Part shown: positions 1-57,082 of the stretch, one piece after another
How the letters are laid out: the number at the start of each line of letters is the position of its first letter
Position numbering within the stretch: the stretch's first letter is position 1
IMG/VR virus record: IMGVR_UViG_3300020410_001077
Span: 1-57,082 of that record
DNA length: 57,082 nucleotides
Source of the DNA: a virus
Strand: one strand, 5' to 3'
Program-made: the position numbers and the translations under genes
The notes under the pieces: model-generated
What the model saw: the letters and a program-made list of their open reading frames with translations, nothing else
The model's database searches: none
What the model was told of the DNA's origin: nothing

Positions 1-2151
1 GATTTGAATACTGGTATTGGCCTTCCTCTTGTATGTAGAACGTCAACTATACCTATTGATTTAGGGAATACTCCATATAAAGGAGGCCCTAAGTCTTCTA
101 TAAATGACCCTGCAAAAAGATATGATGAGTTTTATTATGCAACTGTGACTGAACTCAGGCATGCAGCTCAGAGTATAGATTCTTGGAAGATCTTTGTAAA
201 AACCCTACAACCATACATGCCTTGTTGGTTTTATGAAAAAACACCTGAGCCATCAAATGCTTGGGGCGACTTATGTCCGGCTAAAGATGAAGTAATAATT
301 CATGGAGGTAAAAGTCAAACAACTCTTGAAGCAGCAAAAGTATTAGTTGCTTGGGGTAACTCAAGTCCTCCACCGATGGCTTCTACTGGTGTTATTGACG
401 AAAGTAAAGCCGACCCTGAAGAGGCACAAAGCATTTCCGGTTTTGTTTGTGGAGATAAGCCAAGAACAACTTCTTTGACATTGTTCCAAGCAACGTCAAT
501 GGAAATTGATATGGTTTATAAAAAGATAAAAGATGTTGCAGACAACTTCTACGGCAAGAAGTATTTAGTGCCTTTACCTTTTAATCCACCTTCTACAGTA
601 CATTGCACAAATCCCAAATACGATAATCAAGATGAATGTGAAGATGCTGGATTTGATTGGGGTGTTCATGGTTTATTAAGTGAATGGTTTGCTAAACAAG
701 GTATTGGTCGCTGCACTGATGGAGTGAGTCCAGACAAATATACATGCGAAATAATTGCTAGAGAAAAATGGATCGAACCAATACAGGAAATTAATAGATG
801 GGAAATAGCAACCAATGGAGCTTGGCCCGGTGGAGATATTGAGTTTAACTTTGGCACACCAGATTCTAAAAATGCCAATACTGGATATCCTCAGAATATG
901 AATTTCTGGACAGAAGAAGGAAACCTGAAGTCCTTTGTTATATTCCCAGAAAAAGATTATAGGCGAGCGACACAAGACTCTAAGATATTAGACTTCAGAG
1001 ATTTAGATGCAGAAACCATGCATGTAGAACCTGTAAGTGAAGTTGGGCCTAATGATAATTGGGGAAAAAAGGTTTTTGTGGCTGCTGAAGTCGATGCAAA
1101 AACACACTGGCTAAAAGAAAGGCCAGATTGGGAGATTCATCATGAAAAGCAATACTTCCGTTATAGATGTGGAGATGACGCTAAGGTAGATGGTGGTGGC
1201 ATCGACCATGCCGCAGCCGAAGAATATCTAAAAATAGGTCATCCCGGTGGTGCAGGAGGCTTAATGTTCGGCACAGAAACAGAACTAAAAACCCGTCCTG
1301 TATATATCAGAGAAAACGAGATAGATAACACAGGTAGTGAGCAGACCAATGAATTTGCTGCATATAAACCTTATGCACTAGTGACTCTAGCAAATCGAGC
1401 ATTTTATCCAGATATTGATATGGCTCATCCATTAATGAATTCTTGTGGGGGAAACAAAAATGAAATGTGTCTTCCTCTTACTAAAGGAGGAAACTCAAAC
1501 TTCTTATTAGGAGCTTGGTTGAATGGTTTATTACCTCAAGGAGTTACAGCACAACAACTAATAGCTATGCAAGCTAGAAGCAAATATGCGCCTAACTTAG
1601 GCCCTGATATGGGAAAAGGCTCTTTTGTTGCTGCTGCATATAAACCTTGGCACGCTGCTATACCACAACAAAGCAAACATTATAGATGGGGTCCTTGGGC
1701 TGCTGGACTTGAAGCATATGGAAAAACTGAATTTTCTACTGATGATGGGTTACACCCAGCCGCATTTGGTGGAGAAACTCAAATGGGAGATGTGGCAATG
1801 TCTAGAATAGAAACAGTTATTGGCCAAAGCGAAAACAGAGTCATAGAGACAGGCTCTATTGAATTAGTTGGAATACCGGCTTATGCATTTGGAACACAAC
1901 TAACTTATTTCGACAGTAATGGAGAGGAAGTTAAAGGTCCTTATATTACTGATGTAAGCTTGAGGGTTGGAAGTAACGGATTGACAACTAGTTATAGTTT
2001 CTCTACTCAAAGAAAGTTTGGAGACTTAGGAAAGCTTTATGAAGACAGGATAAGAAAATCACAGTCAGACATAATGCAAAGGCTTTCCAGAGCAGAAGAG
2101 CAAATGGAAAGAGTCAGAAGAGGAATAGGTCAATACCAGAAAGATAAATAG
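1..2151 (+). CDS. Virion structural protein (5'-partial), coiled-coil C-terminus
   Basis: The reading frame is open to the left edge, so the true start lies outside the window; the TTG at 4 is only the first possible start inside it. About 715 residues are visible. I recognise no enzyme motif. Near residues 201-219 it has a short cysteine/tryptophan module (C-x8-10-C-x3-G-x2-W) that recurs many times in the giant protein two genes on, which links the two functionally. The last 50 residues are charged and helical (residues ~665-715), consistent with a coiled coil. The C-terminal region before it is beta-rich, with a segment around SLRVGSNGLTTSYSFSTQRK. Size, position at the head of a same-strand block and shared motifs suggest a tail, fibre or decoration component. 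This is inference; no specific family was identified. Confidence 0.75.
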   Translation, partial: DLNTGIGLPLVCRTSTIPIDLGNTPYKGGPKSSINDPAKRYDEFYYATVTELRHAAQSIDSWKIFVKTLQPYMPCWFYEKTPEPSNAWGDLCPAKDEVIIHGGKSQTTLEAAKVLVAWGNSSPPPMASTGVIDESKADPEEAQSISGFVCGDKPRTTSLTLFQATSMEIDMVYKKIKDVADNFYGKKYLVPLPFNPPSTVHCTNPKYDNQDECEDAGFDWGVHGLLSEWFAKQGIGRCTDGVSPDKYTCEIIAREKWIEPIQEINRWEIATNGAWPGGDIEFNFGTPDSKNANTGYPQNMNFWTEEGNLKSFVIFPEKDYRRATQDSKILDFRDLDAETMHVEPVSEVGPNDNWGKKVFVAAEVDAKTHWLKERPDWEIHHEKQYFRYRCGDDAKVDGGGIDHAAAEEYLKIGHPGGAGGLMFGTETELKTRPVYIRENEIDNTGSEQTNEFAAYKPYALVTLANRAFYPDIDMAHPLMNSCGGNKNEMCLPLTKGGNSNFLLGAWLNGLLPQGVTAQQLIAMQARSKYAPNLGPDMGKGSFVAAAYKPWHAAIPQQSKHYRWGPWAAGLEAYGKTEFSTDDGLHPAAFGGETQMGDVAMSRIETVIGQSENRVIETGSIELVGIPAYAFGTQLTYFDSNGEEVKGPYITDVSLRVGSNGLTTSYSFSTQRKFGDLGKLYEDRIRKSQSDIMQRLSRAEEQMERVRRGIGQYQKDK

Positions 2152-2159
2152 GTAGAAAA

Positions 2160-3974
2160 ATGGCATTTAGAGAATACGTTAGCGATAAAGAAAAGAAGAA
2201 AGAAGAGACAAAAAATTATAGTCACTTGATGCTTACTTCTGCATGGGCGCCAAATCCTCTTGAAGTAAGAGACGGTAATAATAATGTCTTGAACTGGGAT
2301 AATCATCCAGATTATGGGAAAACCCATATGAAGATGATAGATAATCCTGCAATGACTGTCTCTGGGCCTGCGTATTCTATAAAAAATCAAAACCAAAGCC
2401 ATGAAACATTCAAGAAGACATCAGGAATGTCAATGGATGGCTTGTTTATTCCCTACGCTACCAACTTTGTAATTCAAAGTGATGGAGGTCATGAGACCGG
2501 AGCTAACAGGCCAAATGATGGCATAGCCATGCCTACATTTGAAAGACCTTACGCGACAGCAAAAGGAGAAGACGCATCTGGTAATAGAGTTGTTGAACAT
2601 TCTGTTGAATGGGAAGGTGCTGGAAATGAAACTCTTTTAGGAGCAAATGCTCCAGCTCCTCCTTTTATCACTTCTGTTTCTCTTAACCCATTTGCTTCTG
2701 GTCACAATGTTAATGTCCTTAATAAAAACTTAGAGATAAACGACCCAGTTCAAGTCGCTCAAGGAGGAGGCTATTCTAAAGATGCTCCAAGGTTAACTTC
2801 GGCTCCAGAAAAATCTGTCGAGACAGCTAGACCAGTTGGACTAAGAGGCCCACTAGTTATGGGTGGATGGGGTTATGACATTTATGGAAAGCCTGTTCCT
2901 AACCTAAGAGATGATGCGGATTATAAATACAACGACGAGAACTCTGCAAACTATGGAAGAACAAGGTATTATCCTCCAGCTTTACAGGCGAAGTCAGAGT
3001 CTGGTGCAAGAAGAGACCACAAACATTTTCTTCCTCATCATATGCGAAGAAGTGATAGATGGAAGGTTGGACCAGTAGATTTAAGATGGGATCCAAATAG
3101 AAAAGTTTGGGTGGGTGGTAAACACAATGGTATTTATTTATCAAAAGCTGCAAAATGTATATTGCCAAAAGCTGGTATAGATGGGAATAATTCATTCAAC
3201 TTTGGTGTAGGTGGTAATATAAATGCACCGGGAAGACTATATAGAAACCCTTGTCCAACTCATGATTGTACATATACTTCATACTTTCCAACTAGTATCT
3301 ATTATCCTGATATAGAAATATATGATCCAGAAGATCATAATTGGTGTGGTAGATGTAGAACTTTAGGACATCTAACTGCTTGTGCAGATTTTAAAGATGG
3401 TTGTTCTCCATTTTATGATGCAATTATATTGCGTCCAGTTGATGAAATTGTTGGTAAGCCAAATCAATTAACTGAATGTACAGATAAATTTAGAAAAGTT
3501 CAAGGTGGAGCGCCCGGAGCTAGAAGAGCTGGTAATCCATGTCATGGGTGGGGTTCGAGTTATTTTGGTGAAGATGAATTTATTAATGAAAAGATTGCTA
3601 TAGATAAAGAGTGGAGCCAGCAGGCTAAAAACCTAATGTATGAAAAGATATTCATTGAGAACCCTTTAGGTCAAGGTTTGATGGTAGGAGATGCGTTTTT
3701 TAGTTATGATACTGGTAGAAGAATAACATACGAATATGAGAGAATGAAAGATCCGGGATGTGGGCAAACAGCTGGTACTAAAATTAAAGTAAAAGAAACC
3801 ATTCCTGTTCATGTAATACTACAGGGTGAATTTTACGGTATGGAAATTGTTACACATGCTGGTTGTGATAGAGGGGAAATGGCTGCTTGCAGTAAAAAAT
3901 TCTTTGCTCAAGGATTTGCTACTGCTGAAGATTGTGGCCCAGATGATGATTATCCAGAGACGGCAGGAATATAA
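2160..3974 (+). CDS. Putative virion structural protein, Cys-containing
   Basis: A 604-residue protein starting at ATG 2160, eight bases after the previous stop, with a weak AGGT-type ribosome site. It has no signal peptide or membrane segment. The middle carries a basic segment followed by RWKVGPVDLRWDPNRKVWVG (about residues 300-319). A cysteine cluster follows (NPCPTHDCTY, then WCGRCRTLGHLTACADFKDGC, about residues 363-420) that could bind metal or form disulfides. Its stop codon overlaps the start of the giant gene by one base (TAATG), so the two are probably translationally coupled. It is most likely a virion component of the same complex as its neighbours. Function is inferred from context only. 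Confidence 0.75.
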   Translation: MAFREYVSDKEKKKEETKNYSHLMLTSAWAPNPLEVRDGNNNVLNWDNHPDYGKTHMKMIDNPAMTVSGPAYSIKNQNQSHETFKKTSGMSMDGLFIPYATNFVIQSDGGHETGANRPNDGIAMPTFERPYATAKGEDASGNRVVEHSVEWEGAGNETLLGANAPAPPFITSVSLNPFASGHNVNVLNKNLEINDPVQVAQGGGYSKDAPRLTSAPEKSVETARPVGLRGPLVMGGWGYDIYGKPVPNLRDDADYKYNDENSANYGRTRYYPPALQAKSESGARRDHKHFLPHHMRRSDRWKVGPVDLRWDPNRKVWVGGKHNGIYLSKAAKCILPKAGIDGNNSFNFGVGGNINAPGRLYRNPCPTHDCTYTSYFPTSIYYPDIEIYDPEDHNWCGRCRTLGHLTACADFKDGCSPFYDAIILRPVDEIVGKPNQLTECTDKFRKVQGGAPGARRAGNPCHGWGSSYFGEDEFINEKIAIDKEWSQQAKNLMYEKIFIENPLGQGLMVGDAFFSYDTGRRITYEYERMKDPGCGQTAGTKIKVKETIPVHVILQGEFYGMEIVTHAGCDRGEMAACSKKFFAQGFATAEDCGPDDDYPETAGI

Positions 3975-6900
3975 TGGCAATTGGTGATCCTTGGGATTCC
4001 TCCTATAATCCCTCTTATCCAAACCTAAGAAATCAAAGAACTGGCAAGAAATCTTGGTGGCCAGACGCTTCTGATGAAGTACCTCAAGACGACCCTCTAT
4101 CTTTCAAAGATAGGAGAGGCGGTCGTTTTTGCACTGAGGGCTGTGGCTGTATAGACACTTATTGCGACAACCTAGCTGGAGCAAAATGTCAGCTACCTCC
4201 AGAAATAGCTGTTACTATTATTAGAACTGCTGATGGAAGATATCAAGCTCGTGCAGGAATAGAAGGTGGAGCAGGAGAAACCTACCATCTTAAATATTCT
4301 AATGGTGCTTGGAGAGGTAGTAGATGTTGCAGTCAAACAGCGACTGATGCATTAAGTTATGCTTGTGATCCATGTAAGGTAACTACTCTTCCTAATGGTA
4401 AACCTTCTGAGTGTCATTACGCAAACAATAAATATGTGACACTTGATTCTGATAAACAAGTAGGAGATGGATTTCAAGTAAGAGATGATTTCGATTACGA
4501 CAAAGCGCTACAAGGAGATAACTGGCCTAGAAGAGGTGCTGATGCTTGGATGGTGCCAGAAGTCTATGGCGTAATGCTTCCCGGTGGCGGAACAGACATG
4601 CTGAATTCATCCGTCAGAGATGGAGAAAGACCTATTTGCTGGGATGTAAATGGAGTCCCAAATTATGGGATAACTACAGAAGACGACTGCATAGATATAA
4701 ATGGTCTTTGGAGCGAGAATGATCCAAACATCAAAAATAACAATGTAGAAGACAGAGCTGGACAAAGACTAGTAGACCTAAAAGGAACAAACCTACAAAA
4801 AACACACTTCTCTGAAAATAGAGCTGATGCACTAATAAATATAAAAGCAAGAGAACGTAGAATATTTGTCACTCCTGAAGGATATTATGCTCATAGCTCT
4901 TACAATGCAATTCACGGATCTGGAGCAAATAAAGAAAGCGCTTGCTTTGAAGATGGGGCTGTACCCTTAAAGAAAACACCTTGGTGTAGACATCCATTTG
5001 ATGCTACTGAAGTTGAAGCTTTTTGTACCAACCCTGATAAAGGTGAGTCTAGTTGTGAAAGTTCTGGTGCAACTTGGCTTCTTGACGATAAAGAAGAATG
5101 CACCTTAAGAGGTCTTTGTTATTCTCCTAAAGATGGTGAGCCTACAGTTAGAGATCAGCTCATAAAACCAGCATGTCTTAAGAGACCAACAACAAGCAAT
5201 GGGACTCCTACAAAGTTTCCCGCATTAAATCAATATGATTGTGAAGTTAGATTTCACCACACTCATGATTGGCATTATGAAACTCAAGAAAATTGTGTTC
5301 TTTATTCTGGGGAAGAAGTATACGCTGGTTGTTATAGTGGTGCGTTTGGCGATGTTTGGGAAGGAGATGTTGCTACAGAAGAAGAATGTCTTGAAATCGA
5401 CGAAAGGATTTGGAAGCATCCAAATGTTTTCATTCCTTACGATTTTGTTGATTGGGAATATGAACGCCAGTCTTGTTGTGGACAAACTTTATTAGATGAA
5501 GATCATCCTTTTCACACTCCGCAAATATCTGGTGGAGCAGCAAACACAAGAAAAAATACTGTTTGTATAACTCCTTATTCAGAGGTGATTCTTTCGCCTT
5601 CTACTATTACTGGAAGCAACGCTCCGCAAACTGGTGCAGAAGGTAGTTGCACATCAGTAGGAAACCAACATGATAGAGTTCTATTCCATTTAGATGGTGA
5701 AAGCTACTGGACTCTTACGATACGTCCCTGTAACTTTTGGGGTGCTTGCTTAGAAAAAGGTGTTCCTAGACCAGACCCATACGACATAAAGGGACAACAA
5801 GATAATTATTTTGATACTACATGTGGAGAAGAGGTTATGCTCTTTTTGCCTGTAGATCAATTTATGAATTGCTCTAACTTTAATCTAACTCTCGGCAAAG
5901 AATCTCAGCTTCGTTCTGGTTGGCCAGAATCTCAGCCTTTGTGGGACCCTAAAATGGGCGACCAAATGGGTAACCCAGTAAATGAGCTTTTTCAAAAGGG
6001 TGCTGGTGGAGCTGCTCCTCCGCTTGCGATGAAAGGCCCAATAGGATATTTTCCGGGAGATGCTATAGAAGGCATACAACATCAGCATTGGTGCGCCTAT
6101 CCTGATGCAAACTATGATGGTATTGCGGATGGTGGTAAGGATCAATGTCAAGCGTATCATTACTACAATCATAACAAAGGAGAATACTTTGGCGAGTTGA
6201 TGAATGCCAAAGGAGCTGATGCATTCTATGGGTTCAACATACAACCTCAACCATTCAAAGCGACGGAAGAAAAACAAAATAGAGCTAAAGGCCCTGATCA
6301 AGCTGCTGCACATCATAAATATTGGCAAGCATGTACTGCTTATGTATTAGGGCATATGGCTGGTGGTGGTACTTGGTTCTGGAATTATGGTCCAGATTAT
6401 TTCATGTATTATGATTTCATAGCATTTGATGAAATGACTATTGGTACGGGGCCTATCGCAGTAAAAAAATATGATGGCTTTTGTAATGAAGTAGCCACAA
6501 AAGCTAAAAAATATGTTGATGAACATGTAGGATTTTTGAGAAGTGGCGATTGCGGCTATGGTAATGGTGCTGGGTGGGTTGGTTGGATTCCATTTGATGG
6601 CTGGACGAATAACCTTTCTTGCCCTGAATGTGAAGAGCAAACTAAAGCAAGTTGTGGAAAAACAGGCTCTTGTGTTGCAGCTGATGGCAGTTTTGAACAT
6701 GCTACGCCAGAAGACTGTGAAGCTTCAGGAGGAGAATTCAACATTTGTTGTGAATGGTTTGAAGGATGTGATCGCAGAAAGCTAGTAAATTTCAAAGACG
6801 TTGTAGAAAATAGTGCTACTCCCATATGGGAAGAGGCAAAAACCGAAGCAGAGTGTGAAAAGCCTATGGATGAAGGAGGGGCTGAAGGAAATTGGAGTGA

Positions 6901-9900
6901 TGGATGTTCTCCAGCAGGCATTGCTCTTGCAGAAAATCAAGAATGCCCTCAAGTTCAACCAGTACCTGAAGCTTTCGTAGATATTGTATTAGGGAAAAAG
7001 CTAGGTGAATGTCTGCTAGAAGACGGTACATTAATCCAAGATTATGAGACAGAAGAAGCTTGTAACGGTAGAGATGGGGATAATACTTGGACTGGTGCTA
7101 GCGTTGGAGGTTCTGATTCAAGCTATCCACTAAGAGAGCTGGAAGGAGTCATTAAAGCCAGACCTTCTGGACCTTCAACAAGTGGACTCGTTGATACAAG
7201 TAGTATAAAGAAAGGTTTTAGTGACAAAGTAGGAGGAGGATATTCAAGAAGAATTCTTGGATCAGAAGGAAGCGATACCGGCAACTCAATGAGTTACTGG
7301 CACGATACTGGTCTATTCCCAAAGGGAGAAATGGCTAGCTATGTCAATGACCATTGCTTAGGAATCAAGCAACACAAACGAATCCAATATGCCAGCAACG
7401 AAAAACCAATCAAAATTACTTCAAGGAACCATTTGCTCAAAGATGGAGACTTGGTACATACCTACAATGTCATGGGCAATTTTGCTGCCAATGTTATGTA
7501 CCAGCAGGATTGGCAAGAGATGCAATGGGAAGATAAACTTTATAGCCCATGTTCAGGACCAAATTGTGAAAACTTAGTATGGCCAAATTCTGTATGTCCG
7601 TATACGTCTGCTTGCCTAGACGATTCTCAAGGCAAATGTATTAGACTGTCTGATGACTCAGAAGTTGATCTAAAGAAAGAGGACTGTCTTGGACCTGTTT
7701 ATAAATGGGACGCATCAACTGATGCAGGAAGTAAGTTAGAGTGTGAGTATGGAAAATGTTCAAAGAAAAGAGAAGATGGAACAGTATGTGACAGAAAGAC
7801 TGATTGCGAAGCTGATGCCGATATATGCAAGATGCAGGATGATAATGGTGATTGTCCTTCAGGATTTACTGTTGATGCAGATAAAGCTCCGGGAGAAGAG
7901 TGTGGTTGTGTAAAAGATGATGCAGATGGTCCTCCGGGATGTGGTGGAGTATGGGAAGGCGGAGGAGGTACATGGGAACTCAGTTGTGATAGTAAATACT
8001 ATGCTTGTTCCGGTGAAATGATTAATGGTGAAATTCCTCCACCAGCTGACTTCTTTGTTATTAAAAATGTAACATTAGACACATTTGACTTATATACATG
8101 CGATAAGTATCCAGTAGATGGAAGGATAATAAACAAAGCAAATATTGATACAACTGAATGTGTAGAGGAAGTTGAAGAAGGTTGTATTATGAACTATCGA
8201 CTTGGTATGGGTGCAGCAGAAGCGCCTGAACAAGTCAGTTGGATCACTAAAAAGCTGGCAGAAAATAAGGGAATACCATCTCAAGAACCTACACAATTTC
8301 GTTGTCTAGATACATATACCGGCAAGCTCTCATTCCAAAATAATGGAAAGTCTACTCATATTCCAACAGGCGATACCATAACAAACAGTGAGACTTCAGG
8401 CGCTCCGGTAGACGAAGAACACACTTGTTACAAAACGCAATCTGATGGAGGAAAGGCTTGTGCGGAAGCAGATTGTGATGCTCTTGGTATATGTTTTAAC
8501 ACCATAGATGAAACTGGTGCATTAGACGAAAACGGAAATCCAAAAAGTAAAGCAGACTGTACGGACTTTGCTGAGAGATGGACGACTTCTTGGAGAAACT
8601 ATGACACTTTTGAAGATGACGAAAAGACCGCAGATAATGAAGCAGAAATAAATTGTGCTTTGTATGGTACTTGTACTGTAGTAGTAGGTTACGAATACAA
8701 CGTCAATGCATTTATGAAAAAAGAAGATTGTGATGCACTCGCTCAAGTGTATGCCGTATACGACCCTAGCGTTGATGTAGACCACAAAAACCAACTTTAT
8801 GTTAATAGATGTCAAGATGCTGACGCAAAACTTTTAAATGACAAAGACCTTCATTCTGGAACTACAGAAGAACAAAAAGAGGCATGTGAAAGTAAAGGAA
8901 AATGTTATGACTACGATGGCGATGTAGTTGATGGAATAAATAACAAATCCGATTGTGAAGAAAGTGGATTTGAGTTTAAAGGCGCTACATTTATTGAAGG
9001 AAGATATGCAGATTGTGTTGATTTGAATGATGACGATCCTTTCAAGACATGTTGGTCGCAAGCTTGGTATGGTGACTTAGGTGTACTGGATGTTGGTAGT
9101 GAACTTACTTCGGGCAGAGGAAAGCCGAGTGTTGGTGTTTATAAAACATGTCCATTCACCGGAGAGTTTGATTATTGGGGACATCACGAAGATATTGGTG
9201 TTGAAGGTGGATATATTGGACATTACGAAGATGATGAAATAGATAGTCTATATAGATTTGGTTTCGGCGGTCCGGGATATAAATGGGAAGAAAGAGCAAA
9301 TGATTACTATGTTCAAATAGAACAAAAAGGAATATGTCCTGTTTGCTGTGACCACTTTATGCCAAACAAGTTAGTTGCAACTGTTACTGGCCAATCTAGC
9401 GAGATATTAGACTATATTGGCTGCGGCATGGATGAATGTGAAGCTCCTACTGCTGATGATAGCCAAAGTTTCAATGCGGCAAAAGCATTAAAAAATGAAG
9501 GTTATTGTTGCTATGATACTTTCCATGGCTGCGATCTTAGCGATTTGCCAGAATGCGAAGATGAGTTCAGAAGACATATAGCAGACCCAAATAATGTTGA
9601 CATTACATTTGGAACATGTACAGAAGGTAGTGGACGCGTTAGAACCTTCGTGTGGAGAAAAAAAGGCTGTGATGGTCCGAACGACACGTTTACTCCTTTA
9701 ACGCACTCTGGTGGCGTTTCTGAGTGTAATATGTTTTTAAGAAAAAGACCTACCTTGTTTGGGGATACTAATTGCAGAAAATGTTCATCAGTTTACACCT
9801 CTCGAAACAAAACGAAGACTGTTAGTGAAACAGGAAACACCCAAATACAATACATAGGAGTAGACAAAGACGGCAAAAAAACTGATTGTTGTTCAGATAC

Positions 9901-12900
9901 TGCCTATTGTGAGGCGTTAGTGTCTGACAATAACACCGATATCATAGGAAATTGTTCACATCCATATTTGCCATGTAAAGAAGCAAAATCATGTTCAGGG
10001 ATAGAAGAGAAAAATTGTAGTGATGCAAATGTAGGGGAAGTAGTTCAGATCACTTCAGCATTGACAGCGACATGTACTAAAGTTTCAGATGCACCTGAGT
10101 CTGCATATATTTGGGCATTTGATCCTTGCTCTTGTTATCCAAATTTTGTTGAGATGAAATATGAACCCGAAGTCGTTGAAGACATTGGAGATGGTACTTG
10201 TCACGTTAATGGAAATGGAGATGAAGGATATGATAATGATGCATATACAGGATGCGGCCCAACAGTTCTTTCTACAACGGCAGACGAAACTTGCGTTGAC
10301 CATGCAAATAGCCATGCACCTGTAGATGAAACTTGTCCCGGATTACAGTCTTTAGATGTTCCTATGGAATATGATGGCATTGTTTGGAGATCTGAATGGA
10401 CTTTAATGAACACAGTTGGTACACATCAATGTGATTTAGGCTTGCATAGATTCAAATGGCCTTCAGCTTGCCAACCAACTGGACCAAATTTAGATTTCAG
10501 CCCCTATACGGCATTCAAATCAGGAGATGAGTTAGTAGCAATAAATGCCGATTGCGATGCTTGTGACATGCCTCAATATGGAGGAATAGCTGGCGGAGTG
10601 CTAGTAGATGGCACAAGTACAGACCTAATATTAAGAAATGCAAAACCTCCTAGTCTGCCACAAGATGGTCACTTTATTAGATTAGTAATGGGCTGTGGAA
10701 ATTCTATACCTTCAATGGCGGCTTATAACAGTGGTGATATAGTTGATGGTGGGTTTGGACCTACTGGAGGAGACAACTATAGACAAAATGGTTTAGATAT
10801 TTGGGCAGAAATAACAAATTGTACATTTACAGACTTCATGGGGTCTGAGGGGCTAAGGGTTGACAACGTAACTTCTGGCATACAGGGAACGCCACCTTGC
10901 GATACTGGAGGATTAGTTGGATGTTTACCAAAACGGTTGATTACCGGAGACTCTTGGAGAAAAACAGGAAAGCCTAGTGCGCTAGAAAGAAGATATACTT
11001 TTGCTGGAAGATGTATATCCAAAACTGATTGCGGTCCAAGAGGGGCATGTGTTGATACGGAATGTTGTACATACACTGGAGTAGACTACCCCTTCAGAAC
11101 AGGCGGAGGAAGTCCACCAATTCGCGCTCCTTTGTGGAGCGGCGGTGTCGCTTGTTCTACTGGTGGCGATATAAGTCACAGATGTCAAGCGTATGGATTT
11201 GACCCAATTCCAAACAAGCCAGCAGAGCAATTTACTGTTCGGTATGTCAAAGATGTTGATCCAGAAACAGGAGAAGCTACTCTAGTTATACCTGCTTATC
11301 CACCTACGTTTGGGGGTAGACATTGTGCTTATGAGAAAGGCACACCAATTGGTATTGGATTAGCAGAATTACAACAAGCAGAAACGGATACATTTGGCAG
11401 TTATTCCAGAAGTAATAAATCAAGGAATCCATATTTACCTGCTGGAGGAACTATACTCAATACAGATATCCCAAGAGGGGATAATATTCCAGACAAAGAT
11501 GGAGATGCGGGTCGTGGAAGCGGTCAGTATATGGAGATTAGGGTTGCTGATGTATCAAAGCTAATCACAAAGAATCCTAGAAAAAATAGACATCTTAGAA
11601 TTTACGATAGGACAACAACCCAAAACGGTAATCCAATATCGGCTACTACTTTTGAATATATGAATATGAAGCAGAATTTAGAGCTTCCCCAACCATATGG
11701 TTTGAATCCATGGCCGGTCGATCACCAGACACATTCTTCTCTTAGCAGACACATGTCAATGTGGCCAAAGGGTGTTCCTATGGGACCATCTAATGTTGAA
11801 AGTTTAAGAACAGATCCAACTGGTTCTATAACACAGCCGGGAAGAATTGGTCCGAAACCAACCGTTGATAATCTGAATAGAATGTTTAGGTACAAAGAGG
11901 TAGATACTGGTGGAGGAATGACCACTCCAATTCCAGAGATACTGCCAGTTGAGCCAGTCATGATTAATGCATTTGAAAATATCTATTCAGATCAAGATTA
12001 CTTCTGTACAAACAATGTATACAAAAATAACTCAACATGTGTTGGAAATGGACATCTCTGGATACCGCATTTTTCACACACAGAAGTGGCTACGCATTAC
12101 GACCATGACTTAGCTGACGCAGAAAAAGTCGTTATTAGTGGTAGCGTAGTTTATCCCGCCACCTGCAAAGGCACAAGAATGGGATACTGTGTTGATGATC
12201 GTTATGGCATGAACGTAAGCAGAATGGACATAAATGAGTGTTCTGAAGGAGCTTGTGTAGATGTAGCAACAAACACAGGAATAACAGACTCTAATGGCGA
12301 TCCTATTACTGATAAAAATGAATGTGATAGAGTTGGATTTGGAGGAATACCAAACCCTGTAACTCCCGGAGGATTAGCTGAATTTCAAACCAATGGAGAA
12401 TGGGTTCAATTATATGAAGATACTGGAGACCCAGAGAGTCCATTAGGAATGGATGGAGACAAATTCTTATGCGAAAGAATATTTGGTGGCGATTGGGTAA
12501 TTGGAAGACGAAACGATGAAAAAGATGGGTATAAATACAAAGATCCATTAAATCTAAAACCATTAGAAATTAGTGGTGGACAAAAAACTGGAGACGCAAA
12601 AGATTTCTTTGTAGAAGGATGTCCTGTCGGTTGTCAAATTAATGGATTCTATTTGCAAGATCCATGTCAACCTCCTAGTAAAAATAGCCCTCAAGGACAA
12701 TGTTTTGAGTGTGTAGAAATAGTATATGAAGATGACTCAGGCAACGAACAGAGGGAAATGAGATGTCCTAGAAGCCCAGCTGATGGTAGCTATGTTGTAA
12801 GAAAACGTGGTTGTCAAAATGCAAAATATGACAACAGAGAAGACTGCAAAGAAAATGGCTGGCATTGGTGGGAACCAGTAACAGCAGCAACAAGGTTTGC

Positions 12901-14260
12901 ACTTCATGATGAATTAGAGTTGGTTGTTCATGACGCATCTCAATTAAGAAGCAATCTTGAAGCAAATAAACCAACTCCTAGATTTGGACAAGCAAGCGAT
13001 TGGGAATATGACCTATCGCAAAAACCAAAGACATTCACTAAAGATGCTGGATTCTTTGGAGAAGGAGATAAGTTAGCTGGTTGGGCTGGAATCGGCGGAC
13101 TAGGAACTTGTACGTTTCCAGCAGGTACTGTATGGAAAAATACAGATGGTGACATTGTTGATCCTCCAGCAGGAATAGATACCAAAGCTGGTTGTGAACG
13201 AGATTTCTGCACTCTTTACGAAATTGATAATCAATCCGACTGTACATCAAATGGTTATGATTGGATAACAGGCGTATGGGACTACGAAATAGACACATGT
13301 AATTCAATCAGAGATGCTGTATTCTCAGATGTATTTAATATGTGTATTGACTTGAATACATTAGATCAACAGTTCCCATTTTATTTCCCTGTTGATAATA
13401 GTTATGTTCCTGACGACTCTGAGGAAAGTTTGGAAATAGCTAGACTTTGTGACATGAGTGATTCATGTGAATCAATCCGACCATACAAAGAATGTAGAGA
13501 TGTTAGTGACGACCAAGCTGGAACATGTATATACTTAGTTGATGGCAATGAAGTAACCGAAAGCGTTACAGCATCTGAGTGCGGCCCAACAGGAGTGTTT
13601 ATTGGGCCAGTTATACAAAAAACAAAGAAAGAATGTGGAGAAGCAGGATTAACTCTTGGAGCATCCATTGATACACAAATAATAAATGAATTTGTTTGTA
13701 TTGATAGTAGTGGAAACACCTTGAACGTAAGGACTCCTGCTGAATGTACTAAGATTGTAAAGGGTACTGTGAAGTATCTTGGAAAACCTGTAGCAAATTC
13801 AGCTGATGATAGAAAATTAAACTTGATAACTCAAAAAGAAAAGTTCTTAGAATTATCGTCTCCAGAAGCTATGTTAATGGGTCACGAAGTCGGAATAGGT
13901 TTAGCTCCTAGAAACTTTAAAGGAGTTATTTATGCTCCACAAGCAGAAAATGAAAAGTTTAATGAATATGCAGATCCTCACTGGAGAGCAGTTTGGAGTA
14001 GGCATGGAGGAGCATTTGATATTATTATTGGATATCCACCTCCGGTAAATAATTGCAGACAAGGCAATAGCAATAAACCAGTAAATATGGATTTCTATTT
14101 GGGTTTCGATCAGATATGTTGTAATGAGAGAGGTCCATTAAACTTTCATCAATGCGAAGAAAAATGCTGGACCCATTATCTAGGACCGCACTTAGAAGAT
14201 ATGGAACTTAGGTACGGAATACATGGCGATTCAATAATGCATGTAAACATACACGAATAG
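3974..14260 (+). CDS. Giant cysteine-rich repeat protein, probable virion adhesin or fibre
   Basis: A single uninterrupted frame of 3428 residues. Its start overlaps the upstream stop by one base. It is very rich in Cys, Asp, Gly and Trp and has no transmembrane segment or recognised catalytic domain. By eye I count about 15 copies of a loose module: a Cys, 6-20 residues, an acidic residue plus Cys, three residues, Gly, then Trp or Phe. Clear short copies are at residues 351-368, around 2679, at 2947 and around 3080; longer ones carry an inserted acidic hairpin between the cysteines. The N-terminus has CGCIDTYCDNLAGAKC, and the C-terminus (about 3370-3428) has paired cysteines. Paired-Cys modules of this kind suggest an elongated, disulfide- or calcium-stabilised fibre or receptor-binding protein. 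That role is inferred. Confidence 0.8.
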   Translation: MAIGDPWDSSYNPSYPNLRNQRTGKKSWWPDASDEVPQDDPLSFKDRRGGRFCTEGCGCIDTYCDNLAGAKCQLPPEIAVTIIRTADGRYQARAGIEGGAGETYHLKYSNGAWRGSRCCSQTATDALSYACDPCKVTTLPNGKPSECHYANNKYVTLDSDKQVGDGFQVRDDFDYDKALQGDNWPRRGADAWMVPEVYGVMLPGGGTDMLNSSVRDGERPICWDVNGVPNYGITTEDDCIDINGLWSENDPNIKNNNVEDRAGQRLVDLKGTNLQKTHFSENRADALINIKARERRIFVTPEGYYAHSSYNAIHGSGANKESACFEDGAVPLKKTPWCRHPFDATEVEAFCTNPDKGESSCESSGATWLLDDKEECTLRGLCYSPKDGEPTVRDQLIKPACLKRPTTSNGTPTKFPALNQYDCEVRFHHTHDWHYETQENCVLYSGEEVYAGCYSGAFGDVWEGDVATEEECLEIDERIWKHPNVFIPYDFVDWEYERQSCCGQTLLDEDHPFHTPQISGGAANTRKNTVCITPYSEVILSPSTITGSNAPQTGAEGSCTSVGNQHDRVLFHLDGESYWTLTIRPCNFWGACLEKGVPRPDPYDIKGQQDNYFDTTCGEEVMLFLPVDQFMNCSNFNLTLGKESQLRSGWPESQPLWDPKMGDQMGNPVNELFQKGAGGAAPPLAMKGPIGYFPGDAIEGIQHQHWCAYPDANYDGIADGGKDQCQAYHYYNHNKGEYFGELMNAKGADAFYGFNIQPQPFKATEEKQNRAKGPDQAAAHHKYWQACTAYVLGHMAGGGTWFWNYGPDYFMYYDFIAFDEMTIGTGPIAVKKYDGFCNEVATKAKKYVDEHVGFLRSGDCGYGNGAGWVGWIPFDGWTNNLSCPECEEQTKASCGKTGSCVAADGSFEHATPEDCEASGGEFNICCEWFEGCDRRKLVNFKDVVENSATPIWEEAKTEAECEKPMDEGGAEGNWSDGCSPAGIALAENQECPQVQPVPEAFVDIVLGKKLGECLLEDGTLIQDYETEEACNGRDGDNTWTGASVGGSDSSYPLRELEGVIKARPSGPSTSGLVDTSSIKKGFSDKVGGGYSRRILGSEGSDTGNSMSYWHDTGLFPKGEMASYVNDHCLGIKQHKRIQYASNEKPIKITSRNHLLKDGDLVHTYNVMGNFAANVMYQQDWQEMQWEDKLYSPCSGPNCENLVWPNSVCPYTSACLDDSQGKCIRLSDDSEVDLKKEDCLGPVYKWDASTDAGSKLECEYGKCSKKREDGTVCDRKTDCEADADICKMQDDNGDCPSGFTVDADKAPGEECGCVKDDADGPPGCGGVWEGGGGTWELSCDSKYYACSGEMINGEIPPPADFFVIKNVTLDTFDLYTCDKYPVDGRIINKANIDTTECVEEVEEGCIMNYRLGMGAAEAPEQVSWITKKLAENKGIPSQEPTQFRCLDTYTGKLSFQNNGKSTHIPTGDTITNSETSGAPVDEEHTCYKTQSDGGKACAEADCDALGICFNTIDETGALDENGNPKSKADCTDFAERWTTSWRNYDTFEDDEKTADNEAEINCALYGTCTVVVGYEYNVNAFMKKEDCDALAQVYAVYDPSVDVDHKNQLYVNRCQDADAKLLNDKDLHSGTTEEQKEACESKGKCYDYDGDVVDGINNKSDCEESGFEFKGATFIEGRYADCVDLNDDDPFKTCWSQAWYGDLGVLDVGSELTSGRGKPSVGVYKTCPFTGEFDYWGHHEDIGVEGGYIGHYEDDEIDSLYRFGFGGPGYKWEERANDYYVQIEQKGICPVCCDHFMPNKLVATVTGQSSEILDYIGCGMDECEAPTADDSQSFNAAKALKNEGYCCYDTFHGCDLSDLPECEDEFRRHIADPNNVDITFGTCTEGSGRVRTFVWRKKGCDGPNDTFTPLTHSGGVSECNMFLRKRPTLFGDTNCRKCSSVYTSRNKTKTVSETGNTQIQYIGVDKDGKKTDCCSDTAYCEALVSDNNTDIIGNCSHPYLPCKEAKSCSGIEEKNCSDANVGEVVQITSALTATCTKVSDAPESAYIWAFDPCSCYPNFVEMKYEPEVVEDIGDGTCHVNGNGDEGYDNDAYTGCGPTVLSTTADETCVDHANSHAPVDETCPGLQSLDVPMEYDGIVWRSEWTLMNTVGTHQCDLGLHRFKWPSACQPTGPNLDFSPYTAFKSGDELVAINADCDACDMPQYGGIAGGVLVDGTSTDLILRNAKPPSLPQDGHFIRLVMGCGNSIPSMAAYNSGDIVDGGFGPTGGDNYRQNGLDIWAEITNCTFTDFMGSEGLRVDNVTSGIQGTPPCDTGGLVGCLPKRLITGDSWRKTGKPSALERRYTFAGRCISKTDCGPRGACVDTECCTYTGVDYPFRTGGGSPPIRAPLWSGGVACSTGGDISHRCQAYGFDPIPNKPAEQFTVRYVKDVDPETGEATLVIPAYPPTFGGRHCAYEKGTPIGIGLAELQQAETDTFGSYSRSNKSRNPYLPAGGTILNTDIPRGDNIPDKDGDAGRGSGQYMEIRVADVSKLITKNPRKNRHLRIYDRTTTQNGNPISATTFEYMNMKQNLELPQPYGLNPWPVDHQTHSSLSRHMSMWPKGVPMGPSNVESLRTDPTGSITQPGRIGPKPTVDNLNRMFRYKEVDTGGGMTTPIPEILPVEPVMINAFENIYSDQDYFCTNNVYKNNSTCVGNGHLWIPHFSHTEVATHYDHDLADAEKVVISGSVVYPATCKGTRMGYCVDDRYGMNVSRMDINECSEGACVDVATNTGITDSNGDPITDKNECDRVGFGGIPNPVTPGGLAEFQTNGEWVQLYEDTGDPESPLGMDGDKFLCERIFGGDWVIGRRNDEKDGYKYKDPLNLKPLEISGGQKTGDAKDFFVEGCPVGCQINGFYLQDPCQPPSKNSPQGQCFECVEIVYEDDSGNEQREMRCPRSPADGSYVVRKRGCQNAKYDNREDCKENGWHWWEPVTAATRFALHDELELVVHDASQLRSNLEANKPTPRFGQASDWEYDLSQKPKTFTKDAGFFGEGDKLAGWAGIGGLGTCTFPAGTVWKNTDGDIVDPPAGIDTKAGCERDFCTLYEIDNQSDCTSNGYDWITGVWDYEIDTCNSIRDAVFSDVFNMCIDLNTLDQQFPFYFPVDNSYVPDDSEESLEIARLCDMSDSCESIRPYKECRDVSDDQAGTCIYLVDGNEVTESVTASECGPTGVFIGPVIQKTKKECGEAGLTLGASIDTQIINEFVCIDSSGNTLNVRTPAECTKIVKGTVKYLGKPVANSADDRKLNLITQKEKFLELSSPEAMLMGHEVGIGLAPRNFKGVIYAPQAENEKFNEYADPHWRAVWSRHGGAFDIIIGYPPPVNNCRQGNSNKPVNMDFYLGFDQICCNERGPLNFHQCEEKCWTHYLGPHLEDMELRYGIHGDSIMHVNIHE

Positions 14261-14270
14261 GATTAAAAAA

Positions 14271-14885
14271 ATGTCAGGTTTTTTCAAGAGTGAAGACGAT
14301 AACCCTTTAGCCAAGTATCCTAAAAAGAGAGGGCGAAGAGAGGTCTTTACTATTAATAAAACAGAAGAAGAGTATGCAGGTAGTGAACCTCCAGTAACAA
14401 CACCATGCGAGTGTAAGTTTAGTGGCTCACAAACTGGAATATTTTGCGATAGACATCAATGTATAAAAAGCAGGTCTCTACATCGACTATGTCAAACAAG
14501 ACAAGGTTATTTTGATATGTGGGAAGAAGGAGATGGCCCAATGCAAGATCCTCTTAATAGGATCATGGTCGAAAAGGGAAAAATTAATGTTACTCAAACA
14601 GAACAAGAAGGAACCACTTTTTTTAATGCTGAAGGAGAGAGGGTATTTCCCAATAAAAATGAATACTTTATGGGAGACCCAGAAATACCTAAAAAATCTA
14701 GAGGTCTAGGTGATACTATAGCTAAGTTCACTAAAGCTACAGGTTTAAAAAAGGCTACAAAAACAGTCTTTGGAGCATTTAATAAAGATTGTGGTTGTTC
14801 AGAAAGACAAGCCAAATTAAATAGAATGTTTCCTTATGAAAATGGCGAAGAGTCAAATAAGAAAACAAAAGGGTTTTTTGAGTAA
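14271..14885 (+). CDS. Virion-region protein with two cysteine clusters
   Basis: A 204-residue protein with AGGA eight bases before the ATG. It begins 10 bases after the giant gene. Residues ~46-77 contain a C-x-C...C-x3-H-x-C pattern (CECKFSGSQTGIFCDRHQC) that could form a zinc site. The C-terminal part has a basic segment followed by DCGCSERQAKLNRMFPYE (about 167-184), a Cys-Gly-Cys plus basic helix. The protein is hydrophilic with no membrane segment. Its place in the structural block suggests a virion or assembly factor. No family function is recognised. Confidence 0.7.
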   Translation: MSGFFKSEDDNPLAKYPKKRGRREVFTINKTEEEYAGSEPPVTTPCECKFSGSQTGIFCDRHQCIKSRSLHRLCQTRQGYFDMWEEGDGPMQDPLNRIMVEKGKINVTQTEQEGTTFFNAEGERVFPNKNEYFMGDPEIPKKSRGLGDTIAKFTKATGLKKATKTVFGAFNKDCGCSERQAKLNRMFPYENGEESNKKTKGFFE

Positions 14886-14890
14886 TGGTG

Positions 14891-14921
14891 TATAATAATA
14901 TAGTAAATAAGCTCTAAGGAG
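14891..14921 (+). promoter_or_regulatory. Candidate promoter -10 and strong ribosome site
   Basis: The 44-base gap before the 236-residue virion gene contains TATAAT at 14891-14896, within an AT-rich run that loosely resembles phage late promoters. A strong AAGGAG ribosome site at 14916-14921 lies eight bases before the ATG at 14930. I see no good -35 hexamer at 17 bases. A phage sigma factor is encoded at 31122-31607, so a late-type -10-only promoter is possible. The promoter is weakly supported; the ribosome site is clear. Confidence 0.35.
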
Positions 14922-14929
14922 ATTTTGAT

Positions 14930-15640
14930 ATGGCATCTATAAGCTTTTTCGCCGGAAGCACCGCAATAAACAACCTCTCAGGCTCTGGCCTTGGGTTCTT
15001 TGGTGGATCTTTTGGCCAATCAGTACAATTAAATAGCTGGCAAGACACTACATTCATTACTGATGGTAATGGTACAAATAATGGCGGCGCTGGAAACAAC
15101 GTCAAGTATTACACTGATACTAAAGGTTTTGCTGCTGGAGTCGTTCCGGCGACTGGACTACTTTATATTCCAAATGAAAAAGCTAGTCTCAATATACGTT
15201 TTAGCAATGATAGTGCTGTTAGAACGCAAAACGCTAAGCTGAGAGTTTTTGACAGAGTTAATAAAAATCACCCAGCTAGTGGTGTAACTACTAGAGTCGC
15301 AGAATTGCTACACACATCTTCATCTTATAGTATTGAAGGTTCTGGTGACTCAACATGGTGGGGAAGCGCGAGTCATACTGGCTCAGACGCACAAGGTACT
15401 TATAATGCCTCTACCAATCCTAGTGCTAGGCTTCCTGCGGGAACCAAGACTGTTGGTGGAAGTGGAATCTTCGTACCTCTTGCTAAATCTCCGGGGCCAA
15501 GCGGTCAGTATGCTGGCAATGGATCAGCCAATACGGGTCAATACTATCAGCACGACTGGTATGTAGCGATCACCGCATCTCCCGATAGCATCGGAAGCAA
15601 GACTCAGTACGGACTCTACGTTGAGCTAGAGTACCTATAA
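14930..15640 (+). CDS. Probable abundant virion protein (Gly/Ser/Asn-rich)
   Basis: A 236-residue protein with the best ribosome site in the structural block (AAGGAG at good spacing) and its own downstream intrinsic terminator. Both fit high expression. The N-terminus is MASISFFAGSTAINNLSGSG. The sequence is rich in Gly, Ser, Thr and Asn, has few charges and no cysteine, and ends in a beta-type segment (GLYVELEYL). The central part, NEKASLNIRFSNDSAV around residue 85 and AKLRVFDRVN around residue 105, looks like a beta-sandwich. A head-decoration, sheath or fibre role is inferred from composition and position. No catalytic motif is visible. Confidence 0.75.
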   Translation: MASISFFAGSTAINNLSGSGLGFFGGSFGQSVQLNSWQDTTFITDGNGTNNGGAGNNVKYYTDTKGFAAGVVPATGLLYIPNEKASLNIRFSNDSAVRTQNAKLRVFDRVNKNHPASGVTTRVAELLHTSSSYSIEGSGDSTWWGSASHTGSDAQGTYNASTNPSARLPAGTKTVGGSGIFVPLAKSPGPSGQYAGNGSANTGQYYQHDWYVAITASPDSIGSKTQYGLYVELEYL

Positions 15641-15664
15641 ACTCGCCATCACGCTGCGCGTGGC

Positions 15665-15695
15665 AAGCCCCTGTCTGATCAACAGGGGCTTTTTT
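15665..15695 (+). terminator. Intrinsic terminator of the structural operon
   Basis: Perfect 10-bp inverted repeat (arms 15665-15674 and 15682-15691) with a 7-base loop, followed on the plus strand by a T-run. It lies 25 bases after the last structural stop codon. A small additional GC-rich hairpin (about 15644-15664) precedes it. The T-run lies only on the plus-strand side, so it should stop plus-strand transcription. The minus-strand methyltransferase gene ends inside the T-run, marking the convergence of the two transcription units. Confidence 0.9.
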
Positions 15696-16311
15696 ATTTG
15701 TTCCACAACAAAGCACAGCCACAGTAACAATCCCATTCCTTTGAGAAGTCATAGACGTTATGAGATTGACTAGAAACGATTTCTTCATAAACTCTCTTTG
15801 AGTCATGATGCTCTTCTTCAGTATCGTCTAAAAGAATATACTGGCTTCCATCTAATACATTACGAGATATTTCAAAGTCATTAATTACAGATTGTCTTTG
15901 ATGGTCTCCGTCTAGAAAGCAAAAGTCGAAAAAGTTTGTAGGGTAATTTCGTATCGCTTCTTGTATTAGTTTAATGTTCTCTTTTACTGAGTCTATTTCA
16001 TGTGTTAAAAGATGATCATCCACCCTATGAAATTCGTCTGAATTAGGTACATGAGGATGGACGATTATCTGTTTAACATTTTCTGATTTGATATTTACCA
16101 ACTTAGTGATATCAACAGTTACTACAATACCTTCAGGTTCGTGTTCTTCAAAATATCTTTGAAATACAGCGGTAGACTGGCCGATATGCGTTCCTATCTC
16201 CAAGCAATACTTTGGTTTGACATGAAGGAGCGAAGCATAAAGAGCGTCTCTAAAATGCCTGCTGGGAACGCCTGCTGATGCAAACTGGTTGGGCTTATCT
16301 ATCTTTATCAT
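15694..16311 (-). CDS. Class I SAM-dependent methyltransferase (Methyltransf_24-like)
   Basis: I place the start at ATG 16309-16311, which forms an ATGA overlap with the upstream stop behind an AGAGAAGA ribosome site; a longer start at 16338 would overlap by 31 bases. The 205-residue protein has the SAM-binding motif LEIGTHIGQST (37-47), an acidic VDIT strand end (about 66-69) and LDGDH (133-137) followed by ILLDDT (159-164). This is the pattern of small Rossmann methyltransferases related to sugar or cephalosporin hydroxylase-type enzymes. It is the last gene of the sugar island, so a glycan or nucleotide-sugar substrate is plausible. The substrate is not determined. Confidence 0.8.
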   Translation of the reverse strand: MIKIDKPNQFASAGVPSRHFRDALYASLLHVKPKYCLEIGTHIGQSTAVFQRYFEEHEPEGIVVTVDITKLVNIKSENVKQIIVHPHVPNSDEFHRVDDHLLTHEIDSVKENIKLIQEAIRNYPTNFFDFCFLDGDHQRQSVINDFEISRNVLDGSQYILLDDTEEEHHDSKRVYEEIVSSQSHNVYDFSKEWDCYCGCALLWNK

Positions 16312-16637
16312 TCTTCTCTCTGCGTATCTGGATTCCACTTAACCCATCCGCCGTTAGGTAGCCATTTTCCTTCTTTATCCTTACGTTTGGGGAAGAGTCT
16401 TCCACCCTTCTTCATAACGCCGAAGGCCAATTTAGCTCCACAATCCATACATTTTAATTCATAGTATAGATTGTCATCTACATTCCTAACTTGGAATCTG
16501 ATGTTTTCACTATCACATTTACCGCATTTGGTTTCTGCGAAAATCTCTTGAAAATTAGCTAGCCGTTGAAACAACTCAATTTGAGTATCTGCCTCAATCT
16601 CTACGCTAATCTTGCCACTCGTGTATGTTACTTTCAT
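16308..16637 (-). CDS. Small zinc-ribbon phage protein
   Basis: A 109-residue protein. The start at 16637 overlaps the upstream stop as TAATG and has a GGAGG ribosome site, better than the longer alternative at 16649. It carries two CxxC knuckles (Cys38/Cys41 and Cys63/Cys66), giving a zinc ribbon inside a small beta-rich domain. A basic C-terminus follows (KKGGRLFPKRKDKEG). It is immediately downstream of the putative annealing protein and probably co-transcribed with it, which hints at a nucleic-acid role. The function is not known to me. Confidence 0.75.
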   Translation of the reverse strand: MKVTYTSGKISVEIEADTQIELFQRLANFQEIFAETKCGKCDSENIRFQVRNVDDNLYYELKCMDCGAKLAFGVMKKGGRLFPKRKDKEGKWLPNGGWVKWNPDTQREE

Positions 16638-17554
16638 TATTGCCTCCAATTAATCTTATAGTTTCTAATGCTTTCTGGTATCTCTTCGCCGTTTTGATAA
16701 TTGTTTAACACTTTAATCATTTTTTTGGCGTTGTCTTTAGTCACATTGCTTATGTCATTATATTTTCCATTACCCATATTAATGAAAGCCATAACATCAA
16801 TGTCTAGTTGGTTACATTTTTGATCAACAAAAGCTATTTGTTGGCTGCTAATTCCAGCGTTTAATTGGTAGTCGCCAGATGTAGGAACTTGCTTTACGCT
16901 CTCTTGAACGATATTAACAATGTCCTTTTTAGCTAGCTCTTCAGCAGCAAGACATCGCAGCTTCAAAGCCTTTCTTAAAGCTCTACCTTCAGCCCTTGTG
17001 CTAGCAGTAGCGACAGGATGAGCGCAAAACAAATCATCAGTATTCCCATGCCACACATCTGCAACTTCTTTAAACACTCTCTGTTGACCACTATTCATCC
17101 AGTCAAAGACAACCTTAAATACTACAGTTGCTCTATCAGGAGCCATCCCGTCAGTTGCTGGAAATACCTGTTCTGGGCCAGATTCAATAATGTCACCAAG
17201 TAATAATTCAGCGACTCTTCTTAAGCCTGCACAGATAGGGTTGCCATCAATTAATTCATTAGTGTGAAAGTGAGCCATTACATACGGATTCCATTCATCA
17301 CTAAACATTGAAGGTCGGCTCTCTTCGTTTGTTGAACCTACGACCTCCTTGATAACAGCTGCTTCTTCTTCAGTCGCATTTTCTTCAAAAATATCAAATT
17401 CATTTTCAACTTGCATCGTTACAAAATCCTCATCTTTGGACATAATAGCCTCCACTAATTCAACTAAATCTTTTTTCTTTGCTCCGTTAGGTACGGCGCA
17501 ATTGTGTTCTTCCAAAATTTGCTTCAATTCTTTTATTGTTTTATTTGAATACAT
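16637..17554 (-). CDS. Probable ssDNA-annealing recombination protein with SAP-like N-terminus
   Basis: A 305-residue protein. Residues ~5-36 (TIKELKQILEEHNCAVPNG...) resemble a SAP/HeH helix-loop-helix DNA-binding motif. The core (about 88-205) includes HFHTNELIDGNPICAGLRRV and HPVATASTRAEGRALRKAL (179-197), the kind of polar helix with Arg/Ala/Glu-Gly-Arg-Ala found in Rad52/Erf-like annealing proteins. The C-terminal 65 residues (ISSQQIAFVDQKCNQLDID...) look like the separate helical tail module often found on such proteins. It would promote strand annealing during phage recombination. Family assignment is by motif recognition and would need a profile search. It abuts the nuclease gene upstream. 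Confidence 0.55.
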   Translation of the reverse strand: MYSNKTIKELKQILEEHNCAVPNGAKKKDLVELVEAIMSKDEDFVTMQVENEFDIFEENATEEEAAVIKEVVGSTNEESRPSMFSDEWNPYVMAHFHTNELIDGNPICAGLRRVAELLLGDIIESGPEQVFPATDGMAPDRATVVFKVVFDWMNSGQQRVFKEVADVWHGNTDDLFCAHPVATASTRAEGRALRKALKLRCLAAEELAKKDIVNIVQESVKQVPTSGDYQLNAGISSQQIAFVDQKCNQLDIDVMAFINMGNGKYNDISNVTKDNAKKMIKVLNNYQNGEEIPESIRNYKINWRQ

Positions 17555-18342
17555 TAAGCTTCAATCTCTATTAATCGTTTTGATATAGGTGGGAATTTTT
17601 TATCAACTTTGACTAACTGTTCCACGATAGCCTCAAGAGTTTCTCTCATGTTCTTTTGGGAGAGGTTGCGAATAATGTTTTTCACACGCAAAACAGCAAA
17701 GCCTCTATTTATTAATAAACCAGCTTTCTGAGCATCTGACCTAATATGCCTTTGAAGACTCTCTTCTCCCCAAATAGGAAGAAAGTGAGCTGGGCCATCA
17801 ATTTCGATGGCGATATTCATTGTTGGTAGAAACAGATCTACCTCTAATTTGTCATTAGCTATTAACCCACGTTTATGAAAGATAACTTCATAACCAAGTT
17901 TTGTCAACCCTTCGTAGATAAACTTTTCGATTTTTGAGCCTTCTTTTGATGCCTTTCTGACTGCTTCTGCCGCTAGCTTTCTTAAGTTTGCCTTTTCTTC
18001 TTCAGACATCTCAGCCCATTGCTTTTTAGAAAGCTCAGACCTTCGCTTCCTTTCTTCTTCTTCCATGCTGTCCCAGTAGCTTGCCATTCCATTGCTGATG
18101 GCTACTTTTTCAGCTTCGGTTCTTTTCTTTCCTCTAGTCGGATGTTCATGACGACCGCTTTCAATGGCTACTGTCTGTGCGGAACTTTTGTCTCGAAGAG
18201 GAACTCCCAGAGTATTCAAAGCTCTCCTAACCTTGTTTGGATAAGTTTTCAGCTCTTGAGCAATTTCGTATGTACTCTTTTTTTCGTTTACATATTGCTC
18301 AATAATATACTCTTTATATTTGTTGATAAATGCACTACTCAT
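17554..18342 (-). CDS. HTH plus Vsr/DUF559-like endonuclease, homing-type candidate
   Basis: A 262-residue protein. Residues ~20-50 form a helix-turn-helix (STYEIAQELKTYPNKVRRAL), followed by a charged helical linker (70-130). The C-terminal 125 residues have a PD-(D/E)XK or very-short-patch-repair-like nuclease fold: Glu139, Asp169 (LEVDLF), Glu180-x-Asp182-Gly-Pro-Ala-His186, and a basic helix with Asp203. This order resembles EDxHD homing endonucleases and DUF559 nucleases. It overlaps the glycosyltransferase-like gene upstream by 8 bases and abuts the annealing-protein gene. It may be a mobile free-standing homing nuclease inserted in the sugar island, or a recombination nuclease. Confidence 0.65.
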   Translation of the reverse strand: MSSAFINKYKEYIIEQYVNEKKSTYEIAQELKTYPNKVRRALNTLGVPLRDKSSAQTVAIESGRHEHPTRGKKRTEAEKVAISNGMASYWDSMEEEERKRRSELSKKQWAEMSEEEKANLRKLAAEAVRKASKEGSKIEKFIYEGLTKLGYEVIFHKRGLIANDKLEVDLFLPTMNIAIEIDGPAHFLPIWGEESLQRHIRSDAQKAGLLINRGFAVLRVKNIIRNLSQKNMRETLEAIVEQLVKVDKKFPPISKRLIEIEA

Positions 18343-18808
18343 TTGTAATCCTCGCTAATTCTTCCATATTAAAATCTTCTACTACGTGTTTAACTTTTCT
18401 GTTGCAGTAGTTTTCTATGGCTGCTGCATGTTCTTTACTTCTGGCTATTAAGGTCGTTTCTGGGTCTGTATATGCTTGCACAATATATTCAAAGTCTTTA
18501 CCATGCGGTCTAGTCCATTCTAAATCCCAAACATAAAAAAACTTTTTTTGTGGAGCAAAACACTTCCTCATTGATATTGAGGTAGAAACATTAGTAGCTA
18601 TTAAAGAACCATTAAAGTTCCAAATTTCGTTTATAGACATTATTGAAAAGTTTGGATTCAAAACACTAGATGTTGAGTTTTCAAAAAAGACAACTATATC
18701 ATCTGAGTTATTTTCCAAAAATTCGTTGGCGTTTTTTATAAGGTTAAAAGATAGCTGGCTATTGCTAGTATCGTCAACCATAAAACCAATCTTTTTATTT
18801 TTTTGCAT
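18335..18808 (-). CDS. Glycosyltransferase-like fragment (single Rossmann half)
   Basis: A 157-residue protein beginning MQKNKKIGFMVDDTSNSQLS. It has alternating beta-strand and helix segments and an aromatic patch FFYVWDLEWTRP (90-101), followed by TLIARSKEHAAAIENYC. That pattern resembles the N-terminal half of GT-B enzymes, in which a strand precedes a donor-domain hinge. There is no E-x7-E type donor site and no C-terminal domain, so it is about half the length of a normal GT-B enzyme. It may be a degenerate or accessory subunit. It overlaps the neighbours on both sides by 8 and 14 bases, so it is tightly coupled within the island. Assignment is tentative. Confidence 0.5.
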   Translation of the reverse strand: MQKNKKIGFMVDDTSNSQLSFNLIKNANEFLENNSDDIVVFFENSTSSVLNPNFSIMSINEIWNFNGSLIATNVSTSISMRKCFAPQKKFFYVWDLEWTRPHGKDFEYIVQAYTDPETTLIARSKEHAAAIENYCNRKVKHVVEDFNMEELARITNE

Positions 18809-19748
18809 CAGCTTTTTCTTTATTTACTACATACCAATCAACAGTCTTTTTTATTCCCTCTTCTACTGGAATAGGATTGATATCAATGATTTCTTTCATT
18901 CTTGATGTATCTAGAAGCTTTTTCATTTGTCCGTCTGGCTTTTCTGTATTCCAGAACACTTCGCCTTCATATTTGACAGAAGATCTAATATACTCAACAA
19001 GTTGTTTTATGCTGATATCTTTTCCTGTTCCAATATTTAAAGGCTTCGTATTGTCATCGTAAACTATTAATGCTTGTATGATTGCCTCTGCTGCATCATC
19101 GACATACATAAACTCTCTCATTGGAGCGCCCGTTCCCCAACACTCTACTGTGTCATCTTCTTCAATTACAGCTTCTGCAAACTTTCTTATCAAAGCTCCA
19201 ACTACTTTTGTTCTCACTAAATTAAAAGTGTCATGTGGACCATATAGATTTGTTACACAAACAGTGACTGCATCTAATTCGTATTGATCATTATAAGCTT
19301 CTGCTGCTGTCTGTAAGGTTCTTTTTGCTATACCATGCGCTCTAATTGTTTTATTTGGTTGCCCATCCCAAAAGGTGTCTTCACTCAAGACTTCCATTCC
19401 TGTATCAGGATAAGCACAAGAGGTCATAATTGAAACAATCTTTTTTACGTTTAAATATTCACAGGCGTGATGTATATTAAGACCCATGACTGTATTTGAG
19501 TATAAAATGTCCGCTGGGTACATCCTATTAAACTCTATGCCTCCATTGTATCCAGCAGCGTGTATACAATAGTCTGGCTTAACAGCCGTCATAAAGAGTA
19601 TGATTGCTTGCAAGTCATGCATGTTGACTTGGCTGTGTCTTAAGATTACTGGCTCTGCGCCTTTCTCTCTTAGCTTTTTGCAAATTGCAGTACCTAAAAA
19701 TCCTTCGCCGCCAGTGACTAGAACTTTTTTGCCTTCTAAATCTATCAT
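18795..19748 (-). CDS. GDP-L-fucose synthase-like SDR, catalytic Tyr replaced by His
   Basis: A 317-residue NAD(P)-dependent epimerase/reductase. Residues 12-19 are the TGGEGFLG nucleotide motif. TSCAYP (109-114) gives the catalytic Ser110, and NLYGPHDTF (about 167-175) matches the GDP-fucose synthase (GMER/WcaG) signature closely. The expected Tyr-x3-Lys reads His138-Gly-Ile-Ala-Lys142, so the Tyr acid/base is missing while Ser and Lys are kept. GMER would convert GDP-4-keto-6-deoxymannose to GDP-L-fucose in the cytoplasm; I see no GDP-mannose dehydratase in this window. With His in place of Tyr the enzyme may be altered in activity or specialised. It overlaps its upstream neighbour by 4 bases. 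Confidence 0.8.
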   Translation of the reverse strand: MIDLEGKKVLVTGGEGFLGTAICKKLREKGAEPVILRHSQVNMHDLQAIILFMTAVKPDYCIHAAGYNGGIEFNRMYPADILYSNTVMGLNIHHACEYLNVKKIVSIMTSCAYPDTGMEVLSEDTFWDGQPNKTIRAHGIAKRTLQTAAEAYNDQYELDAVTVCVTNLYGPHDTFNLVRTKVVGALIRKFAEAVIEEDDTVECWGTGAPMREFMYVDDAAEAIIQALIVYDDNTKPLNIGTGKDISIKQLVEYIRSSVKYEGEVFWNTEKPDGQMKKLLDTSRMKEIIDINPIPVEEGIKKTVDWYVVNKEKADAKK

Positions 19749-20680
19749 GCGTATTGATGCCTTATTTGTAAAATAGGAGCGACTTTAATGAGTTCTTGGA
19801 TTCCTGTTTGCATGTCTACATCGCAAACAAATCCTTCGTTTTCTAATTTGTTATAGCTAACTTCATAATCTCTTTGGTCTGCATCAGTTCCAATTTCTTC
19901 ATAATGAACAAAGCAACCAGTATGTTCTTTTACGTATTCTGCAAGCTCTCGTTTAGTCCAATTAAGGTGGTTAGCACCACAATTATAAACCTTGTGATTC
20001 CAATTCCCCATATTTTCTACACCCATAGTAAAAGCTTTTGCCATATCTCTGACATGAATAAAAGTTCTACGGAAGTCTGCTTGGAAAATAGTCAGTATAT
20101 TATTTGTGGTAGCTTGATAAACAAAGTCGTTTACGAGCAAGTTCACCCGCATACATGGGCTAACACCAAACCCAGTTGCAAAGCGAAAAGATACGGTATT
20201 GTCTTGAGTGGCTACCATTTCTTCCGCGACTCTTTTATTAACTCCATACAAGGAAACAGCATTCAAAGGAGACTCTTCTGTACACAAGTCTTCTACTTTG
20301 CCATATACGCTTCCTGTAGAAGCATAAACAAAAGGCATCTTTGGATTATAAGACTCTCTTGCAAAAAGCATATTTCTAGTACCTTCTACGTTGACCGCCG
20401 TAGCCAGCGCAGGTTGGGATTTGCAAGCCGGAAAGCCAACAATAGCAGCAAGATGAATAATAGCGTCACATCCACGAACAGCCTCCTTCATTTGTTCTAA
20501 TACGGTAACATCTCCATACTCGAATTCAAAATTTGGATTTGTTGCCAGTGGAATAATTGCGTCGCACTGTCCTTTGTGAAAATTGTCTATGCATTTGACT
20601 TGATAACCTTTATCTAAAAGATGCCTACAAAGAACATTCCCCACATAACCACCACCACCAGTGACAAGTATTTTAGTCAT
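19745..20680 (-). CDS. NAD-dependent nucleotide-sugar epimerase/dehydratase (extended SDR)
   Basis: A 311-residue extended short-chain dehydrogenase. It has the TGGGGYVG dinucleotide motif (7-14), HLAAIVG after the fourth strand (about 76-82), STGSVYG with catalytic Ser/Thr (121-127) and an intact Tyr145-x3-Lys149. This is the UDP-glucose-4-epimerase/dTDP-glucose dehydratase type, acting on a nucleotide sugar. Substrate cannot be read from sequence. It is the first gene after a 68-base gap and overlaps the following SDR gene by 4 bases, so it may lead a sub-operon. A GGAG ribosome site precedes the ATG. Confidence 0.85.
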   Translation of the reverse strand: MTKILVTGGGGYVGNVLCRHLLDKGYQVKCIDNFHKGQCDAIIPLATNPNFEFEYGDVTVLEQMKEAVRGCDAIIHLAAIVGFPACKSQPALATAVNVEGTRNMLFARESYNPKMPFVYASTGSVYGKVEDLCTEESPLNAVSLYGVNKRVAEEMVATQDNTVSFRFATGFGVSPCMRVNLLVNDFVYQATTNNILTIFQADFRRTFIHVRDMAKAFTMGVENMGNWNHKVYNCGANHLNWTKRELAEYVKEHTGCFVHYEEIGTDADQRDYEVSYNKLENEGFVCDVDMQTGIQELIKVAPILQIRHQYA

Positions 20681-20748
20681 ATTTTGACTCCATATGTATT
20701 ATCTTGACCATCCTGCTATTATTATAACAAGAAAAAAAATAATGCTGT
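20681..20748 (-). promoter_or_regulatory. Candidate promoter in the 68-base gap
   Basis: Read on the minus strand, the gap contains TATAAT preceded about 19 bases upstream by TAGACA, then a GGAG ribosome site before the SDR start at 20680. The -35 is imperfect and the spacing is long, so this is only a candidate for a promoter inside the sugar island. No terminator hairpin was seen here. Confidence 0.3.
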
Positions 20749-21462
20749 CTACAATTTTAATCTTTTTGTGACAGTCTGTTCGCATTCGCTGAATATACCC
20801 TTGTCGTGTATTATTTTGGGTATAACATAATAAGACTTGATTTTGTCGTGAAAAAACTTACTAAGCTGTGAGTCAATAGGATTTATCGCCTCTAATCTGG
20901 TTATTATATCCAGCATTTTTCTAGATAGTATTACACCGTGAAAGCCACCAATTCTATTTGCATTTCCTAAGCCAGATTCTTTGTTGTTGTTCCATCCATC
21001 TTCTATTTTTTGATTGAATTCATCGCCTTCGTTTCCTATCCACCATCCTAAATAAAGAACGTCGTAGACTAGATGTTCTAATTGGTCTTTTAGTGAATCC
21101 ATTACTTCATCGTATCTATCTGTAAAATAGGCATCATCTTCTAAAAACAAAACATGCTCATCGTCTCCTTGCAAAGCTTTCTTTGCCATTTCTTTATGAG
21201 ACTGAAAAGCGTTGTAGTGATTTGTCACCTTTCTTCTTACTTCTTCTGGAGTATCATTATCACTTCCACCATATCCCCAAAAACTCCTAGCGTAGTTTGA
21301 TATCTCGCCATCAAACCTATCGTATTCATCAATACTTAGTATCTCACCTTCTCCAACAATAAAAGGATTGAACTTTATGCCTCTTGATTCGCATTGTTCT
21401 TCTAATTCTTTCCAGTGTTCTTTTCTTTTGTCTAAACAAAGACAGTAAGCATTTTTAATCAT
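20749..21462 (-). CDS. GT25-family-like glycosyltransferase
   Basis: A 237-residue protein. It begins AYCLCLDKRKEHWKELEEQC (5-24), the characteristic start of GT25/LPS-type transferases, in which a Cys/Leu-rich strand is followed by a basic Arg-x-x-W segment. VLFLEDDAYFTD (104-115) gives the acidic metal/nucleotide-binding EDD motif at 108-110. It would transfer a sugar from a nucleotide donor (galactose or glucose in known members) to a glycan or lipid acceptor. Its start overlaps the stop of the upstream transferase (ATGA-type). The acceptor is unknown. Confidence 0.75.
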   Translation of the reverse strand: MIKNAYCLCLDKRKEHWKELEEQCESRGIKFNPFIVGEGEILSIDEYDRFDGEISNYARSFWGYGGSDNDTPEEVRRKVTNHYNAFQSHKEMAKKALQGDDEHVLFLEDDAYFTDRYDEVMDSLKDQLEHLVYDVLYLGWWIGNEGDEFNQKIEDGWNNNKESGLGNANRIGGFHGVILSRKMLDIITRLEAINPIDSQLSKFFHDKIKSYYVIPKIIHDKGIFSECEQTVTKRLKL

Positions 21463-22484
21463 TAGATATTGCCTAGTATATATTCAGCTAAGGAGTTTGT
21501 AGAACCTTCTGTTTTTAACCATTCGTATAACTTGTTTCTCATGGTCTTCCATTCCTCAATATTAAATTCTTCCGATAAGCTTCCCGGAGATTCTTTAACA
21601 ACAAACCCACAATGAGGAAGAGGTTTGTTTTTCCAAGTTTCACCTTTTTCTAAATTAGGAACGCCTCCATATTGATACTTTGCTTTACACAAACTGACTT
21701 TAGGCCATTTCCATAAAGTGTATTCTGGACAGTATTCTATATCAACAAAAAATGGAATAGATCCATTAGCTAATATTTCATAATGCCTCAAGGTATCCCA
21801 TCCGCCCTTTTTTGAAGTATAAGAAAAGAAAGACTGTTGATACATGTCGTAATACGAATCTTCAGCATCGTATTTGTAAGTAGACATATAGCTTGGGTCA
21901 ATTGATTGGTTTACTGGAATAAGAGGAGCAAAAGGCAAAGTCCTATTGTCGTCGTTCAGCTCACGTATTTTTTCTAACGGAAAAGCAAAAGATATTGGCT
22001 TAACTTTGTGTCTCAACAACGAATCTGCCATCTCTCTCTTATAGTATGTACATTTCTTAGCAATAGACTCGTTCACATATTCTCTGTCCCATCCATCGAC
22101 TACAATGATCTGGTTTCTGCTGTACCCTTTATTAATAAAATGTGTGACAAAATTATCTAACATCGTATCTTGTTGGGTAAACGTGTGATGAATAGGAATC
22201 ACCACAGCATCATAATTTTCGTCTTCTTGGTTGGGTTCTACTCTTGTGTATTCGTCTTCATCTAAAAGACCATACATAGTGAACCCTTTTCCCCATATTC
22301 TTTTGAACTCTTCGGGTCTTGATTCTTTTTCTTTTTTGTGATGCCACCACATTTTGTGGCTTGTATGCAAGTCTTTGCCTAAAGTTTTGACCAACCCATG
22401 AAATACCATGTCTGATTGGTAATCTGATACAGAGCTTGCGTCATGCATCTGTACTGGCATTAAAGGGCAGAAAAAAATTTTCAT
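21462..22484 (-). CDS. Exostosin/GT47-like glycosyltransferase candidate
   Basis: A 340-residue protein with no signal peptide or membrane segment. The GT-B-type donor region is suggested by GWDTLRHYEILANGSIPFF (228-246), the type of R-x-E-x-L-x-x-G-x-I-P motif seen in exostosin-like and other GT-B enzymes. An N-terminal Rossmann half includes AVVIPIHHTFTQQD (93-106) and IIVVDGWDRE. Neighbouring genes on both sides are sugar enzymes with 1-4 base overlaps. A transferase role is well supported by context; the exact family and sugar are inferred. Confidence 0.6.
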   Translation of the reverse strand: MKIFFCPLMPVQMHDASSVSDYQSDMVFHGLVKTLGKDLHTSHKMWWHHKKEKESRPEEFKRIWGKGFTMYGLLDEDEYTRVEPNQEDENYDAVVIPIHHTFTQQDTMLDNFVTHFINKGYSRNQIIVVDGWDREYVNESIAKKCTYYKREMADSLLRHKVKPISFAFPLEKIRELNDDNRTLPFAPLIPVNQSIDPSYMSTYKYDAEDSYYDMYQQSFFSYTSKKGGWDTLRHYEILANGSIPFFVDIEYCPEYTLWKWPKVSLCKAKYQYGGVPNLEKGETWKNKPLPHCGFVVKESPGSLSEEFNIEEWKTMRNKLYEWLKTEGSTNSLAEYILGNI

Positions 22485-23422
22485 TCTTTTGAGTCTTCTA
22501 CTGATTTTTTTATTGCTTGCTTGGATGTGTAGTCTGGAGACCAGCCTAAGCCTTTTAGCTTTTGGTTACTCGCTGATATTATTTTATTGTCGCCCTTCCA
22601 GTTAGCTCCATCTCCCAACCATTCTATTTCTTTATGAACATCTAAGCCGTCCATTACAGACTCTGCTACTTCTTGAATGTTTATAACATCATCCGGTACT
22701 ACATTAAACTCTCCGCTGACTTTCTTTTTCAAGGCTAATAAAGATAAAGCTTTGACTAGATCATCAACATGCATATATGGTTTTGTAGAACCGGGAAAAC
22801 TTCCTAAAGCTTCTAATGTGGGATTGTTTAGAATTTTCCTAATAAAATCATAAACAACTCCGTGGGTAAGACCACGCCCAACAGTAGCACACATACGAGC
22901 CGAAACACCATTTATTTGTTCCGTGCTGGTGTGATATTTTAATACTCCTTCGGAGGCTCGCTTAGTCATTCCATAAATCGAAGTTGGTTCTGTACGATCC
23001 GTTTCGACGTATGGTCTAACATCGTCTTCTTGGAACATCCAGTCGCCATAGACAATAACTGATGAGGCAAGAACCACTCTAGCGCCTTTCGGCGCCCATT
23101 CACAGATTTTCTGCGTGCTTAAGATATTGTCTTGAATAATATCGAATGGCTCAGTGCCGTCCATCTTTACCGTAGCTTTGCTCGCTAAGTGAAAGATGTA
23201 TTCTGGCTCATGCGTTTTCATAATATAACGCAGGCAGTAGAATTCAGGATCATTATAATCAGATGAACCCAGATCGCATCTGTAATTCATGTCAAGGTAA
23301 GGAGATTTAAACTCTCTCCTGCTAACATTAACTATCTTTCCAAAAACAGAACTGTTCTCTTTCAATGTCTTTATTAGGTGTTGTCCTACAAAGCCATTAC
23401 CTCCAGTAACTAGAGTTGCCAT
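22481..23422 (-). CDS. NAD-dependent nucleotide-sugar SDR
   Basis: A 313-residue extended SDR. It shows TGGNGFVG (6-13), HLASKATV (about 78-85), SSVIVYG (120-126) and intact Tyr150-x3-Lys154, so all catalytic residues are in place. The segment YMHVDDLVKAL is the usual substrate-side motif. It resembles GDP-mannose dehydratase or UDP-sugar epimerase-type enzymes but the substrate is not determinable. It ends 4 bases inside the next gene and is directly preceded by a CgeB-like transferase, consistent with one operon for making and adding an unusual sugar. Confidence 0.85.
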   Translation of the reverse strand: MATLVTGGNGFVGQHLIKTLKENSSVFGKIVNVSRREFKSPYLDMNYRCDLGSSDYNDPEFYCLRYIMKTHEPEYIFHLASKATVKMDGTEPFDIIQDNILSTQKICEWAPKGARVVLASSVIVYGDWMFQEDDVRPYVETDRTEPTSIYGMTKRASEGVLKYHTSTEQINGVSARMCATVGRGLTHGVVYDFIRKILNNPTLEALGSFPGSTKPYMHVDDLVKALSLLALKKKVSGEFNVVPDDVINIQEVAESVMDGLDVHKEIEWLGDGANWKGDNKIISASNQKLKGLGWSPDYTSKQAIKKSVEDSKE

Positions 23423-24471
23423 TACTCATCTCCAAAAAGCGCTGACTTAGCTTGTTCGCATTTTTCAGCTTCATTGCTCAATCCTAGTTCTAGCAGTATC
23501 GTTTTTACTCTTTCAAAGTATGTATGATTTTCTATGACACATTGATAACCAGACTGCATATAGGATAATCTTTCGTTCGGGTTATTAATATAATAGTCAA
23601 TTAGTTGTTTGAATTCTTTTGGTGTTTTAGCAAAGACTATTTCATTGTTTGTAAATACTTCATTCGCCATTGATTCTACATAGTCCGATATACAAAACCC
23701 ACCACTGGATAGTATTTTAAATGGACGCTCTATGATGTCATAACCAAAGTCTTGAGAGTGAGGCTCACTGACGTTCAGACAGACCTTAGCAGAAGCAAAC
23801 AGCGATGGCATGTTGTCTGTAGCAATTATCCCATGACTTTGAGCTACAGGCCAATTAGAGCCAAATATCTTTATGTTGTAGTCACCAACAGGATGACATA
23901 AGCTGATGATGTATGGGTCAAGTCGCTCCGCTTTGTAAGGCCAGTAACCTCCGACAAATGCTATATCGCAATCCAACACGCTTAATCTTGGCTTTGGATG
24001 AAAGTCATACAGGTCTGCGGCATGTATTAGTGAAACAGGTTTAATACCTAACTCGTCTTGCCAACTATTATGCGTTACGTCGATCCAGCTTTGTGTATAG
24101 TGATTATGAACAAAGTCCGGCTTTCCGGTCTCTTTCTTTAATCGCTCAAGCAATTTTTTTTCTTTTTCTTGAGCAACAAGAATTGGATATTTATCAAGGT
24201 CGATATTGTCTTGAAATTCACCCCAATCAGATGCACGCATTGCAACCTTTAAGTGAGGTCTTTCTTTAATACATTTTACTAAGCCTTCGGTGACATTATA
24301 TGTTTGTCCCATGAAGACATCAGGCTCAAATTCATCAAACGCATCAAAAACACTCTTTGTGTTTATATCCCACAAAGAAACTTGATGCCCCATTGAGGAT
24401 AATACTTTTCCCCATGCTTGTCTTATATAATAATGAGCATGAGGTCCGTCACTACTTATTAGAATCTTCAT
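23422..24471 (-). CDS. CgeB-like GT-B glycosyltransferase
   Basis: A 349-residue protein beginning MKILISSDGPHAHYYIRQAW. The C-terminal domain has the Glyco_trans_1_2/CgeB signature: LFASAKVCLNVSEPHS, then GYDIIERPFKILSSGGFCISD with Glu248 and Gly257-258, a donor-binding E-R-x-F-E/K-x-L-x-x-G motif. N-terminal Rossmann features include WGKVLSSMGHQVSLWD. The start lies 20 bases inside the small 49-residue gene upstream. Members of this group transfer sugars to proteins or glycans; the acceptor here is unknown. Confidence 0.75.
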   Translation of the reverse strand: MKILISSDGPHAHYYIRQAWGKVLSSMGHQVSLWDINTKSVFDAFDEFEPDVFMGQTYNVTEGLVKCIKERPHLKVAMRASDWGEFQDNIDLDKYPILVAQEKEKKLLERLKKETGKPDFVHNHYTQSWIDVTHNSWQDELGIKPVSLIHAADLYDFHPKPRLSVLDCDIAFVGGYWPYKAERLDPYIISLCHPVGDYNIKIFGSNWPVAQSHGIIATDNMPSLFASAKVCLNVSEPHSQDFGYDIIERPFKILSSGGFCISDYVESMANEVFTNNEIVFAKTPKEFKQLIDYYINNPNERLSYMQSGYQCVIENHTYFERVKTILLELGLSNEAEKCEQAKSALFGDE

Positions 24472-24601
24472 ATTCTTCTGCCGCTTCTTGAGCTTCTTCT
24501 AAGGTATAAAATGGTCCAAGCTTGACTTTGATTTTATTTTCTACGTATTTCCAAGCGTACCATTTGTAATTGTTTTTAACCCAACCCCAATAATTTCCCA
24601 T
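24452..24601 (-). CDS. 49-residue aromatic small protein
   Basis: An ATG at 24599-24601 overlaps the stop of the nucleotidyltransferase gene as TAATG. The frame runs 49 codons to a TAG at 24452-24454, overlapping the CgeB-like gene by 20 bases. The peptide starts MGNYWGWVKNNYKWYAWKYV and ends in an acidic helix after LGPFYTLEEAQEA. It is rich in Trp/Tyr with a plausible beta-strand plus helix fold resembling small SPOR-like or MbtH-like add-on peptides, but I recognise no family. Filling an otherwise empty 129-base gap with coupled overlaps on both sides supports it as real. Confidence 0.6.
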   Translation of the reverse strand: MGNYWGWVKNNYKWYAWKYVENKIKVKLGPFYTLEEAQEAAEEYEDSNK

Positions 24602-25308
24602 TATAAGTCCTTTAGCGAATCTATTTCTTTTATTAACATGCCCTTGGGTTCTTTTGCTTTTATTTGATGTCCATTATTAATCATAATATTGAGTAACTCA
24701 AATAAGTAAAGTTTGTTTTTTCTTTTATCTGAACATAACTTTTTGATAGCAAAGAACTCCTTGCCTTCTAGATATGCTATCTGAGACCATTTTTTTGATA
24801 ACCCATAAGCAAAAGCTGTGACATGGTCATCAACAACTGTGACTCCTATTTCTTCGTCTTTGAATCTGGACTTTGAATCTACAATTATGCAGGAGCCGTC
24901 TGAAGTTATGTGACGTATTGAGTAAACATTAAAAATCAAATCTCCATATATAACCAGAATATTTTCATATGACGATGCATTAATACCAAGCCTTATGCTT
25001 TCTACTATGTTGCTATCCTGATAATTATAATTTTCTACAACCCTTATGTCGTGCGGCAAAGTTTTTACTATTTTTTCAGACTCAAAACCTGCTACAACTA
25101 TTATGTCTGAAAAAGGATACTCTTTTTTTATATTCTTTATCGTCTTTTCTAGTATTGTTTCTTGTTGGTTAGCTTGCAGCAGGCACTTCGGACCATAAGA
25201 TTTCATCCTATGACCCATACCTGCTACGGGAATGACTACCGATAGAGGATGTTCTGGCTTTAAGCCCGATCCACCCTTCTTGATTTTTGTGGTGAATCTA
25301 TTGCCCAT
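24601..25308 (-). CDS. Sugar-phosphate nucleotidylyltransferase (NTP_transferase)
   Basis: A 235-residue protein with the nucleotidyltransferase signature VIPVAGMGHRMKSYGPKCLL (25-44: the Gly-rich loop, Arg and Pro-Lys) and a metal-site segment VIYGDLIF (119-126, Gly122-Asp123). It would activate a sugar-1-phosphate or similar to an NDP/CMP-linked donor in the cytoplasm. It is slightly shorter than typical glucose-1-phosphate nucleotidyltransferases and lacks an obvious C-terminal regulatory domain. It overlaps the GT2 gene by 11 bases. The activated sugar is unknown; it supplies a donor for the neighbouring transferases. Confidence 0.8.
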   Translation of the reverse strand: MGNRFTTKIKKGGSGLKPEHPLSVVIPVAGMGHRMKSYGPKCLLQANQQETILEKTIKNIKKEYPFSDIIVVAGFESEKIVKTLPHDIRVVENYNYQDSNIVESIRLGINASSYENILVIYGDLIFNVYSIRHITSDGSCIIVDSKSRFKDEEIGVTVVDDHVTAFAYGLSKKWSQIAYLEGKEFFAIKKLCSDKRKNKLYLFELLNIMINNGHQIKAKEPKGMLIKEIDSLKDL

Positions 25309-26068
25309 TTATTCTTGCTTGCATTTTTTCCATTACTCTGGCCCAGTTTTTTTGCCAGACTTCTTGGTTCACAATAAAAGAAGAGTTATCGCCAGTTACT
25401 CTTACCTTAGTCAATGACTTAGGGACATGGGCTATGATGTATTTTTCACTAATTCTCATCCACAAATCGTAATCTTCACAAGTACGCATTTCTTCATCAT
25501 AAAAACCTGTATCTTCTTCAACAGAGACTAGTGCATCTTTCAATATAAGAGAACCACTATGGACTATGCATTCTCTTACTAATCTTCTTCTGTTATAAGG
25601 TTCTTTGTACTCTCTTATGATTTTTCCAGTGGATGTGTGAACTACATCATAGTCTCCGTACACAACCCCAATAGATCCATCTCCCTTTTCAAATACTGAA
25701 ACACAACTGCTTATCTTATCCTCGTACATTTCATCATCCGAGTCTAATATTGCATATATGTCTGTATTATCTAACGTATGATTTATTCCTATATTTCTTG
25801 CAGGACTAGGACCTCCATTTTTACTTTTTATGGCAATCAGATCTGTATACCCGAATCTTCCAGTTCGCTTTTTCTTTAATAAATCTCCGTCTTTGTCATC
25901 AAAGTATGATTGAATTATTTCCCAAGAACCGTCAGTAGATCCATCATCTACAATACAAATATTCAAATATCCGGGATAGTCTTGATTTACAGCACTCTCG
26001 ATGCATCTATCTAGATAATCTTCGTCGTTATAATTTGCAATTAATATTGTTACTTTAGGTAGGTTCAT
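25298..26068 (-). CDS. GT2-family glycosyltransferase
   Basis: A 256-residue GT-A enzyme with all main motifs: TILIANYNDEDYLDRCIES at the start, VDDGSTDGS (40-48), the metal-binding DSDDE (109-113) and CEDYDLWMRI (about 191-200), which supplies the acidic base region. It is a standard inverting, single-domain glycosyltransferase with no membrane helix. It overlaps both neighbours by a few bases. The sugar and acceptor are not determined. Confidence 0.9.
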   Translation of the reverse strand: MNLPKVTILIANYNDEDYLDRCIESAVNQDYPGYLNICIVDDGSTDGSWEIIQSYFDDKDGDLLKKKRTGRFGYTDLIAIKSKNGGPSPARNIGINHTLDNTDIYAILDSDDEMYEDKISSCVSVFEKGDGSIGVVYGDYDVVHTSTGKIIREYKEPYNRRRLVRECIVHSGSLILKDALVSVEEDTGFYDEEMRTCEDYDLWMRISEKYIIAHVPKSLTKVRVTGDNSSFIVNQEVWQKNWARVMEKMQARINGQ

Positions 26069-26916
26069 TTTCTTAGTTTATCCCAAGTTGTTACCATTGA
26101 ATCTTTTCTTACTGATCTCAGCTCTGTTCTAGCTTGCTGCTTGTCGTATTCTTCCCCTTCTAATATCTTTGTTTTTATTGTCGCTCCTTTGTTTCCAATA
26201 AGAAACTTATGGATTGCGCATTGTACTGTTCTTCCGTTTATCCCTTCATAACCCTCTACATAAGCTACGCTATAAAGATCAAACACCAAAGCTTTGTGTA
26301 GTATTTTTATTAAATCAGTTGGTATTTCATGGCCGCATTCTAGTACGCAATAGTAGCCATTTTTTGCGTTAGAAAATGACAAGTCTATAAATTGATCGTC
26401 TGTCACTTCCTCTTCAAGAATTCGTTGAACCTTGTATGGTATTTCCGTTCCTTCGAGAATCGACTGTGTTTTTTGTATTATTTCTATTTGATCAGTTTCA
26501 TAGGTAGAACTTATCAAAATATACTTTGCTGAAAATATCTCTTGGTTGAGAATTGATTTTATACTTCTTTCTAGTCCTTCGTGATCATTTTTTACTAGGA
26601 TGAAGAATCCAACTTTTGGATCGGTTTCCAATTCTAAAACATCGAGTATATCCTCTGCGTCATCGTTGGCTAATTCCCATAAGTCTGTTCTGTATGTATG
26701 ACATATAGTTCCAACAGTTAGCGTTGGTTCACCTTCCTTGTTTTCTGATTGTAATACTTTTACTCCTCTTTGTCGGTATTTCGATATATTACCAAGCTTA
26801 CAATCAAGGTCTTCTAGGAAAATACAATCCTCACAGGAAGTCGCTAAATCGGATAATTCTTTTTTAGTTCCCGAATTTTTCATTTCGGAAAATATATCTG
26901 ACAATTCGTCTGTCAT
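26065..26916 (-). CDS. Degenerate GT-A-like glycosyltransferase with N-terminal Cys cluster
   Basis: A 283-residue protein. Residues ~95-220 look like a GT2 fold (VGFFILVKNDHEGLERSIKSILNQ..., YILISSTYETD, NGYYCVLECGHEIPTD), but the position where DxD would be expected reads ECGHE, so the metal site appears changed. The N-terminus has CEDCIFLEDLDC (28-39) and TICHTYR, a possible metal-binding knob. Co-location with the GT2 enzyme and the methyltransferase supports a sugar role. It may be an inactive partner or use a different donor. Assignment is moderate. Confidence 0.5.
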   Translation of the reverse strand: MTDELSDIFSEMKNSGTKKELSDLATSCEDCIFLEDLDCKLGNISKYRQRGVKVLQSENKEGEPTLTVGTICHTYRTDLWELANDDAEDILDVLELETDPKVGFFILVKNDHEGLERSIKSILNQEIFSAKYILISSTYETDQIEIIQKTQSILEGTEIPYKVQRILEEEVTDDQFIDLSFSNAKNGYYCVLECGHEIPTDLIKILHKALVFDLYSVAYVEGYEGINGRTVQCAIHKFLIGNKGATIKTKILEGEEYDKQQARTELRSVRKDSMVTTWDKLRK

Positions 26917-27377
26917 GGTCTTTCTGCCTCTATTATCATATTTGGGCCATTTTGCCTCTTTTTATTAATCACTAATCCTTGAGAAATAAGAAAGCTAGAC
27001 ATCTCTTCTATTGTAGTGTGACTAAGTTTAACATCCCAAGGAGCAGTAAAATCTCCATGTATAAGCTTATTGAATGTGCTTAACTCTATCTTTCCTTTAT
27101 ATAGTAGTCCGCTAGTCACATGGGCGTCTACTGAAGTGATTATTATTTTACCGCCATGTCTTAATTTACTGATCCAATTTGATATTACTGTAAACGATTC
27201 CTTCTTTTCAAGAAAATCAATAACATCTTCAGCTAAGATCTCTCTACACTCAGAGTTTTCTACAACTTCACTCAAATCTCTTATGTCTATTGCTAAGCCA
27301 TTGAACTTGCTAATCGGGTCTATGTTTACATACCCACTTAGTTGCTCATTAGCGCCTACGGTTATTCTAATTTTCAT
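26913..27377 (-). CDS. Small SAM-methyltransferase-like protein, possibly degenerate
   Basis: I choose ATG 27375-27377, one base after the upstream TAG with GAGG upstream, giving 154 residues; a start at 27407 would overlap by 29 bases. The layout matches COG4627-type predicted methyltransferases: GYVNIDP (15-21), a later Asp/Ile-rich strand, ILAEDVIDFL and LRHGGKIIITSVDAH. However, the glycine-rich SAM loop at the N-terminus reads VGANEQLSG and is poorly conserved. It may be active on a sugar or be a decayed copy. The neighbouring genes are glycosyltransferases. Confidence 0.5.
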   Translation of the reverse strand: MKIRITVGANEQLSGYVNIDPISKFNGLAIDIRDLSEVVENSECREILAEDVIDFLEKKESFTVISNWISKLRHGGKIIITSVDAHVTSGLLYKGKIELSTFNKLIHGDFTAPWDVKLSHTTIEEMSSFLISQGLVINKKRQNGPNMIIEAERP

Positions 27378-27378
27378 A

Positions 27379-28392
27379 CTAGCCTCTATAAACTTTTCTA
27401 GACGCAATGTCTAAAAACTTATTCCATTTAGTAACAAATTTGTCAGCAGAATACCTAGAAACAATGCTTTCTCTAGCCTTTTCGCCCATTTCTTTTGATA
27501 AGTCTTCATCATTCAAAAGCTGGACTAAGTATTCTTTCATTTCTCTAGGATCGTTTGTTATGAATCCATTCTCTCCGTGTTTTATAACTTCTGGAATCAT
27601 GCAAGTTGCAGTAGAAACTACAGCACATCCACAAGACATTGCCTCCATTAGAGCTGTTGGAACTGGAGATATTGTTGAAGTGTTTAAAAATATCCTACTA
27701 GTTTGATAGTCTGAGACAAGTTCTTCAGTAGAAGATGCTGGCTTAGATAAACCGGGCGTATCGCCAACAACTTTATAAGGCAGTCCATCTATTGTCTCTC
27801 TCCAGATATTGAACCCGCAACACCAATCTCTGTTTATCCAATCATTCACAACTGATAGGATTTCGTCGCTTCTTTCAACATCCGCTGGACAGAACAAATC
27901 TGTATCTATGCCATGAGTTATAACACTTGTGTCATTCTTATCTTCCCATCCCCAAGCATTGATGCTGTATTTTGATATAAAAAGATTCAAATCACCTCTC
28001 ATATTCCTAACTTGCGTCATAACATTACTATCCCATTGAGGCATAGGGAGTGTATGCTCTAAGCTAATTAGGGGTAGATGTAGAGTCTTTGATAACTGTA
28101 TTGCTTTTTGAAATTGACCAAACTTGTTCTGCGAAAGAACTAAATCAAAATCAACATACTGAGGAACTTGAGCGTCTCCAAGAGCAGGATCTAGAAGAAT
28201 ATAATTGTCTGGAATTTTAGCATAGGTCTCGTTCCAGTCTTTTATTCCTTCTGCTCGATATGCGTAAAAGTTATGACCAGTTTTAGCCAACATGCTTTCA
28301 TAACGCTCATGCGTTGGGAAAGTGAGAATATTGAGCTTGTCTTCTTTCTTTCTGGTGGCTGCTCTAATTATCGAAGTAATTGGACTAAGCAT
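27379..28392 (-). CDS. GT4-family glycosyltransferase
   Basis: A 337-residue GT-B enzyme. The donor-binding region has VPTALMEAMSCGCAVVSTATCMIPEV (from residue 244, Glu250) followed by HGENGF, a textbook GT4 signature. An N-terminal acceptor domain includes ISLEHTLPMPQW. Retaining transfer of a hexose from a nucleotide donor is expected. It overlaps the next GT4 gene by 8 bases, so the three consecutive GT4 genes (27.4-31.1 kb) are probably translated as a coupled set. Confidence 0.9.
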   Translation of the reverse strand: MLSPITSIIRAATRKKEDKLNILTFPTHERYESMLAKTGHNFYAYRAEGIKDWNETYAKIPDNYILLDPALGDAQVPQYVDFDLVLSQNKFGQFQKAIQLSKTLHLPLISLEHTLPMPQWDSNVMTQVRNMRGDLNLFISKYSINAWGWEDKNDTSVITHGIDTDLFCPADVERSDEILSVVNDWINRDWCCGFNIWRETIDGLPYKVVGDTPGLSKPASSTEELVSDYQTSRIFLNTSTISPVPTALMEAMSCGCAVVSTATCMIPEVIKHGENGFITNDPREMKEYLVQLLNDEDLSKEMGEKARESIVSRYSADKFVTKWNKFLDIASRKVYRG

Positions 28393-29497
28393 CTAACAAC
28401 CCCTTCATTAAATCGCCAATATTCTTATGACAATACTTCTGTGCCTGCTCTAAACCTTCTTGACGCATCCTTGATAGCTCATCCTTGTTTTCGTAAACGT
28501 GTCTCATCACTTTCATAAGCTCTAGCTCATCAATAGATAACCAATTTTCATTTCCAGTAAACAAGTCTGCAAAAGTCTCCGTCATGCCTCTGACAGGCTC
28601 TAGTCTTCCCTCAATCAAGAATCCAGCGTTTCCAACGAAGTCAGCCATTCCACCAACATTCGTACAGATAGGAGTGTTGCCAAACCCCATAGCGTCAAAA
28701 GCAGGAATACACCAAGCTTCTCCATAGCTAGGCATCACAAAACAATCACAGCTTTCATGTATTCCACAAATTGCTTCATCATTAATAAAATCCGCGATTA
28801 TTAAATCTTCTTTATAAGCATCAAGACTGATGAACTTTTTAATACCAGACTTCACCTTGGTGCATATATCTTTTATGTTTTTTGCCGTATCTTCTGTAGC
28901 CATTCCGTACTTTGATGATTTAATTAATATTGAGACCGGCTCTGAAGGCTCAAATTCAGTATGAAAAGCTCTTATAAAAGATTCAAGATTTTTTCTTCTA
29001 TTTAAATCCGCAATCGTATAGAAAACAAAGTTTCCTTCCGCTTGTGGTAGTGTAAGCTTGTCATACTTTTTGTAAAACTTTTTTACATCACTGGCGTGAG
29101 GAACAACCTTTATTGGTATATTGACTCCGCTTTCTTTGGAAGATTTAACCATTTGGTTATTTATCACCCATGCTTCGTCCATCATATTGATTTTTCTAGA
29201 CCAACCAGAATCAATAAAGCTGTCTGTTTCTGTGGCGTAAAGGGCAATATTCTTTTTAAATTTATTGCTGTAGTCCATTAAGTGCGGTAATGTATGTTGA
29301 ATACATATGTCCGCACCGCTTGAACTCTTGGCCTCTAACTCCAAGATTCTTTTTGGTGGCTGGTGATTTCTAGAGTTGAGTTTGATTGGTCTAGGAACTA
29401 CATCAATTCCAGCAAGATCCATAGCAAGTATGTAATCTATAGCTGCTTGTCCCCAGCCAGTACCATCTCTATAGCAACCTATGTAAAGGACTTTCAT
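28385..29497 (-). CDS. GT4-family glycosyltransferase
   Basis: Start at ATG 29495-29497 (ATGA overlap with the upstream stop), giving 370 residues. A start 30 bases earlier at 29527 is also possible and has its own AAGGA ribosome site. The N-terminus MKVLYIGCYRDGTGWGQ is typical of the acceptor domain. ADLNRRKNLESFIRAF and VMPSYGEAWCIPAFDAMGFGNTPI (254-277, Glu260) form the GT-B donor site. Related to the two adjacent GT4 genes but not a recent duplicate. The sugar is unknown. Confidence 0.85.
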   Translation of the reverse strand: MKVLYIGCYRDGTGWGQAAIDYILAMDLAGIDVVPRPIKLNSRNHQPPKRILELEAKSSSGADICIQHTLPHLMDYSNKFKKNIALYATETDSFIDSGWSRKINMMDEAWVINNQMVKSSKESGVNIPIKVVPHASDVKKFYKKYDKLTLPQAEGNFVFYTIADLNRRKNLESFIRAFHTEFEPSEPVSILIKSSKYGMATEDTAKNIKDICTKVKSGIKKFISLDAYKEDLIIADFINDEAICGIHESCDCFVMPSYGEAWCIPAFDAMGFGNTPICTNVGGMADFVGNAGFLIEGRLEPVRGMTETFADLFTGNENWLSIDELELMKVMRHVYENKDELSRMRQEGLEQAQKYCHKNIGDLMKGLLDA

Positions 29498-31125
29498 GAT
29501 AAAAGGTCTTTCCTTTTTTGTTCCCATTGGTTCCTTCTATTACAAAGGCCAACCATCATTTCGTAGGCTTCTTCTTGGCCAAACTCTTCATAATTTGGTT
29601 TGACAAATTTATAGGAGTCTTCGTTAAGATACATTTCTCCAGCACCATTAATATACATTCCGTAGTTCAGGTCTCGTATTAATCTAGATTCAAAGTATGT
29701 TCCTAACTTTTCTTGGTCTCCTAGCACATCTGTTATTAACCATCTAGCATATTGAGAAGGAGGTAGATCAACATTTAGTTGGGCTGCTGGTTGATGTATT
29801 CTAGCAGGAGCGCCCCAACTTTGATTTGATGGCCTAATATCTACGCTATCAAAGTATTCTTCCCACTTTTTAGCTGTCTTATCCCATTGATAGTATTTTT
29901 CAAAATTCAATCTTGTTGTATTAGATAAAGACTTTCTTTCGACTTCGCTAAGATCAAAGAACTTTTTAATCTCTCTTGCCGTGTTCTCATTATCTGGGAC
30001 TGCTCTATTGCAGGCTGTTTCTACTTCGTTATATAGGGCTTTTGTTTTTAGTGGAACTCCGCCTAATTTTCTTACTACACTACTCATTGCTGAGTAATCA
30101 ACACTCATGACTGGAACACCACAAGCCGCTGCTTCTACTTGAGGTAGGCCAAAACCCTCGCTATTTGCATATTGAATATATAAATCAAATAGATTCATAG
30201 TGCTTGCTAGGTACTCATAAGATACACCTTTTTGCACGTTTGATAATCCGGCAGTAAACTTTCCACAAGATCCGCATTTTCTTCTAGCATCAGAGAAGAA
30301 CGAAGGAAAAGTGTGTCCGCAACTATTGCAGACATAGGTGAATAATACTTTGCTAGACAAAGAGTATTGATTCAAAAGTTTTGGTATATCCCAACCGAGA
30401 TCAGGATAGCTAGTATGGCAATACAAGTATGTGTCGTTGTCTCCAGACATATCGAGGAACAATCTAAATGCCTCAAACAAGTCAGGAAACAACTTCCTTC
30501 TTTGGTTTCTCATCACTGTGCCAACAAACTTTGCTTTGGGATCAAAACCAAAACTAATTTTATGTTCTTGTTTGTCTTCTACAGGCACATAAGCAGCGTC
30601 AGCAGAAGGAGGAGCGCTACCTAAGCATTTAACTTTACCGTTTGATTCTTTCTTTAGTATGTCATGTCCCCAATCGGAATAATTGAAGACACCGTCTGCA
30701 TTAGCAAAAGTCGCTAACCATTGTTCGTTTTGAGGAAAAGCATCGACAGTAGGCATTATCACCCAATGATAATAAGGTCTGAACGGAGACCTTTCTTGAA
30801 ATTCAAGCATCCAAAAGTCTCGAATGTCGCAAACAATATCAGGAAGAAAATCCAAAAGCACAGCCTCAAATTTCCATTCACCAAATTGGTTTGTGGGAAC
30901 TGAGTCGTATACTTCTTTTTGTTCATCATTTACTGGAAGATTTCCGTAAAAATGCCAAGGAATAGATGATGCGTTTGGACTGCCTTGTTCTCCATAACTA
31001 GCGAACTCTGCTAACTCATACTTTCCAGTGGCGTGCAGCCTTTTCATAATTTCACGAAGATAAGTAGCATATCCAGTATTAAGATATGTAGCTTCACCGC
31101 AAAATAGTATTCTTTTTTTTCTCAT
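29494..31125 (-). CDS. Large GT4-like glycosyltransferase with embedded zinc ribbon
   Basis: A 543-residue protein. GT-B features include ILFCGEATYLNTGYATYLREI at the N-terminus and NSEGFGLPQVEAAACGVPVMS (from residue 321, Glu323 and Glu331) in the donor domain. Between them at residues 266-287 is an inserted CNSCG...CGSCG zinc ribbon, which GT4 enzymes normally lack. A further C-terminal region of about 120 residues follows (ARWLITDVLGDQEKLGTYFE...). The first gene of the island after the sigma factor, overlapping it by 4 bases. The insertion may recruit a partner or acceptor. Confidence 0.8.
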   Translation of the reverse strand: MRKKRILFCGEATYLNTGYATYLREIMKRLHATGKYELAEFASYGEQGSPNASSIPWHFYGNLPVNDEQKEVYDSVPTNQFGEWKFEAVLLDFLPDIVCDIRDFWMLEFQERSPFRPYYHWVIMPTVDAFPQNEQWLATFANADGVFNYSDWGHDILKKESNGKVKCLGSAPPSADAAYVPVEDKQEHKISFGFDPKAKFVGTVMRNQRRKLFPDLFEAFRLFLDMSGDNDTYLYCHTSYPDLGWDIPKLLNQYSLSSKVLFTYVCNSCGHTFPSFFSDARRKCGSCGKFTAGLSNVQKGVSYEYLASTMNLFDLYIQYANSEGFGLPQVEAAACGVPVMSVDYSAMSSVVRKLGGVPLKTKALYNEVETACNRAVPDNENTAREIKKFFDLSEVERKSLSNTTRLNFEKYYQWDKTAKKWEEYFDSVDIRPSNQSWGAPARIHQPAAQLNVDLPPSQYARWLITDVLGDQEKLGTYFESRLIRDLNYGMYINGAGEMYLNEDSYKFVKPNYEEFGQEEAYEMMVGLCNRRNQWEQKRKDLLS

Positions 31126-31607
31126 TTGTTGTGATCTTGCAAAGTTTTTATTATGACTTCTATCCTGCTCTTGATGTCATTCTTGCTAGACATCATAAAG
31201 CTAGCTATCTCTGAGTTGGTATAACCTTCTATTCTACAATTGAGTATGAATTTATCATCTTCAGATATAGACTCTGGTAATAAATTTTTTATTTTTTCTT
31301 TTGTTGAATACTGTCTATCTTGTTCTATTACAACGCGTACTTTTTTTGATCCATGATTCTCTATTTTTTTCTGCAATCTGGATATGGAGTTTTTTATGCA
31401 AACAGAAGCGTATTTTACAAATTGAGATTTACTGTTATCATACTTCCTAATTGCTTTTAGCAAACCTATTAAACCGGCTTGAACATAGTCATCAAAGTTA
31501 GGGTCTTCAAAAAAACGAAGAGCCTGCGAAATAACTAACCCATAATTGTCTTGGATAAGTCTTTCCTCAAGCTCTTTGGCGTCTATCGCTTTTTTATTGT
31601 TCGACAC
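31122..31607 (-). CDS. Small phage RNA polymerase sigma factor (sigma-70 family)
   Basis: A 161-residue protein. Region 2-like: FDDYVQAGLIGLLKAIRKYD (38-57) followed by FVKYASVCIKNSISRLQKK (63-81), matching the core-binding and -10 recognition helices. Region 4-like: SEDDKFILNCRIEGYTNSEI (115-134) and the following helix (135-157) as a helix-turn-helix. It lacks region 1 and most of region 3, as do late-gene sigma factors such as T4 gp55 and many phage sigma proteins. It would direct host RNA polymerase to phage promoters, probably late genes. It overlaps ssb by 14 bases. Confidence 0.8.
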   Translation of the reverse strand: MSNNKKAIDAKELEERLIQDNYGLVISQALRFFEDPNFDDYVQAGLIGLLKAIRKYDNSKSQFVKYASVCIKNSISRLQKKIENHGSKKVRVVIEQDRQYSTKEKIKNLLPESISEDDKFILNCRIEGYTNSEIASFMMSSKNDIKSRIEVIIKTLQDHNK

Positions 31608-31956
31608 CTGAAGGTTCTTTATTCCTAGTTGTGTTGAATAACTTAAATTCTTTTACCCTAAACTTTGTTGCGTATCTTTTTTCTCCGTTTTTGTCAGTCC
31701 AAGAATTATTCCTTGCTGAGGCGACTAGGTCTATTATATCACCTTTTTCGCAATGCTTATTGATAGCAAGTCCACCGCTATCCCAAGCCTCGAAGTCAAA
31801 ATAATTAACAGTTTTTTTCTTTTCTCCATTCTTTTCTCTGCGATATTCATTTATCGCTAGAGTGAATGTGCATAAACTAGTGGCATCAAACTCAACTAGT
31901 TTCGGATCATTGACCATTTTCCCGATAAAGCGACAGTAATTAGAAATGGTATTCAT
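31594..31956 (-). CDS. ssb: Single-stranded DNA-binding protein (OB fold)
   Basis: A 120-residue SSB. It begins NYCRFIGKMVNDPKL and continues CTFTLAINEYRREKNGEKKK, YFDFEAWDSGGLAINKHCEKGDIIDLVAS and YATKFRVKEFKLF, the strand pattern of bacterial-type SSB. It lacks the long acidic C-terminal tail, ending ...NKEPSGVEQ, so partner recruitment by that tail may be lost or differ. It should coat ssDNA at the fork in the cytoplasm. It is the first gene after the promoter gap and just downstream of the DnaE C-half. Confidence 0.85.
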   Translation of the reverse strand: MNTISNYCRFIGKMVNDPKLVEFDATSLCTFTLAINEYRREKNGEKKKTVNYFDFEAWDSGGLAINKHCEKGDIIDLVASARNNSWTDKNGEKRYATKFRVKEFKLFNTTRNKEPSGVEQ

Positions 31957-31987
31957 CTATTCCTCGTATATTTTAATGTTTATATAA

Positions 31988-32016
31988 ATGTTATATGTCA
32001 GAGTGTTTCTTGTCAA
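31988..32016 (-). promoter_or_regulatory. Sigma-70-like promoter upstream of ssb
   Basis: Read on the minus strand: TTGACA (plus 32011-32016), 17 bases, then TAACAT (plus 31988-31993), or TATAAC at 15-base spacing. The -35 matches consensus exactly and overlaps the stop codon of the DnaE C-half gene. This is the only 56-base gap within an otherwise gapless operon, about 30 bases from the ssb start. It would boost ssb, sigma factor and the sugar genes. Confidence 0.5.
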
Positions 32017-33599
32017 TTAAGCTCTATAATGTCTTGGACAACGAGTCCGTCATCTATCTGCCTTCTGGTTGTCTTGCTACTTTGACCAGAAATGATGACA
32101 TTATTTCCGGGATAGAGTACGTTCTTGTATTCCTTCCACTTTTCAGAAAAGACAGTGACCGTATCAAGAGTCCCAGTCATATCTTCAACACAAAGGAAAG
32201 CCATCTCAGACCCTTGCATTTTTCCTTTCTTAGTGACCCACTTTTTGACTTCGGATATCGTTACCGCTATTTTAACATCTCCACGCTTTCCATCAACAAA
32301 CTCTTTTATCGTTGTGTTGGCGAGCCTAGTATCATAAGCTTCAACTCTGGAGTAAGTAAGAGCGACTCCTAAATAATGCTCTTCTGTTCTAATCACCCAT
32401 TCTGGGTCATCGTTTAAAGAATAAGAAGGAGTTTTGCATTGAATAACCAAGTCTTTTATTTTGATTGATCTTTTTGAATTGAAGGTTCCGCCGCCCTCTT
32501 TTTTGGTTGGAGCTAATGCTACCAGCAGGTCTATTATATTGTCGAATCTATGGAAATTATCAATCGCCCATTCTTTTTCTTTCTTAGTAAGCTCATTCCA
32601 AGTATCTAGCTCGTCAATCATCCTAGACCTAGATTCTGGTAGATGACTAAAAAAGCCAACAGATATAACCGCAACAAGCATCCTAGAACTAAGACTAGGT
32701 GAAGCAAGAATTAGAAATTCATACCAAGACCAATCTTTGAGGTCTTTATTAATACGGATTTCATTGTCTTCAATAACTTCTTTGAATTTGTCTACCTGTC
32801 GCTCACCAACAGTTTTTACATCTAATAAACCGAAATAAATTTCTTTGTCGATTATATCCGTCTTCGCATTTATTGCTTTTATAGATGGAGGGTTGATGTA
32901 TATCTCATTATTCTTTGCGTCATTTACTAACTGCTTTACTTCAAGCTGAGGGTCTATCTTACTCGACGAATGCACAAGATAGTTGCAGTAAAACTCAAGT
33001 GGATAATGTGCTTTAGCGTAAGCACTCCAATAAGCGCAAATTGCATAAGAGACTGCATGAGACTTGTTAAAAGCATAACGGCTGGACTTTTCGATCCAAC
33101 TAAATATTTCTTCCGCTGTCGTCGCATCTACTATGCCTTTTCTTTTTGTGCCTGCTAAGAATTGCTTTTTGATTTTAGCCATTAGATCGGCTTTTTTCTT
33201 ACCAATCGCTTTTCTTAGATTGTCGGCTTCTTGAAGGTTAAATCCAGCTAGCTGCTGCGCTATCTGCATAGACTGTTCTTGATACACGAGAACCCCTTGA
33301 GTGTTCTTGAGGATCGGCTCAAGGGAGTCATGAATGTAAATTATTTCTTCGGTCAGATTTTTTCTGTCAACAAACCTTTGAGTCATTGACTTGCCATCTT
33401 GAATGGCTTTTAATGTACCCGGCCTGATGATAGAAATTAATGCAGCAAGTTCTTCAACATTTCTAGGCTTAACTCGCTTAGCCCAAGACTTACCGAGATT
33501 ACTTTCAAGCTGAAAGACTCCCTTAGTATGTCCAGAACAAATTAAGTCCCAAGTCGCTTCATCATTAAAGCTAACTTTAAGTGGATCAAAAGTATTCAT
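32013..33599 (-). CDS. dnaE: DNA polymerase III alpha, C-terminal half (fingers, HhH, OB)
   Basis: A 528-residue protein equal to the C-terminal part of DnaE. It starts at an ATG with MNTFDPLKV just before the conserved KGVFQLES segment (26-33). GVLVYQEQSMQIAQQLAGF (102-120) and YAFNKSHAVSYAICAYWSAY (175-194) are fingers motifs. A helix-hairpin-helix segment (about 255-280) and a C-terminal OB domain (438-528) follow. The three catalytic carboxylates are not here but in the N-half at 35216-37126. The two halves together total 1164 residues, the normal length. Three genes separate them. They should assemble non-covalently; no intein sequence is visible at either end. Confidence 0.85.
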   Translation of the reverse strand: MNTFDPLKVSFNDEATWDLICSGHTKGVFQLESNLGKSWAKRVKPRNVEELAALISIIRPGTLKAIQDGKSMTQRFVDRKNLTEEIIYIHDSLEPILKNTQGVLVYQEQSMQIAQQLAGFNLQEADNLRKAIGKKKADLMAKIKKQFLAGTKRKGIVDATTAEEIFSWIEKSSRYAFNKSHAVSYAICAYWSAYAKAHYPLEFYCNYLVHSSSKIDPQLEVKQLVNDAKNNEIYINPPSIKAINAKTDIIDKEIYFGLLDVKTVGERQVDKFKEVIEDNEIRINKDLKDWSWYEFLILASPSLSSRMLVAVISVGFFSHLPESRSRMIDELDTWNELTKKEKEWAIDNFHRFDNIIDLLVALAPTKKEGGGTFNSKRSIKIKDLVIQCKTPSYSLNDDPEWVIRTEEHYLGVALTYSRVEAYDTRLANTTIKEFVDGKRGDVKIAVTISEVKKWVTKKGKMQGSEMAFLCVEDMTGTLDTVTVFSEKWKEYKNVLYPGNNVIISGQSSKTTRRQIDDGLVVQDIIELN

Positions 33600-33606
33600 A
33601 AGACAA

Positions 33607-34344
33607 TTACCTTACCAAATATAACCTATGTACATGAGGATAAGAAGCTCCTACCTGAACTACGAAATCCGCTTCAACTCCATGTTTTTTTAGAGAGTCT
33701 ACGAAAGATTTGGAAACACCATCTCCAAAAGTTTTCCAGTTAACAGTTCCACCCCAATCGTCAAATCCAATGACTGTTCCAGAAACAGCAATTTGATTAG
33801 CGAAAACAAAATCTAATACTTCGCAACAAGAAGAATAAGTATCAACATCAATGTCAATATAAGACGCTGGCTTCAAGTCATATTTTCTTATAACTTCTTT
33901 GTTGAGGGTTTCGCTAAACCAACCCTTTATCAAATGTACTGGCGTATTTAGATTTTCTACAAAAATTTCACTTAAGAAAGATTTAACATCTTTGGTTTTA
34001 TAAAGACTGGAAGCATCAAAATCTCCAGATTTCCATTGGTAAAAATCTGATTTTGCTATGGAGTCTTTTCTTTCTTTGTCAGTGTTGTCTGGCAGACCTT
34101 CAAAAGAGTCAAAGCCATAAATAACTTCAATATCTACTATATTGTTCGCAATTTCTACTATGCTTTTTCCAGAGTAAACACCAAACTCGTAAGCTGCTGT
34201 TAGATTATTTTCTTTCCTCAAGGCGTCAACTTGAGACCTGTTTATTGGGTCTGAAAATAACTGCTTTAAAGCTATTCTCCAAGACTTTTTTGAAATAGCA
34301 TTTAATTGCTTCCAAACTTCTTCTTTATATATGGATGTTTCCAT
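33607..34344 (-). CDS. TylF/macrocin-O-methyltransferase-like enzyme
   Basis: I use ATG 34342-34344 (ribosome site AGAAGG); a start at 34383 would overlap the exonuclease by 59 bases. The protein (245 residues from this start) has AYEFGVYSGKSIVEIAN (SAM loop), YGFDSFEGLPDN (motif with acidic ribose-binding), YIDIDVDTYSSCCEVLDFV (metal/substrate strand) and VIGFDDWGG. This is the TylF family pattern of Mg-dependent sugar O-methyltransferases. It lies between the two DnaE halves, far from the main sugar island. A sugar substrate is likely; involvement in DNA replication is not suggested by its sequence. Confidence 0.8.
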   Translation of the reverse strand: METSIYKEEVWKQLNAISKKSWRIALKQLFSDPINRSQVDALRKENNLTAAYEFGVYSGKSIVEIANNIVDIEVIYGFDSFEGLPDNTDKERKDSIAKSDFYQWKSGDFDASSLYKTKDVKSFLSEIFVENLNTPVHLIKGWFSETLNKEVIRKYDLKPASYIDIDVDTYSSCCEVLDFVFANQIAVSGTVIGFDDWGGTVNWKTFGDGVSKSFVDSLKKHGVEADFVVQVGASYPHVHRLYLVR

Positions 34345-35008
34345 CTGCAAACGCCTTCTCAAATTTAACTTTAGGTGCAACACGGCGATGTAGTTTCATA
34401 AAGCCAATCATAAGATTAGCGGTGTCTTTAACGTCTTGTAACGCATCGTGAGCGTTTTCTTTACTCATGCCAAATAAGTCCCTCATAGAGTCCATGCTCA
34501 GGGATTTTACATCAGCATTGTTTTCCATCCACATCCAAACATTGTCCATTACATCAATTCTGTGGATTTTATTAAACAGAGTTTGTTTTCCTGTTTTCTT
34601 GTCTATTGGCCCGTACATGTCGCATAATCTCTGGACTATGGGCATGTCAAAGCCGACAATGTTATATCCGGCAGCTATTGGGGCGTAATAAGGTGTTTTT
34701 TTGAAGTTGTATTTGTTTACAAAATTAGTGAACTTCTTCCACACCGTTTTAGCGGATGGAGCCTTTGCTAGCTCTTCTCTTGTTTTACCGTTTACGGCAA
34801 GAGCTTCGTCTTCTATTGGGTCTAACCCAAGCTCTAAAGCTTCTTCATCGTCAAATATTGGACGCATCAAGCTATTAAAATAACCATCAGGCTGAATCGT
34901 TAGTTTACGCCCATGTATAGCAACTGCGGCAATTTGTACTGGTTGAGTTCTATCTGGATTCCTCGACCCAGTTTCAAAGTCAAAGACAATAATGTCTCTA
35001 TAATTCAT
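34325..35008 (-). CDS. DEDD 3'-5' exonuclease (DnaQ/ExoI-like)
   Basis: A 227-residue protein with the exonuclease motifs IIVFDFETGSRN (6-17; ExoI Asp/Glu), AAGYNIVGFDMPIVQRL (about 112-128; ExoII) and ENAHDALQDVKDTANL (about 188-203; ExoIII His/Asp, the DEDDh type). It would proofread or trim DNA ends, with the DnaE halves as the obvious partners because its gene lies between theirs. It overlaps a 72-residue gene by 4 bases (ATGA). It has no clamp- or polymerase-binding extension visible. Confidence 0.85.
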   Translation of the reverse strand: MNYRDIIVFDFETGSRNPDRTQPVQIAAVAIHGRKLTIQPDGYFNSLMRPIFDDEEALELGLDPIEDEALAVNGKTREELAKAPSAKTVWKKFTNFVNKYNFKKTPYYAPIAAGYNIVGFDMPIVQRLCDMYGPIDKKTGKQTLFNKIHRIDVMDNVWMWMENNADVKSLSMDSMRDLFGMSKENAHDALQDVKDTANLMIGFMKLHRRVAPKVKFEKAFADGNIHI

Positions 35009-35223
35009 CTAATTTTCCTTCTTATCTCAAAAAATCTATCTAGCGCTTCGTCAATATTTTCATACAGCTCACTAAAGTAATATGAGTGAACTTGGTATTT
35101 TGTTTTCCCGTTAGCAAGAGGGTAAAAATCATTTATCTTACAAATAGATAAACCTCTATACTCAACGTATCTTCCGTTCGTTATCTTTTCTTTTATGGAT
35201 TCTCTGTGGCTTTTTTTATGCAT
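35005..35223 (-). CDS. 72-residue hypothetical protein
   Basis: The ATG at 35221-35223 lies 8 bases inside the DnaE N-half stop region, and the stop overlaps the exonuclease start (ATGA). The protein is basic at its N-terminus (MHKKSHRESIKEK), then GRYVEYRGLSICKINDFY and a predicted C-terminal helix (LYENIDEALDRFFEIRRK). No family recognised. Coupled overlaps on both sides and good codon use suggest it is real. It could assist the split polymerase, but that is context only. Confidence 0.6.
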   Translation of the reverse strand: MHKKSHRESIKEKITNGRYVEYRGLSICKINDFYPLANGKTKYQVHSYYFSELYENIDEALDRFFEIRRKIR

Positions 35224-37126
35224 CTGCTTTCTCTAGTTGGTTTCTCACACCCATAATTTTATCCATCAATGAGATTCCCAATATATCGAATTTTACATGA
35301 CCCATAGCTTCTAAATCATTCATTTCAAGACCAGCAATTTTTTCTGATCCTTTTTTGTCTCTGACCATAGGGCATACTTGATCTAAGTTGTGTGAAGATA
35401 TGACTACGCCAGCAGCATGTTTTCCTTGAGATTTGAAAGTTCCCTCAATTCTCATGGCTTGTTGAAATACTTTTGCGTAGTCTCCTTCAAGTTCACCATC
35501 GTCATTTAGTCGGCAATAACCGCGCAAAGATTCAGGTTGATTCATTAAAGTCCATTTTATAACAGAAGACTCCTCCATTTCAGCTAATTGATCGGACACT
35601 TCATGCTCATGAGGTAGGCTCTTGGTTATATTATTCATTTCTTCAAAACCGCAAGCTTCATTCATACGCAGGACTTCTTTTAATGCGCTTCGTCCTTGCA
35701 GCCTACCAAAAGTTACCATCTGACCAACTCTTTCGTTTCCATATTTTTGTCGGATGTAGTCGATGGTTTCATCCCGTTTAGTAGCTGGTACATCAATATC
35801 AATATCAGGCAAGGAGACTCTATCAGCAGTATTTCTTCCAGCATTGTAAAATCTTTCAAAAATTAAACCATATTCAATTGGATCTACTTGAGTTATACCA
35901 ACTAAATATGACACTAAACACCCAGCAGCAGAACCTCTTCCGGGACCCGGAATATGATTTCTTTGATGGACACTATTAACAATATCTCTAACAATCAGAA
36001 AATAACCAGAAAGATTGGCATCACTAATAACATCAAGCTCTGCCTTAATTCTTTCTGTGTATAAATCTTTTGCAGATTGGGTATTAACTTTGCCTGTTGG
36101 CATTAATACATTTTTCCACCCATCACGACATAGGTCTCTGAGATACTGCTCTTCTGTTTGTTCTTTGGGGCATTTGAATTTAGGAAGCATTGGCTTGCCT
36201 AAAATATCATACTCCTCACACATATCAGCAATCTCCATTGCTGTTGCGATTTCTTGAGGGGTATTAACAGCCTGCATTTCTTCCAGTGAGGGTATATGAA
36301 AATTGTTTGATCTCATGAACCCAGTAAAGGCGGCATCCCCAGTTTCTTTCAGCTTCTTCCTTATCTTTGGAAGTGTCGTTTTCAAAGAAGAACACAACAA
36401 TAGAAGTTGATCATTAGCATCTTGCTTTTCTGGGTAATGAGAGTCAGCAGTAGCGACTGTCCTGAATCCATACTTCTTAGCAATGTATCTCAAACCTTGA
36501 GCTACTAAATTTGAAGCAGGAGAATTTTCTTGGTCAATAGTTTGGATTTCTATGAAGAAGTTATCTTTGCCAAATATGTCTCTGTATTTGTTTGCTACTT
36601 CAAGAACCTGTTTATCCCATTCAGGATGCGTGTATCTTTTGACTTCGTCAATTGTTACAGCATTGTATGCAGATTTGATATCAACAAATATCGCATTAGC
36701 TAAATCACTACCCAGATGACCAGAGAAAGCGATCAAGTTATCAGAAAACTGACCTAGAGTAGAGAGGTCTAATCTAGGCTTGTAGTAGTAATTTTCTTCA
36801 TTATTACTTTTTGATACTGCTTGGATTAGATTGTCCCAACCCTGCTTGTTTTTAGCCAACACGCAAAGATGACTAAGCTTCCTATTTTCCTCGTTTTTAA
36901 TTGTGCAATCTTGCTGGCTTAGGTAGAACTCGCACCCAAGTATTGGCTTGATGTTCTCTTTCTTCATTGCCTGTGTGAAGGCCACAGCTCCAGATATAGT
37001 GCCGTGATCTGTTATGGCGCAGGAGGTATAGCCAAGCTTTGAACAGCGTGAGGCGACCTGTGAGGGCTTAGAGAGACCGTCTAGTAAACTGTAGTGGGTG
37101 TGTAGGTGTAATGGAGTCCAACTCAT
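35216..37126 (-). CDS. dnaE: DNA polymerase III alpha, N-terminal half (PHP, palm)
   Basis: A 636-residue protein equal to the PHP, palm and thumb portion of DnaE. PHP metal residues are present: HLHTH (7-11), TDHG (39-42), GCEF (64-67) and TADSHYP (226-232). Palm: GPGRGSAAG (394-402), SLPDIDIDV (438-446) with catalytic Asp441/Asp443, and HVKFDILG (610-617) with Asp614. So the whole active site is in this half. It ends soon after the third Asp, at LEKADA, where full-length DnaE continues into the fingers. The remaining part is encoded separately at 32013-33599. It overlaps its upstream nuclease neighbour by 4 bases. Confidence 0.9.
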   Translation of the reverse strand: MSWTPLHLHTHYSLLDGLSKPSQVASRCSKLGYTSCAITDHGTISGAVAFTQAMKKENIKPILGCEFYLSQQDCTIKNEENRKLSHLCVLAKNKQGWDNLIQAVSKSNNEENYYYKPRLDLSTLGQFSDNLIAFSGHLGSDLANAIFVDIKSAYNAVTIDEVKRYTHPEWDKQVLEVANKYRDIFGKDNFFIEIQTIDQENSPASNLVAQGLRYIAKKYGFRTVATADSHYPEKQDANDQLLLLCSSLKTTLPKIRKKLKETGDAAFTGFMRSNNFHIPSLEEMQAVNTPQEIATAMEIADMCEEYDILGKPMLPKFKCPKEQTEEQYLRDLCRDGWKNVLMPTGKVNTQSAKDLYTERIKAELDVISDANLSGYFLIVRDIVNSVHQRNHIPGPGRGSAAGCLVSYLVGITQVDPIEYGLIFERFYNAGRNTADRVSLPDIDIDVPATKRDETIDYIRQKYGNERVGQMVTFGRLQGRSALKEVLRMNEACGFEEMNNITKSLPHEHEVSDQLAEMEESSVIKWTLMNQPESLRGYCRLNDDGELEGDYAKVFQQAMRIEGTFKSQGKHAAGVVISSHNLDQVCPMVRDKKGSEKIAGLEMNDLEAMGHVKFDILGISLMDKIMGVRNQLEKADA

Positions 37127-38142
37127 TTTTTGTTATCTTCTGCTAATCTTCCGCCGCCATCTCCGTAAGTGGCGATCTTATCAATTTTTCCAAACTTTTC
37201 AACAACTTCGACAATACCTCGACCCTTTATCTGGTCTCTGATGTATTGGCAAACACTTTTTTCAGCACCTTCTTTATAGGGCTGACTGAACTTGCATAAC
37301 TTCTGGCATTTCCAATGTTTATTTTCATTAGATAGAAGTTTTGGCTGTTCTATGTCTCTTATTTGTTCAAACTTCTTTCTGAGTATTTGTTCTGCTTTTT
37401 CATAATCATCTTCATCAAATACCATTGAGAATAATCCACCATCATTAATGTAGTAGATGCTGACTGAAAACTCTTTGTCTGGATACATGTTCTTCAAAGC
37501 ATAATAATACAGAAGCAACTGCGTGTCTTTCTGTAATTTTTCGTGGGTCTTCTCTTCTCCTGTCGCCCAGTTTATTCTTTTTCCGGTTTTGTAATCTAAT
37601 ATTTCGTAGTAACCATCGCCGTGTTCTAGAATAAGGTCAACAGTCCCTTTGATTGATAAGTATCCTTCTATTGTTTGTCCTTCAAATTCATATTTGTATT
37701 TAGCCCATGGCTGTTTAATTTCAATATCAAAAAATAGTTCAGTAGCAAATACGTTTTGATTTCTTGGATCTAACATCCCGTCTCTGTAGGCTACTGCTTT
37801 TTCTGCCCATCTAAGACACGTTCTTCTATCTGCTTCTGTGATATTGACTTCTGGAAAAGCGCTAGTGTAATAATCAAAAGCAATATCGTTTAAGAGCTTT
37901 AGGTCATCACATTCTTTTAGAGTTAAGTCTTTTCCTGTTTCTTCATCCTCTACAATGTCTAAACCTTTGTTCATAGCAACCTTCTTGTCTCCAAGAGTTT
38001 GCATGACCTTATGGGTAATAGTACCCATTAAGGCTTTTTTATTGGTCTTGTCTTTAAAGGATAGGTTGTACTGCAAAAAATATTTTTGCTGGCAAAACTC
38101 TAGCGTTCCAAGACTACTGCTCCTGTGGTAGCAAACTATCAT
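37123..38142 (-). CDS. PD-(D/E)XK nuclease with Fe-S-type Cys cluster (Cas4/AddB-like)
   Basis: A 339-residue protein. N-terminal Cys17 plus C-terminal Cys279, Cys283 and Cys298 match the four-cysteine arrangement that holds an iron-sulfur cluster in AddB and Cas4. The nuclease core has GTITHKVMQ (40-48, His44), GTVDLILEHGD (166-176, Asp169), YYEILDYKTGK (178-188, Asp183/Lys185) and QLLLYYYALK (208-217). It is likely a DNA end-processing exonuclease for recombination or packaging. Its start lies 29 bases inside the following gene's frame upstream. No helicase domain is attached. Confidence 0.8.
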   Translation of the reverse strand: MIVCYHRSSSLGTLEFCQQKYFLQYNLSFKDKTNKKALMGTITHKVMQTLGDKKVAMNKGLDIVEDEETGKDLTLKECDDLKLLNDIAFDYYTSAFPEVNITEADRRTCLRWAEKAVAYRDGMLDPRNQNVFATELFFDIEIKQPWAKYKYEFEGQTIEGYLSIKGTVDLILEHGDGYYEILDYKTGKRINWATGEEKTHEKLQKDTQLLLYYYALKNMYPDKEFSVSIYYINDGGLFSMVFDEDDYEKAEQILRKKFEQIRDIEQPKLLSNENKHWKCQKLCKFSQPYKEGAEKSVCQYIRDQIKGRGIVEVVEKFGKIDKIATYGDGGGRLAEDNKK

Positions 38143-38689
38143 CTAACTCATCTATTTCCGATATGGGCAGGTTGTACATATCTACATGTGTTTTGAAACC
38201 GTTTCGTTTATCAATGTCTCCAGCCCTCCAAATTTTGGCTCTAGAAAAATAATCTTCAGGCTCTGCCTGCCCTACTATCCAAATGTTTTTGATGCCATAG
38301 TAAGCACGCTTACCTTTGACCATCTTCATATCTTCAAATTGTATACTTACAAAAATGTAGAGATCAGGTCTTTGATGCGCACTTGTTTTAGCAACTGACA
38401 CATCATAGTAGTCTCTTGGTTCAACTGTCCTTCTTTTAGTTTTTATTTCTATTCTGCGTTCATCATTAGACCATATGTCATAATCATATTTATCATTTCC
38501 ATCATTGCAGCTAATTATTTCAGCTTTTATATAAGCAGCTACAGCTTCCTCTCCTAGATAACCAGCGGCATTGCCGCCACCCTTTAGAATAGAATTGTTT
38601 ATCTTTCCAAGTTGATTAGCCTTTTTTCTTGCACGGGTGACCATTCTGTCATCCCATGGAATACTTATAAACTTTTTGTTTGTAGCCAT
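38114..38689 (-). CDS. Putative PD-(D/E)XK endonuclease-like protein
   Basis: ATG 38687-38689 is chosen over GTG 38695 because the AAAGGAG ribosome site gives correct spacing to the ATG. The product is 191 residues. It contains NAAGYLGEEAVAAYI (helix with Glu), KYDYDIWSNDERRIEIKTK (Asp, Glu-x-Lys), a typical restriction-endonuclease-like active site, then YIFVSIQFED. This suggests a structure-specific or restriction-like nuclease, though I cannot name the family. It overlaps the neighbouring genes by 25-29 bases on both sides. Confidence 0.6.
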   Translation of the reverse strand: MATNKKFISIPWDDRMVTRARKKANQLGKINNSILKGGGNAAGYLGEEAVAAYIKAEIISCNDGNDKYDYDIWSNDERRIEIKTKRRTVEPRDYYDVSVAKTSAHQRPDLYIFVSIQFEDMKMVKGKRAYYGIKNIWIVGQAEPEDYFSRAKIWRAGDIDKRNGFKTHVDMYNLPISEIDELDDSLLPQEQ

Positions 38690-39426
38690 CCCCACTCCTT
38701 TAGGACATCTAGCAGTTTCATGTTGGTTTCGTCGATTGTCATGTCGTGGTTCTTGATGTAGTAATCAAAACCCTTGTAGGTATCCAAAGCGATTTCGCTA
38801 GGATGTTCATCTTCGTGAGGTTTTCTATCAAGTCTTATTACTTTACCTCCAGCTTTTTGTATTGCTTTCACTTCATTAGGAAACCTAACATCTGGAACAA
38901 TAGCCAGTTCTGTTCCGCTTTGTAGTATTCTCTTTATGCAGCTATCAACCCAAATGCTATCTTTGATTCTTCTACAGACATCTGTTCCAAAATATTGTAA
39001 AAATTCTCTTGCCGACATGAATCCAGATCTGTCTCCATGAAGCGGCATGTTTTCCCACTTAATATTAATGGGTGTGTTCTTTTGTTCGTCACTTCCAAAA
39101 CATTGTTCTTCAGTTAGACCAAACAACTGCATTGAGATAGCCTTCAATGGGTCTGCGAAACTAAAAGACTGCACAAAAGGCCATATTTTAGTCGATGCAT
39201 ATTCAATAAACTCATCATCCCTGCGTTCAATATCTAAGATGCCTAGTCCTTCAGTTTCTTCTCCTTTGTCATTCATATAGATAGCATTGATAATAAGACA
39301 TCCATCCGTGTCCATCAAAAACTTTTCTATTGAATCAAACAGTCTCATTTGATAGCCGTGAAGAAATTTGCAGCAAGTAGTCTTGCCGCTTTGCTTGGCT
39401 CCAGAAAATCCAATTATTCTAGTCAT
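38665..39426 (-). CDS. Deoxynucleoside monophosphate kinase
   Basis: ATG 39424-39426 (GAGGG ribosome site) rather than TTG 39441; 253 residues. P-loop GFSGAKQSGKTT (6-17). SFADPLKAISMQLFGLTEEQCFG and AREFLQYFGTDVCRRIKDSIWVD match the T4 gp1-like dNMP kinase family. It phosphorylates dNMPs to dNDPs for phage DNA synthesis, complementing the ribonucleotide reductase and dUTPase also encoded here. Full length for the family. Confidence 0.8.
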   Translation of the reverse strand: MTRIIGFSGAKQSGKTTCCKFLHGYQMRLFDSIEKFLMDTDGCLIINAIYMNDKGEETEGLGILDIERRDDEFIEYASTKIWPFVQSFSFADPLKAISMQLFGLTEEQCFGSDEQKNTPINIKWENMPLHGDRSGFMSAREFLQYFGTDVCRRIKDSIWVDSCIKRILQSGTELAIVPDVRFPNEVKAIQKAGGKVIRLDRKPHEDEHPSEIALDTYKGFDYYIKNHDMTIDETNMKLLDVLKEWGWLQTKSL

Positions 39427-40504
39427 TGTATAGACCCTCAATTTGTGGTTTTATGATTTGATTTATTTCAGATACAGAAAGCTCGCCAACATCTTTGGCT
39501 GGTAGGTCAACTTCCACTATATTAAACATCCTACCACACTTCTTCTTGATTGACTCTTTTGCTTTGATCCCAGCTTCATCATTGTCTGTTAGGGGGATAA
39601 TAGTAAGAGCAGCAGATGTTTCTAATATTCTCATCTGAGCATCAGACAAGCTCGCACCAAAAATGCCAACCACATTCTTTATCCCAGCTTCCCACAACCT
39701 CCAGACATCGCCTTGTCCTTCAACCAATATAACTGATTTGGCTTTGTTTATGAATGGCTTTGATAACCAATAGCCATAGAGCCAAACTCCAGTATAAAAA
39801 CCCTCTGAGTTAACCCACTTCCTACCATGATAATTTTCGTGCTGCGCCCTACCAAGATGGCCGACCATGCAATCAAAATCATCATCATAAACAGGAACAA
39901 TGACTCTGTCTCTCATGGAAGGATTCTTAGCTCTTGGGCAAGTACCTACATCGAATTGATCTAATACCTCAGCTGTATATCCTCTTTTAATATAATACTC
40001 TGGCGGTATAACCAATGAAGACCTAACTTTTTCTCTTGCAACACCACCATCTATATTTCTTTGTCTTTTTTGGTGTTCTCTTTCTGTTTTTGAGTCACAT
40101 GTATCAAACTCAAAATCTTCTGATTCTTTTGCTAAAGTTTCTAGGTCTGTTTCAGTCAGCTTTATTGTGTATTCAATGGCTTCTTGAAAGCTTACCTCTC
40201 GGTCTTCTTTTATTGACATCAATGCTCTAATAAGACCTATCGGCGTGTTTATATGTTCTTCGTGACAATGATTAGTCCAACATGCCCAATTTCCAAAGTA
40301 TGTACTAGATTCATCAGTGTTCATAGAGAAACCAGTTGGATTGTCTCCGCCATGTATTGGACAGGGACAGAACACATTATCGCCGCAATCATTTGACCTG
40401 TAGCCAAAATGAAAAAGTATAAAACAAATTCTTTTTGCGGCTTTGTCTGAAAGCTTCTTTAGTTCTTTCGCTGAAAGCTTTGTCTTAGAAAGGCTTGTCT
40501 TCAT
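39419..40504 (-). CDS. dnaG: DNA primase (DnaG-type)
   Basis: ATG 40502-40504 with GGAGG six bases upstream; 361 residues. N-terminal zinc-binding domain: CPCPIHGGDNPTGF...ACWTNHCHEEH (about 46-86). TOPRIM: SVILVEGQGDVWRL (Glu near residue 258) and IIPLTDNDEAGIKAKE (metal-binding Asp-x-Asp). The C-terminal helicase-binding domain is short or absent. It makes RNA primers for lagging-strand synthesis and is adjacent to the DnaB helicase gene, with which it overlaps by 20 bases. Confidence 0.85.
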   Translation of the reverse strand: MKTSLSKTKLSAKELKKLSDKAAKRICFILFHFGYRSNDCGDNVFCPCPIHGGDNPTGFSMNTDESSTYFGNWACWTNHCHEEHINTPIGLIRALMSIKEDREVSFQEAIEYTIKLTETDLETLAKESEDFEFDTCDSKTEREHQKRQRNIDGGVAREKVRSSLVIPPEYYIKRGYTAEVLDQFDVGTCPRAKNPSMRDRVIVPVYDDDFDCMVGHLGRAQHENYHGRKWVNSEGFYTGVWLYGYWLSKPFINKAKSVILVEGQGDVWRLWEAGIKNVVGIFGASLSDAQMRILETSAALTIIPLTDNDEAGIKAKESIKKKCGRMFNIVEVDLPAKDVGELSVSEINQIIKPQIEGLYND

Positions 40505-41978
40505 CAATTTCCTCCTCAACTACAAAGCCTTCCTCTCTATCGCTAACTTCGTTCTCGAATCCTTCTTTTTGTTTTTTATTAGCTAGAATGTACTCTGACT
40601 TTGTGAACCCTTCGTCTATTCTTCCAAAAGCACCATTGAGGCTCATGTTAATATAATCAAAGTCGTCTGCTAGACCTCCTCCATGACGAGCTATTAGTGG
40701 AACCAATTTTCTATTTCCGCTTTCTCCAGCGTCTTCCGCTAGCTCTTCTTCTGACTTCTTTTTGAAGATAGTTAGACTGCTGCAAAACCAAGACAGCCTG
40801 TCAGACCCACTAATAACATCTTCTGACTCGCGGGTAATTCCATCTCTATTTAACTGCACGAACGATAAGCATGGAACTTTTTCTTTAATAGTAAAGTTTA
40901 CAAGTTGTTGCATCTGGTATCCGAGAGCTTGAAACTCTTTCATGTCGTTCATTTGTGCAGAGCTTGTAAGTTTGAGGTAGTCATAAATTACTAAACATGG
41001 ATTGGTGTTGCCGTTTTCGTCATAACCAACCTCTCTTCTTAACCACCTTCTCATAATAGAAAGCGTTTCATCAAAGCTTGTTCCAGCTATTGTGACATAT
41101 TTGTAAGGAAGATCTTTTAGTTTTTCTACGCCTTGTTTTATTCTTTCTTGTAAACCACTAGACTTTCCAAATTGACCAGTAGATATGTCATTTATTTCTA
41201 TATCGGACATATTTGCTAGTAGTCGATGAATGTGATCTTCTCTAGACATCTCTGTGTCTAACATTAAAACTGGTATTCCAAGACTTCCAGCAACATGCAA
41301 TGCTACACTATCTGCAAACAAACTCTTACCGGCTTTAGCTCTGGCTGCAATTAGATCAACATTACCTCTTCTTAAGCCTCCACCAATAGCTTTATCGAAA
41401 CGTGGAAACCCTGTACTTAGACCCATCATTTCTTTAGGATTATCAATTAAGCTTTGAATGTAGTCGTCAATGTCTTCTCCAATGTCGGTGGGTTCATTTT
41501 CTGCTTGCCCATGAAAATCATCAATTAGGTTGAACACAGCCGCCTCAGCTACACTAACTATTCCAGTCGGTGTACTGTCAGCGATATTAATATCCCTGAT
41601 GTTTGATTTTATTTGCGTTGCTTTCCTATCTACTTCTCTAGCTATCGCGTACTTAATTAAAATTTTTGCATGTTCCTTAACATTGCTTAATTCTACGTTT
41701 ATAGACTGAAGGGTTTTGTAGTAGTCTTTAGGAACACGCTTCATGAAGACTGAGTCTAAGTCTATTGATTTTGCCGCCGCATAAAGGCTAGACAAATCAA
41801 CTGTATCTGAAGTATCAAATAGCTTCGCAAGACAACTCCAGATTATTGTGTTTTCTTCTAACGTAAACGATCCTTCGTTTAGCTTTCCATCAATATCAAT
41901 AAAAGCATTTTTTCCATGCCGTATCAAACCAGCAAGCACGGCTCTTTCTGAAACAACATCACTAAGTTCTTTTTTCAT
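40485..41978 (-). CDS. dnaB: Replicative DNA helicase (DnaB-like)
   Basis: A 497-residue helicase. N-terminal helical domain (1-160). RecA-like core: Walker A AARAKAGKS (211-219), VLMLDTEMS, and Walker B with acidic residue in CLVIYDYLKL (about 333-342), then a QLNRD-type motif (FVQLNRDG). The C-terminal tail is very acidic (EEEIDEDKPF). It forms the fork helicase with the adjacent DnaG. Starts ten bases after the stop of the zinc-ribbon gene upstream. Confidence 0.9.
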   Translation of the reverse strand: MKKELSDVVSERAVLAGLIRHGKNAFIDIDGKLNEGSFTLEENTIIWSCLAKLFDTSDTVDLSSLYAAAKSIDLDSVFMKRVPKDYYKTLQSINVELSNVKEHAKILIKYAIAREVDRKATQIKSNIRDINIADSTPTGIVSVAEAAVFNLIDDFHGQAENEPTDIGEDIDDYIQSLIDNPKEMMGLSTGFPRFDKAIGGGLRRGNVDLIAARAKAGKSLFADSVALHVAGSLGIPVLMLDTEMSREDHIHRLLANMSDIEINDISTGQFGKSSGLQERIKQGVEKLKDLPYKYVTIAGTSFDETLSIMRRWLRREVGYDENGNTNPCLVIYDYLKLTSSAQMNDMKEFQALGYQMQQLVNFTIKEKVPCLSFVQLNRDGITRESEDVISGSDRLSWFCSSLTIFKKKSEEELAEDAGESGNRKLVPLIARHGGGLADDFDYINMSLNGAFGRIDEGFTKSEYILANKKQKEGFENEVSDREEGFVVEEEIDEDKPF

Positions 41979-41987
41979 TTAATCTGC

Positions 41988-42446
41988 TTAACCTAAACAT
42001 TCACTGCAACGATGATAAGTACCTACTTTGTATCTAGGATTAATTTCTTCTTTTTTTCCACAATTATGGCAAGTAACTTCAACCATCTGCACAGGAGATC
42101 TTCTAGGAGTTAGAGGAACATCGGGAGTTTCAAACTCAGCACCCTTTGCTTCTGTTCCATTATCAACAAATTTATTTTCCCCCACCTGTATTGATTGTCT
42201 TCTTCCATACTTTGTTTGTTGTTCTTCTCTTGGTTTTACTGAGAAGTCTAAGTCCGACGACCGCACCTGCACTGGTGGCTGTTCGGTTTCTGCGTATGGT
42301 TGACTTCTAGGTGCTTCTGGCATTTCTGCGATTGGTTCTTCGCCTCCGATTGAGATGCTTTCTCCCGTGAGGGCATTATAACCTTGAGCAATTTCTTTAA
42401 GATCATTGTTAAGTAATCCGTTCTTTATCATTTCTAATGGTGACAT
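41988..42446 (-). CDS. Protein with C-terminal zinc ribbon, disordered middle
   Basis: A 152-residue protein. N-terminal short helix (SPLEMIKNGLLNNDLKEIA), then a Pro/Glu/Gln-rich low-complexity middle (about 35-110), and a C-terminal CHNCGKKEEINPRYKVGTYHRCSEC zinc ribbon. The order helix, disordered linker, zinc ribbon suggests a nucleic-acid or protein-binding adaptor. It lies between the helicase and the RecA-region genes, so it may load or tether a replication factor. No family identified. Confidence 0.65.
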   Translation of the reverse strand: MSPLEMIKNGLLNNDLKEIAQGYNALTGESISIGGEEPIAEMPEAPRSQPYAETEQPPVQVRSSDLDFSVKPREEQQTKYGRRQSIQVGENKFVDNGTEAKGAEFETPDVPLTPRRSPVQMVEVTCHNCGKKEEINPRYKVGTYHRCSECLG

Positions 42447-42448
42447 AA

Positions 42449-42928
42449 TTAACCTCTACTCTGCTTTCTTCTGCTAAGTTCGAGTAACGTATCTGCTTGT
42501 TTTCTGATGTCTCTAATTATTTCTGAAGAAGAAGTCACATTTCCATCTATGACTCTCTTGACTCTCCAAACCTTTTGCACAAAGTCGTCCTCTCTTATTA
42601 CAGAGTTCACTTTGACTTCCCACTTGGTGTATTTATCGAACTGGTTTGAAACTTTTGAGACTGCATAGTTTATAAATTCTTCACACCACCTAGCTCTAGC
42701 CAATTCTTTATTGTGCTTTTTTTGCAAGAAGTTGCAATAGTTGTATATAGCATAGGCTTTTTCGCAACACTCTTCTGGTGTTAGAGACTTGAGTTCAAAG
42801 CTAGTCAGTGAAAGAACTCTTTCTATTTCTGGATTTGGTTCAACACAAATAATGTCAGACATGTAATTGTCTAACTTATCCATGAATTCATCTAACTTAT
42901 CTATTGATAATAGATTGTTTCCATTCAT
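42449..42928 (-). CDS. Helical protein, possible UvsY-like recombination mediator
   Basis: A 159-residue, mostly helical protein with no catalytic motif. It has a charged central helix (LQKKHNKELARARWCEEFIN), then KWEVKVNSVIREDDFVQKV and a C-terminal helix (SSEIIRDIRKQADTLLELSRR). The order of long helix, short acidic turn, then C-terminal helices loosely resembles T4 UvsY, and it is two genes from the RecA-like recombinase. UvsY has no strict motif, so this is a weak idea. Its start overlaps the endonuclease frame by 32 bases; a downstream ATG at 42883 is possible. Confidence 0.45.
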   Translation of the reverse strand: MNGNNLLSIDKLDEFMDKLDNYMSDIICVEPNPEIERVLSLTSFELKSLTPEECCEKAYAIYNYCNFLQKKHNKELARARWCEEFINYAVSKVSNQFDKYTKWEVKVNSVIREDDFVQKVWRVKRVIDGNVTSSSEIIRDIRKQADTLLELSRRKQSRG

Positions 42929-43319
42929 CTTCAGTACCTGAATAACTTAATATAATCAAATCTATGTTATTGTTATTGAGCCAGTTTTCTTTGTCACGAT
43001 CTCTAGCTTTCGACTTTCTGAAACCTTTTCTGTCTCCATGAAAGTGAGCAACGAATTCAAAATGTTGTCGCCCATGAACTTCTACCGCCAGCGAATGAGA
43101 CGGTATAAGGAAGTCAACATACAGAGTAGACCTTCTCGATGGCTTGTGAGAACCGGCAAGCGGCACTTCCTCAAGGATTGTATCATACGGAAACTCTTGT
43201 CGAAGTAGTTTTCTTGCCAAAATATGCAATTTACTTCGAGGTCTTGTCTGATCCCCTGAAACTACGCACTTTGACAGGTTCCAATTTCTTTCTCGGCCAT
43301 CAAAACCTACGGCCTTCAA
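42897..43319 (-). CDS. Vsr-like (EDxHD/DUF559-type) endonuclease next to recA
   Basis: About 140 residues from a TTG start that overlaps the recombinase stop (TTGA). No ATG or GTG is available inside the frame, so the true start is uncertain; an ATT further upstream is also open. The fold is PD-(D/E)XK/very-short-patch-like: YVDFLIPSHSLAVEVHGRQHFEF (Asp69, Glu79, His81-x-x-x-His85) and RDRDKENWLNNNNIDLIIL. Homing endonucleases of this kind (I-Bth0305I) are known to target phage RecA genes. It is more likely a recombination-associated or mobile nuclease than a core enzyme. Confidence 0.6.
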   Translation of the reverse strand: MKAVGFDGRERNWNLSKCVVSGDQTRPRSKLHILARKLLRQEFPYDTILEEVPLAGSHKPSRRSTLYVDFLIPSHSLAVEVHGRQHFEFVAHFHGDRKGFRKSKARDRDKENWLNNNNIDLIILSYSGTEDEWKQSIINR

Positions 43320-44383
43320 AACAACATTTCCTTTAATGAATTCTGCAAAGCAGGCCAGAGATCGTTCGCGTCAAGGAAGTCTCTTAGTCTTTGCTGTCCT
43401 TGAAACTTGACCAGCTTGGTAATTTTTTCTTCATCTTCTTTGTCGATGCCTTCGGATTCTAGTAACTTTTTAATTGGCTTGGTGTCATCAACCAAGAAGT
43501 CGCAAGTATACCATGCTCCAGCCGCTGAGATTAAATCAAAGTCATTTGCTTGATCGAACAGTTCTTGCTTGTAATCAATGCCTATACCGTAACGAAGCCA
43601 GCCGATAGCTTCAGAGCCTACAAATCCACCAAGAGCAGATGTCACCACCTTCCAGTGAAGGGCTTGGCCAATTTGACGACCATCATTTTTTTCTTTCCAT
43701 GCCTGAATCCAAGCAATCTCTAAAATAGTATCTGCTTGATAGCGAACCTTCACACCTCCATCAGCAACTTTCTTTTTGCCCATACCGCCAGTATTAGCAA
43801 TGAAGTGCGTGATCATAATGATGATAGCTTTTTGTTTAGGAACTACACTACTCATTTTCTTGCAGAAGTTAGATAGTATCTTAGGAACTCCCGGCCTATA
43901 GTCGCCTCTAACTTCTTCATCTAAATCCTTCTGTGCTATAAAACTAGATATCGAATCAATGATGACAACACAATTAGGATGTGACTTAACAATCTTTTCT
44001 ACAGCACCTAAGTATTTTTCTGCGCTAAGGGTTTCTCCTTCAGACTGAACAACAGTAATTTTACTAGCCTCTAGGCCATGAACTCCCTCAAAGTTTTTTG
44101 TGCTTAATCTTCCTTCTACATTCACATAGAAGATAGGTCTTTCTCCATATTCTTTTTTCTGACAGTTAGCTGCGAACTGTAAAGCGGTTGTAGTTTTACC
44201 AGACTTTGGATCTCCAATCATTTGAACCCAAGTCCCTTCACGAAAACCACCTCCAAGAGCATAGTCTAGCGATGGACTGACAGGAATGACCTGCATGTCT
44301 TGTAACTCTTCAAAAACATCAGCTCCATTAACCAGAATGTTTCCATACTTTTTCGTAATATTTTTTAATGCCGCATCACTCAT
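43316..44383 (-). CDS. recA: RecA/UvsX-family recombinase
   Basis: ATG 44381-44383 (GAGGA upstream), 355 residues. Walker A GDPKSGKTT (57-65), then FYVNVEGRLS (catalytic Glu region), VVIIDSISSF (Walker B), and MITHFIANTGGMGKKKVADGG (strand-exchange L2 loop). It lacks the long C-terminal domain of bacterial RecA, like phage recombinases. It promotes homologous pairing for recombination-dependent replication together with the putative annealing protein and nucleases. It overlaps neighbouring genes by 4-8 bases. Confidence 0.85.
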   Translation of the reverse strand: MSDAALKNITKKYGNILVNGADVFEELQDMQVIPVSPSLDYALGGGFREGTWVQMIGDPKSGKTTTALQFAANCQKKEYGERPIFYVNVEGRLSTKNFEGVHGLEASKITVVQSEGETLSAEKYLGAVEKIVKSHPNCVVIIDSISSFIAQKDLDEEVRGDYRPGVPKILSNFCKKMSSVVPKQKAIIIMITHFIANTGGMGKKKVADGGVKVRYQADTILEIAWIQAWKEKNDGRQIGQALHWKVVTSALGGFVGSEAIGWLRYGIGIDYKQELFDQANDFDLISAAGAWYTCDFLVDDTKPIKKLLESEGIDKEDEEKITKLVKFQGQQRLRDFLDANDLWPALQNSLKEMLF

Positions 44384-44801
44384 TGTCAAAGTCCTCTAGT
44401 TCTGATAGTCTACTTTTCTTACCAAAAGGCTTTCTTGGTTTTTCTAAGGTAGTGTCTTTATATTCTATTTCTTTAATTTCTTTGCTGTTTATTTTATCTA
44501 TCTTTTTTTGCTCAGCCTCTATGATTGGTTCAAGAAACTTAACGCGCAGAGAGTATATTCTTTTGCCTTTATAAGAATTTAAGGCATTGATGATAGCTTT
44601 ATCGCTATACTTGTTGAGAAGATTGTAAGCCTTTGTTACTTGGCTTTTATATTTCTTTTGCCACTTTTCAGTGTTCCATAAAGCGTATGCTGGTCTACCA
44701 ACATTCTCTTTTTCTGCTTCTCTTAAACAACATAGCTCTGCTATGTACTGAGCAGCGTTACACGATTGGCCTGTCGTCCGATGCTTGTAACCTTTGTTCA
44801 T
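44376..44801 (-). CDS. Hypothetical basic protein upstream of recombinase
   Basis: ATG 44799-44801 is preferred over GTG 44810 because of ribosome-site spacing (AGAAGGG); 141 residues. N-terminal half has CNAAQYIAELCCLREAEKENVGRPAYALWNTEKW, then basic and aromatic segments (SYKGKRIYSLRVKFLEPIIEA) and an acidic tail. Possibly DNA- or RNA-binding, but no family is recognised. It overlaps the upstream gene by 44 bases and the recombinase by 8. Confidence 0.55.
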   Translation of the reverse strand: MNKGYKHRTTGQSCNAAQYIAELCCLREAEKENVGRPAYALWNTEKWQKKYKSQVTKAYNLLNKYSDKAIINALNSYKGKRIYSLRVKFLEPIIEAEQKKIDKINSKEIKEIEYKDTTLEKPRKPFGKKSRLSELEDFDNE

Positions 44802-45243
44802 CCAATGCACCCTTCTTAATTATCAAACATTCAGGAGAAGCCTCGTAGGGGTCTCTCTCTTCAAATCTTTCTGGTATTAATTCAGGAAGCCTCCAAGTTC
44901 TAACTCTAAGCTTTCCGTTTTCTAATACACCTATATTAAACGTATGGACAGTAAAGTCCCCAAACATCAAAGCTCCTGCTCCTTTGCAGAAGAAGTAGCC
45001 ATCATAGTTTGAACCAGCATCTTCAATATGAGATCTATTTCTAACCTTCATATTGGTTATATGCAAATCATTTTCTTCGCAATACTGTTTCATTCTTAAC
45101 CAAGCACTTGCTGGTTCTACGTCTGGCCTACCATCGTCCTGATAAATGACTTCATCATTTGACAATGTGGCTATCCAAATTGGATTAGAATCAGAGTAAA
45201 TGCTGATATAAGTATCTAATTCTTTACTTACAAAAACACTCAT
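44758..45243 (-). CDS. Hypothetical protein
   Basis: A 161-residue protein starting at ATG 45241-45243 (ATGA overlap upstream). It reads as a mixed alpha/beta domain (YISIYSDSNPIWIATLSNDEVIYQDD; AWLRMKQYCEENDLHITNMKVRN; FFCKGAGALMFGDFTVHTFNIG) with no catalytic motif that I recognise. It overlaps the downstream gene by 44 bases. It lies in a run of small replication-region genes. Function unknown. Confidence 0.6.
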   Translation of the reverse strand: MSVFVSKELDTYISIYSDSNPIWIATLSNDEVIYQDDGRPDVEPASAWLRMKQYCEENDLHITNMKVRNRSHIEDAGSNYDGYFFCKGAGALMFGDFTVHTFNIGVLENGKLRVRTWRLPELIPERFEERDPYEASPECLIIKKGALDEQRLQASDDRPIV

Positions 45244-45572
45244 TTTTCTTTGATCGTGTGAATAATGCCTTCGTATTTGCCGGTATTGACGCGCGTTGTT
45301 CTTGTATCGTCTGAACGCTCCGAAGCGGCTGGAGTCATAACTGTAGAACCACGATCATTGTAGCCCATTAGATTGCTGACATCAGAATCTTGTTTGCTAC
45401 TTGCGATATGACCTGTATCTTTTTCTTCCTCTATTGAGTCAATATATTTATTAACTGCTGATTCAGTTCTGTTCAGGTCATTAGATATATCCGCAATATC
45501 CTTGTCGAGATTGTTTTCTATGTAGAATTTTTCTACCTTAGTGAGTTTTCCTGACTTTTTCTTTTTAGACAT
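45240..45572 (-). CDS. Small protein with helix-turn-helix-like N-terminus
   Basis: ATG 45570-45572; 110 residues. Very basic start (MSKKKKSGKLTKVEKFYIEN), then DKDIADISNDLNRTESAVNKYIDS, which reads as a helix-turn-helix (recognition helix around RTESAVNKYI). The rest is polar and probably disordered. May bind DNA or RNA polymerase. Overlaps neighbours by 4-8 bases. Weak assignment. Confidence 0.5.
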   Translation of the reverse strand: MSKKKKSGKLTKVEKFYIENNLDKDIADISNDLNRTESAVNKYIDSIEEEKDTGHIASSKQDSDVSNLMGYNDRGSTVMTPAASERSDDTRTTRVNTGKYEGIIHTIKEK

Positions 45573-45888
45573 CAATCATTCCTCTGCTAGCCCAAGTAAA
45601 ATCATTACGTTGTTTGTTTGTTAAATACTTAACGTAATAGTCAAAAGATTCTTTATTTGTTTTGGTAAACTTAGTGTGAATTGAGTTTATCTTGCTTGCA
45701 TCCATTCCTTGAGGGTCAAAGAGTGAGTTGCGAAAAGTTTTTACCCAGTAGCTTACCTTTTGGTTTACTGTTGCAATGTAGGCACAAGATTCTTCAACCT
45801 TATCTTCTACAATCGTTCCATCTTTGTCATAGAAAGTATACACAACATCTATGTTGTCTACAAATTCTGAAATATCTTCATCAGGCAT
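45565..45888 (-). CDS. Hypothetical protein
   Basis: A 107-residue protein with an acidic start (MPDEDISEFVDNID), a beta-hairpin (VVYTFYDKDGTIVEDKV) and a C-terminal helical region rich in Lys/Asn/Phe. No motif recognised. It overlaps the zinc-ribbon gene upstream by 8 bases and the next gene downstream by 8. Probably a real small phage protein, of unknown function. Confidence 0.55.
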   Translation of the reverse strand: MPDEDISEFVDNIDVVYTFYDKDGTIVEDKVEESCAYIATVNQKVSYWVKTFRNSLFDPQGMDASKINSIHTKFTKTNKESFDYYVKYLTNKQRNDFTWASRGMIDV

Positions 45889-46153
45889 CAGTCTTCACCA
45901 TATCCAAAATAAAAGTGTCATTGTTTTCGTCCATCGCTCCAAGACCTAAACCTTCAGCCGGTGCTTGAAAGTAGTCACCTTTCATTTCGATCAGCCAGCT
46001 TTGGCCACCACAGTAAGGGCAGTTTACGAGCAATCTACATTTCTTATCAGATTTAGATTTTCTCAAAAGGTTTAATAAAGGCTCTTCGCAATCTGCACAA
46101 GTGACCTCTTTGTATTCTAAGTCTTCGACGATAATGATTTCTTTTTCGCTCAT
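45881..46153 (-). CDS. Zinc-ribbon protein
   Basis: A 90-residue protein with two CxxC pairs: CADCEEPLLNL (19-22) and CPYCGGQSW (about 45-48), a two-knuckle zinc ribbon, then a hydrophobic C-terminus. One of four small zinc-ribbon proteins in this window. Overlaps the FmdB-like gene by 4 bases. Likely a nucleic-acid or protein adaptor; no further detail. Confidence 0.65.
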   Translation of the reverse strand: MSEKEIIIVEDLEYKEVTCADCEEPLLNLLRKSKSDKKCRLLVNCPYCGGQSWLIEMKGDYFQAPAEGLGLGAMDENNDTFILDMVKTDA

Positions 46154-46512
46154 TTTTTTCCGTCTTTGATATACTTGGCCTTTTGAGAGGTAGACATTTT
46201 GTTTATATCTGAAGAGTTAGCACTTCCAGATTTCTGCCACCAATCCTTAGATTTCTGTTTCTTCAGGTTTCCTTCTTCTTGCTTCGCTCTTTTTTCGCTA
46301 AGTTCGTAGCTACCCATCTTAGAGGTATTTCTATCAGCAAGCTGGCCTAAAGTTTTCGCTTCGCCCTTTACGAAGGCCATTGGAACTTGGTTTATTACAA
46401 TCTTAATATCTGAAGACCCGCAACTTTCACACGGACTTGGCTTCTTGCCGAATCCATGAGATTGCTCGAATTCACAACCACATTCGTTACATAGGTAGTC
46501 GTAAGTAGGCAT
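46150..46512 (-). CDS. FmdB-like zinc-ribbon protein
   Basis: A 120-residue protein beginning MPTYDYLCNECGCEFEQSHGF, with CESCGSSD following, the CxxC...CxxC layout of FmdB-type regulatory proteins. Its C-terminal half is basic and Ser/Lys-rich. FmdB proteins are widespread small regulators of unclear target. It abuts PhoH (stop and start overlap). Assignment by motif is fairly secure; role unknown. Confidence 0.7.
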   Translation of the reverse strand: MPTYDYLCNECGCEFEQSHGFGKKPSPCESCGSSDIKIVINQVPMAFVKGEAKTLGQLADRNTSKMGSYELSEKRAKQEEGNLKKQKSKDWWQKSGSANSSDINKMSTSQKAKYIKDGKK

Positions 46513-47180
46513 TAGTCGTAAAGTGCATCCAGAATACGAGAAATAATCTTGTTCCTAATTATATCAGCTTCTGTTAATTCAGCAATACCAACACCATCAA
46601 CTCCTTCAAGCCGTTCGAGGAATTCTTCTAGCCCTCCTCGATCTTTGTTCTGCAAGTCTGTTTGGTCGATGTCGCCATTAATAACAGCTTTTGAATCCCA
46701 TCCAATTCTAGTTATGAACATTTTTAATTGTTCAAACGTAGCATTTTGAGCTTCATCTAATATCATAAAACAGTTGTGAAAGTTTCTACCTCTCATATAC
46801 TCCAAAGGAACAACTTCAATTTTTCCTTCTTCTCTATATGATTGAACTCTATTGCTATTCAACCTATATTGCATTTCCTCTAATACAGGAACTAAATATG
46901 GATGAATTTTCTCTTCAAAAGTTCCGGGCAAGAAACCCAATCCTCTACCAGACTCAATTACGGGTCTAGTAACAACTATCTTTTCAACTCTTTTATCTAA
47001 TAAATAATCACAAGCTAAACCAACAGCTACTGCTGTTTTACCAGTACCTGCTGGACCTGTGCAAAAAGTCACATCATTTTCTGATATGATTTTGATGTAC
47101 TCTGTTTGGTTTTCCGTTTTAGGCTTTAAAGCCTTCCGTCTAGTAGTATATCCTGACTCATTGTTCTTTTTTCTAGCCAT
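46512..47180 (-). CDS. phoH: PhoH-like ATPase
   Basis: ATG 47178-47180, one base after the dUTPase stop, gives 222 residues; an earlier start at 47210 would add 10 residues and overlap. Walker A GPAGTGKTAVAVGLA, Walker B MILDEAQNATFEQLKMF, and the PhoH signature VVTRPVIESGRGLGFLPGTFEEKIHPY and NGDIDQTDLQ. PhoH is a common phage auxiliary ATPase with a suggested RNA-related role; its exact function is not settled. Encoded next to the nucleotide-metabolism genes. Confidence 0.9.
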   Translation of the reverse strand: MARKKNNESGYTTRRKALKPKTENQTEYIKIISENDVTFCTGPAGTGKTAVAVGLACDYLLDKRVEKIVVTRPVIESGRGLGFLPGTFEEKIHPYLVPVLEEMQYRLNSNRVQSYREEGKIEVVPLEYMRGRNFHNCFMILDEAQNATFEQLKMFITRIGWDSKAVINGDIDQTDLQNKDRGGLEEFLERLEGVDGVGIAELTEADIIRNKIISRILDALYD

Positions 47181-47181
47181 A

Positions 47182-47616
47182 CTACTTACCTGTTGAACCA
47201 AACCCTCCATCGCCCCTATTTGTAGAGTCTAGTTCTTGAACTACATGTTGTATAAAGTTTGGGGCTTTTTGTATTAACATTTGTGCGATTCTGTCGCCTC
47301 TATCTATATGATACGGTTCTTTTGTTGTATTGTGCAGGCAAACTTTTACTTCACCTCTATAACCAGAGTCTATAACTCCTGCGTGTCTATGAACTCCTTT
47401 CACTCCCATTGAAGACCTGTCCCATATTAAAGCAACATGTTCTTTAGGAATGGCTATAGCAACACCAGTAGAAACAAGCACGGTGGCTCCAGCGGGTATA
47501 GAGATTGTTTCAAAAGCGTATAAATCCCAACCAGCGTCGTTCATATGGCCTTTAGTTGGAGGCTTAGCGGAGTCGTACAATAATTTAGTTTCAAAATATT
47601 TATAGCCAAGTTCCAT
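47182..47616 (-). CDS. dut: dUTP diphosphatase
   Basis: ATG 47614-47616 overlaps the SET gene stop as TAATG; 144 residues. All trimeric dUTPase motifs are present: DAGWDLYA, DRSSMGVKGV, GVIDSGYRGEVKV, RIAQMLI and RGDGGFGSTGK. It hydrolyses dUTP to dUMP and pyrophosphate, keeping uracil out of phage DNA and feeding dTMP synthesis. Full length for the family. Confidence 0.95.
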   Translation of the reverse strand: MELGYKYFETKLLYDSAKPPTKGHMNDAGWDLYAFETISIPAGATVLVSTGVAIAIPKEHVALIWDRSSMGVKGVHRHAGVIDSGYRGEVKVCLHNTTKEPYHIDRGDRIAQMLIQKAPNFIQHVVQELDSTNRGDGGFGSTGK

Positions 47617-47963
47617 TAATCTATCCAATCTTCCTGTGGTAATTCTATGTCAGGGTTTTGATTGTAGTTTACAAGAAGTTCATCACCCTTTTTTATGGAT
47701 GTTATACTTTCAAGTCTAATCCTGTTGCCTGTCTTGCTGACTTTGCAGTTGGGCTTGGTGCTATGATTGTACATACAATTAGGCTTTAGGTTTATATAAC
47801 TATTAGCCATGTTGCTCCAAATATGTGTGTCATGAATAAAAGTCCTATTTGCAATATCTTCTTTAGCAAACAGTCCCAATCCATGAATTGGAGAATCATC
47901 TTGGTAAACTAGTTTGCTTATTTCGCCTTTTGCTGAGTATTCCTCTATTAGCTTACTCTTCAT
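47616..47963 (-). CDS. Small SET-domain protein (putative lysine methyltransferase)
   Basis: A 115-residue SET domain: GLGLFAKEDIANRTFI (28-43), NHSTKPNCKV (66-75; the Asn-His-Ser... Pro-Asn signature), then ITSIKKGDELLVNY (87-100, Tyr100). It has no pre-SET, post-SET or iSET extension, so it is close in size to the 119-residue chlorella virus vSET. It could methylate a lysine on a host or phage protein (for example RNA polymerase, a ribosomal protein or a histone-like protein). It sits between dut and nrdB, whose products are unrelated. Substrate unknown. Confidence 0.7.
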   Translation of the reverse strand: MKSKLIEEYSAKGEISKLVYQDDSPIHGLGLFAKEDIANRTFIHDTHIWSNMANSYINLKPNCMYNHSTKPNCKVSKTGNRIRLESITSIKKGDELLVNYNQNPDIELPQEDWID

Positions 47964-47964
47964 A

Positions 47965-48972
47965 TTAAAAATCGTCCTCTATGTTTCCTACTGCATATTC
48001 AGTTACGCGAGTTTCAAAAAAGTTCTTACATTTTTCCAAGTCAATTATTTCACTCATCCACGGAAATGGATTTTTGGTGTCTTCATAAGGACTCGGTAAA
48101 TTTAGATTTTCTAGTCTTCTATTCGCTATGAATTGAACATAGTCAATAAACATTTCAGAGTTCAATCCTAGAATACCATTTGGAAGAACGTCTCTTGCGT
48201 AGGCAAGTTCAAGCTCCATAGCTTTGTCTATATGTTCTAAAGTCTCTTTTTCAAATGCTTTAGTCCAAACTTTTGGATTATCTTCTCTGATTCTGTTAAT
48301 CAAATTAGTTCCAAATTTGATATGTAGACTTTCATCACGAAGTGTGTATTGAATTTGTTCTCCAATTCCCGGCAGCTTGTTTTGTCTATTAAAAGAAAGT
48401 AGCATTGCAAAACCGGAAAAGAAAAATATACCTTCGCAGATAATGTAGTAAGTAATAATGTTTCTTAAGAATTCTCTCTTGCCTTCTAGCGTATTGATGT
48501 TGAAGTCTGGACGATTGATATCTGTGCAGATGTTCATCAAGAACTCATCTTTAGACTTTATGCTAGGTATTGAGTTATAAGCTTGGTAAACTTCGCCAAT
48601 CTTTAAACCAAGAGAATCACAGCAATAAACTACTGTTAGATTATGCAGACTTTCTTCATACGCTTGTCTAAGAATGTATTGGCGACATTCAGGATCTGTC
48701 ACATACTTGAATATGCTAAGCAAAAGGTTGTTAGCCACTAAGGACTCTGATCCTGCAAAGAAACCAAGAGACCTTTTGACTACTAGTTTTTCATCAGTAG
48801 TCAACGAGTCAGATCGCCATTGTTCAATGTCTTTAGCCATTGAGATTTCTGTTGGCATCCAATTATTTGCGGCTCCATCAATGAACAAATCCCATGCCCA
48901 TTTGTTTGTATGGGGAAGTATTTGATTAACTACCGCAACTTTATCTGAAATTATTTCTTTAGTCTTCTTCAT
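47965..48972 (-). CDS. nrdB: Ribonucleotide reductase small subunit, class Ic-like R2
   Basis: ATG 48970-48972 overlaps nrdA's stop (TAATG); 335 residues. Ferritin-like fold with metal residues Glu76, Glu107, His110, Glu180, Glu214 and His217. Spacing is the same as in E. coli R2 (84/115/118/204/238/241), but the first ligand is Glu and not Asp, and the radical Tyr122 position is Val114. Glu at the first ligand with no Tyr is the hallmark of the class Ic (Mn/Fe) subclass. It generates the cysteinyl radical in NrdA so dNDPs can be made. C-terminus ends in an acidic tail. Confidence 0.9.
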   Translation of the reverse strand: MKKTKEIISDKVAVVNQILPHTNKWAWDLFIDGAANNWMPTEISMAKDIEQWRSDSLTTDEKLVVKRSLGFFAGSESLVANNLLLSIFKYVTDPECRQYILRQAYEESLHNLTVVYCCDSLGLKIGEVYQAYNSIPSIKSKDEFLMNICTDINRPDFNINTLEGKREFLRNIITYYIICEGIFFFSGFAMLLSFNRQNKLPGIGEQIQYTLRDESLHIKFGTNLINRIREDNPKVWTKAFEKETLEHIDKAMELELAYARDVLPNGILGLNSEMFIDYVQFIANRRLENLNLPSPYEDTKNPFPWMSEIIDLEKCKNFFETRVTEYAVGNIEDDF

Positions 48973-51431
48973 TACTGACAACTCTCACAATCTGGATCAT
49001 CTAATGCGCAGGCTTTAATCTGGCTCAAATCTTCTTCAGGTAATGCTTCCTCTTTAGGAGCGTCAACAGTAGATTTTTCGAGTCTTGTTGCTGCCTTGCT
49101 TCTCAAATAATATGTTGTTTTTAATCCTTGTTCCCAAGCGTGCATATACATGTCGTTGAGATATTTTAAACTTGTGCCTTTGTTATATAGATTCAGAGAC
49201 TCTCCCATGTCTATCCACTTTTGTCTCTCGGCGGCAGCGTCTATGAGAATTGTTGCTTCTATATCAAATGCGCTTTTGAATTCTCTTTGTATTTCTTCAT
49301 CTAAGTTTATAGACAAGACATCGCCATCTGCTGCCTTCAGAGCTTCAATTAAGTCTTTTCCCCATATACCCTTCTTCTTTGCGGCTTCTACAAAGTGTTC
49401 ATTAATCATAGTAAATTCACCGCTTAATGTTGAGTAAACAAAAAGCACTGAATAATCAGGCTCAATAGATTGAGAGCATCCCTGTATATAAGAAATTGTT
49501 GCAGTAGGAGCGATAGCCATAACATTTGAGTTTCTCATTCCATACTCAGCTATATGGCTTCTAACCTTATCCCAATCCATTTTTTCAAAATCAGATGGTT
49601 TGTAATGGTTATCTTTACCACTCTTTAAGTGTTCTGGGTGTCTCTCGTTCATCAATCGACAATAAGTGTCGATAGGCAAATTACCAAAACTCCACTCAGA
49701 ACCTTCATAAGATTCGTAGTGTCCTCGCTCCTTCGCTAGCTTAGAAGAAGTAAGAATAGCATGGTAAGAGATGAATTCTTGTATCTTGCCACAGAGAACA
49801 ACAGCGTCTTGGGAGTTGTAAACAACTCCTAGCTTATGTAGCAAGCCGTGAGTACCCATAATACCTAAGCCAATAGGACGATTTCGCAGGTTAGACTTGG
49901 CGGCTTCTTTGGTTGGATAGAAATTGAGATCAATAACATTATCCAATCCTCTGACTGCCACCTCTACTGTTCGTTGCAATTTCTTCCAATCAATAGTGCG
50001 AACCTTAATATGGTTTTCAAGATTGATAGAAGCCAGATTACAAACAGCAGTCTCTCCTACTTCAACAACTTCACCATCTTCATACAGAGTTGGCTTTGTA
50101 TGAAGAAGTATTTCTGTACACAAGTTGGAAGAATGAACAACGCCTTCATGCTTATTGCTATAGCGAATATTAGAAGGGTCTTTAAAAGTAACCCATGGAT
50201 GCCCTGTTTCGTAAAGAGACTTTAGCATCTTCTTCCATAAGTCTTTGGCGTTTATAACACGGAAGTTTTTGATCTCTCCCTCTTTCGCCATTTTTTTATA
50301 TTTGTTATAAGTTCTGGTAAATTTTCTGCCATATGTTTCATGCAGGTCAGGACATTCGGATGGATCAAATAAATACCAGTCCCTTCCTTTCTGAGCCGCT
50401 AGCATGAACTCATCACAAATCCATAATGCAGTATTCATATCATGACAACGACGACGATCATCACCTGTATTTTTTCTAAGGTCTAAAAAATCTTCAACGT
50501 CAAGATGCCACACTTCTAGGTAAGCGCATCCAGCACCTTTTCGTTTACCGCCTTGATTAACCCCGACAAGAGTATCATTAAATATCTTCAACCAAGGAAT
50601 TAATCCAGAAGACTGACCATTTGTTCCCTTAATATAAGAACCAGTAGAACGAACAGAACTCCAATCTACACCAAGACCTCCAGCATACTTTGAAAGTCTA
50701 GCCTGACCGTGAATGGTTCCAAAGATACCATCAATAGAGTCATCTACTGTACTTAAATAACAGGACGATAATTGAGAGTGGCAAGTTCCACTATTGAAAA
50801 GAGTAGGAGTAGAAGGTGAGTATCTAAACTCAGACATCATGTTGTATATTTCAATGGCTCTTTCTTCTTTATTTTCTTCATTCAAACAAAGACCCATTGC
50901 GACCCGCATATAGAACGCTTGTGGAGTTTCCATACGACGACCTTCTTTGTGTATGAAGTATCTATCGTAAAGAGTTTGTATTCCTAAATACTTAAAATTC
51001 CTATCTCTATCTATACATAGATTTTCGCTCAAGAATTCCAGATCATAGCTAAGCATTGATTCACTGAGTCGGTCTTCTCTTACAAGAGCCTTTATATGTT
51101 TTATAAAGCAGGATTTATATTCGTCTTGAAAATCACCATTGACGCTCTTACCAAAAACTTCCTTATATAAACTAGAAAGCAGTAAGTTTGTAGCTACATA
51201 ATTGTAGTTCGGCTCTTGTTCTATCTTGGAACGAGCCGACATTATAAGAGCAGTATCTATTTCAGATGTCGTGATTTTATTGTAGAGCTGTAGACTTGCA
51301 TCCAAGACGACTTCGCTAACAGATACATCAGTAAGGCCATCACAGGCTCTTTCTACGCATTTGTTAATCTTGTCTAAGTTTATCTGTTCTAATCGTCCGT
51401 TGCGCTTCTTAACCTTAATATCTGATGTCAT
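48972..51431 (-). CDS. nrdA: Ribonucleotide reductase large subunit
   Basis: An 819-residue class I enzyme. N-terminal ATP cone (KKRNGRLEQINLDKINKCVERAC...). Active-site cysteine region NSGTCHSQLSSCYLSTVDDS, NLCTEILL (Asn/Cys/Glu triad), and TTYYLRSKAAT Tyr pair. The C-terminal CESCQ provides the swinging cysteine pair that is reduced by thioredoxin. It reduces ribonucleoside diphosphates. Two thioredoxin-like genes at 54635-55222 may serve it. The start ATG 51429-51431 has GGAT upstream. It is the last gene before the gap with the small RNA candidate. Confidence 0.95.
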   Translation of the reverse strand: MTSDIKVKKRNGRLEQINLDKINKCVERACDGLTDVSVSEVVLDASLQLYNKITTSEIDTALIMSARSKIEQEPNYNYVATNLLLSSLYKEVFGKSVNGDFQDEYKSCFIKHIKALVREDRLSESMLSYDLEFLSENLCIDRDRNFKYLGIQTLYDRYFIHKEGRRMETPQAFYMRVAMGLCLNEENKEERAIEIYNMMSEFRYSPSTPTLFNSGTCHSQLSSCYLSTVDDSIDGIFGTIHGQARLSKYAGGLGVDWSSVRSTGSYIKGTNGQSSGLIPWLKIFNDTLVGVNQGGKRKGAGCAYLEVWHLDVEDFLDLRKNTGDDRRRCHDMNTALWICDEFMLAAQKGRDWYLFDPSECPDLHETYGRKFTRTYNKYKKMAKEGEIKNFRVINAKDLWKKMLKSLYETGHPWVTFKDPSNIRYSNKHEGVVHSSNLCTEILLHTKPTLYEDGEVVEVGETAVCNLASINLENHIKVRTIDWKKLQRTVEVAVRGLDNVIDLNFYPTKEAAKSNLRNRPIGLGIMGTHGLLHKLGVVYNSQDAVVLCGKIQEFISYHAILTSSKLAKERGHYESYEGSEWSFGNLPIDTYCRLMNERHPEHLKSGKDNHYKPSDFEKMDWDKVRSHIAEYGMRNSNVMAIAPTATISYIQGCSQSIEPDYSVLFVYSTLSGEFTMINEHFVEAAKKKGIWGKDLIEALKAADGDVLSINLDEEIQREFKSAFDIEATILIDAAAERQKWIDMGESLNLYNKGTSLKYLNDMYMHAWEQGLKTTYYLRSKAATRLEKSTVDAPKEEALPEEDLSQIKACALDDPDCESCQ

Positions 51432-51456
51432 AATCTATCCGTTATACGCCTCTTAC

Positions 51457-51605
51457 AAAAAATAGAGCGACACTTGTGAACCAAGCGATTTGTTAGAGGA
51501 AACTTACTAAAATATTTTATTAAACTACTCACTTGGTGCGACAAGGGCTTGTTGAGTTTGTGTCGCTCTAGCTCTCCACTTGTAGGAAGCTCTTTATAAC
51601 CCAAC
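51457..51605 (-). ncRNA. Candidate structured small RNA with its own -10 and T-run
   Basis: A gene-poor stretch between nrdA and the next gene. Read on the minus strand: TATAAT (plus 51611-51616), then about 150 bases ending in an 11-bp inverted repeat (arms plus 51463-51473 and 51560-51570) followed by six T. Within it, a second stem (CTTGT/ACAAG 51473-51477 with 51541-51545, and ACCAAG/CTTGGT 51480-51485 with 51532-51537) nests inside the large stem, and an early segment near 51600 can pair alternatively with the segment around 51550. This looks like a small RNA or leader with competing folds. No good -35 was seen. Confidence 0.5.
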
Positions 51606-51610
51606 AAGGT

Positions 51611-51616
51611 ATTATA
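51611..51616 (-). promoter_or_regulatory. TATAAT -10 element upstream of the small RNA
   Basis: A perfect TATAAT on the minus strand, about 7-12 bases upstream of the proposed RNA. The -35 hexamer at 17 bases is poor (GGCC-flanked AACTG). It also coincides with the GTG of a spurious 63-codon frame (51428-51619), which argues that the frame is not a gene. Confidence 0.4.
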
Positions 51617-51700
51617 CACGATTTCAGCTAGGCCAGTTTTTAATTTCCTAAAGAGGCTGTAAGTTTGTTCAAGTAAGACCTACTTGGGCTGAACCAGATT

Positions 51701-51895
51701 TTAGCTCTTAGATGACTTCTTTTTCTTCTCTTGAAGGACATAATCTGGATGCACCCAAATGGGGGTTTTCCCCCTATAGTAAGCAACCATTTTAAAGAAG
51801 CCGTTTTGCTTCGGCAATACCCAAGCGTGGGTATTTTTTGAAATTTCCATCTTTTTCGCTAGGTTTTTTTCTGCGATATTCTCGTCTAATTTCAT
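51701..51895 (-). CDS. 64-residue hypothetical protein
   Basis: ATG 51893-51895 overlaps the stop of the propeller gene (ATGA), good evidence of translational coupling. The peptide starts MKLDENIAEKNLAKKMEISK and continues HAWVLPKQNGFFKMVAYYRGKT and a Lys/Ser-rich tail. No family recognised. The DNA underneath contains three consecutive hairpins (51761-51774, 51797-51812, 51816-51835), which is unusual for coding sequence. The protein is probably real but could instead mark a regulatory RNA region. Confidence 0.5.
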   Translation of the reverse strand: MKLDENIAEKNLAKKMEISKNTHAWVLPKQNGFFKMVAYYRGKTPIWVHPDYVLQEKKKKSSKS

Positions 51896-52818
51896 TGAAT
51901 GATCTCCAAGCCGTGTATGGCGTGCCTCATGTCTTTCTCTAATTTTATTTCTTTTTCAAAAGTCCTTGTCGGAATATCAAAAACCATTATCCTAGCTGGC
52001 GTTGAACCGATGATTAACTTATCTCCATACCTAACAAGTCCACGATTCCAGTTGTTGGCTGCGATTGAATCAATATGGTATGTGGCTCTTTTGGCTGCTG
52101 GAACTTTATGAATTTCAAAATCTTCGCCTTCCTTTGATATACCAATAGCGCTAAAACTAGTCAGGTTAGCAATAAAACAATCATCGTATTTGTAGAAGTT
52201 GTGAACAAAGCTGTAAACCGAAGGAAAGCCATGAGCGTTCATTGAAGGACTACCGCAAACAGAATCCATTGTCTCAAAGTCATAAAGAGGAGTGAGCAAA
52301 CCAGAGACAAAAACCTTTCCATCATTAATACAAACAGAATTGATGTGGTAGTTGTCGTCTTCTTGTTTTTCTTCCTGTCTTATTTGCTTCTTCCCTGTCA
52401 ATAGTTTTGAATTTTCTAAGCTCTTCCCTTGAAAATCCCAGAAATCAACAACATTAAAATCTAAATCGACTTTTGCTAACGCATCATAAGCAGTAGAAGT
52501 GACCCACAAGTGATCGTCGTGAAAAGCAATTTCGTGAATACTTTTAAAGTAGTCTTTATTTTGATGTGTTCTTTTTATCTCGTAAGTGTTTTTATCTAAT
52601 TCGATAAAGCCAGCAGAATCAGAAACGATAATGCGGTCAGGAAGAACACAAATGCCGCGAAGACCTCTTTCTCCTCCACGCTCATTATCGTTGACAAAAT
52701 CCATTTCATAAGGAGCATAATGTACGACCTCTTCCGAATCTATATCTATGACATACAATCCTCCATGTATGTCTCCTTGTTTAGCAGCTCTAATGACTGT
52801 AGTACAAATGATTTTCAC
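51892..52818 (-). CDS. Beta-propeller protein (TIGR03032/NHL-like)
   Basis: A 308-residue protein from a GTG start (no earlier ATG; next Met is residue 39). It has repeated blade-like segments: GGLYVIDIDSEEVVHYAP, ICVLPDRIIVSDSAGFIELDKNTYEI, IAFHDDHLWVTSTAYDALAKVDL, and VRYGDKLIIGSTPARIMVFD, consistent with a six- or seven-bladed propeller. Some sugar enzymes use such folds, for instance in glycan binding or transfer loci. It overlaps the GT-A gene by 29 bases. No catalytic residues assigned. Confidence 0.55.
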   Translation of the reverse strand: MKIICTTVIRAAKQGDIHGGLYVIDIDSEEVVHYAPYEMDFVNDNERGGERGLRGICVLPDRIIVSDSAGFIELDKNTYEIKRTHQNKDYFKSIHEIAFHDDHLWVTSTAYDALAKVDLDFNVVDFWDFQGKSLENSKLLTGKKQIRQEEKQEDDNYHINSVCINDGKVFVSGLLTPLYDFETMDSVCGSPSMNAHGFPSVYSFVHNFYKYDDCFIANLTSFSAIGISKEGEDFEIHKVPAAKRATYHIDSIAANNWNRGLVRYGDKLIIGSTPARIMVFDIPTRTFEKEIKLEKDMRHAIHGLEIIQ

Positions 52819-53674
52819 GTTTAAATCTCGTTATAAATTCTTGGTATGGTTTAGAGATATGTGTAAAGTTAAAAAAGTCATAATCAATTATAGAGCCATT
52901 TACATACCTATCATTCAGTCCGAAATCGGTTGTTCCAAAATCAGAGCCTGTTGTATCAGAAACTTTCTTTGCCGAGTTGTTAATGCAGATACTATACTCT
53001 GGACAGGCCATTGTTGGAGGTATCAGTCCACCAAAGGCTCCCATGTATAAATTGTCTTGAAGATTTTTTTCAAAGTCATCTAGCTCTTTTATCACTGTTT
53101 CATTGACTATGAATTTAAGCATCTTTGTAGTGTATATATGTCCATTGTGGGAAAATGGCATAGCAAAATTAGTATATGGTTTTATCTTCGTCGCATCCCA
53201 CAATAAAAACTTGTCTAAAACAAACTCACCTTCTTGCGGTTTATTAATAAAGAAGTTGTTTGCGCTGTATGGATTTTGTACGACTGTATTGTTTCCCAGT
53301 CTTAGAGACAAAGCTGTGACTTGATTTGTTCTAAACAGCTTTATGACTTTCTTATAGGAAGCCAATCTGTCGAAGACTATGTTTTCATCATTGAATACGC
53401 AAGATAAATCTCTAGAGTCTGGAGTGTGATTAAGAATATCTACACTGAGATTTTCGGATTCTCTTTCAAACCATTTGATTGGAAAGTTCAATCCAAATCT
53501 ATCTTTTGCGGAATAGAAAGTCTTTAGCTTCTCATAGCCTTGTTCATAAACATTGTTGGTTGTTTCATATATAACCCTTATGTCAAAGAGATTTGGGGTA
53601 TTTCTCTGAAGGCTTTCTATTAATAGGTGAAGCTGCGGAGCCTTATCCTTAGATAGTATTATTGCGTTGATCAT
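52790..53674 (-). CDS. GT-A-like glycosyltransferase candidate
   Basis: A 294-residue protein starting MINAIILSKDKAPQLHLLIES, the first strand and helix of GT-A enzymes, then FDIRVIYETTN, and CVFNDENIVFD (around 92-102), where the acidic pair for metal binding would be expected (Asp-Glu-Asn rather than Asp-x-Asp). The rest includes ACPEYSICINNSAK. It is next to an SDR and a propeller gene, forming a second sugar locus. Assignment is moderate; the metal site is atypical. Confidence 0.55.
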   Translation of the reverse strand: MINAIILSKDKAPQLHLLIESLQRNTPNLFDIRVIYETTNNVYEQGYEKLKTFYSAKDRFGLNFPIKWFERESENLSVDILNHTPDSRDLSCVFNDENIVFDRLASYKKVIKLFRTNQVTALSLRLGNNTVVQNPYSANNFFINKPQEGEFVLDKFLLWDATKIKPYTNFAMPFSHNGHIYTTKMLKFIVNETVIKELDDFEKNLQDNLYMGAFGGLIPPTMACPEYSICINNSAKKVSDTTGSDFGTTDFGLNDRYVNGSIIDYDFFNFTHISKPYQEFITRFKRENHLYYSH

Positions 53675-54642
53675 TTTACTAGTAGTGAGTCTTTAGAAAC
53701 AAAAGTGACTTTCAAGTTCTCTTTGTGCCACTCAATTGTTTCTTTTAACCCTTCCTGAATACTTGTTTGTGGAGACCAACCAATTTCTTTTTTGATTAGA
53801 GATATGTCTAAAAATGTTCTTTCTTTTATGTCTAGCTTTGTCTCTTCCCAGATTATCTCTTTTTCGTATTCGTAAAGTTCTGCTACTAATTCATGGAGTT
53901 CTTTGATCCTTATATCGTCTCCTTGAGAGACATTAAATGTATTTGGCTCATCAGCGTATTCTATTGCGTGCTGAATTGCTCTTACGGCGTCATCAACGTA
54001 TAGAAAGTCTCTTGTGCATTTGCTTGAGCCTTGAACTGGAAGGTCGTATCCGTGTTCTTTTGCTGATGCTATATTCGTTATTACGGATTCTATAACAGAG
54101 TTTCTATTGGGATTAAATCTACTATTTGGCCCATAGACTTCTGGGAATATAAGGTTAATACCAATGAAGTCTTCGTATTGAGTGCTATAAGCCATGTTTA
54201 ATTCCATAGCAGCTTTAGCCGCAGTACCATAATACCTTTGCGTCCAGAAAGGCGCACCTTCCCAAAGTTCAGACTCTTTGTGTGGCAGTATTTGATGCTC
54301 TGGATAACAGCAAGAATCCCAAACCATTATGAATTTCTTGCAACCGTTCATTCTGGCTTCTTCCATGACTTTAGCAGTCACGAATATATTTTCAAACATC
54401 AACGATGCTGGATACTCTAAGCAGTTCTCCTTTGTAGGGAATCTAGTTGCTAAGTGAACAACTATTTCTGGATTGACATTAAAAGCCCAGCCTAGAGTTG
54501 AGTCTAGACCTAAATCAATTCCGCTTCTTGATCCAGCCAAAGAAAACACATTGTCAAAACCAGATTCAGCTAGGTAAGCTCCTAGCTTTTTACCTATCCA
54601 CCCTTGACCGCCAGTCACTAGTATTTTAGATGATCTATCCAT
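53671..54642 (-). CDS. GDP-fucose-synthase-like SDR with displaced catalytic Lys
   Basis: A 323-residue extended SDR. LVTGGQGWIG (8-17) nucleotide motif, WDSCCYPEH (108-116; Ser110), EVYGPNSRFNP (GMER-like substrate segment). The catalytic Tyr/Lys region reads RYYGTAAKAAMEL: Tyr138 and Lys143, so the pair is Tyr-x4-Lys rather than the usual Tyr-x3-Lys, assuming no gap. Nucleotide-sugar reduction or epimerisation is likely but the active-site spacing is unusual. It overlaps the neighbouring genes by 4-8 bases. Confidence 0.75.
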   Translation of the reverse strand: MDRSSKILVTGGQGWIGKKLGAYLAESGFDNVFSLAGSRSGIDLGLDSTLGWAFNVNPEIVVHLATRFPTKENCLEYPASLMFENIFVTAKVMEEARMNGCKKFIMVWDSCCYPEHQILPHKESELWEGAPFWTQRYYGTAAKAAMELNMAYSTQYEDFIGINLIFPEVYGPNSRFNPNRNSVIESVITNIASAKEHGYDLPVQGSSKCTRDFLYVDDAVRAIQHAIEYADEPNTFNVSQGDDIRIKELHELVAELYEYEKEIIWEETKLDIKERTFLDISLIKKEIGWSPQTSIQEGLKETIEWHKENLKVTFVSKDSLLVK

Positions 54643-54934
54643 TAAACTCGTCTAAAAATTCAACTAAGTCGCTTGAGTTCATATTGTTCGCTCTTTTCTT
54701 GATATTGTGATCTTCGTCCATTATCACAACTGTCGGATACTTTTCTATTTCAAATTCATCCACTAAGTATCTATTCTGCGGCCTGCTACAAACAACAAAA
54801 GCAGGCTTCCCTCCATGAAATCTTTGAGCTGATTTCAATACTGTGTTGTCTGTCCATACGTTGTCCTTCATTTGTTTACAGTGAGGACACCATTCTGCAA
54901 TGAATACTACAATTTGATGTTTTGAGACGCTCAT
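54635..54934 (-). CDS. Thioredoxin-like protein (WCPHC)
   Basis: A 99-residue thioredoxin fold: VVFIAEWCPHCKQM (9-22; Cys16/Cys19), KYPTVVIMDED (cis-Pro about residue 67). CPHC instead of CGPC suggests a redox potential different from classical thioredoxin. It may reduce the NrdA C-terminal cysteines or a glycan enzyme. Overlaps the SDR start by 8 bases. Confidence 0.8.
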   Translation of the reverse strand: MSVSKHQIVVFIAEWCPHCKQMKDNVWTDNTVLKSAQRFHGGKPAFVVCSRPQNRYLVDEFEIEKYPTVVIMDEDHNIKKRANNMNSSDLVEFLDEFNG

Positions 54935-54937
54935 CGT

Positions 54938-55222
54938 TTAACTACCTAAAAAGCTAAGTGTTCCATTTACATCCATAGTGCTACCAGCTTTTATGGGAGT
55001 CCCTTCTTCGTCAACTATATATATAGTTGGAACTGCTTGAACCCTGTAAGCGCGTGCTATACCGTGAGCATTTGGGTCATCTATATCTAGAAAATTTACA
55101 GAGCTAAATGATTCTAGTTTTTTCTCAACATTTGGATCACTCCAAACATGAGCCTTCATCATTCTGCAAGGGCCACACCATTTTGCCGAAAATACTAAGA
55201 GATGTTTTTCTTTTGGTTCCAT
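54938..55222 (-). CDS. Thioredoxin
   Basis: ATG 55220-55222 is chosen over the TTG four codons upstream; 94 residues. LLVFSAKWCGPCRMM (8-22; Cys16/Cys19) and AVPTIYIVDEEGT (cis-Pro) are classical thioredoxin. It is a candidate reductant for ribonucleotide reductase. It lies just after a strong terminator, so it starts a new transcription unit or continues by readthrough. Confidence 0.85.
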   Translation of the reverse strand: MEPKEKHLLVFSAKWCGPCRMMKAHVWSDPNVEKKLESFSSVNFLDIDDPNAHGIARAYRVQAVPTIYIVDEEGTPIKAGSTMDVNGTLSFLGS

Positions 55223-55234
55223 AATACTATCCAA

Positions 55235-55301
55235 TAAAAAAGCAACAGCCCACCTACAAGGGTGCGAAAGGTGAGAATAATGGGAATAGGTGGACTATTG
55301 C
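55235..55301 (-). terminator. Strong intrinsic terminator with long stem
   Basis: A 15-bp stem (arms plus 55242-55256 and 55287-55301) with two G-U wobbles and a 30-base loop, followed on the minus strand by T6 (plus 55235-55241). It terminates minus-strand transcription of the membrane/dipeptidase genes before the thioredoxin. The large loop could also hold a small RNA. Confidence 0.85.
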
Positions 55302-55314
55302 GATTTGTTTATTC

Positions 55315-55500
55315 TTATTCGCCTTCAGATGTAGATGTAACTCTCAGAGAATCTCCAAGAATCCATGCTACAGCAAGTGCGACGATTCTATTTGTTGTTT
55401 CTGAATCTACCCCAAGAGTTTCCTGAGCTACTACTACGACGACACCACCAACGGCAGTCCAAAAACGACGACTTTTGAGTAAGGCTTTTACCTTTTCCAT
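55315..55500 (-). CDS. Small two-segment membrane protein, holin-like candidate
   Basis: ATG 55498-55500 gives 61 residues (a longer frame to 55569 is unlikely). Sequence has a basic start (MEKVKALLKSRRFW), a hydrophobic stretch TAVGGVVVVVAQ and another IVALAVAWILGDSL, so one to two membrane segments with a short loop, like class II or small holins. A holin would form lysis pores, but no endolysin is seen beside it except the dipeptidase at 56447. Assignment is tentative. Confidence 0.5.
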   Translation of the reverse strand: MEKVKALLKSRRFWTAVGGVVVVVAQETLGVDSETTNRIVALAVAWILGDSLRVTSTSEGE

Positions 55501-55522
55501 AACTCTTTTCCTTAATAAAAAA

Positions 55523-55810
55523 TTAGAAGAAGCCTTTAATCTTCTCCAAAATGCCTCCTCCGCCACCAAAGCTAAATCCGCCTTTGAAAATGACTAAGTA
55601 GGCTACTATCGCAGCTGCTATGATTAAAAACAACCACTTCCTTTTGGCTGCAACAGCGTAGATTTTCTCTTTTACAGCATTGATTTTTTCAAGTCTGTAA
55701 TCCCTTTTACTTTCTTTCTTTTCTACTTTGTCGTCTTTTTTTTCAGACTTAATCTGATGTCTTTGACGACGTTTCTCTAAGATAGATTGTAGTCTATTAT
55801 TATTTGCCAT
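55523..55810 (-). CDS. Single-pass membrane protein, basic N-terminus
   Basis: A 95-residue protein with a long charged N-terminal helix (residues 1-55, Lys/Glu/Arg-rich, probable coiled coil), a membrane segment WLFLIIAAAIVAYLVIF (59-75) and a Gly-rich C-terminus (FSFGGGGG). Probably inserted N-in. Could be a spanin- or holin-type lysis component or an internal virion protein. No family recognised. Confidence 0.55.
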   Translation of the reverse strand: MANNNRLQSILEKRRQRHQIKSEKKDDKVEKKESKRDYRLEKINAVKEKIYAVAAKRKWLFLIIAAAIVAYLVIFKGGFSFGGGGGILEKIKGFF

Positions 55811-55811
55811 G

Positions 55812-56450
55812 TTACCACATTTTACAAGACCAATATCTTGCCTTCCATTTAGGGCCGGGATTATCGCAGTTGTGTCTAGCTCTAAAGCTTTTACGTCTAG
55901 CAGGATCGTTTTTCTTAATTTTCATGTTAGGGTCTCCGAAGTTTACTTTAACCACATTACCCTTTTCGTTTTTTACATAAACAGAACGTTTCTTTGGCCC
56001 ATCTGGTGTTAGGAATGGTTTGTTTAATGTAACCTTTCTTCCTTGATACTCAGCGGCTTCTGACTCTTCTGCTACTCCCTTATAGATTAAATTTGTTCCA
56101 TTTTTTCTATAAGTTCCTCTTCGTGAGTATATAAAAATTTCACCAGTTTTTGGATTTTCATATTTATAATCCGCCTCTGTTTCTCCTGCATTAATTTTTT
56201 CACAAGAACCCGGCTCACCTTTCTTAGTGTTAGGAACTCTTTGATAGCCTTCCCAACAAGCACCAGTTTTTGCATCACTTATAGTAGGATCATTATCTGC
56301 TTTACTTGATCCAATTTTTCTACAAGAACCCGGTTCTCCTTTTTTTGTATTAGGTACTCTTTCATAACCTTGCCAGCAAGCTCCAGTTTTTGCATCACTA
56401 GTAGTTGCTTGGTCAGCGTATTGTTTTAATGCTTCTATGTATTTTTTCAT
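55812..56450 (-). CDS. Basic protein with two Cys repeats and DUF-type C-terminus
   Basis: ATG 56448-56450 (ATGA overlap with the dipeptidase stop), 212 residues. Two 29-residue repeats (18-46 and 58-86, 40-residue period) each contain CWxGYxRVPNTKKGEPGSC. The C-terminal domain (138-212) has GRKVTLNKPFLTPDGPKKR, VVKVNFGDP and a basic Cys-containing end (RHNCDNPGPKWKARYWSC), a module seen at the end of various phage proteins. It is probably a virion or DNA-binding protein. Function unknown. Confidence 0.6.
   Translation of the reverse strand: MKKYIEALKQYADQATTSDAKTGACWQGYERVPNTKKGEPGSCRKIGSSKADNDPTISDAKTGACWEGYQRVPNTKKGEPGSCEKINAGETEADYKYENPKTGEIFIYSRRGTYRKNGTNLIYKGVAEESEAAEYQGRKVTLNKPFLTPDGPKKRSVYVKNEKGNVVKVNFGDPNMKIKKNDPARRKSFRARHNCDNPGPKWKARYWSCKMW
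56193..56399 (-). repeat. Two ~87-bp imperfect direct repeats, 120-base period
   Basis: Copies at 56313-56399 and 56193-56279 encode the Cys/Trp/Gly repeats of the 212-residue protein. The period is exactly 40 codons, so the duplication stayed in frame. Third-position changes suggest it is not recent. Confidence 0.8.
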
Positions 56451-57082
56451 TTTTTCTTGCCCCATCCTTCTAGGATAAAACGTAAGGAGTTTCTGCCAAG
56501 TATATTGGCTATTGTTTCATTTGAATATTTATCCTCACCAACACCTGATCTAAAACATTTTAGATATCTAGTTAATCTAGGAAGTTCAGAAATGTCTGTT
56601 ATCTCATCTGGTGGATCAGTGAATCCATCGAAATCAGTCCCTATAGCCAAGACTTCATCGCCAGCTACATTTATTATATGGTCTATTGTTTTTTCTATGT
56701 ACTTCAAGCCCAGACCTGTATCTATAGGGCTAAGCCAGTAATTCATAAATATTATGCCTATCAAACAATTATGATCTGCCAACCATTTTATTTCCCAGTC
56801 TTCCAAATTCAAAGGGTCTGGATTAACAGAAAATGCACCGATATGGCTAGCCACAACTTTTGATAAGTCATTTCCTACTATATCATACACTTCAGAACGG
56901 GCTTTGGGCGTGCAATGGGTTATATCTATTATCATACCCATGTCTTTCATCGCTTCTACAACCTTTTTGCCTATAGAAGTTAGACCTTTATTCATATCCC
57001 AGCCTGCCATCAAGTTCTTCCAGTTACTTTTCTTAATCCCATATTCTGGATATGGAAATACAGGAGACACTAAATGATTTGG
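56447..57082 (-). CDS. M19-type (renal dipeptidase-like) peptidase, 5'-partial
   Basis: The frame is open to the right edge, so the N-terminus is outside the window. About 211 residues visible. Motifs match the C-terminal half of M19 metallopeptidases: GMIIDITHCTPKARSEV (His of the second metal), VASHIGAFSV (His ligand), GTDFDGFTDPPDE (Asp) and NILGRNSLRFI. M19 enzymes hydrolyse dipeptides, often with a D-residue, using a two-zinc site. Near a membrane protein it may process peptidoglycan fragments or help lysis; that is inference. M19 enzymes are uncommon in phage. Confidence 0.7.
   Translation of the reverse strand, partial: PNHLVSPVFPYPEYGIKKSNWKNLMAGWDMNKGLTSIGKKVVEAMKDMGMIIDITHCTPKARSEVYDIVGNDLSKVVASHIGAFSVNPDPLNLEDWEIKWLADHNCLIGIIFMNYWLSPIDTGLGLKYIEKTIDHIINVAGDEVLAIGTDFDGFTDPPDEITDISELPRLTRYLKCFRSGVGEDKYSNETIANILGRNSLRFILEGWGKKK

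What the first reader, a model, noticed from the sequence alone, without database searches (positions are those of the whole stretch)
51457..51605. Candidate small RNA with competing hairpins upstream of nrdA
A -10 element, nested inverted repeats of 11 bp and 5-6 bp, and a terminal T-run fill the only ~270-base gene-free gap near nrdA. An early segment near 51600 can pair alternatively with the segment around 51550, as in attenuators or antisense RNAs.
Basis: seen in the sequence. Interest (0 to 1): 0.55.

Follow-up and report, generated by a model that had tools for sequence, protein, structure and literature searches.

The report
Knotted RNA guarding phage nucleotide-reductase genes
In front of the genes with which a group of uncultured viruses make DNA building blocks lies an apparently undescribed, knotted RNA that starts at its own promoter and usually ends in a stop signal before the gene, so it may throttle that gene; it stays in place even where the virus has swapped the enzyme for a different type.

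Summary
The finding is real and larger than described. On the minus strand, right after a TATAAT box (51616-51611), lies a ~150-nt structured RNA (about 51608-51457) ending in an 11-bp stem plus T-run, 25 bases before nrdA. In 86 viral loci (52 distinct RNAs) it forms one family with four helices: hairpins P2 and P4, a long closing stem c/c', and a 5'-end helix a/a' that crosses c/c' (a pseudoknot). Permutation tests support a/a' (0 of 100,000) and P4 (0 of 50,000); c/c' shows compensatory changes. No Rfam match. All 86 loci have a ribonucleotide reductase (RNR) gene downstream (distinct RNAs: 37 class Ia nrdA, 15 class II-like nrdJ); in a pattern scan blind to RNR, 37 of 37. A terminator lies between RNA and enzyme in 48 of 52 by rule; in 26 of 52 the gene starts within 50 nt, leaving little room for another promoter. 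Best explanation: a cis-acting attenuator leader of phage RNR operons, signal unknown (0.45). Main rival: an autonomous trans-acting small RNA (0.33), favoured by a subgroup with a second terminator and promoter-like site before nrdA.

The parts
51611..51616 (-). -10 element TATAAT directly before the RNA (no good -35)
   Evidence: a -10 beginning TATA lies between 18 nt upstream of and 4 nt inside the RNA-model start in 44 of 52 distinct relatives
51457..51608 (-). the structured RNA; true start inferred near 51605 (about 7 nt after the -10), end at the T-run
   Evidence: covariance model hit 51461-51608, 103.4 bits (the window is in the training set)
51598..51608 (-). pseudoknot strand a (CTTGTTGGGTT); the outermost 3-4 bases may precede the transcription start
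51592..51597 (-). A-rich joiner ATAAAG between a and P2
51585..51591 (-). P2 hairpin, 5' strand (AGCTTCC)
51570..51577 (-). P2 hairpin, 3' strand (GGAGAGCT), one A before c
51560..51568 (-). closing/terminator stem, 5' strand c (GAGCGACAC)
51548..51558 (-). pseudoknot strand a' (AACTCAACAAG)
51529..51539 (-). P4 hairpin, 5' strand
51478..51488 (-). P4 hairpin, 3' strand
51465..51473 (-). closing/terminator stem, 3' strand c' (GTGTCGCTC)
51457..51463 (-). T-run (ATTTTTT) after c', forming an intrinsic terminator
   Evidence: run of 5 or more T after c' in 42 of 52 distinct relatives
48972..51431 (-). nrdA, class Ia ribonucleotide reductase large subunit, first gene after the RNA
51701..51895 (-). 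64-aa ORF upstream of the RNA, no Pfam match

Best explanation
A promoter-fused leader RNA of phage ribonucleotide-reductase (RNR) operons that works as a transcription attenuator. Transcription starts at the TATAAT-proximal site; the first bases (a) fold back onto a' and, with P2, P4 and the closing stem c/c', form an H-type pseudoknot. In most members c/c' is followed by a T-run and is itself an intrinsic terminator, so the default product would be a ~150-nt RNA ending before the gene; RNR would be made only when polymerase reads through. A factor or condition during infection (unknown; not tied to one RNR class) would destabilise the fold and raise read-through. Shown: the RNA's structure by covariation, its constant position before RNR genes of two classes, and terminator-like sequence between RNA and gene. 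Inferred: that it is transcribed, that termination is regulated, and in which direction.
For: Helices: the summed own-partner score of a/a' beats every one of 100,000 permutations among 12 divergent representatives, and c/c' pairs 9/9 in 41 and 8/9 in 3 of 44; P4 0 of 50,000 with 21 representatives; pair counts on A3 88.9% vs 30-42% in slid controls, 21 of 32 pairs changed on both sides; RNAalifold finds c/c' and P4 unaided. Position: 86 of 86 loci have RNR downstream, as 52 distinct RNAs 37 nrdA and 15 nrdJ; in the RNR-blind scan, 37 of 37 stretches (29 nrdA, 8 nrdJ). One place with E below 0.01 per record in 19 of 22 records examined, most of them chosen because they carry the RNA. Terminator before RNR: 48 of 52 by an automatic rule (42 T-run after c', 17 separate hairpin, 11 both); two of the four misses (L015, L212) show one by eye. 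In 26 of 52 the RNR start lies within 50 nt of c', so RNR there seems to depend on read-through. The RNA stays when nrdA and nrdJ swap: at least 2 changes forced by well-supported branches, 5 on the best tree; L147 (nrdA) sits among nrdJ RNAs, 82% identical to L141. In 5 of 5 examined relatives without a model hit (L043-L047) a TTGAC promoter runs straight into a short terminator hairpin a few bases before nrdA: the same promoter-terminator-RNR layout.
Against: In the L024-type subgroup a second terminator and a conserved GTANNAT promoter-like site lie between RNA and nrdA (12 of 12 examined), so simple attenuation would not control nrdA there. No antiterminator pairing is conserved (16 of 44). 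Family-wide, few unpaired positions are near-invariant (A-rich joiner, one A beside P2); the A3 subgroup adds a GC just after a' and a few bases of the P4 loop: little sign of a shared ligand pocket. In four members an ORF or ORFs of about 53-145 aa lie between RNA and RNR. L152 has no terminator, and L144 only four T, by rule or by eye. For 6 of the 12 a/a' representatives at least one foreign a' scores as well as their own; one of five measures (further pair types) is not above shuffles. No expression data.
Confidence: 0.45

Rival explanations
1. An autonomous trans-acting small RNA. The gene has its own promoter and terminator; the pseudoknot protects the 5' end, the terminator stem the 3' end, and the RNA acts on host or phage targets or a protein. 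It lies beside RNR because both belong to one DNA-metabolism locus.
For: Separate transcription unit by layout in the L024-type loci (second terminator and promoter-like site before nrdA). Where c' has no T-run a separate terminator usually follows (L032, L034, L035, L168 by rule; L015, L212 by eye; exceptions L144, L152), as expected if ending the RNA is what matters. RNR class can change while the RNA stays.
Against: Not found away from RNR: 37 of 37 in an RNR-blind scan, although upstream genes and RNR class change. No unpaired seed conserved over the whole family. In the compact half there is little room for an RNR promoter after the terminator.
Confidence: 0.33
2. A put/EAR-like processive antitermination element: the folded RNA rides with or modifies RNA polymerase so that it passes the terminator(s) that follow and transcribes the RNR operon.
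For: Sits at the start of the inferred transcript; one or two terminators of differing sequence lie between it and RNR in 48 of 52 by rule; would also explain the L024-type double terminators.
Against: In most members the last helix of the RNA is the terminator stem itself, so the fold is complete only when polymerase already stands on the T-run. No match to any Rfam family; epsC, recalled as the EAR element, is listed as RF01735 in PMC2864571.
Confidence: 0.12
3. Only an ordinary terminator or insulator in front of nrdA; the rest of the RNA has no function.
For: c/c' plus T-run is a good intrinsic terminator; simple terminators precede RNR in several relatives without the RNA (by eye; L043-L047).
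Against: P4 and the pseudoknot a/a', which a terminator does not need, covary across divergent relatives, and c/c' is kept in members where it has no T-run (L015, L032, L152).
Confidence: 0.04

Closest known systems
manA, wcaG and PhotoRC-II RNA motifs of cyanophages (Weinberg et al. 2010, PMC2864571; passages seen)
   Same: Structured RNAs in marine phages near metabolic or photosynthetic genes, found by comparative genomics
   Different: No Rfam match here and other gene classes; the word 'ribonucleotide' does not occur in that paper's main text
Cobalamin riboswitches and an nrdJ-associated motif (both recalled, from no call)
   Same: RNA element before RNR genes
   Different: Here the same RNA precedes both class Ia nrdA and class II-like nrdJ genes, so B12 is an unlikely common reason; no Rfam match. 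The paper recalled for the nrdJ motif is not held, so it was not compared directly
epsC/EAR RNA and HK022 put RNA (processive antitermination; function recalled; epsC listed in PMC2864571)
   Same: Structured RNA at the start of an operon, followed by terminators
   Different: Here the terminator stem is part of the fold in most members; no Rfam match; antitermination untested
H-type pseudoknot riboswitches such as SAM-II and preQ1 (recalled)
   Same: Two crossing helices, A-rich first loop, 3' expression element
   Different: Hairpins inserted in both loops, 9-bp second stem, fused to its promoter; no family-wide unpaired pocket seen

Membership tests
Any Rfam 15 family | Match to a covariance model | tested here: not met
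   Whole window at gathering scores: 0; window 51380-51750 at E up to 5: 0; 12 loci of relatives at E up to 1: two sub-threshold matches, neither on the RNA. The other loci were not scanned
Transcription attenuator leader | Promoter, leader and intrinsic terminator before the gene, same strand | tested here: met
   Window by sequence; terminator rule met in 48 of 52, RNR start within 50 nt in 26 of 52
Transcription attenuator leader | Conserved mutually exclusive terminator/antiterminator structures | tested here: not met
   c/d alternative of at least 6 bp in 16 of 44; a/a' and c/c' share no bases and are compatible
Transcription attenuator leader | Regulated read-through | not testable with these tools
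   needs transcripts or reporters
Riboswitch | Conserved fold supported by covariation | tested here: met
Riboswitch | Conserved unpaired ligand pocket | tested here: inconclusive
   Family-wide only the A-rich joiner and one A beside P2; in the A3 subgroup also a GC after a' and part of the P4 loop
Riboswitch | Binds a small molecule | not testable with these tools
   in-line probing needed
Leader-peptide attenuator | Conserved short ORF in the leader | tested here: not met
   ATG ORF of at least 8 codons closed within the RNA in 13 of 44; the window's GTG ORF is kept at length in 0 of 10 close relatives; other GTG/TTG ORFs not tested
Trans-acting sRNA | Independent transcription unit | tested here: inconclusive
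   Yes by layout for 12 L024-type loci; in compact members the gene follows directly
Trans-acting sRNA | Conserved target complementarity | not tested
   Host unknown; no family-wide unpaired seed seen in the alignment

The most novel reading that the evidence does not exclude
A new class of viral metabolite- or state-sensing RNA that gates RNR, and thus dNTP supply during infection, by pseudoknot-controlled termination, and that was retained while the enzyme was exchanged between class I and class II, so that the RNA rather than the enzyme is the fixed part of the module.
Probability: 0.2. Interest if true: 0.85.

Novelty: new variant of a known kind. Interest (0 to 1): 0.62.

Why it matters
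RNR sets the dNTP supply on which phage replication depends (established knowledge). No RNA element at a phage RNR gene turned up in the listings of the paper searches made here (open-access library only). A structured RNA kept across exchange of two RNR classes would be a regulator tied to the enzyme's function rather than to one gene, and offers a compact system (promoter, ~150-nt RNA, terminator, gene) testable in a reporter without culturing the phage.

Tried and rejected
Generic promoter/terminator scan: listed neither element. Rfam: nothing on the RNA. Cellular genomes: one pattern hit in GTDB (Vibrio, L138), weak in the model (E 0.13) and without this context, taken as chance. Phage records: no blastn match with L024's RNA region; the window query gave four records, matching only within nrdA; six phage records with RNR genes near the top of the hit lists show nothing better than E 4.2, though in one of them, KLEP7, fewer than 200 bases upstream of the match exist in the record. 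Seven pattern hits (L083, L086, L091, L095, L099, L102, L105; model E 0.086-0.27) rejected: L083, L095 and L099 were looked at, with no TATAAT box and no RNR-like ORF seen nearby; the other four were not looked at but score alike. Antiterminator c/d: not conserved. Leader peptide: not supported. Recalled candidates 6S RNA, tmRNA, RNase P and HDV-type ribozyme were considered and dropped: no Rfam match, and the helix order differs from HDV as recalled. Invariant c/c' as a target-recognition sequence: weakened by compensatory changes in L153, L154 and L168.

Rows dropped or added by hand: of the 52 distinct RNAs, L038 (E 0.026) and L168 (E 0.05) are weak in the model and L017, L022 (with L023) are not found by it because strand c has changed; they were kept on position and the remaining features. 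A2 (44 rows) leaves out 8 of the 52: L004, L007, L017, L020, L022, L029, L034, L038. The permutation tests use 12 and 21 representatives. R1 was trained on 28 of these RNAs, which match by construction.

Full report
What is there. The signal is on the minus strand. After TATAAT (51616-51611) come, 5' to 3': a (51608-51598), an A-rich joiner, hairpin P2 (51591-51585 / 51577-51570), c (51568-51560), a' (51558-51548), hairpin P4 (51539-51529 / 51488-51478), c' (51473-51465) and a T-run to 51457. nrdA begins at 51431. The minimum-energy fold gives P2, P4 and c/c' and leaves a and a' both unpaired, free to form the crossing helix. The fold is moderately better than shuffles (z -2.61, 1 of 200).

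Relatives. A NrdA search of viral contigs, pattern scans that do not look at RNR and a NrdJ search, with covariance model R1, gave 86 loci with 52 distinct RNAs. The protein searches return at most 80 loci and both lists were capped. Of the 80 NrdJ loci, 12 have a match at E 0.05 or better. Among 22 whole records, most chosen because they carry the RNA, 19 have it, one place each with E below 0.01; of the three without a hit, G005 (L022) holds the degenerate form and G014, G021 (L046, L050) none. The single GTDB pattern hit looks like chance; that scan used one exact pattern, so the family is viral only as far as this search sees.

Structure. On A1 (28 rows) all 11 pairs of a/a' show changes on both sides; four of five measures exceed nearly all shuffles, the fifth (further pair types) does not (184 of 500). 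On A3 (26 rows) 21 of 32 pairs change on both sides, all five measures exceed all 500 shuffles, and 88.9% of cells are paired against 30-42% in slid controls. A permutation test with free choice of register, on 12 divergent representatives, is never reached in 100,000 trials for a/a', although for 6 of the 12 some foreign a' scores as well as their own; P4 is not reached in 50,000 with 21 representatives. c/c' pairs at 9 of 9 positions in 41 and 8 of 9 in 3 of 44 RNAs, with compensatory forms in L153/L154 and L168. RNAalifold, without being told, recovers c/c' and P4. In A3 a G-C (26 of 26) and a G-U (25 of 26) pair inside a/a' are nearly fixed. Against this, P2 is less regular: 70.5% of cells paired in A3, partly because the alignment shifts it in some rows. 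In L017/L022 c' is kept while c has changed.

Context. RNR lies downstream on the same strand in 86 of 86 loci; as distinct RNAs, 37 nrdA and 15 nrdJ. Three of the 15 nrdJ products were scanned: all match adenosylcobalamin-dependent RNR models best, below the NCBIfam cut-offs but above Pfam's for the RNR barrel domain; the rest are assigned by similarity to one of them. Many loci came from RNR searches, so the less biased number is the scan, whose pattern was derived from RNR-linked members but does not look at RNR: 37 of 37 stretches are model-positive and RNR-linked (29 nrdA, 8 nrdJ); some share identical RNAs. The RNA tree mixes the two classes: 5 changes on the best tree, at least 2 forced by well-supported branches; L147 (nrdA) lies among nrdJ RNAs. 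Many branches of that tree are weak and several are long.

Transcription layout. A -10 beginning TATA lies near the RNA start in 44 of 52; a run of at least 5 T follows c' in 42 of 52; a separate terminator hairpin lies before RNR in 17 of 52; neither by rule in 4 (L015, L144, L152, L212), of which L015 and L212 show one by eye. RNR starts within 50 nt of c' in 26, at 51-150 nt in 22, and farther in 4; in these four small ORFs lie between. In 12 of 12 L024-type loci examined a conserved GTANNAT lies between the second terminator and nrdA. In 5 of 5 examined relatives without a model hit (L043-L047) a TTGAC promoter with a 17-nt spacer runs into a short terminator directly before nrdA.

Mechanism. 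The compact half of the family reads most simply as an attenuator: little space for another promoter, terminator at the gene, RNA beginning at the promoter. The L024 type reads most simply as a separate RNA gene. One account for both is that the RNA was an RNR-operon leader whose terminated product became, or already was, functional by itself. I put cis attenuation at 0.45, trans sRNA at 0.33 and processive antitermination at 0.12. The signal is unknown; B12 alone is unlikely because class Ia RNR does not use it (established knowledge). No antiterminator is conserved, the main weakness of the attenuation reading.

Known or new. No Rfam match on the RNA. Literature searches (full text of an open-access library, of which I saw listings, plus passages of PMC2864571 and PMC9004378) showed no RNA of this kind at phage RNR genes. 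A recalled paper on further candidate RNAs is not held, so prior description cannot be excluded.

Noticed in passing
L043, L044, L045, L046, L047, just upstream of nrdA: TTGAC promoter (17-nt spacer, TAAAGT/TAAATT) running straight into a short hairpin plus seven T, a few bases before nrdA, in 5 of 5: a minimal promoter-terminator-gene arrangement.
   Followed up: partly
L017, L022, L023 upstream of nrdA: RNA relatives in which strand c has changed while c' and the T-run are kept: a decaying or rewired form.
   Followed up: partly
window 31122-31607 (-): Sigma-70-family factor, 161 aa; might serve the TATAAT-type promoter.
   Followed up: no
L141 8261-8755 (-) and similar loci: Cytidine/deoxycytidylate deaminase-family gene directly upstream of the RNA in several nrdJ loci (one of them scanned).
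   Followed up: partly
L024-type loci, between RNA and nrdA: Conserved GTANNAT promoter-like site after a second terminator, 12 of 12 loci examined.
   Followed up: partly
L089, L122, L038, L144 between RNA and RNR: Small ORFs (about 53-74 aa), plus an SNase-like 145-aa ORF in L144, between RNA and RNR.
   Followed up: no
window 3974-14260 (+): A 3428-aa cysteine-rich ORF, perhaps a structural protein; not searched.
   Followed up: no
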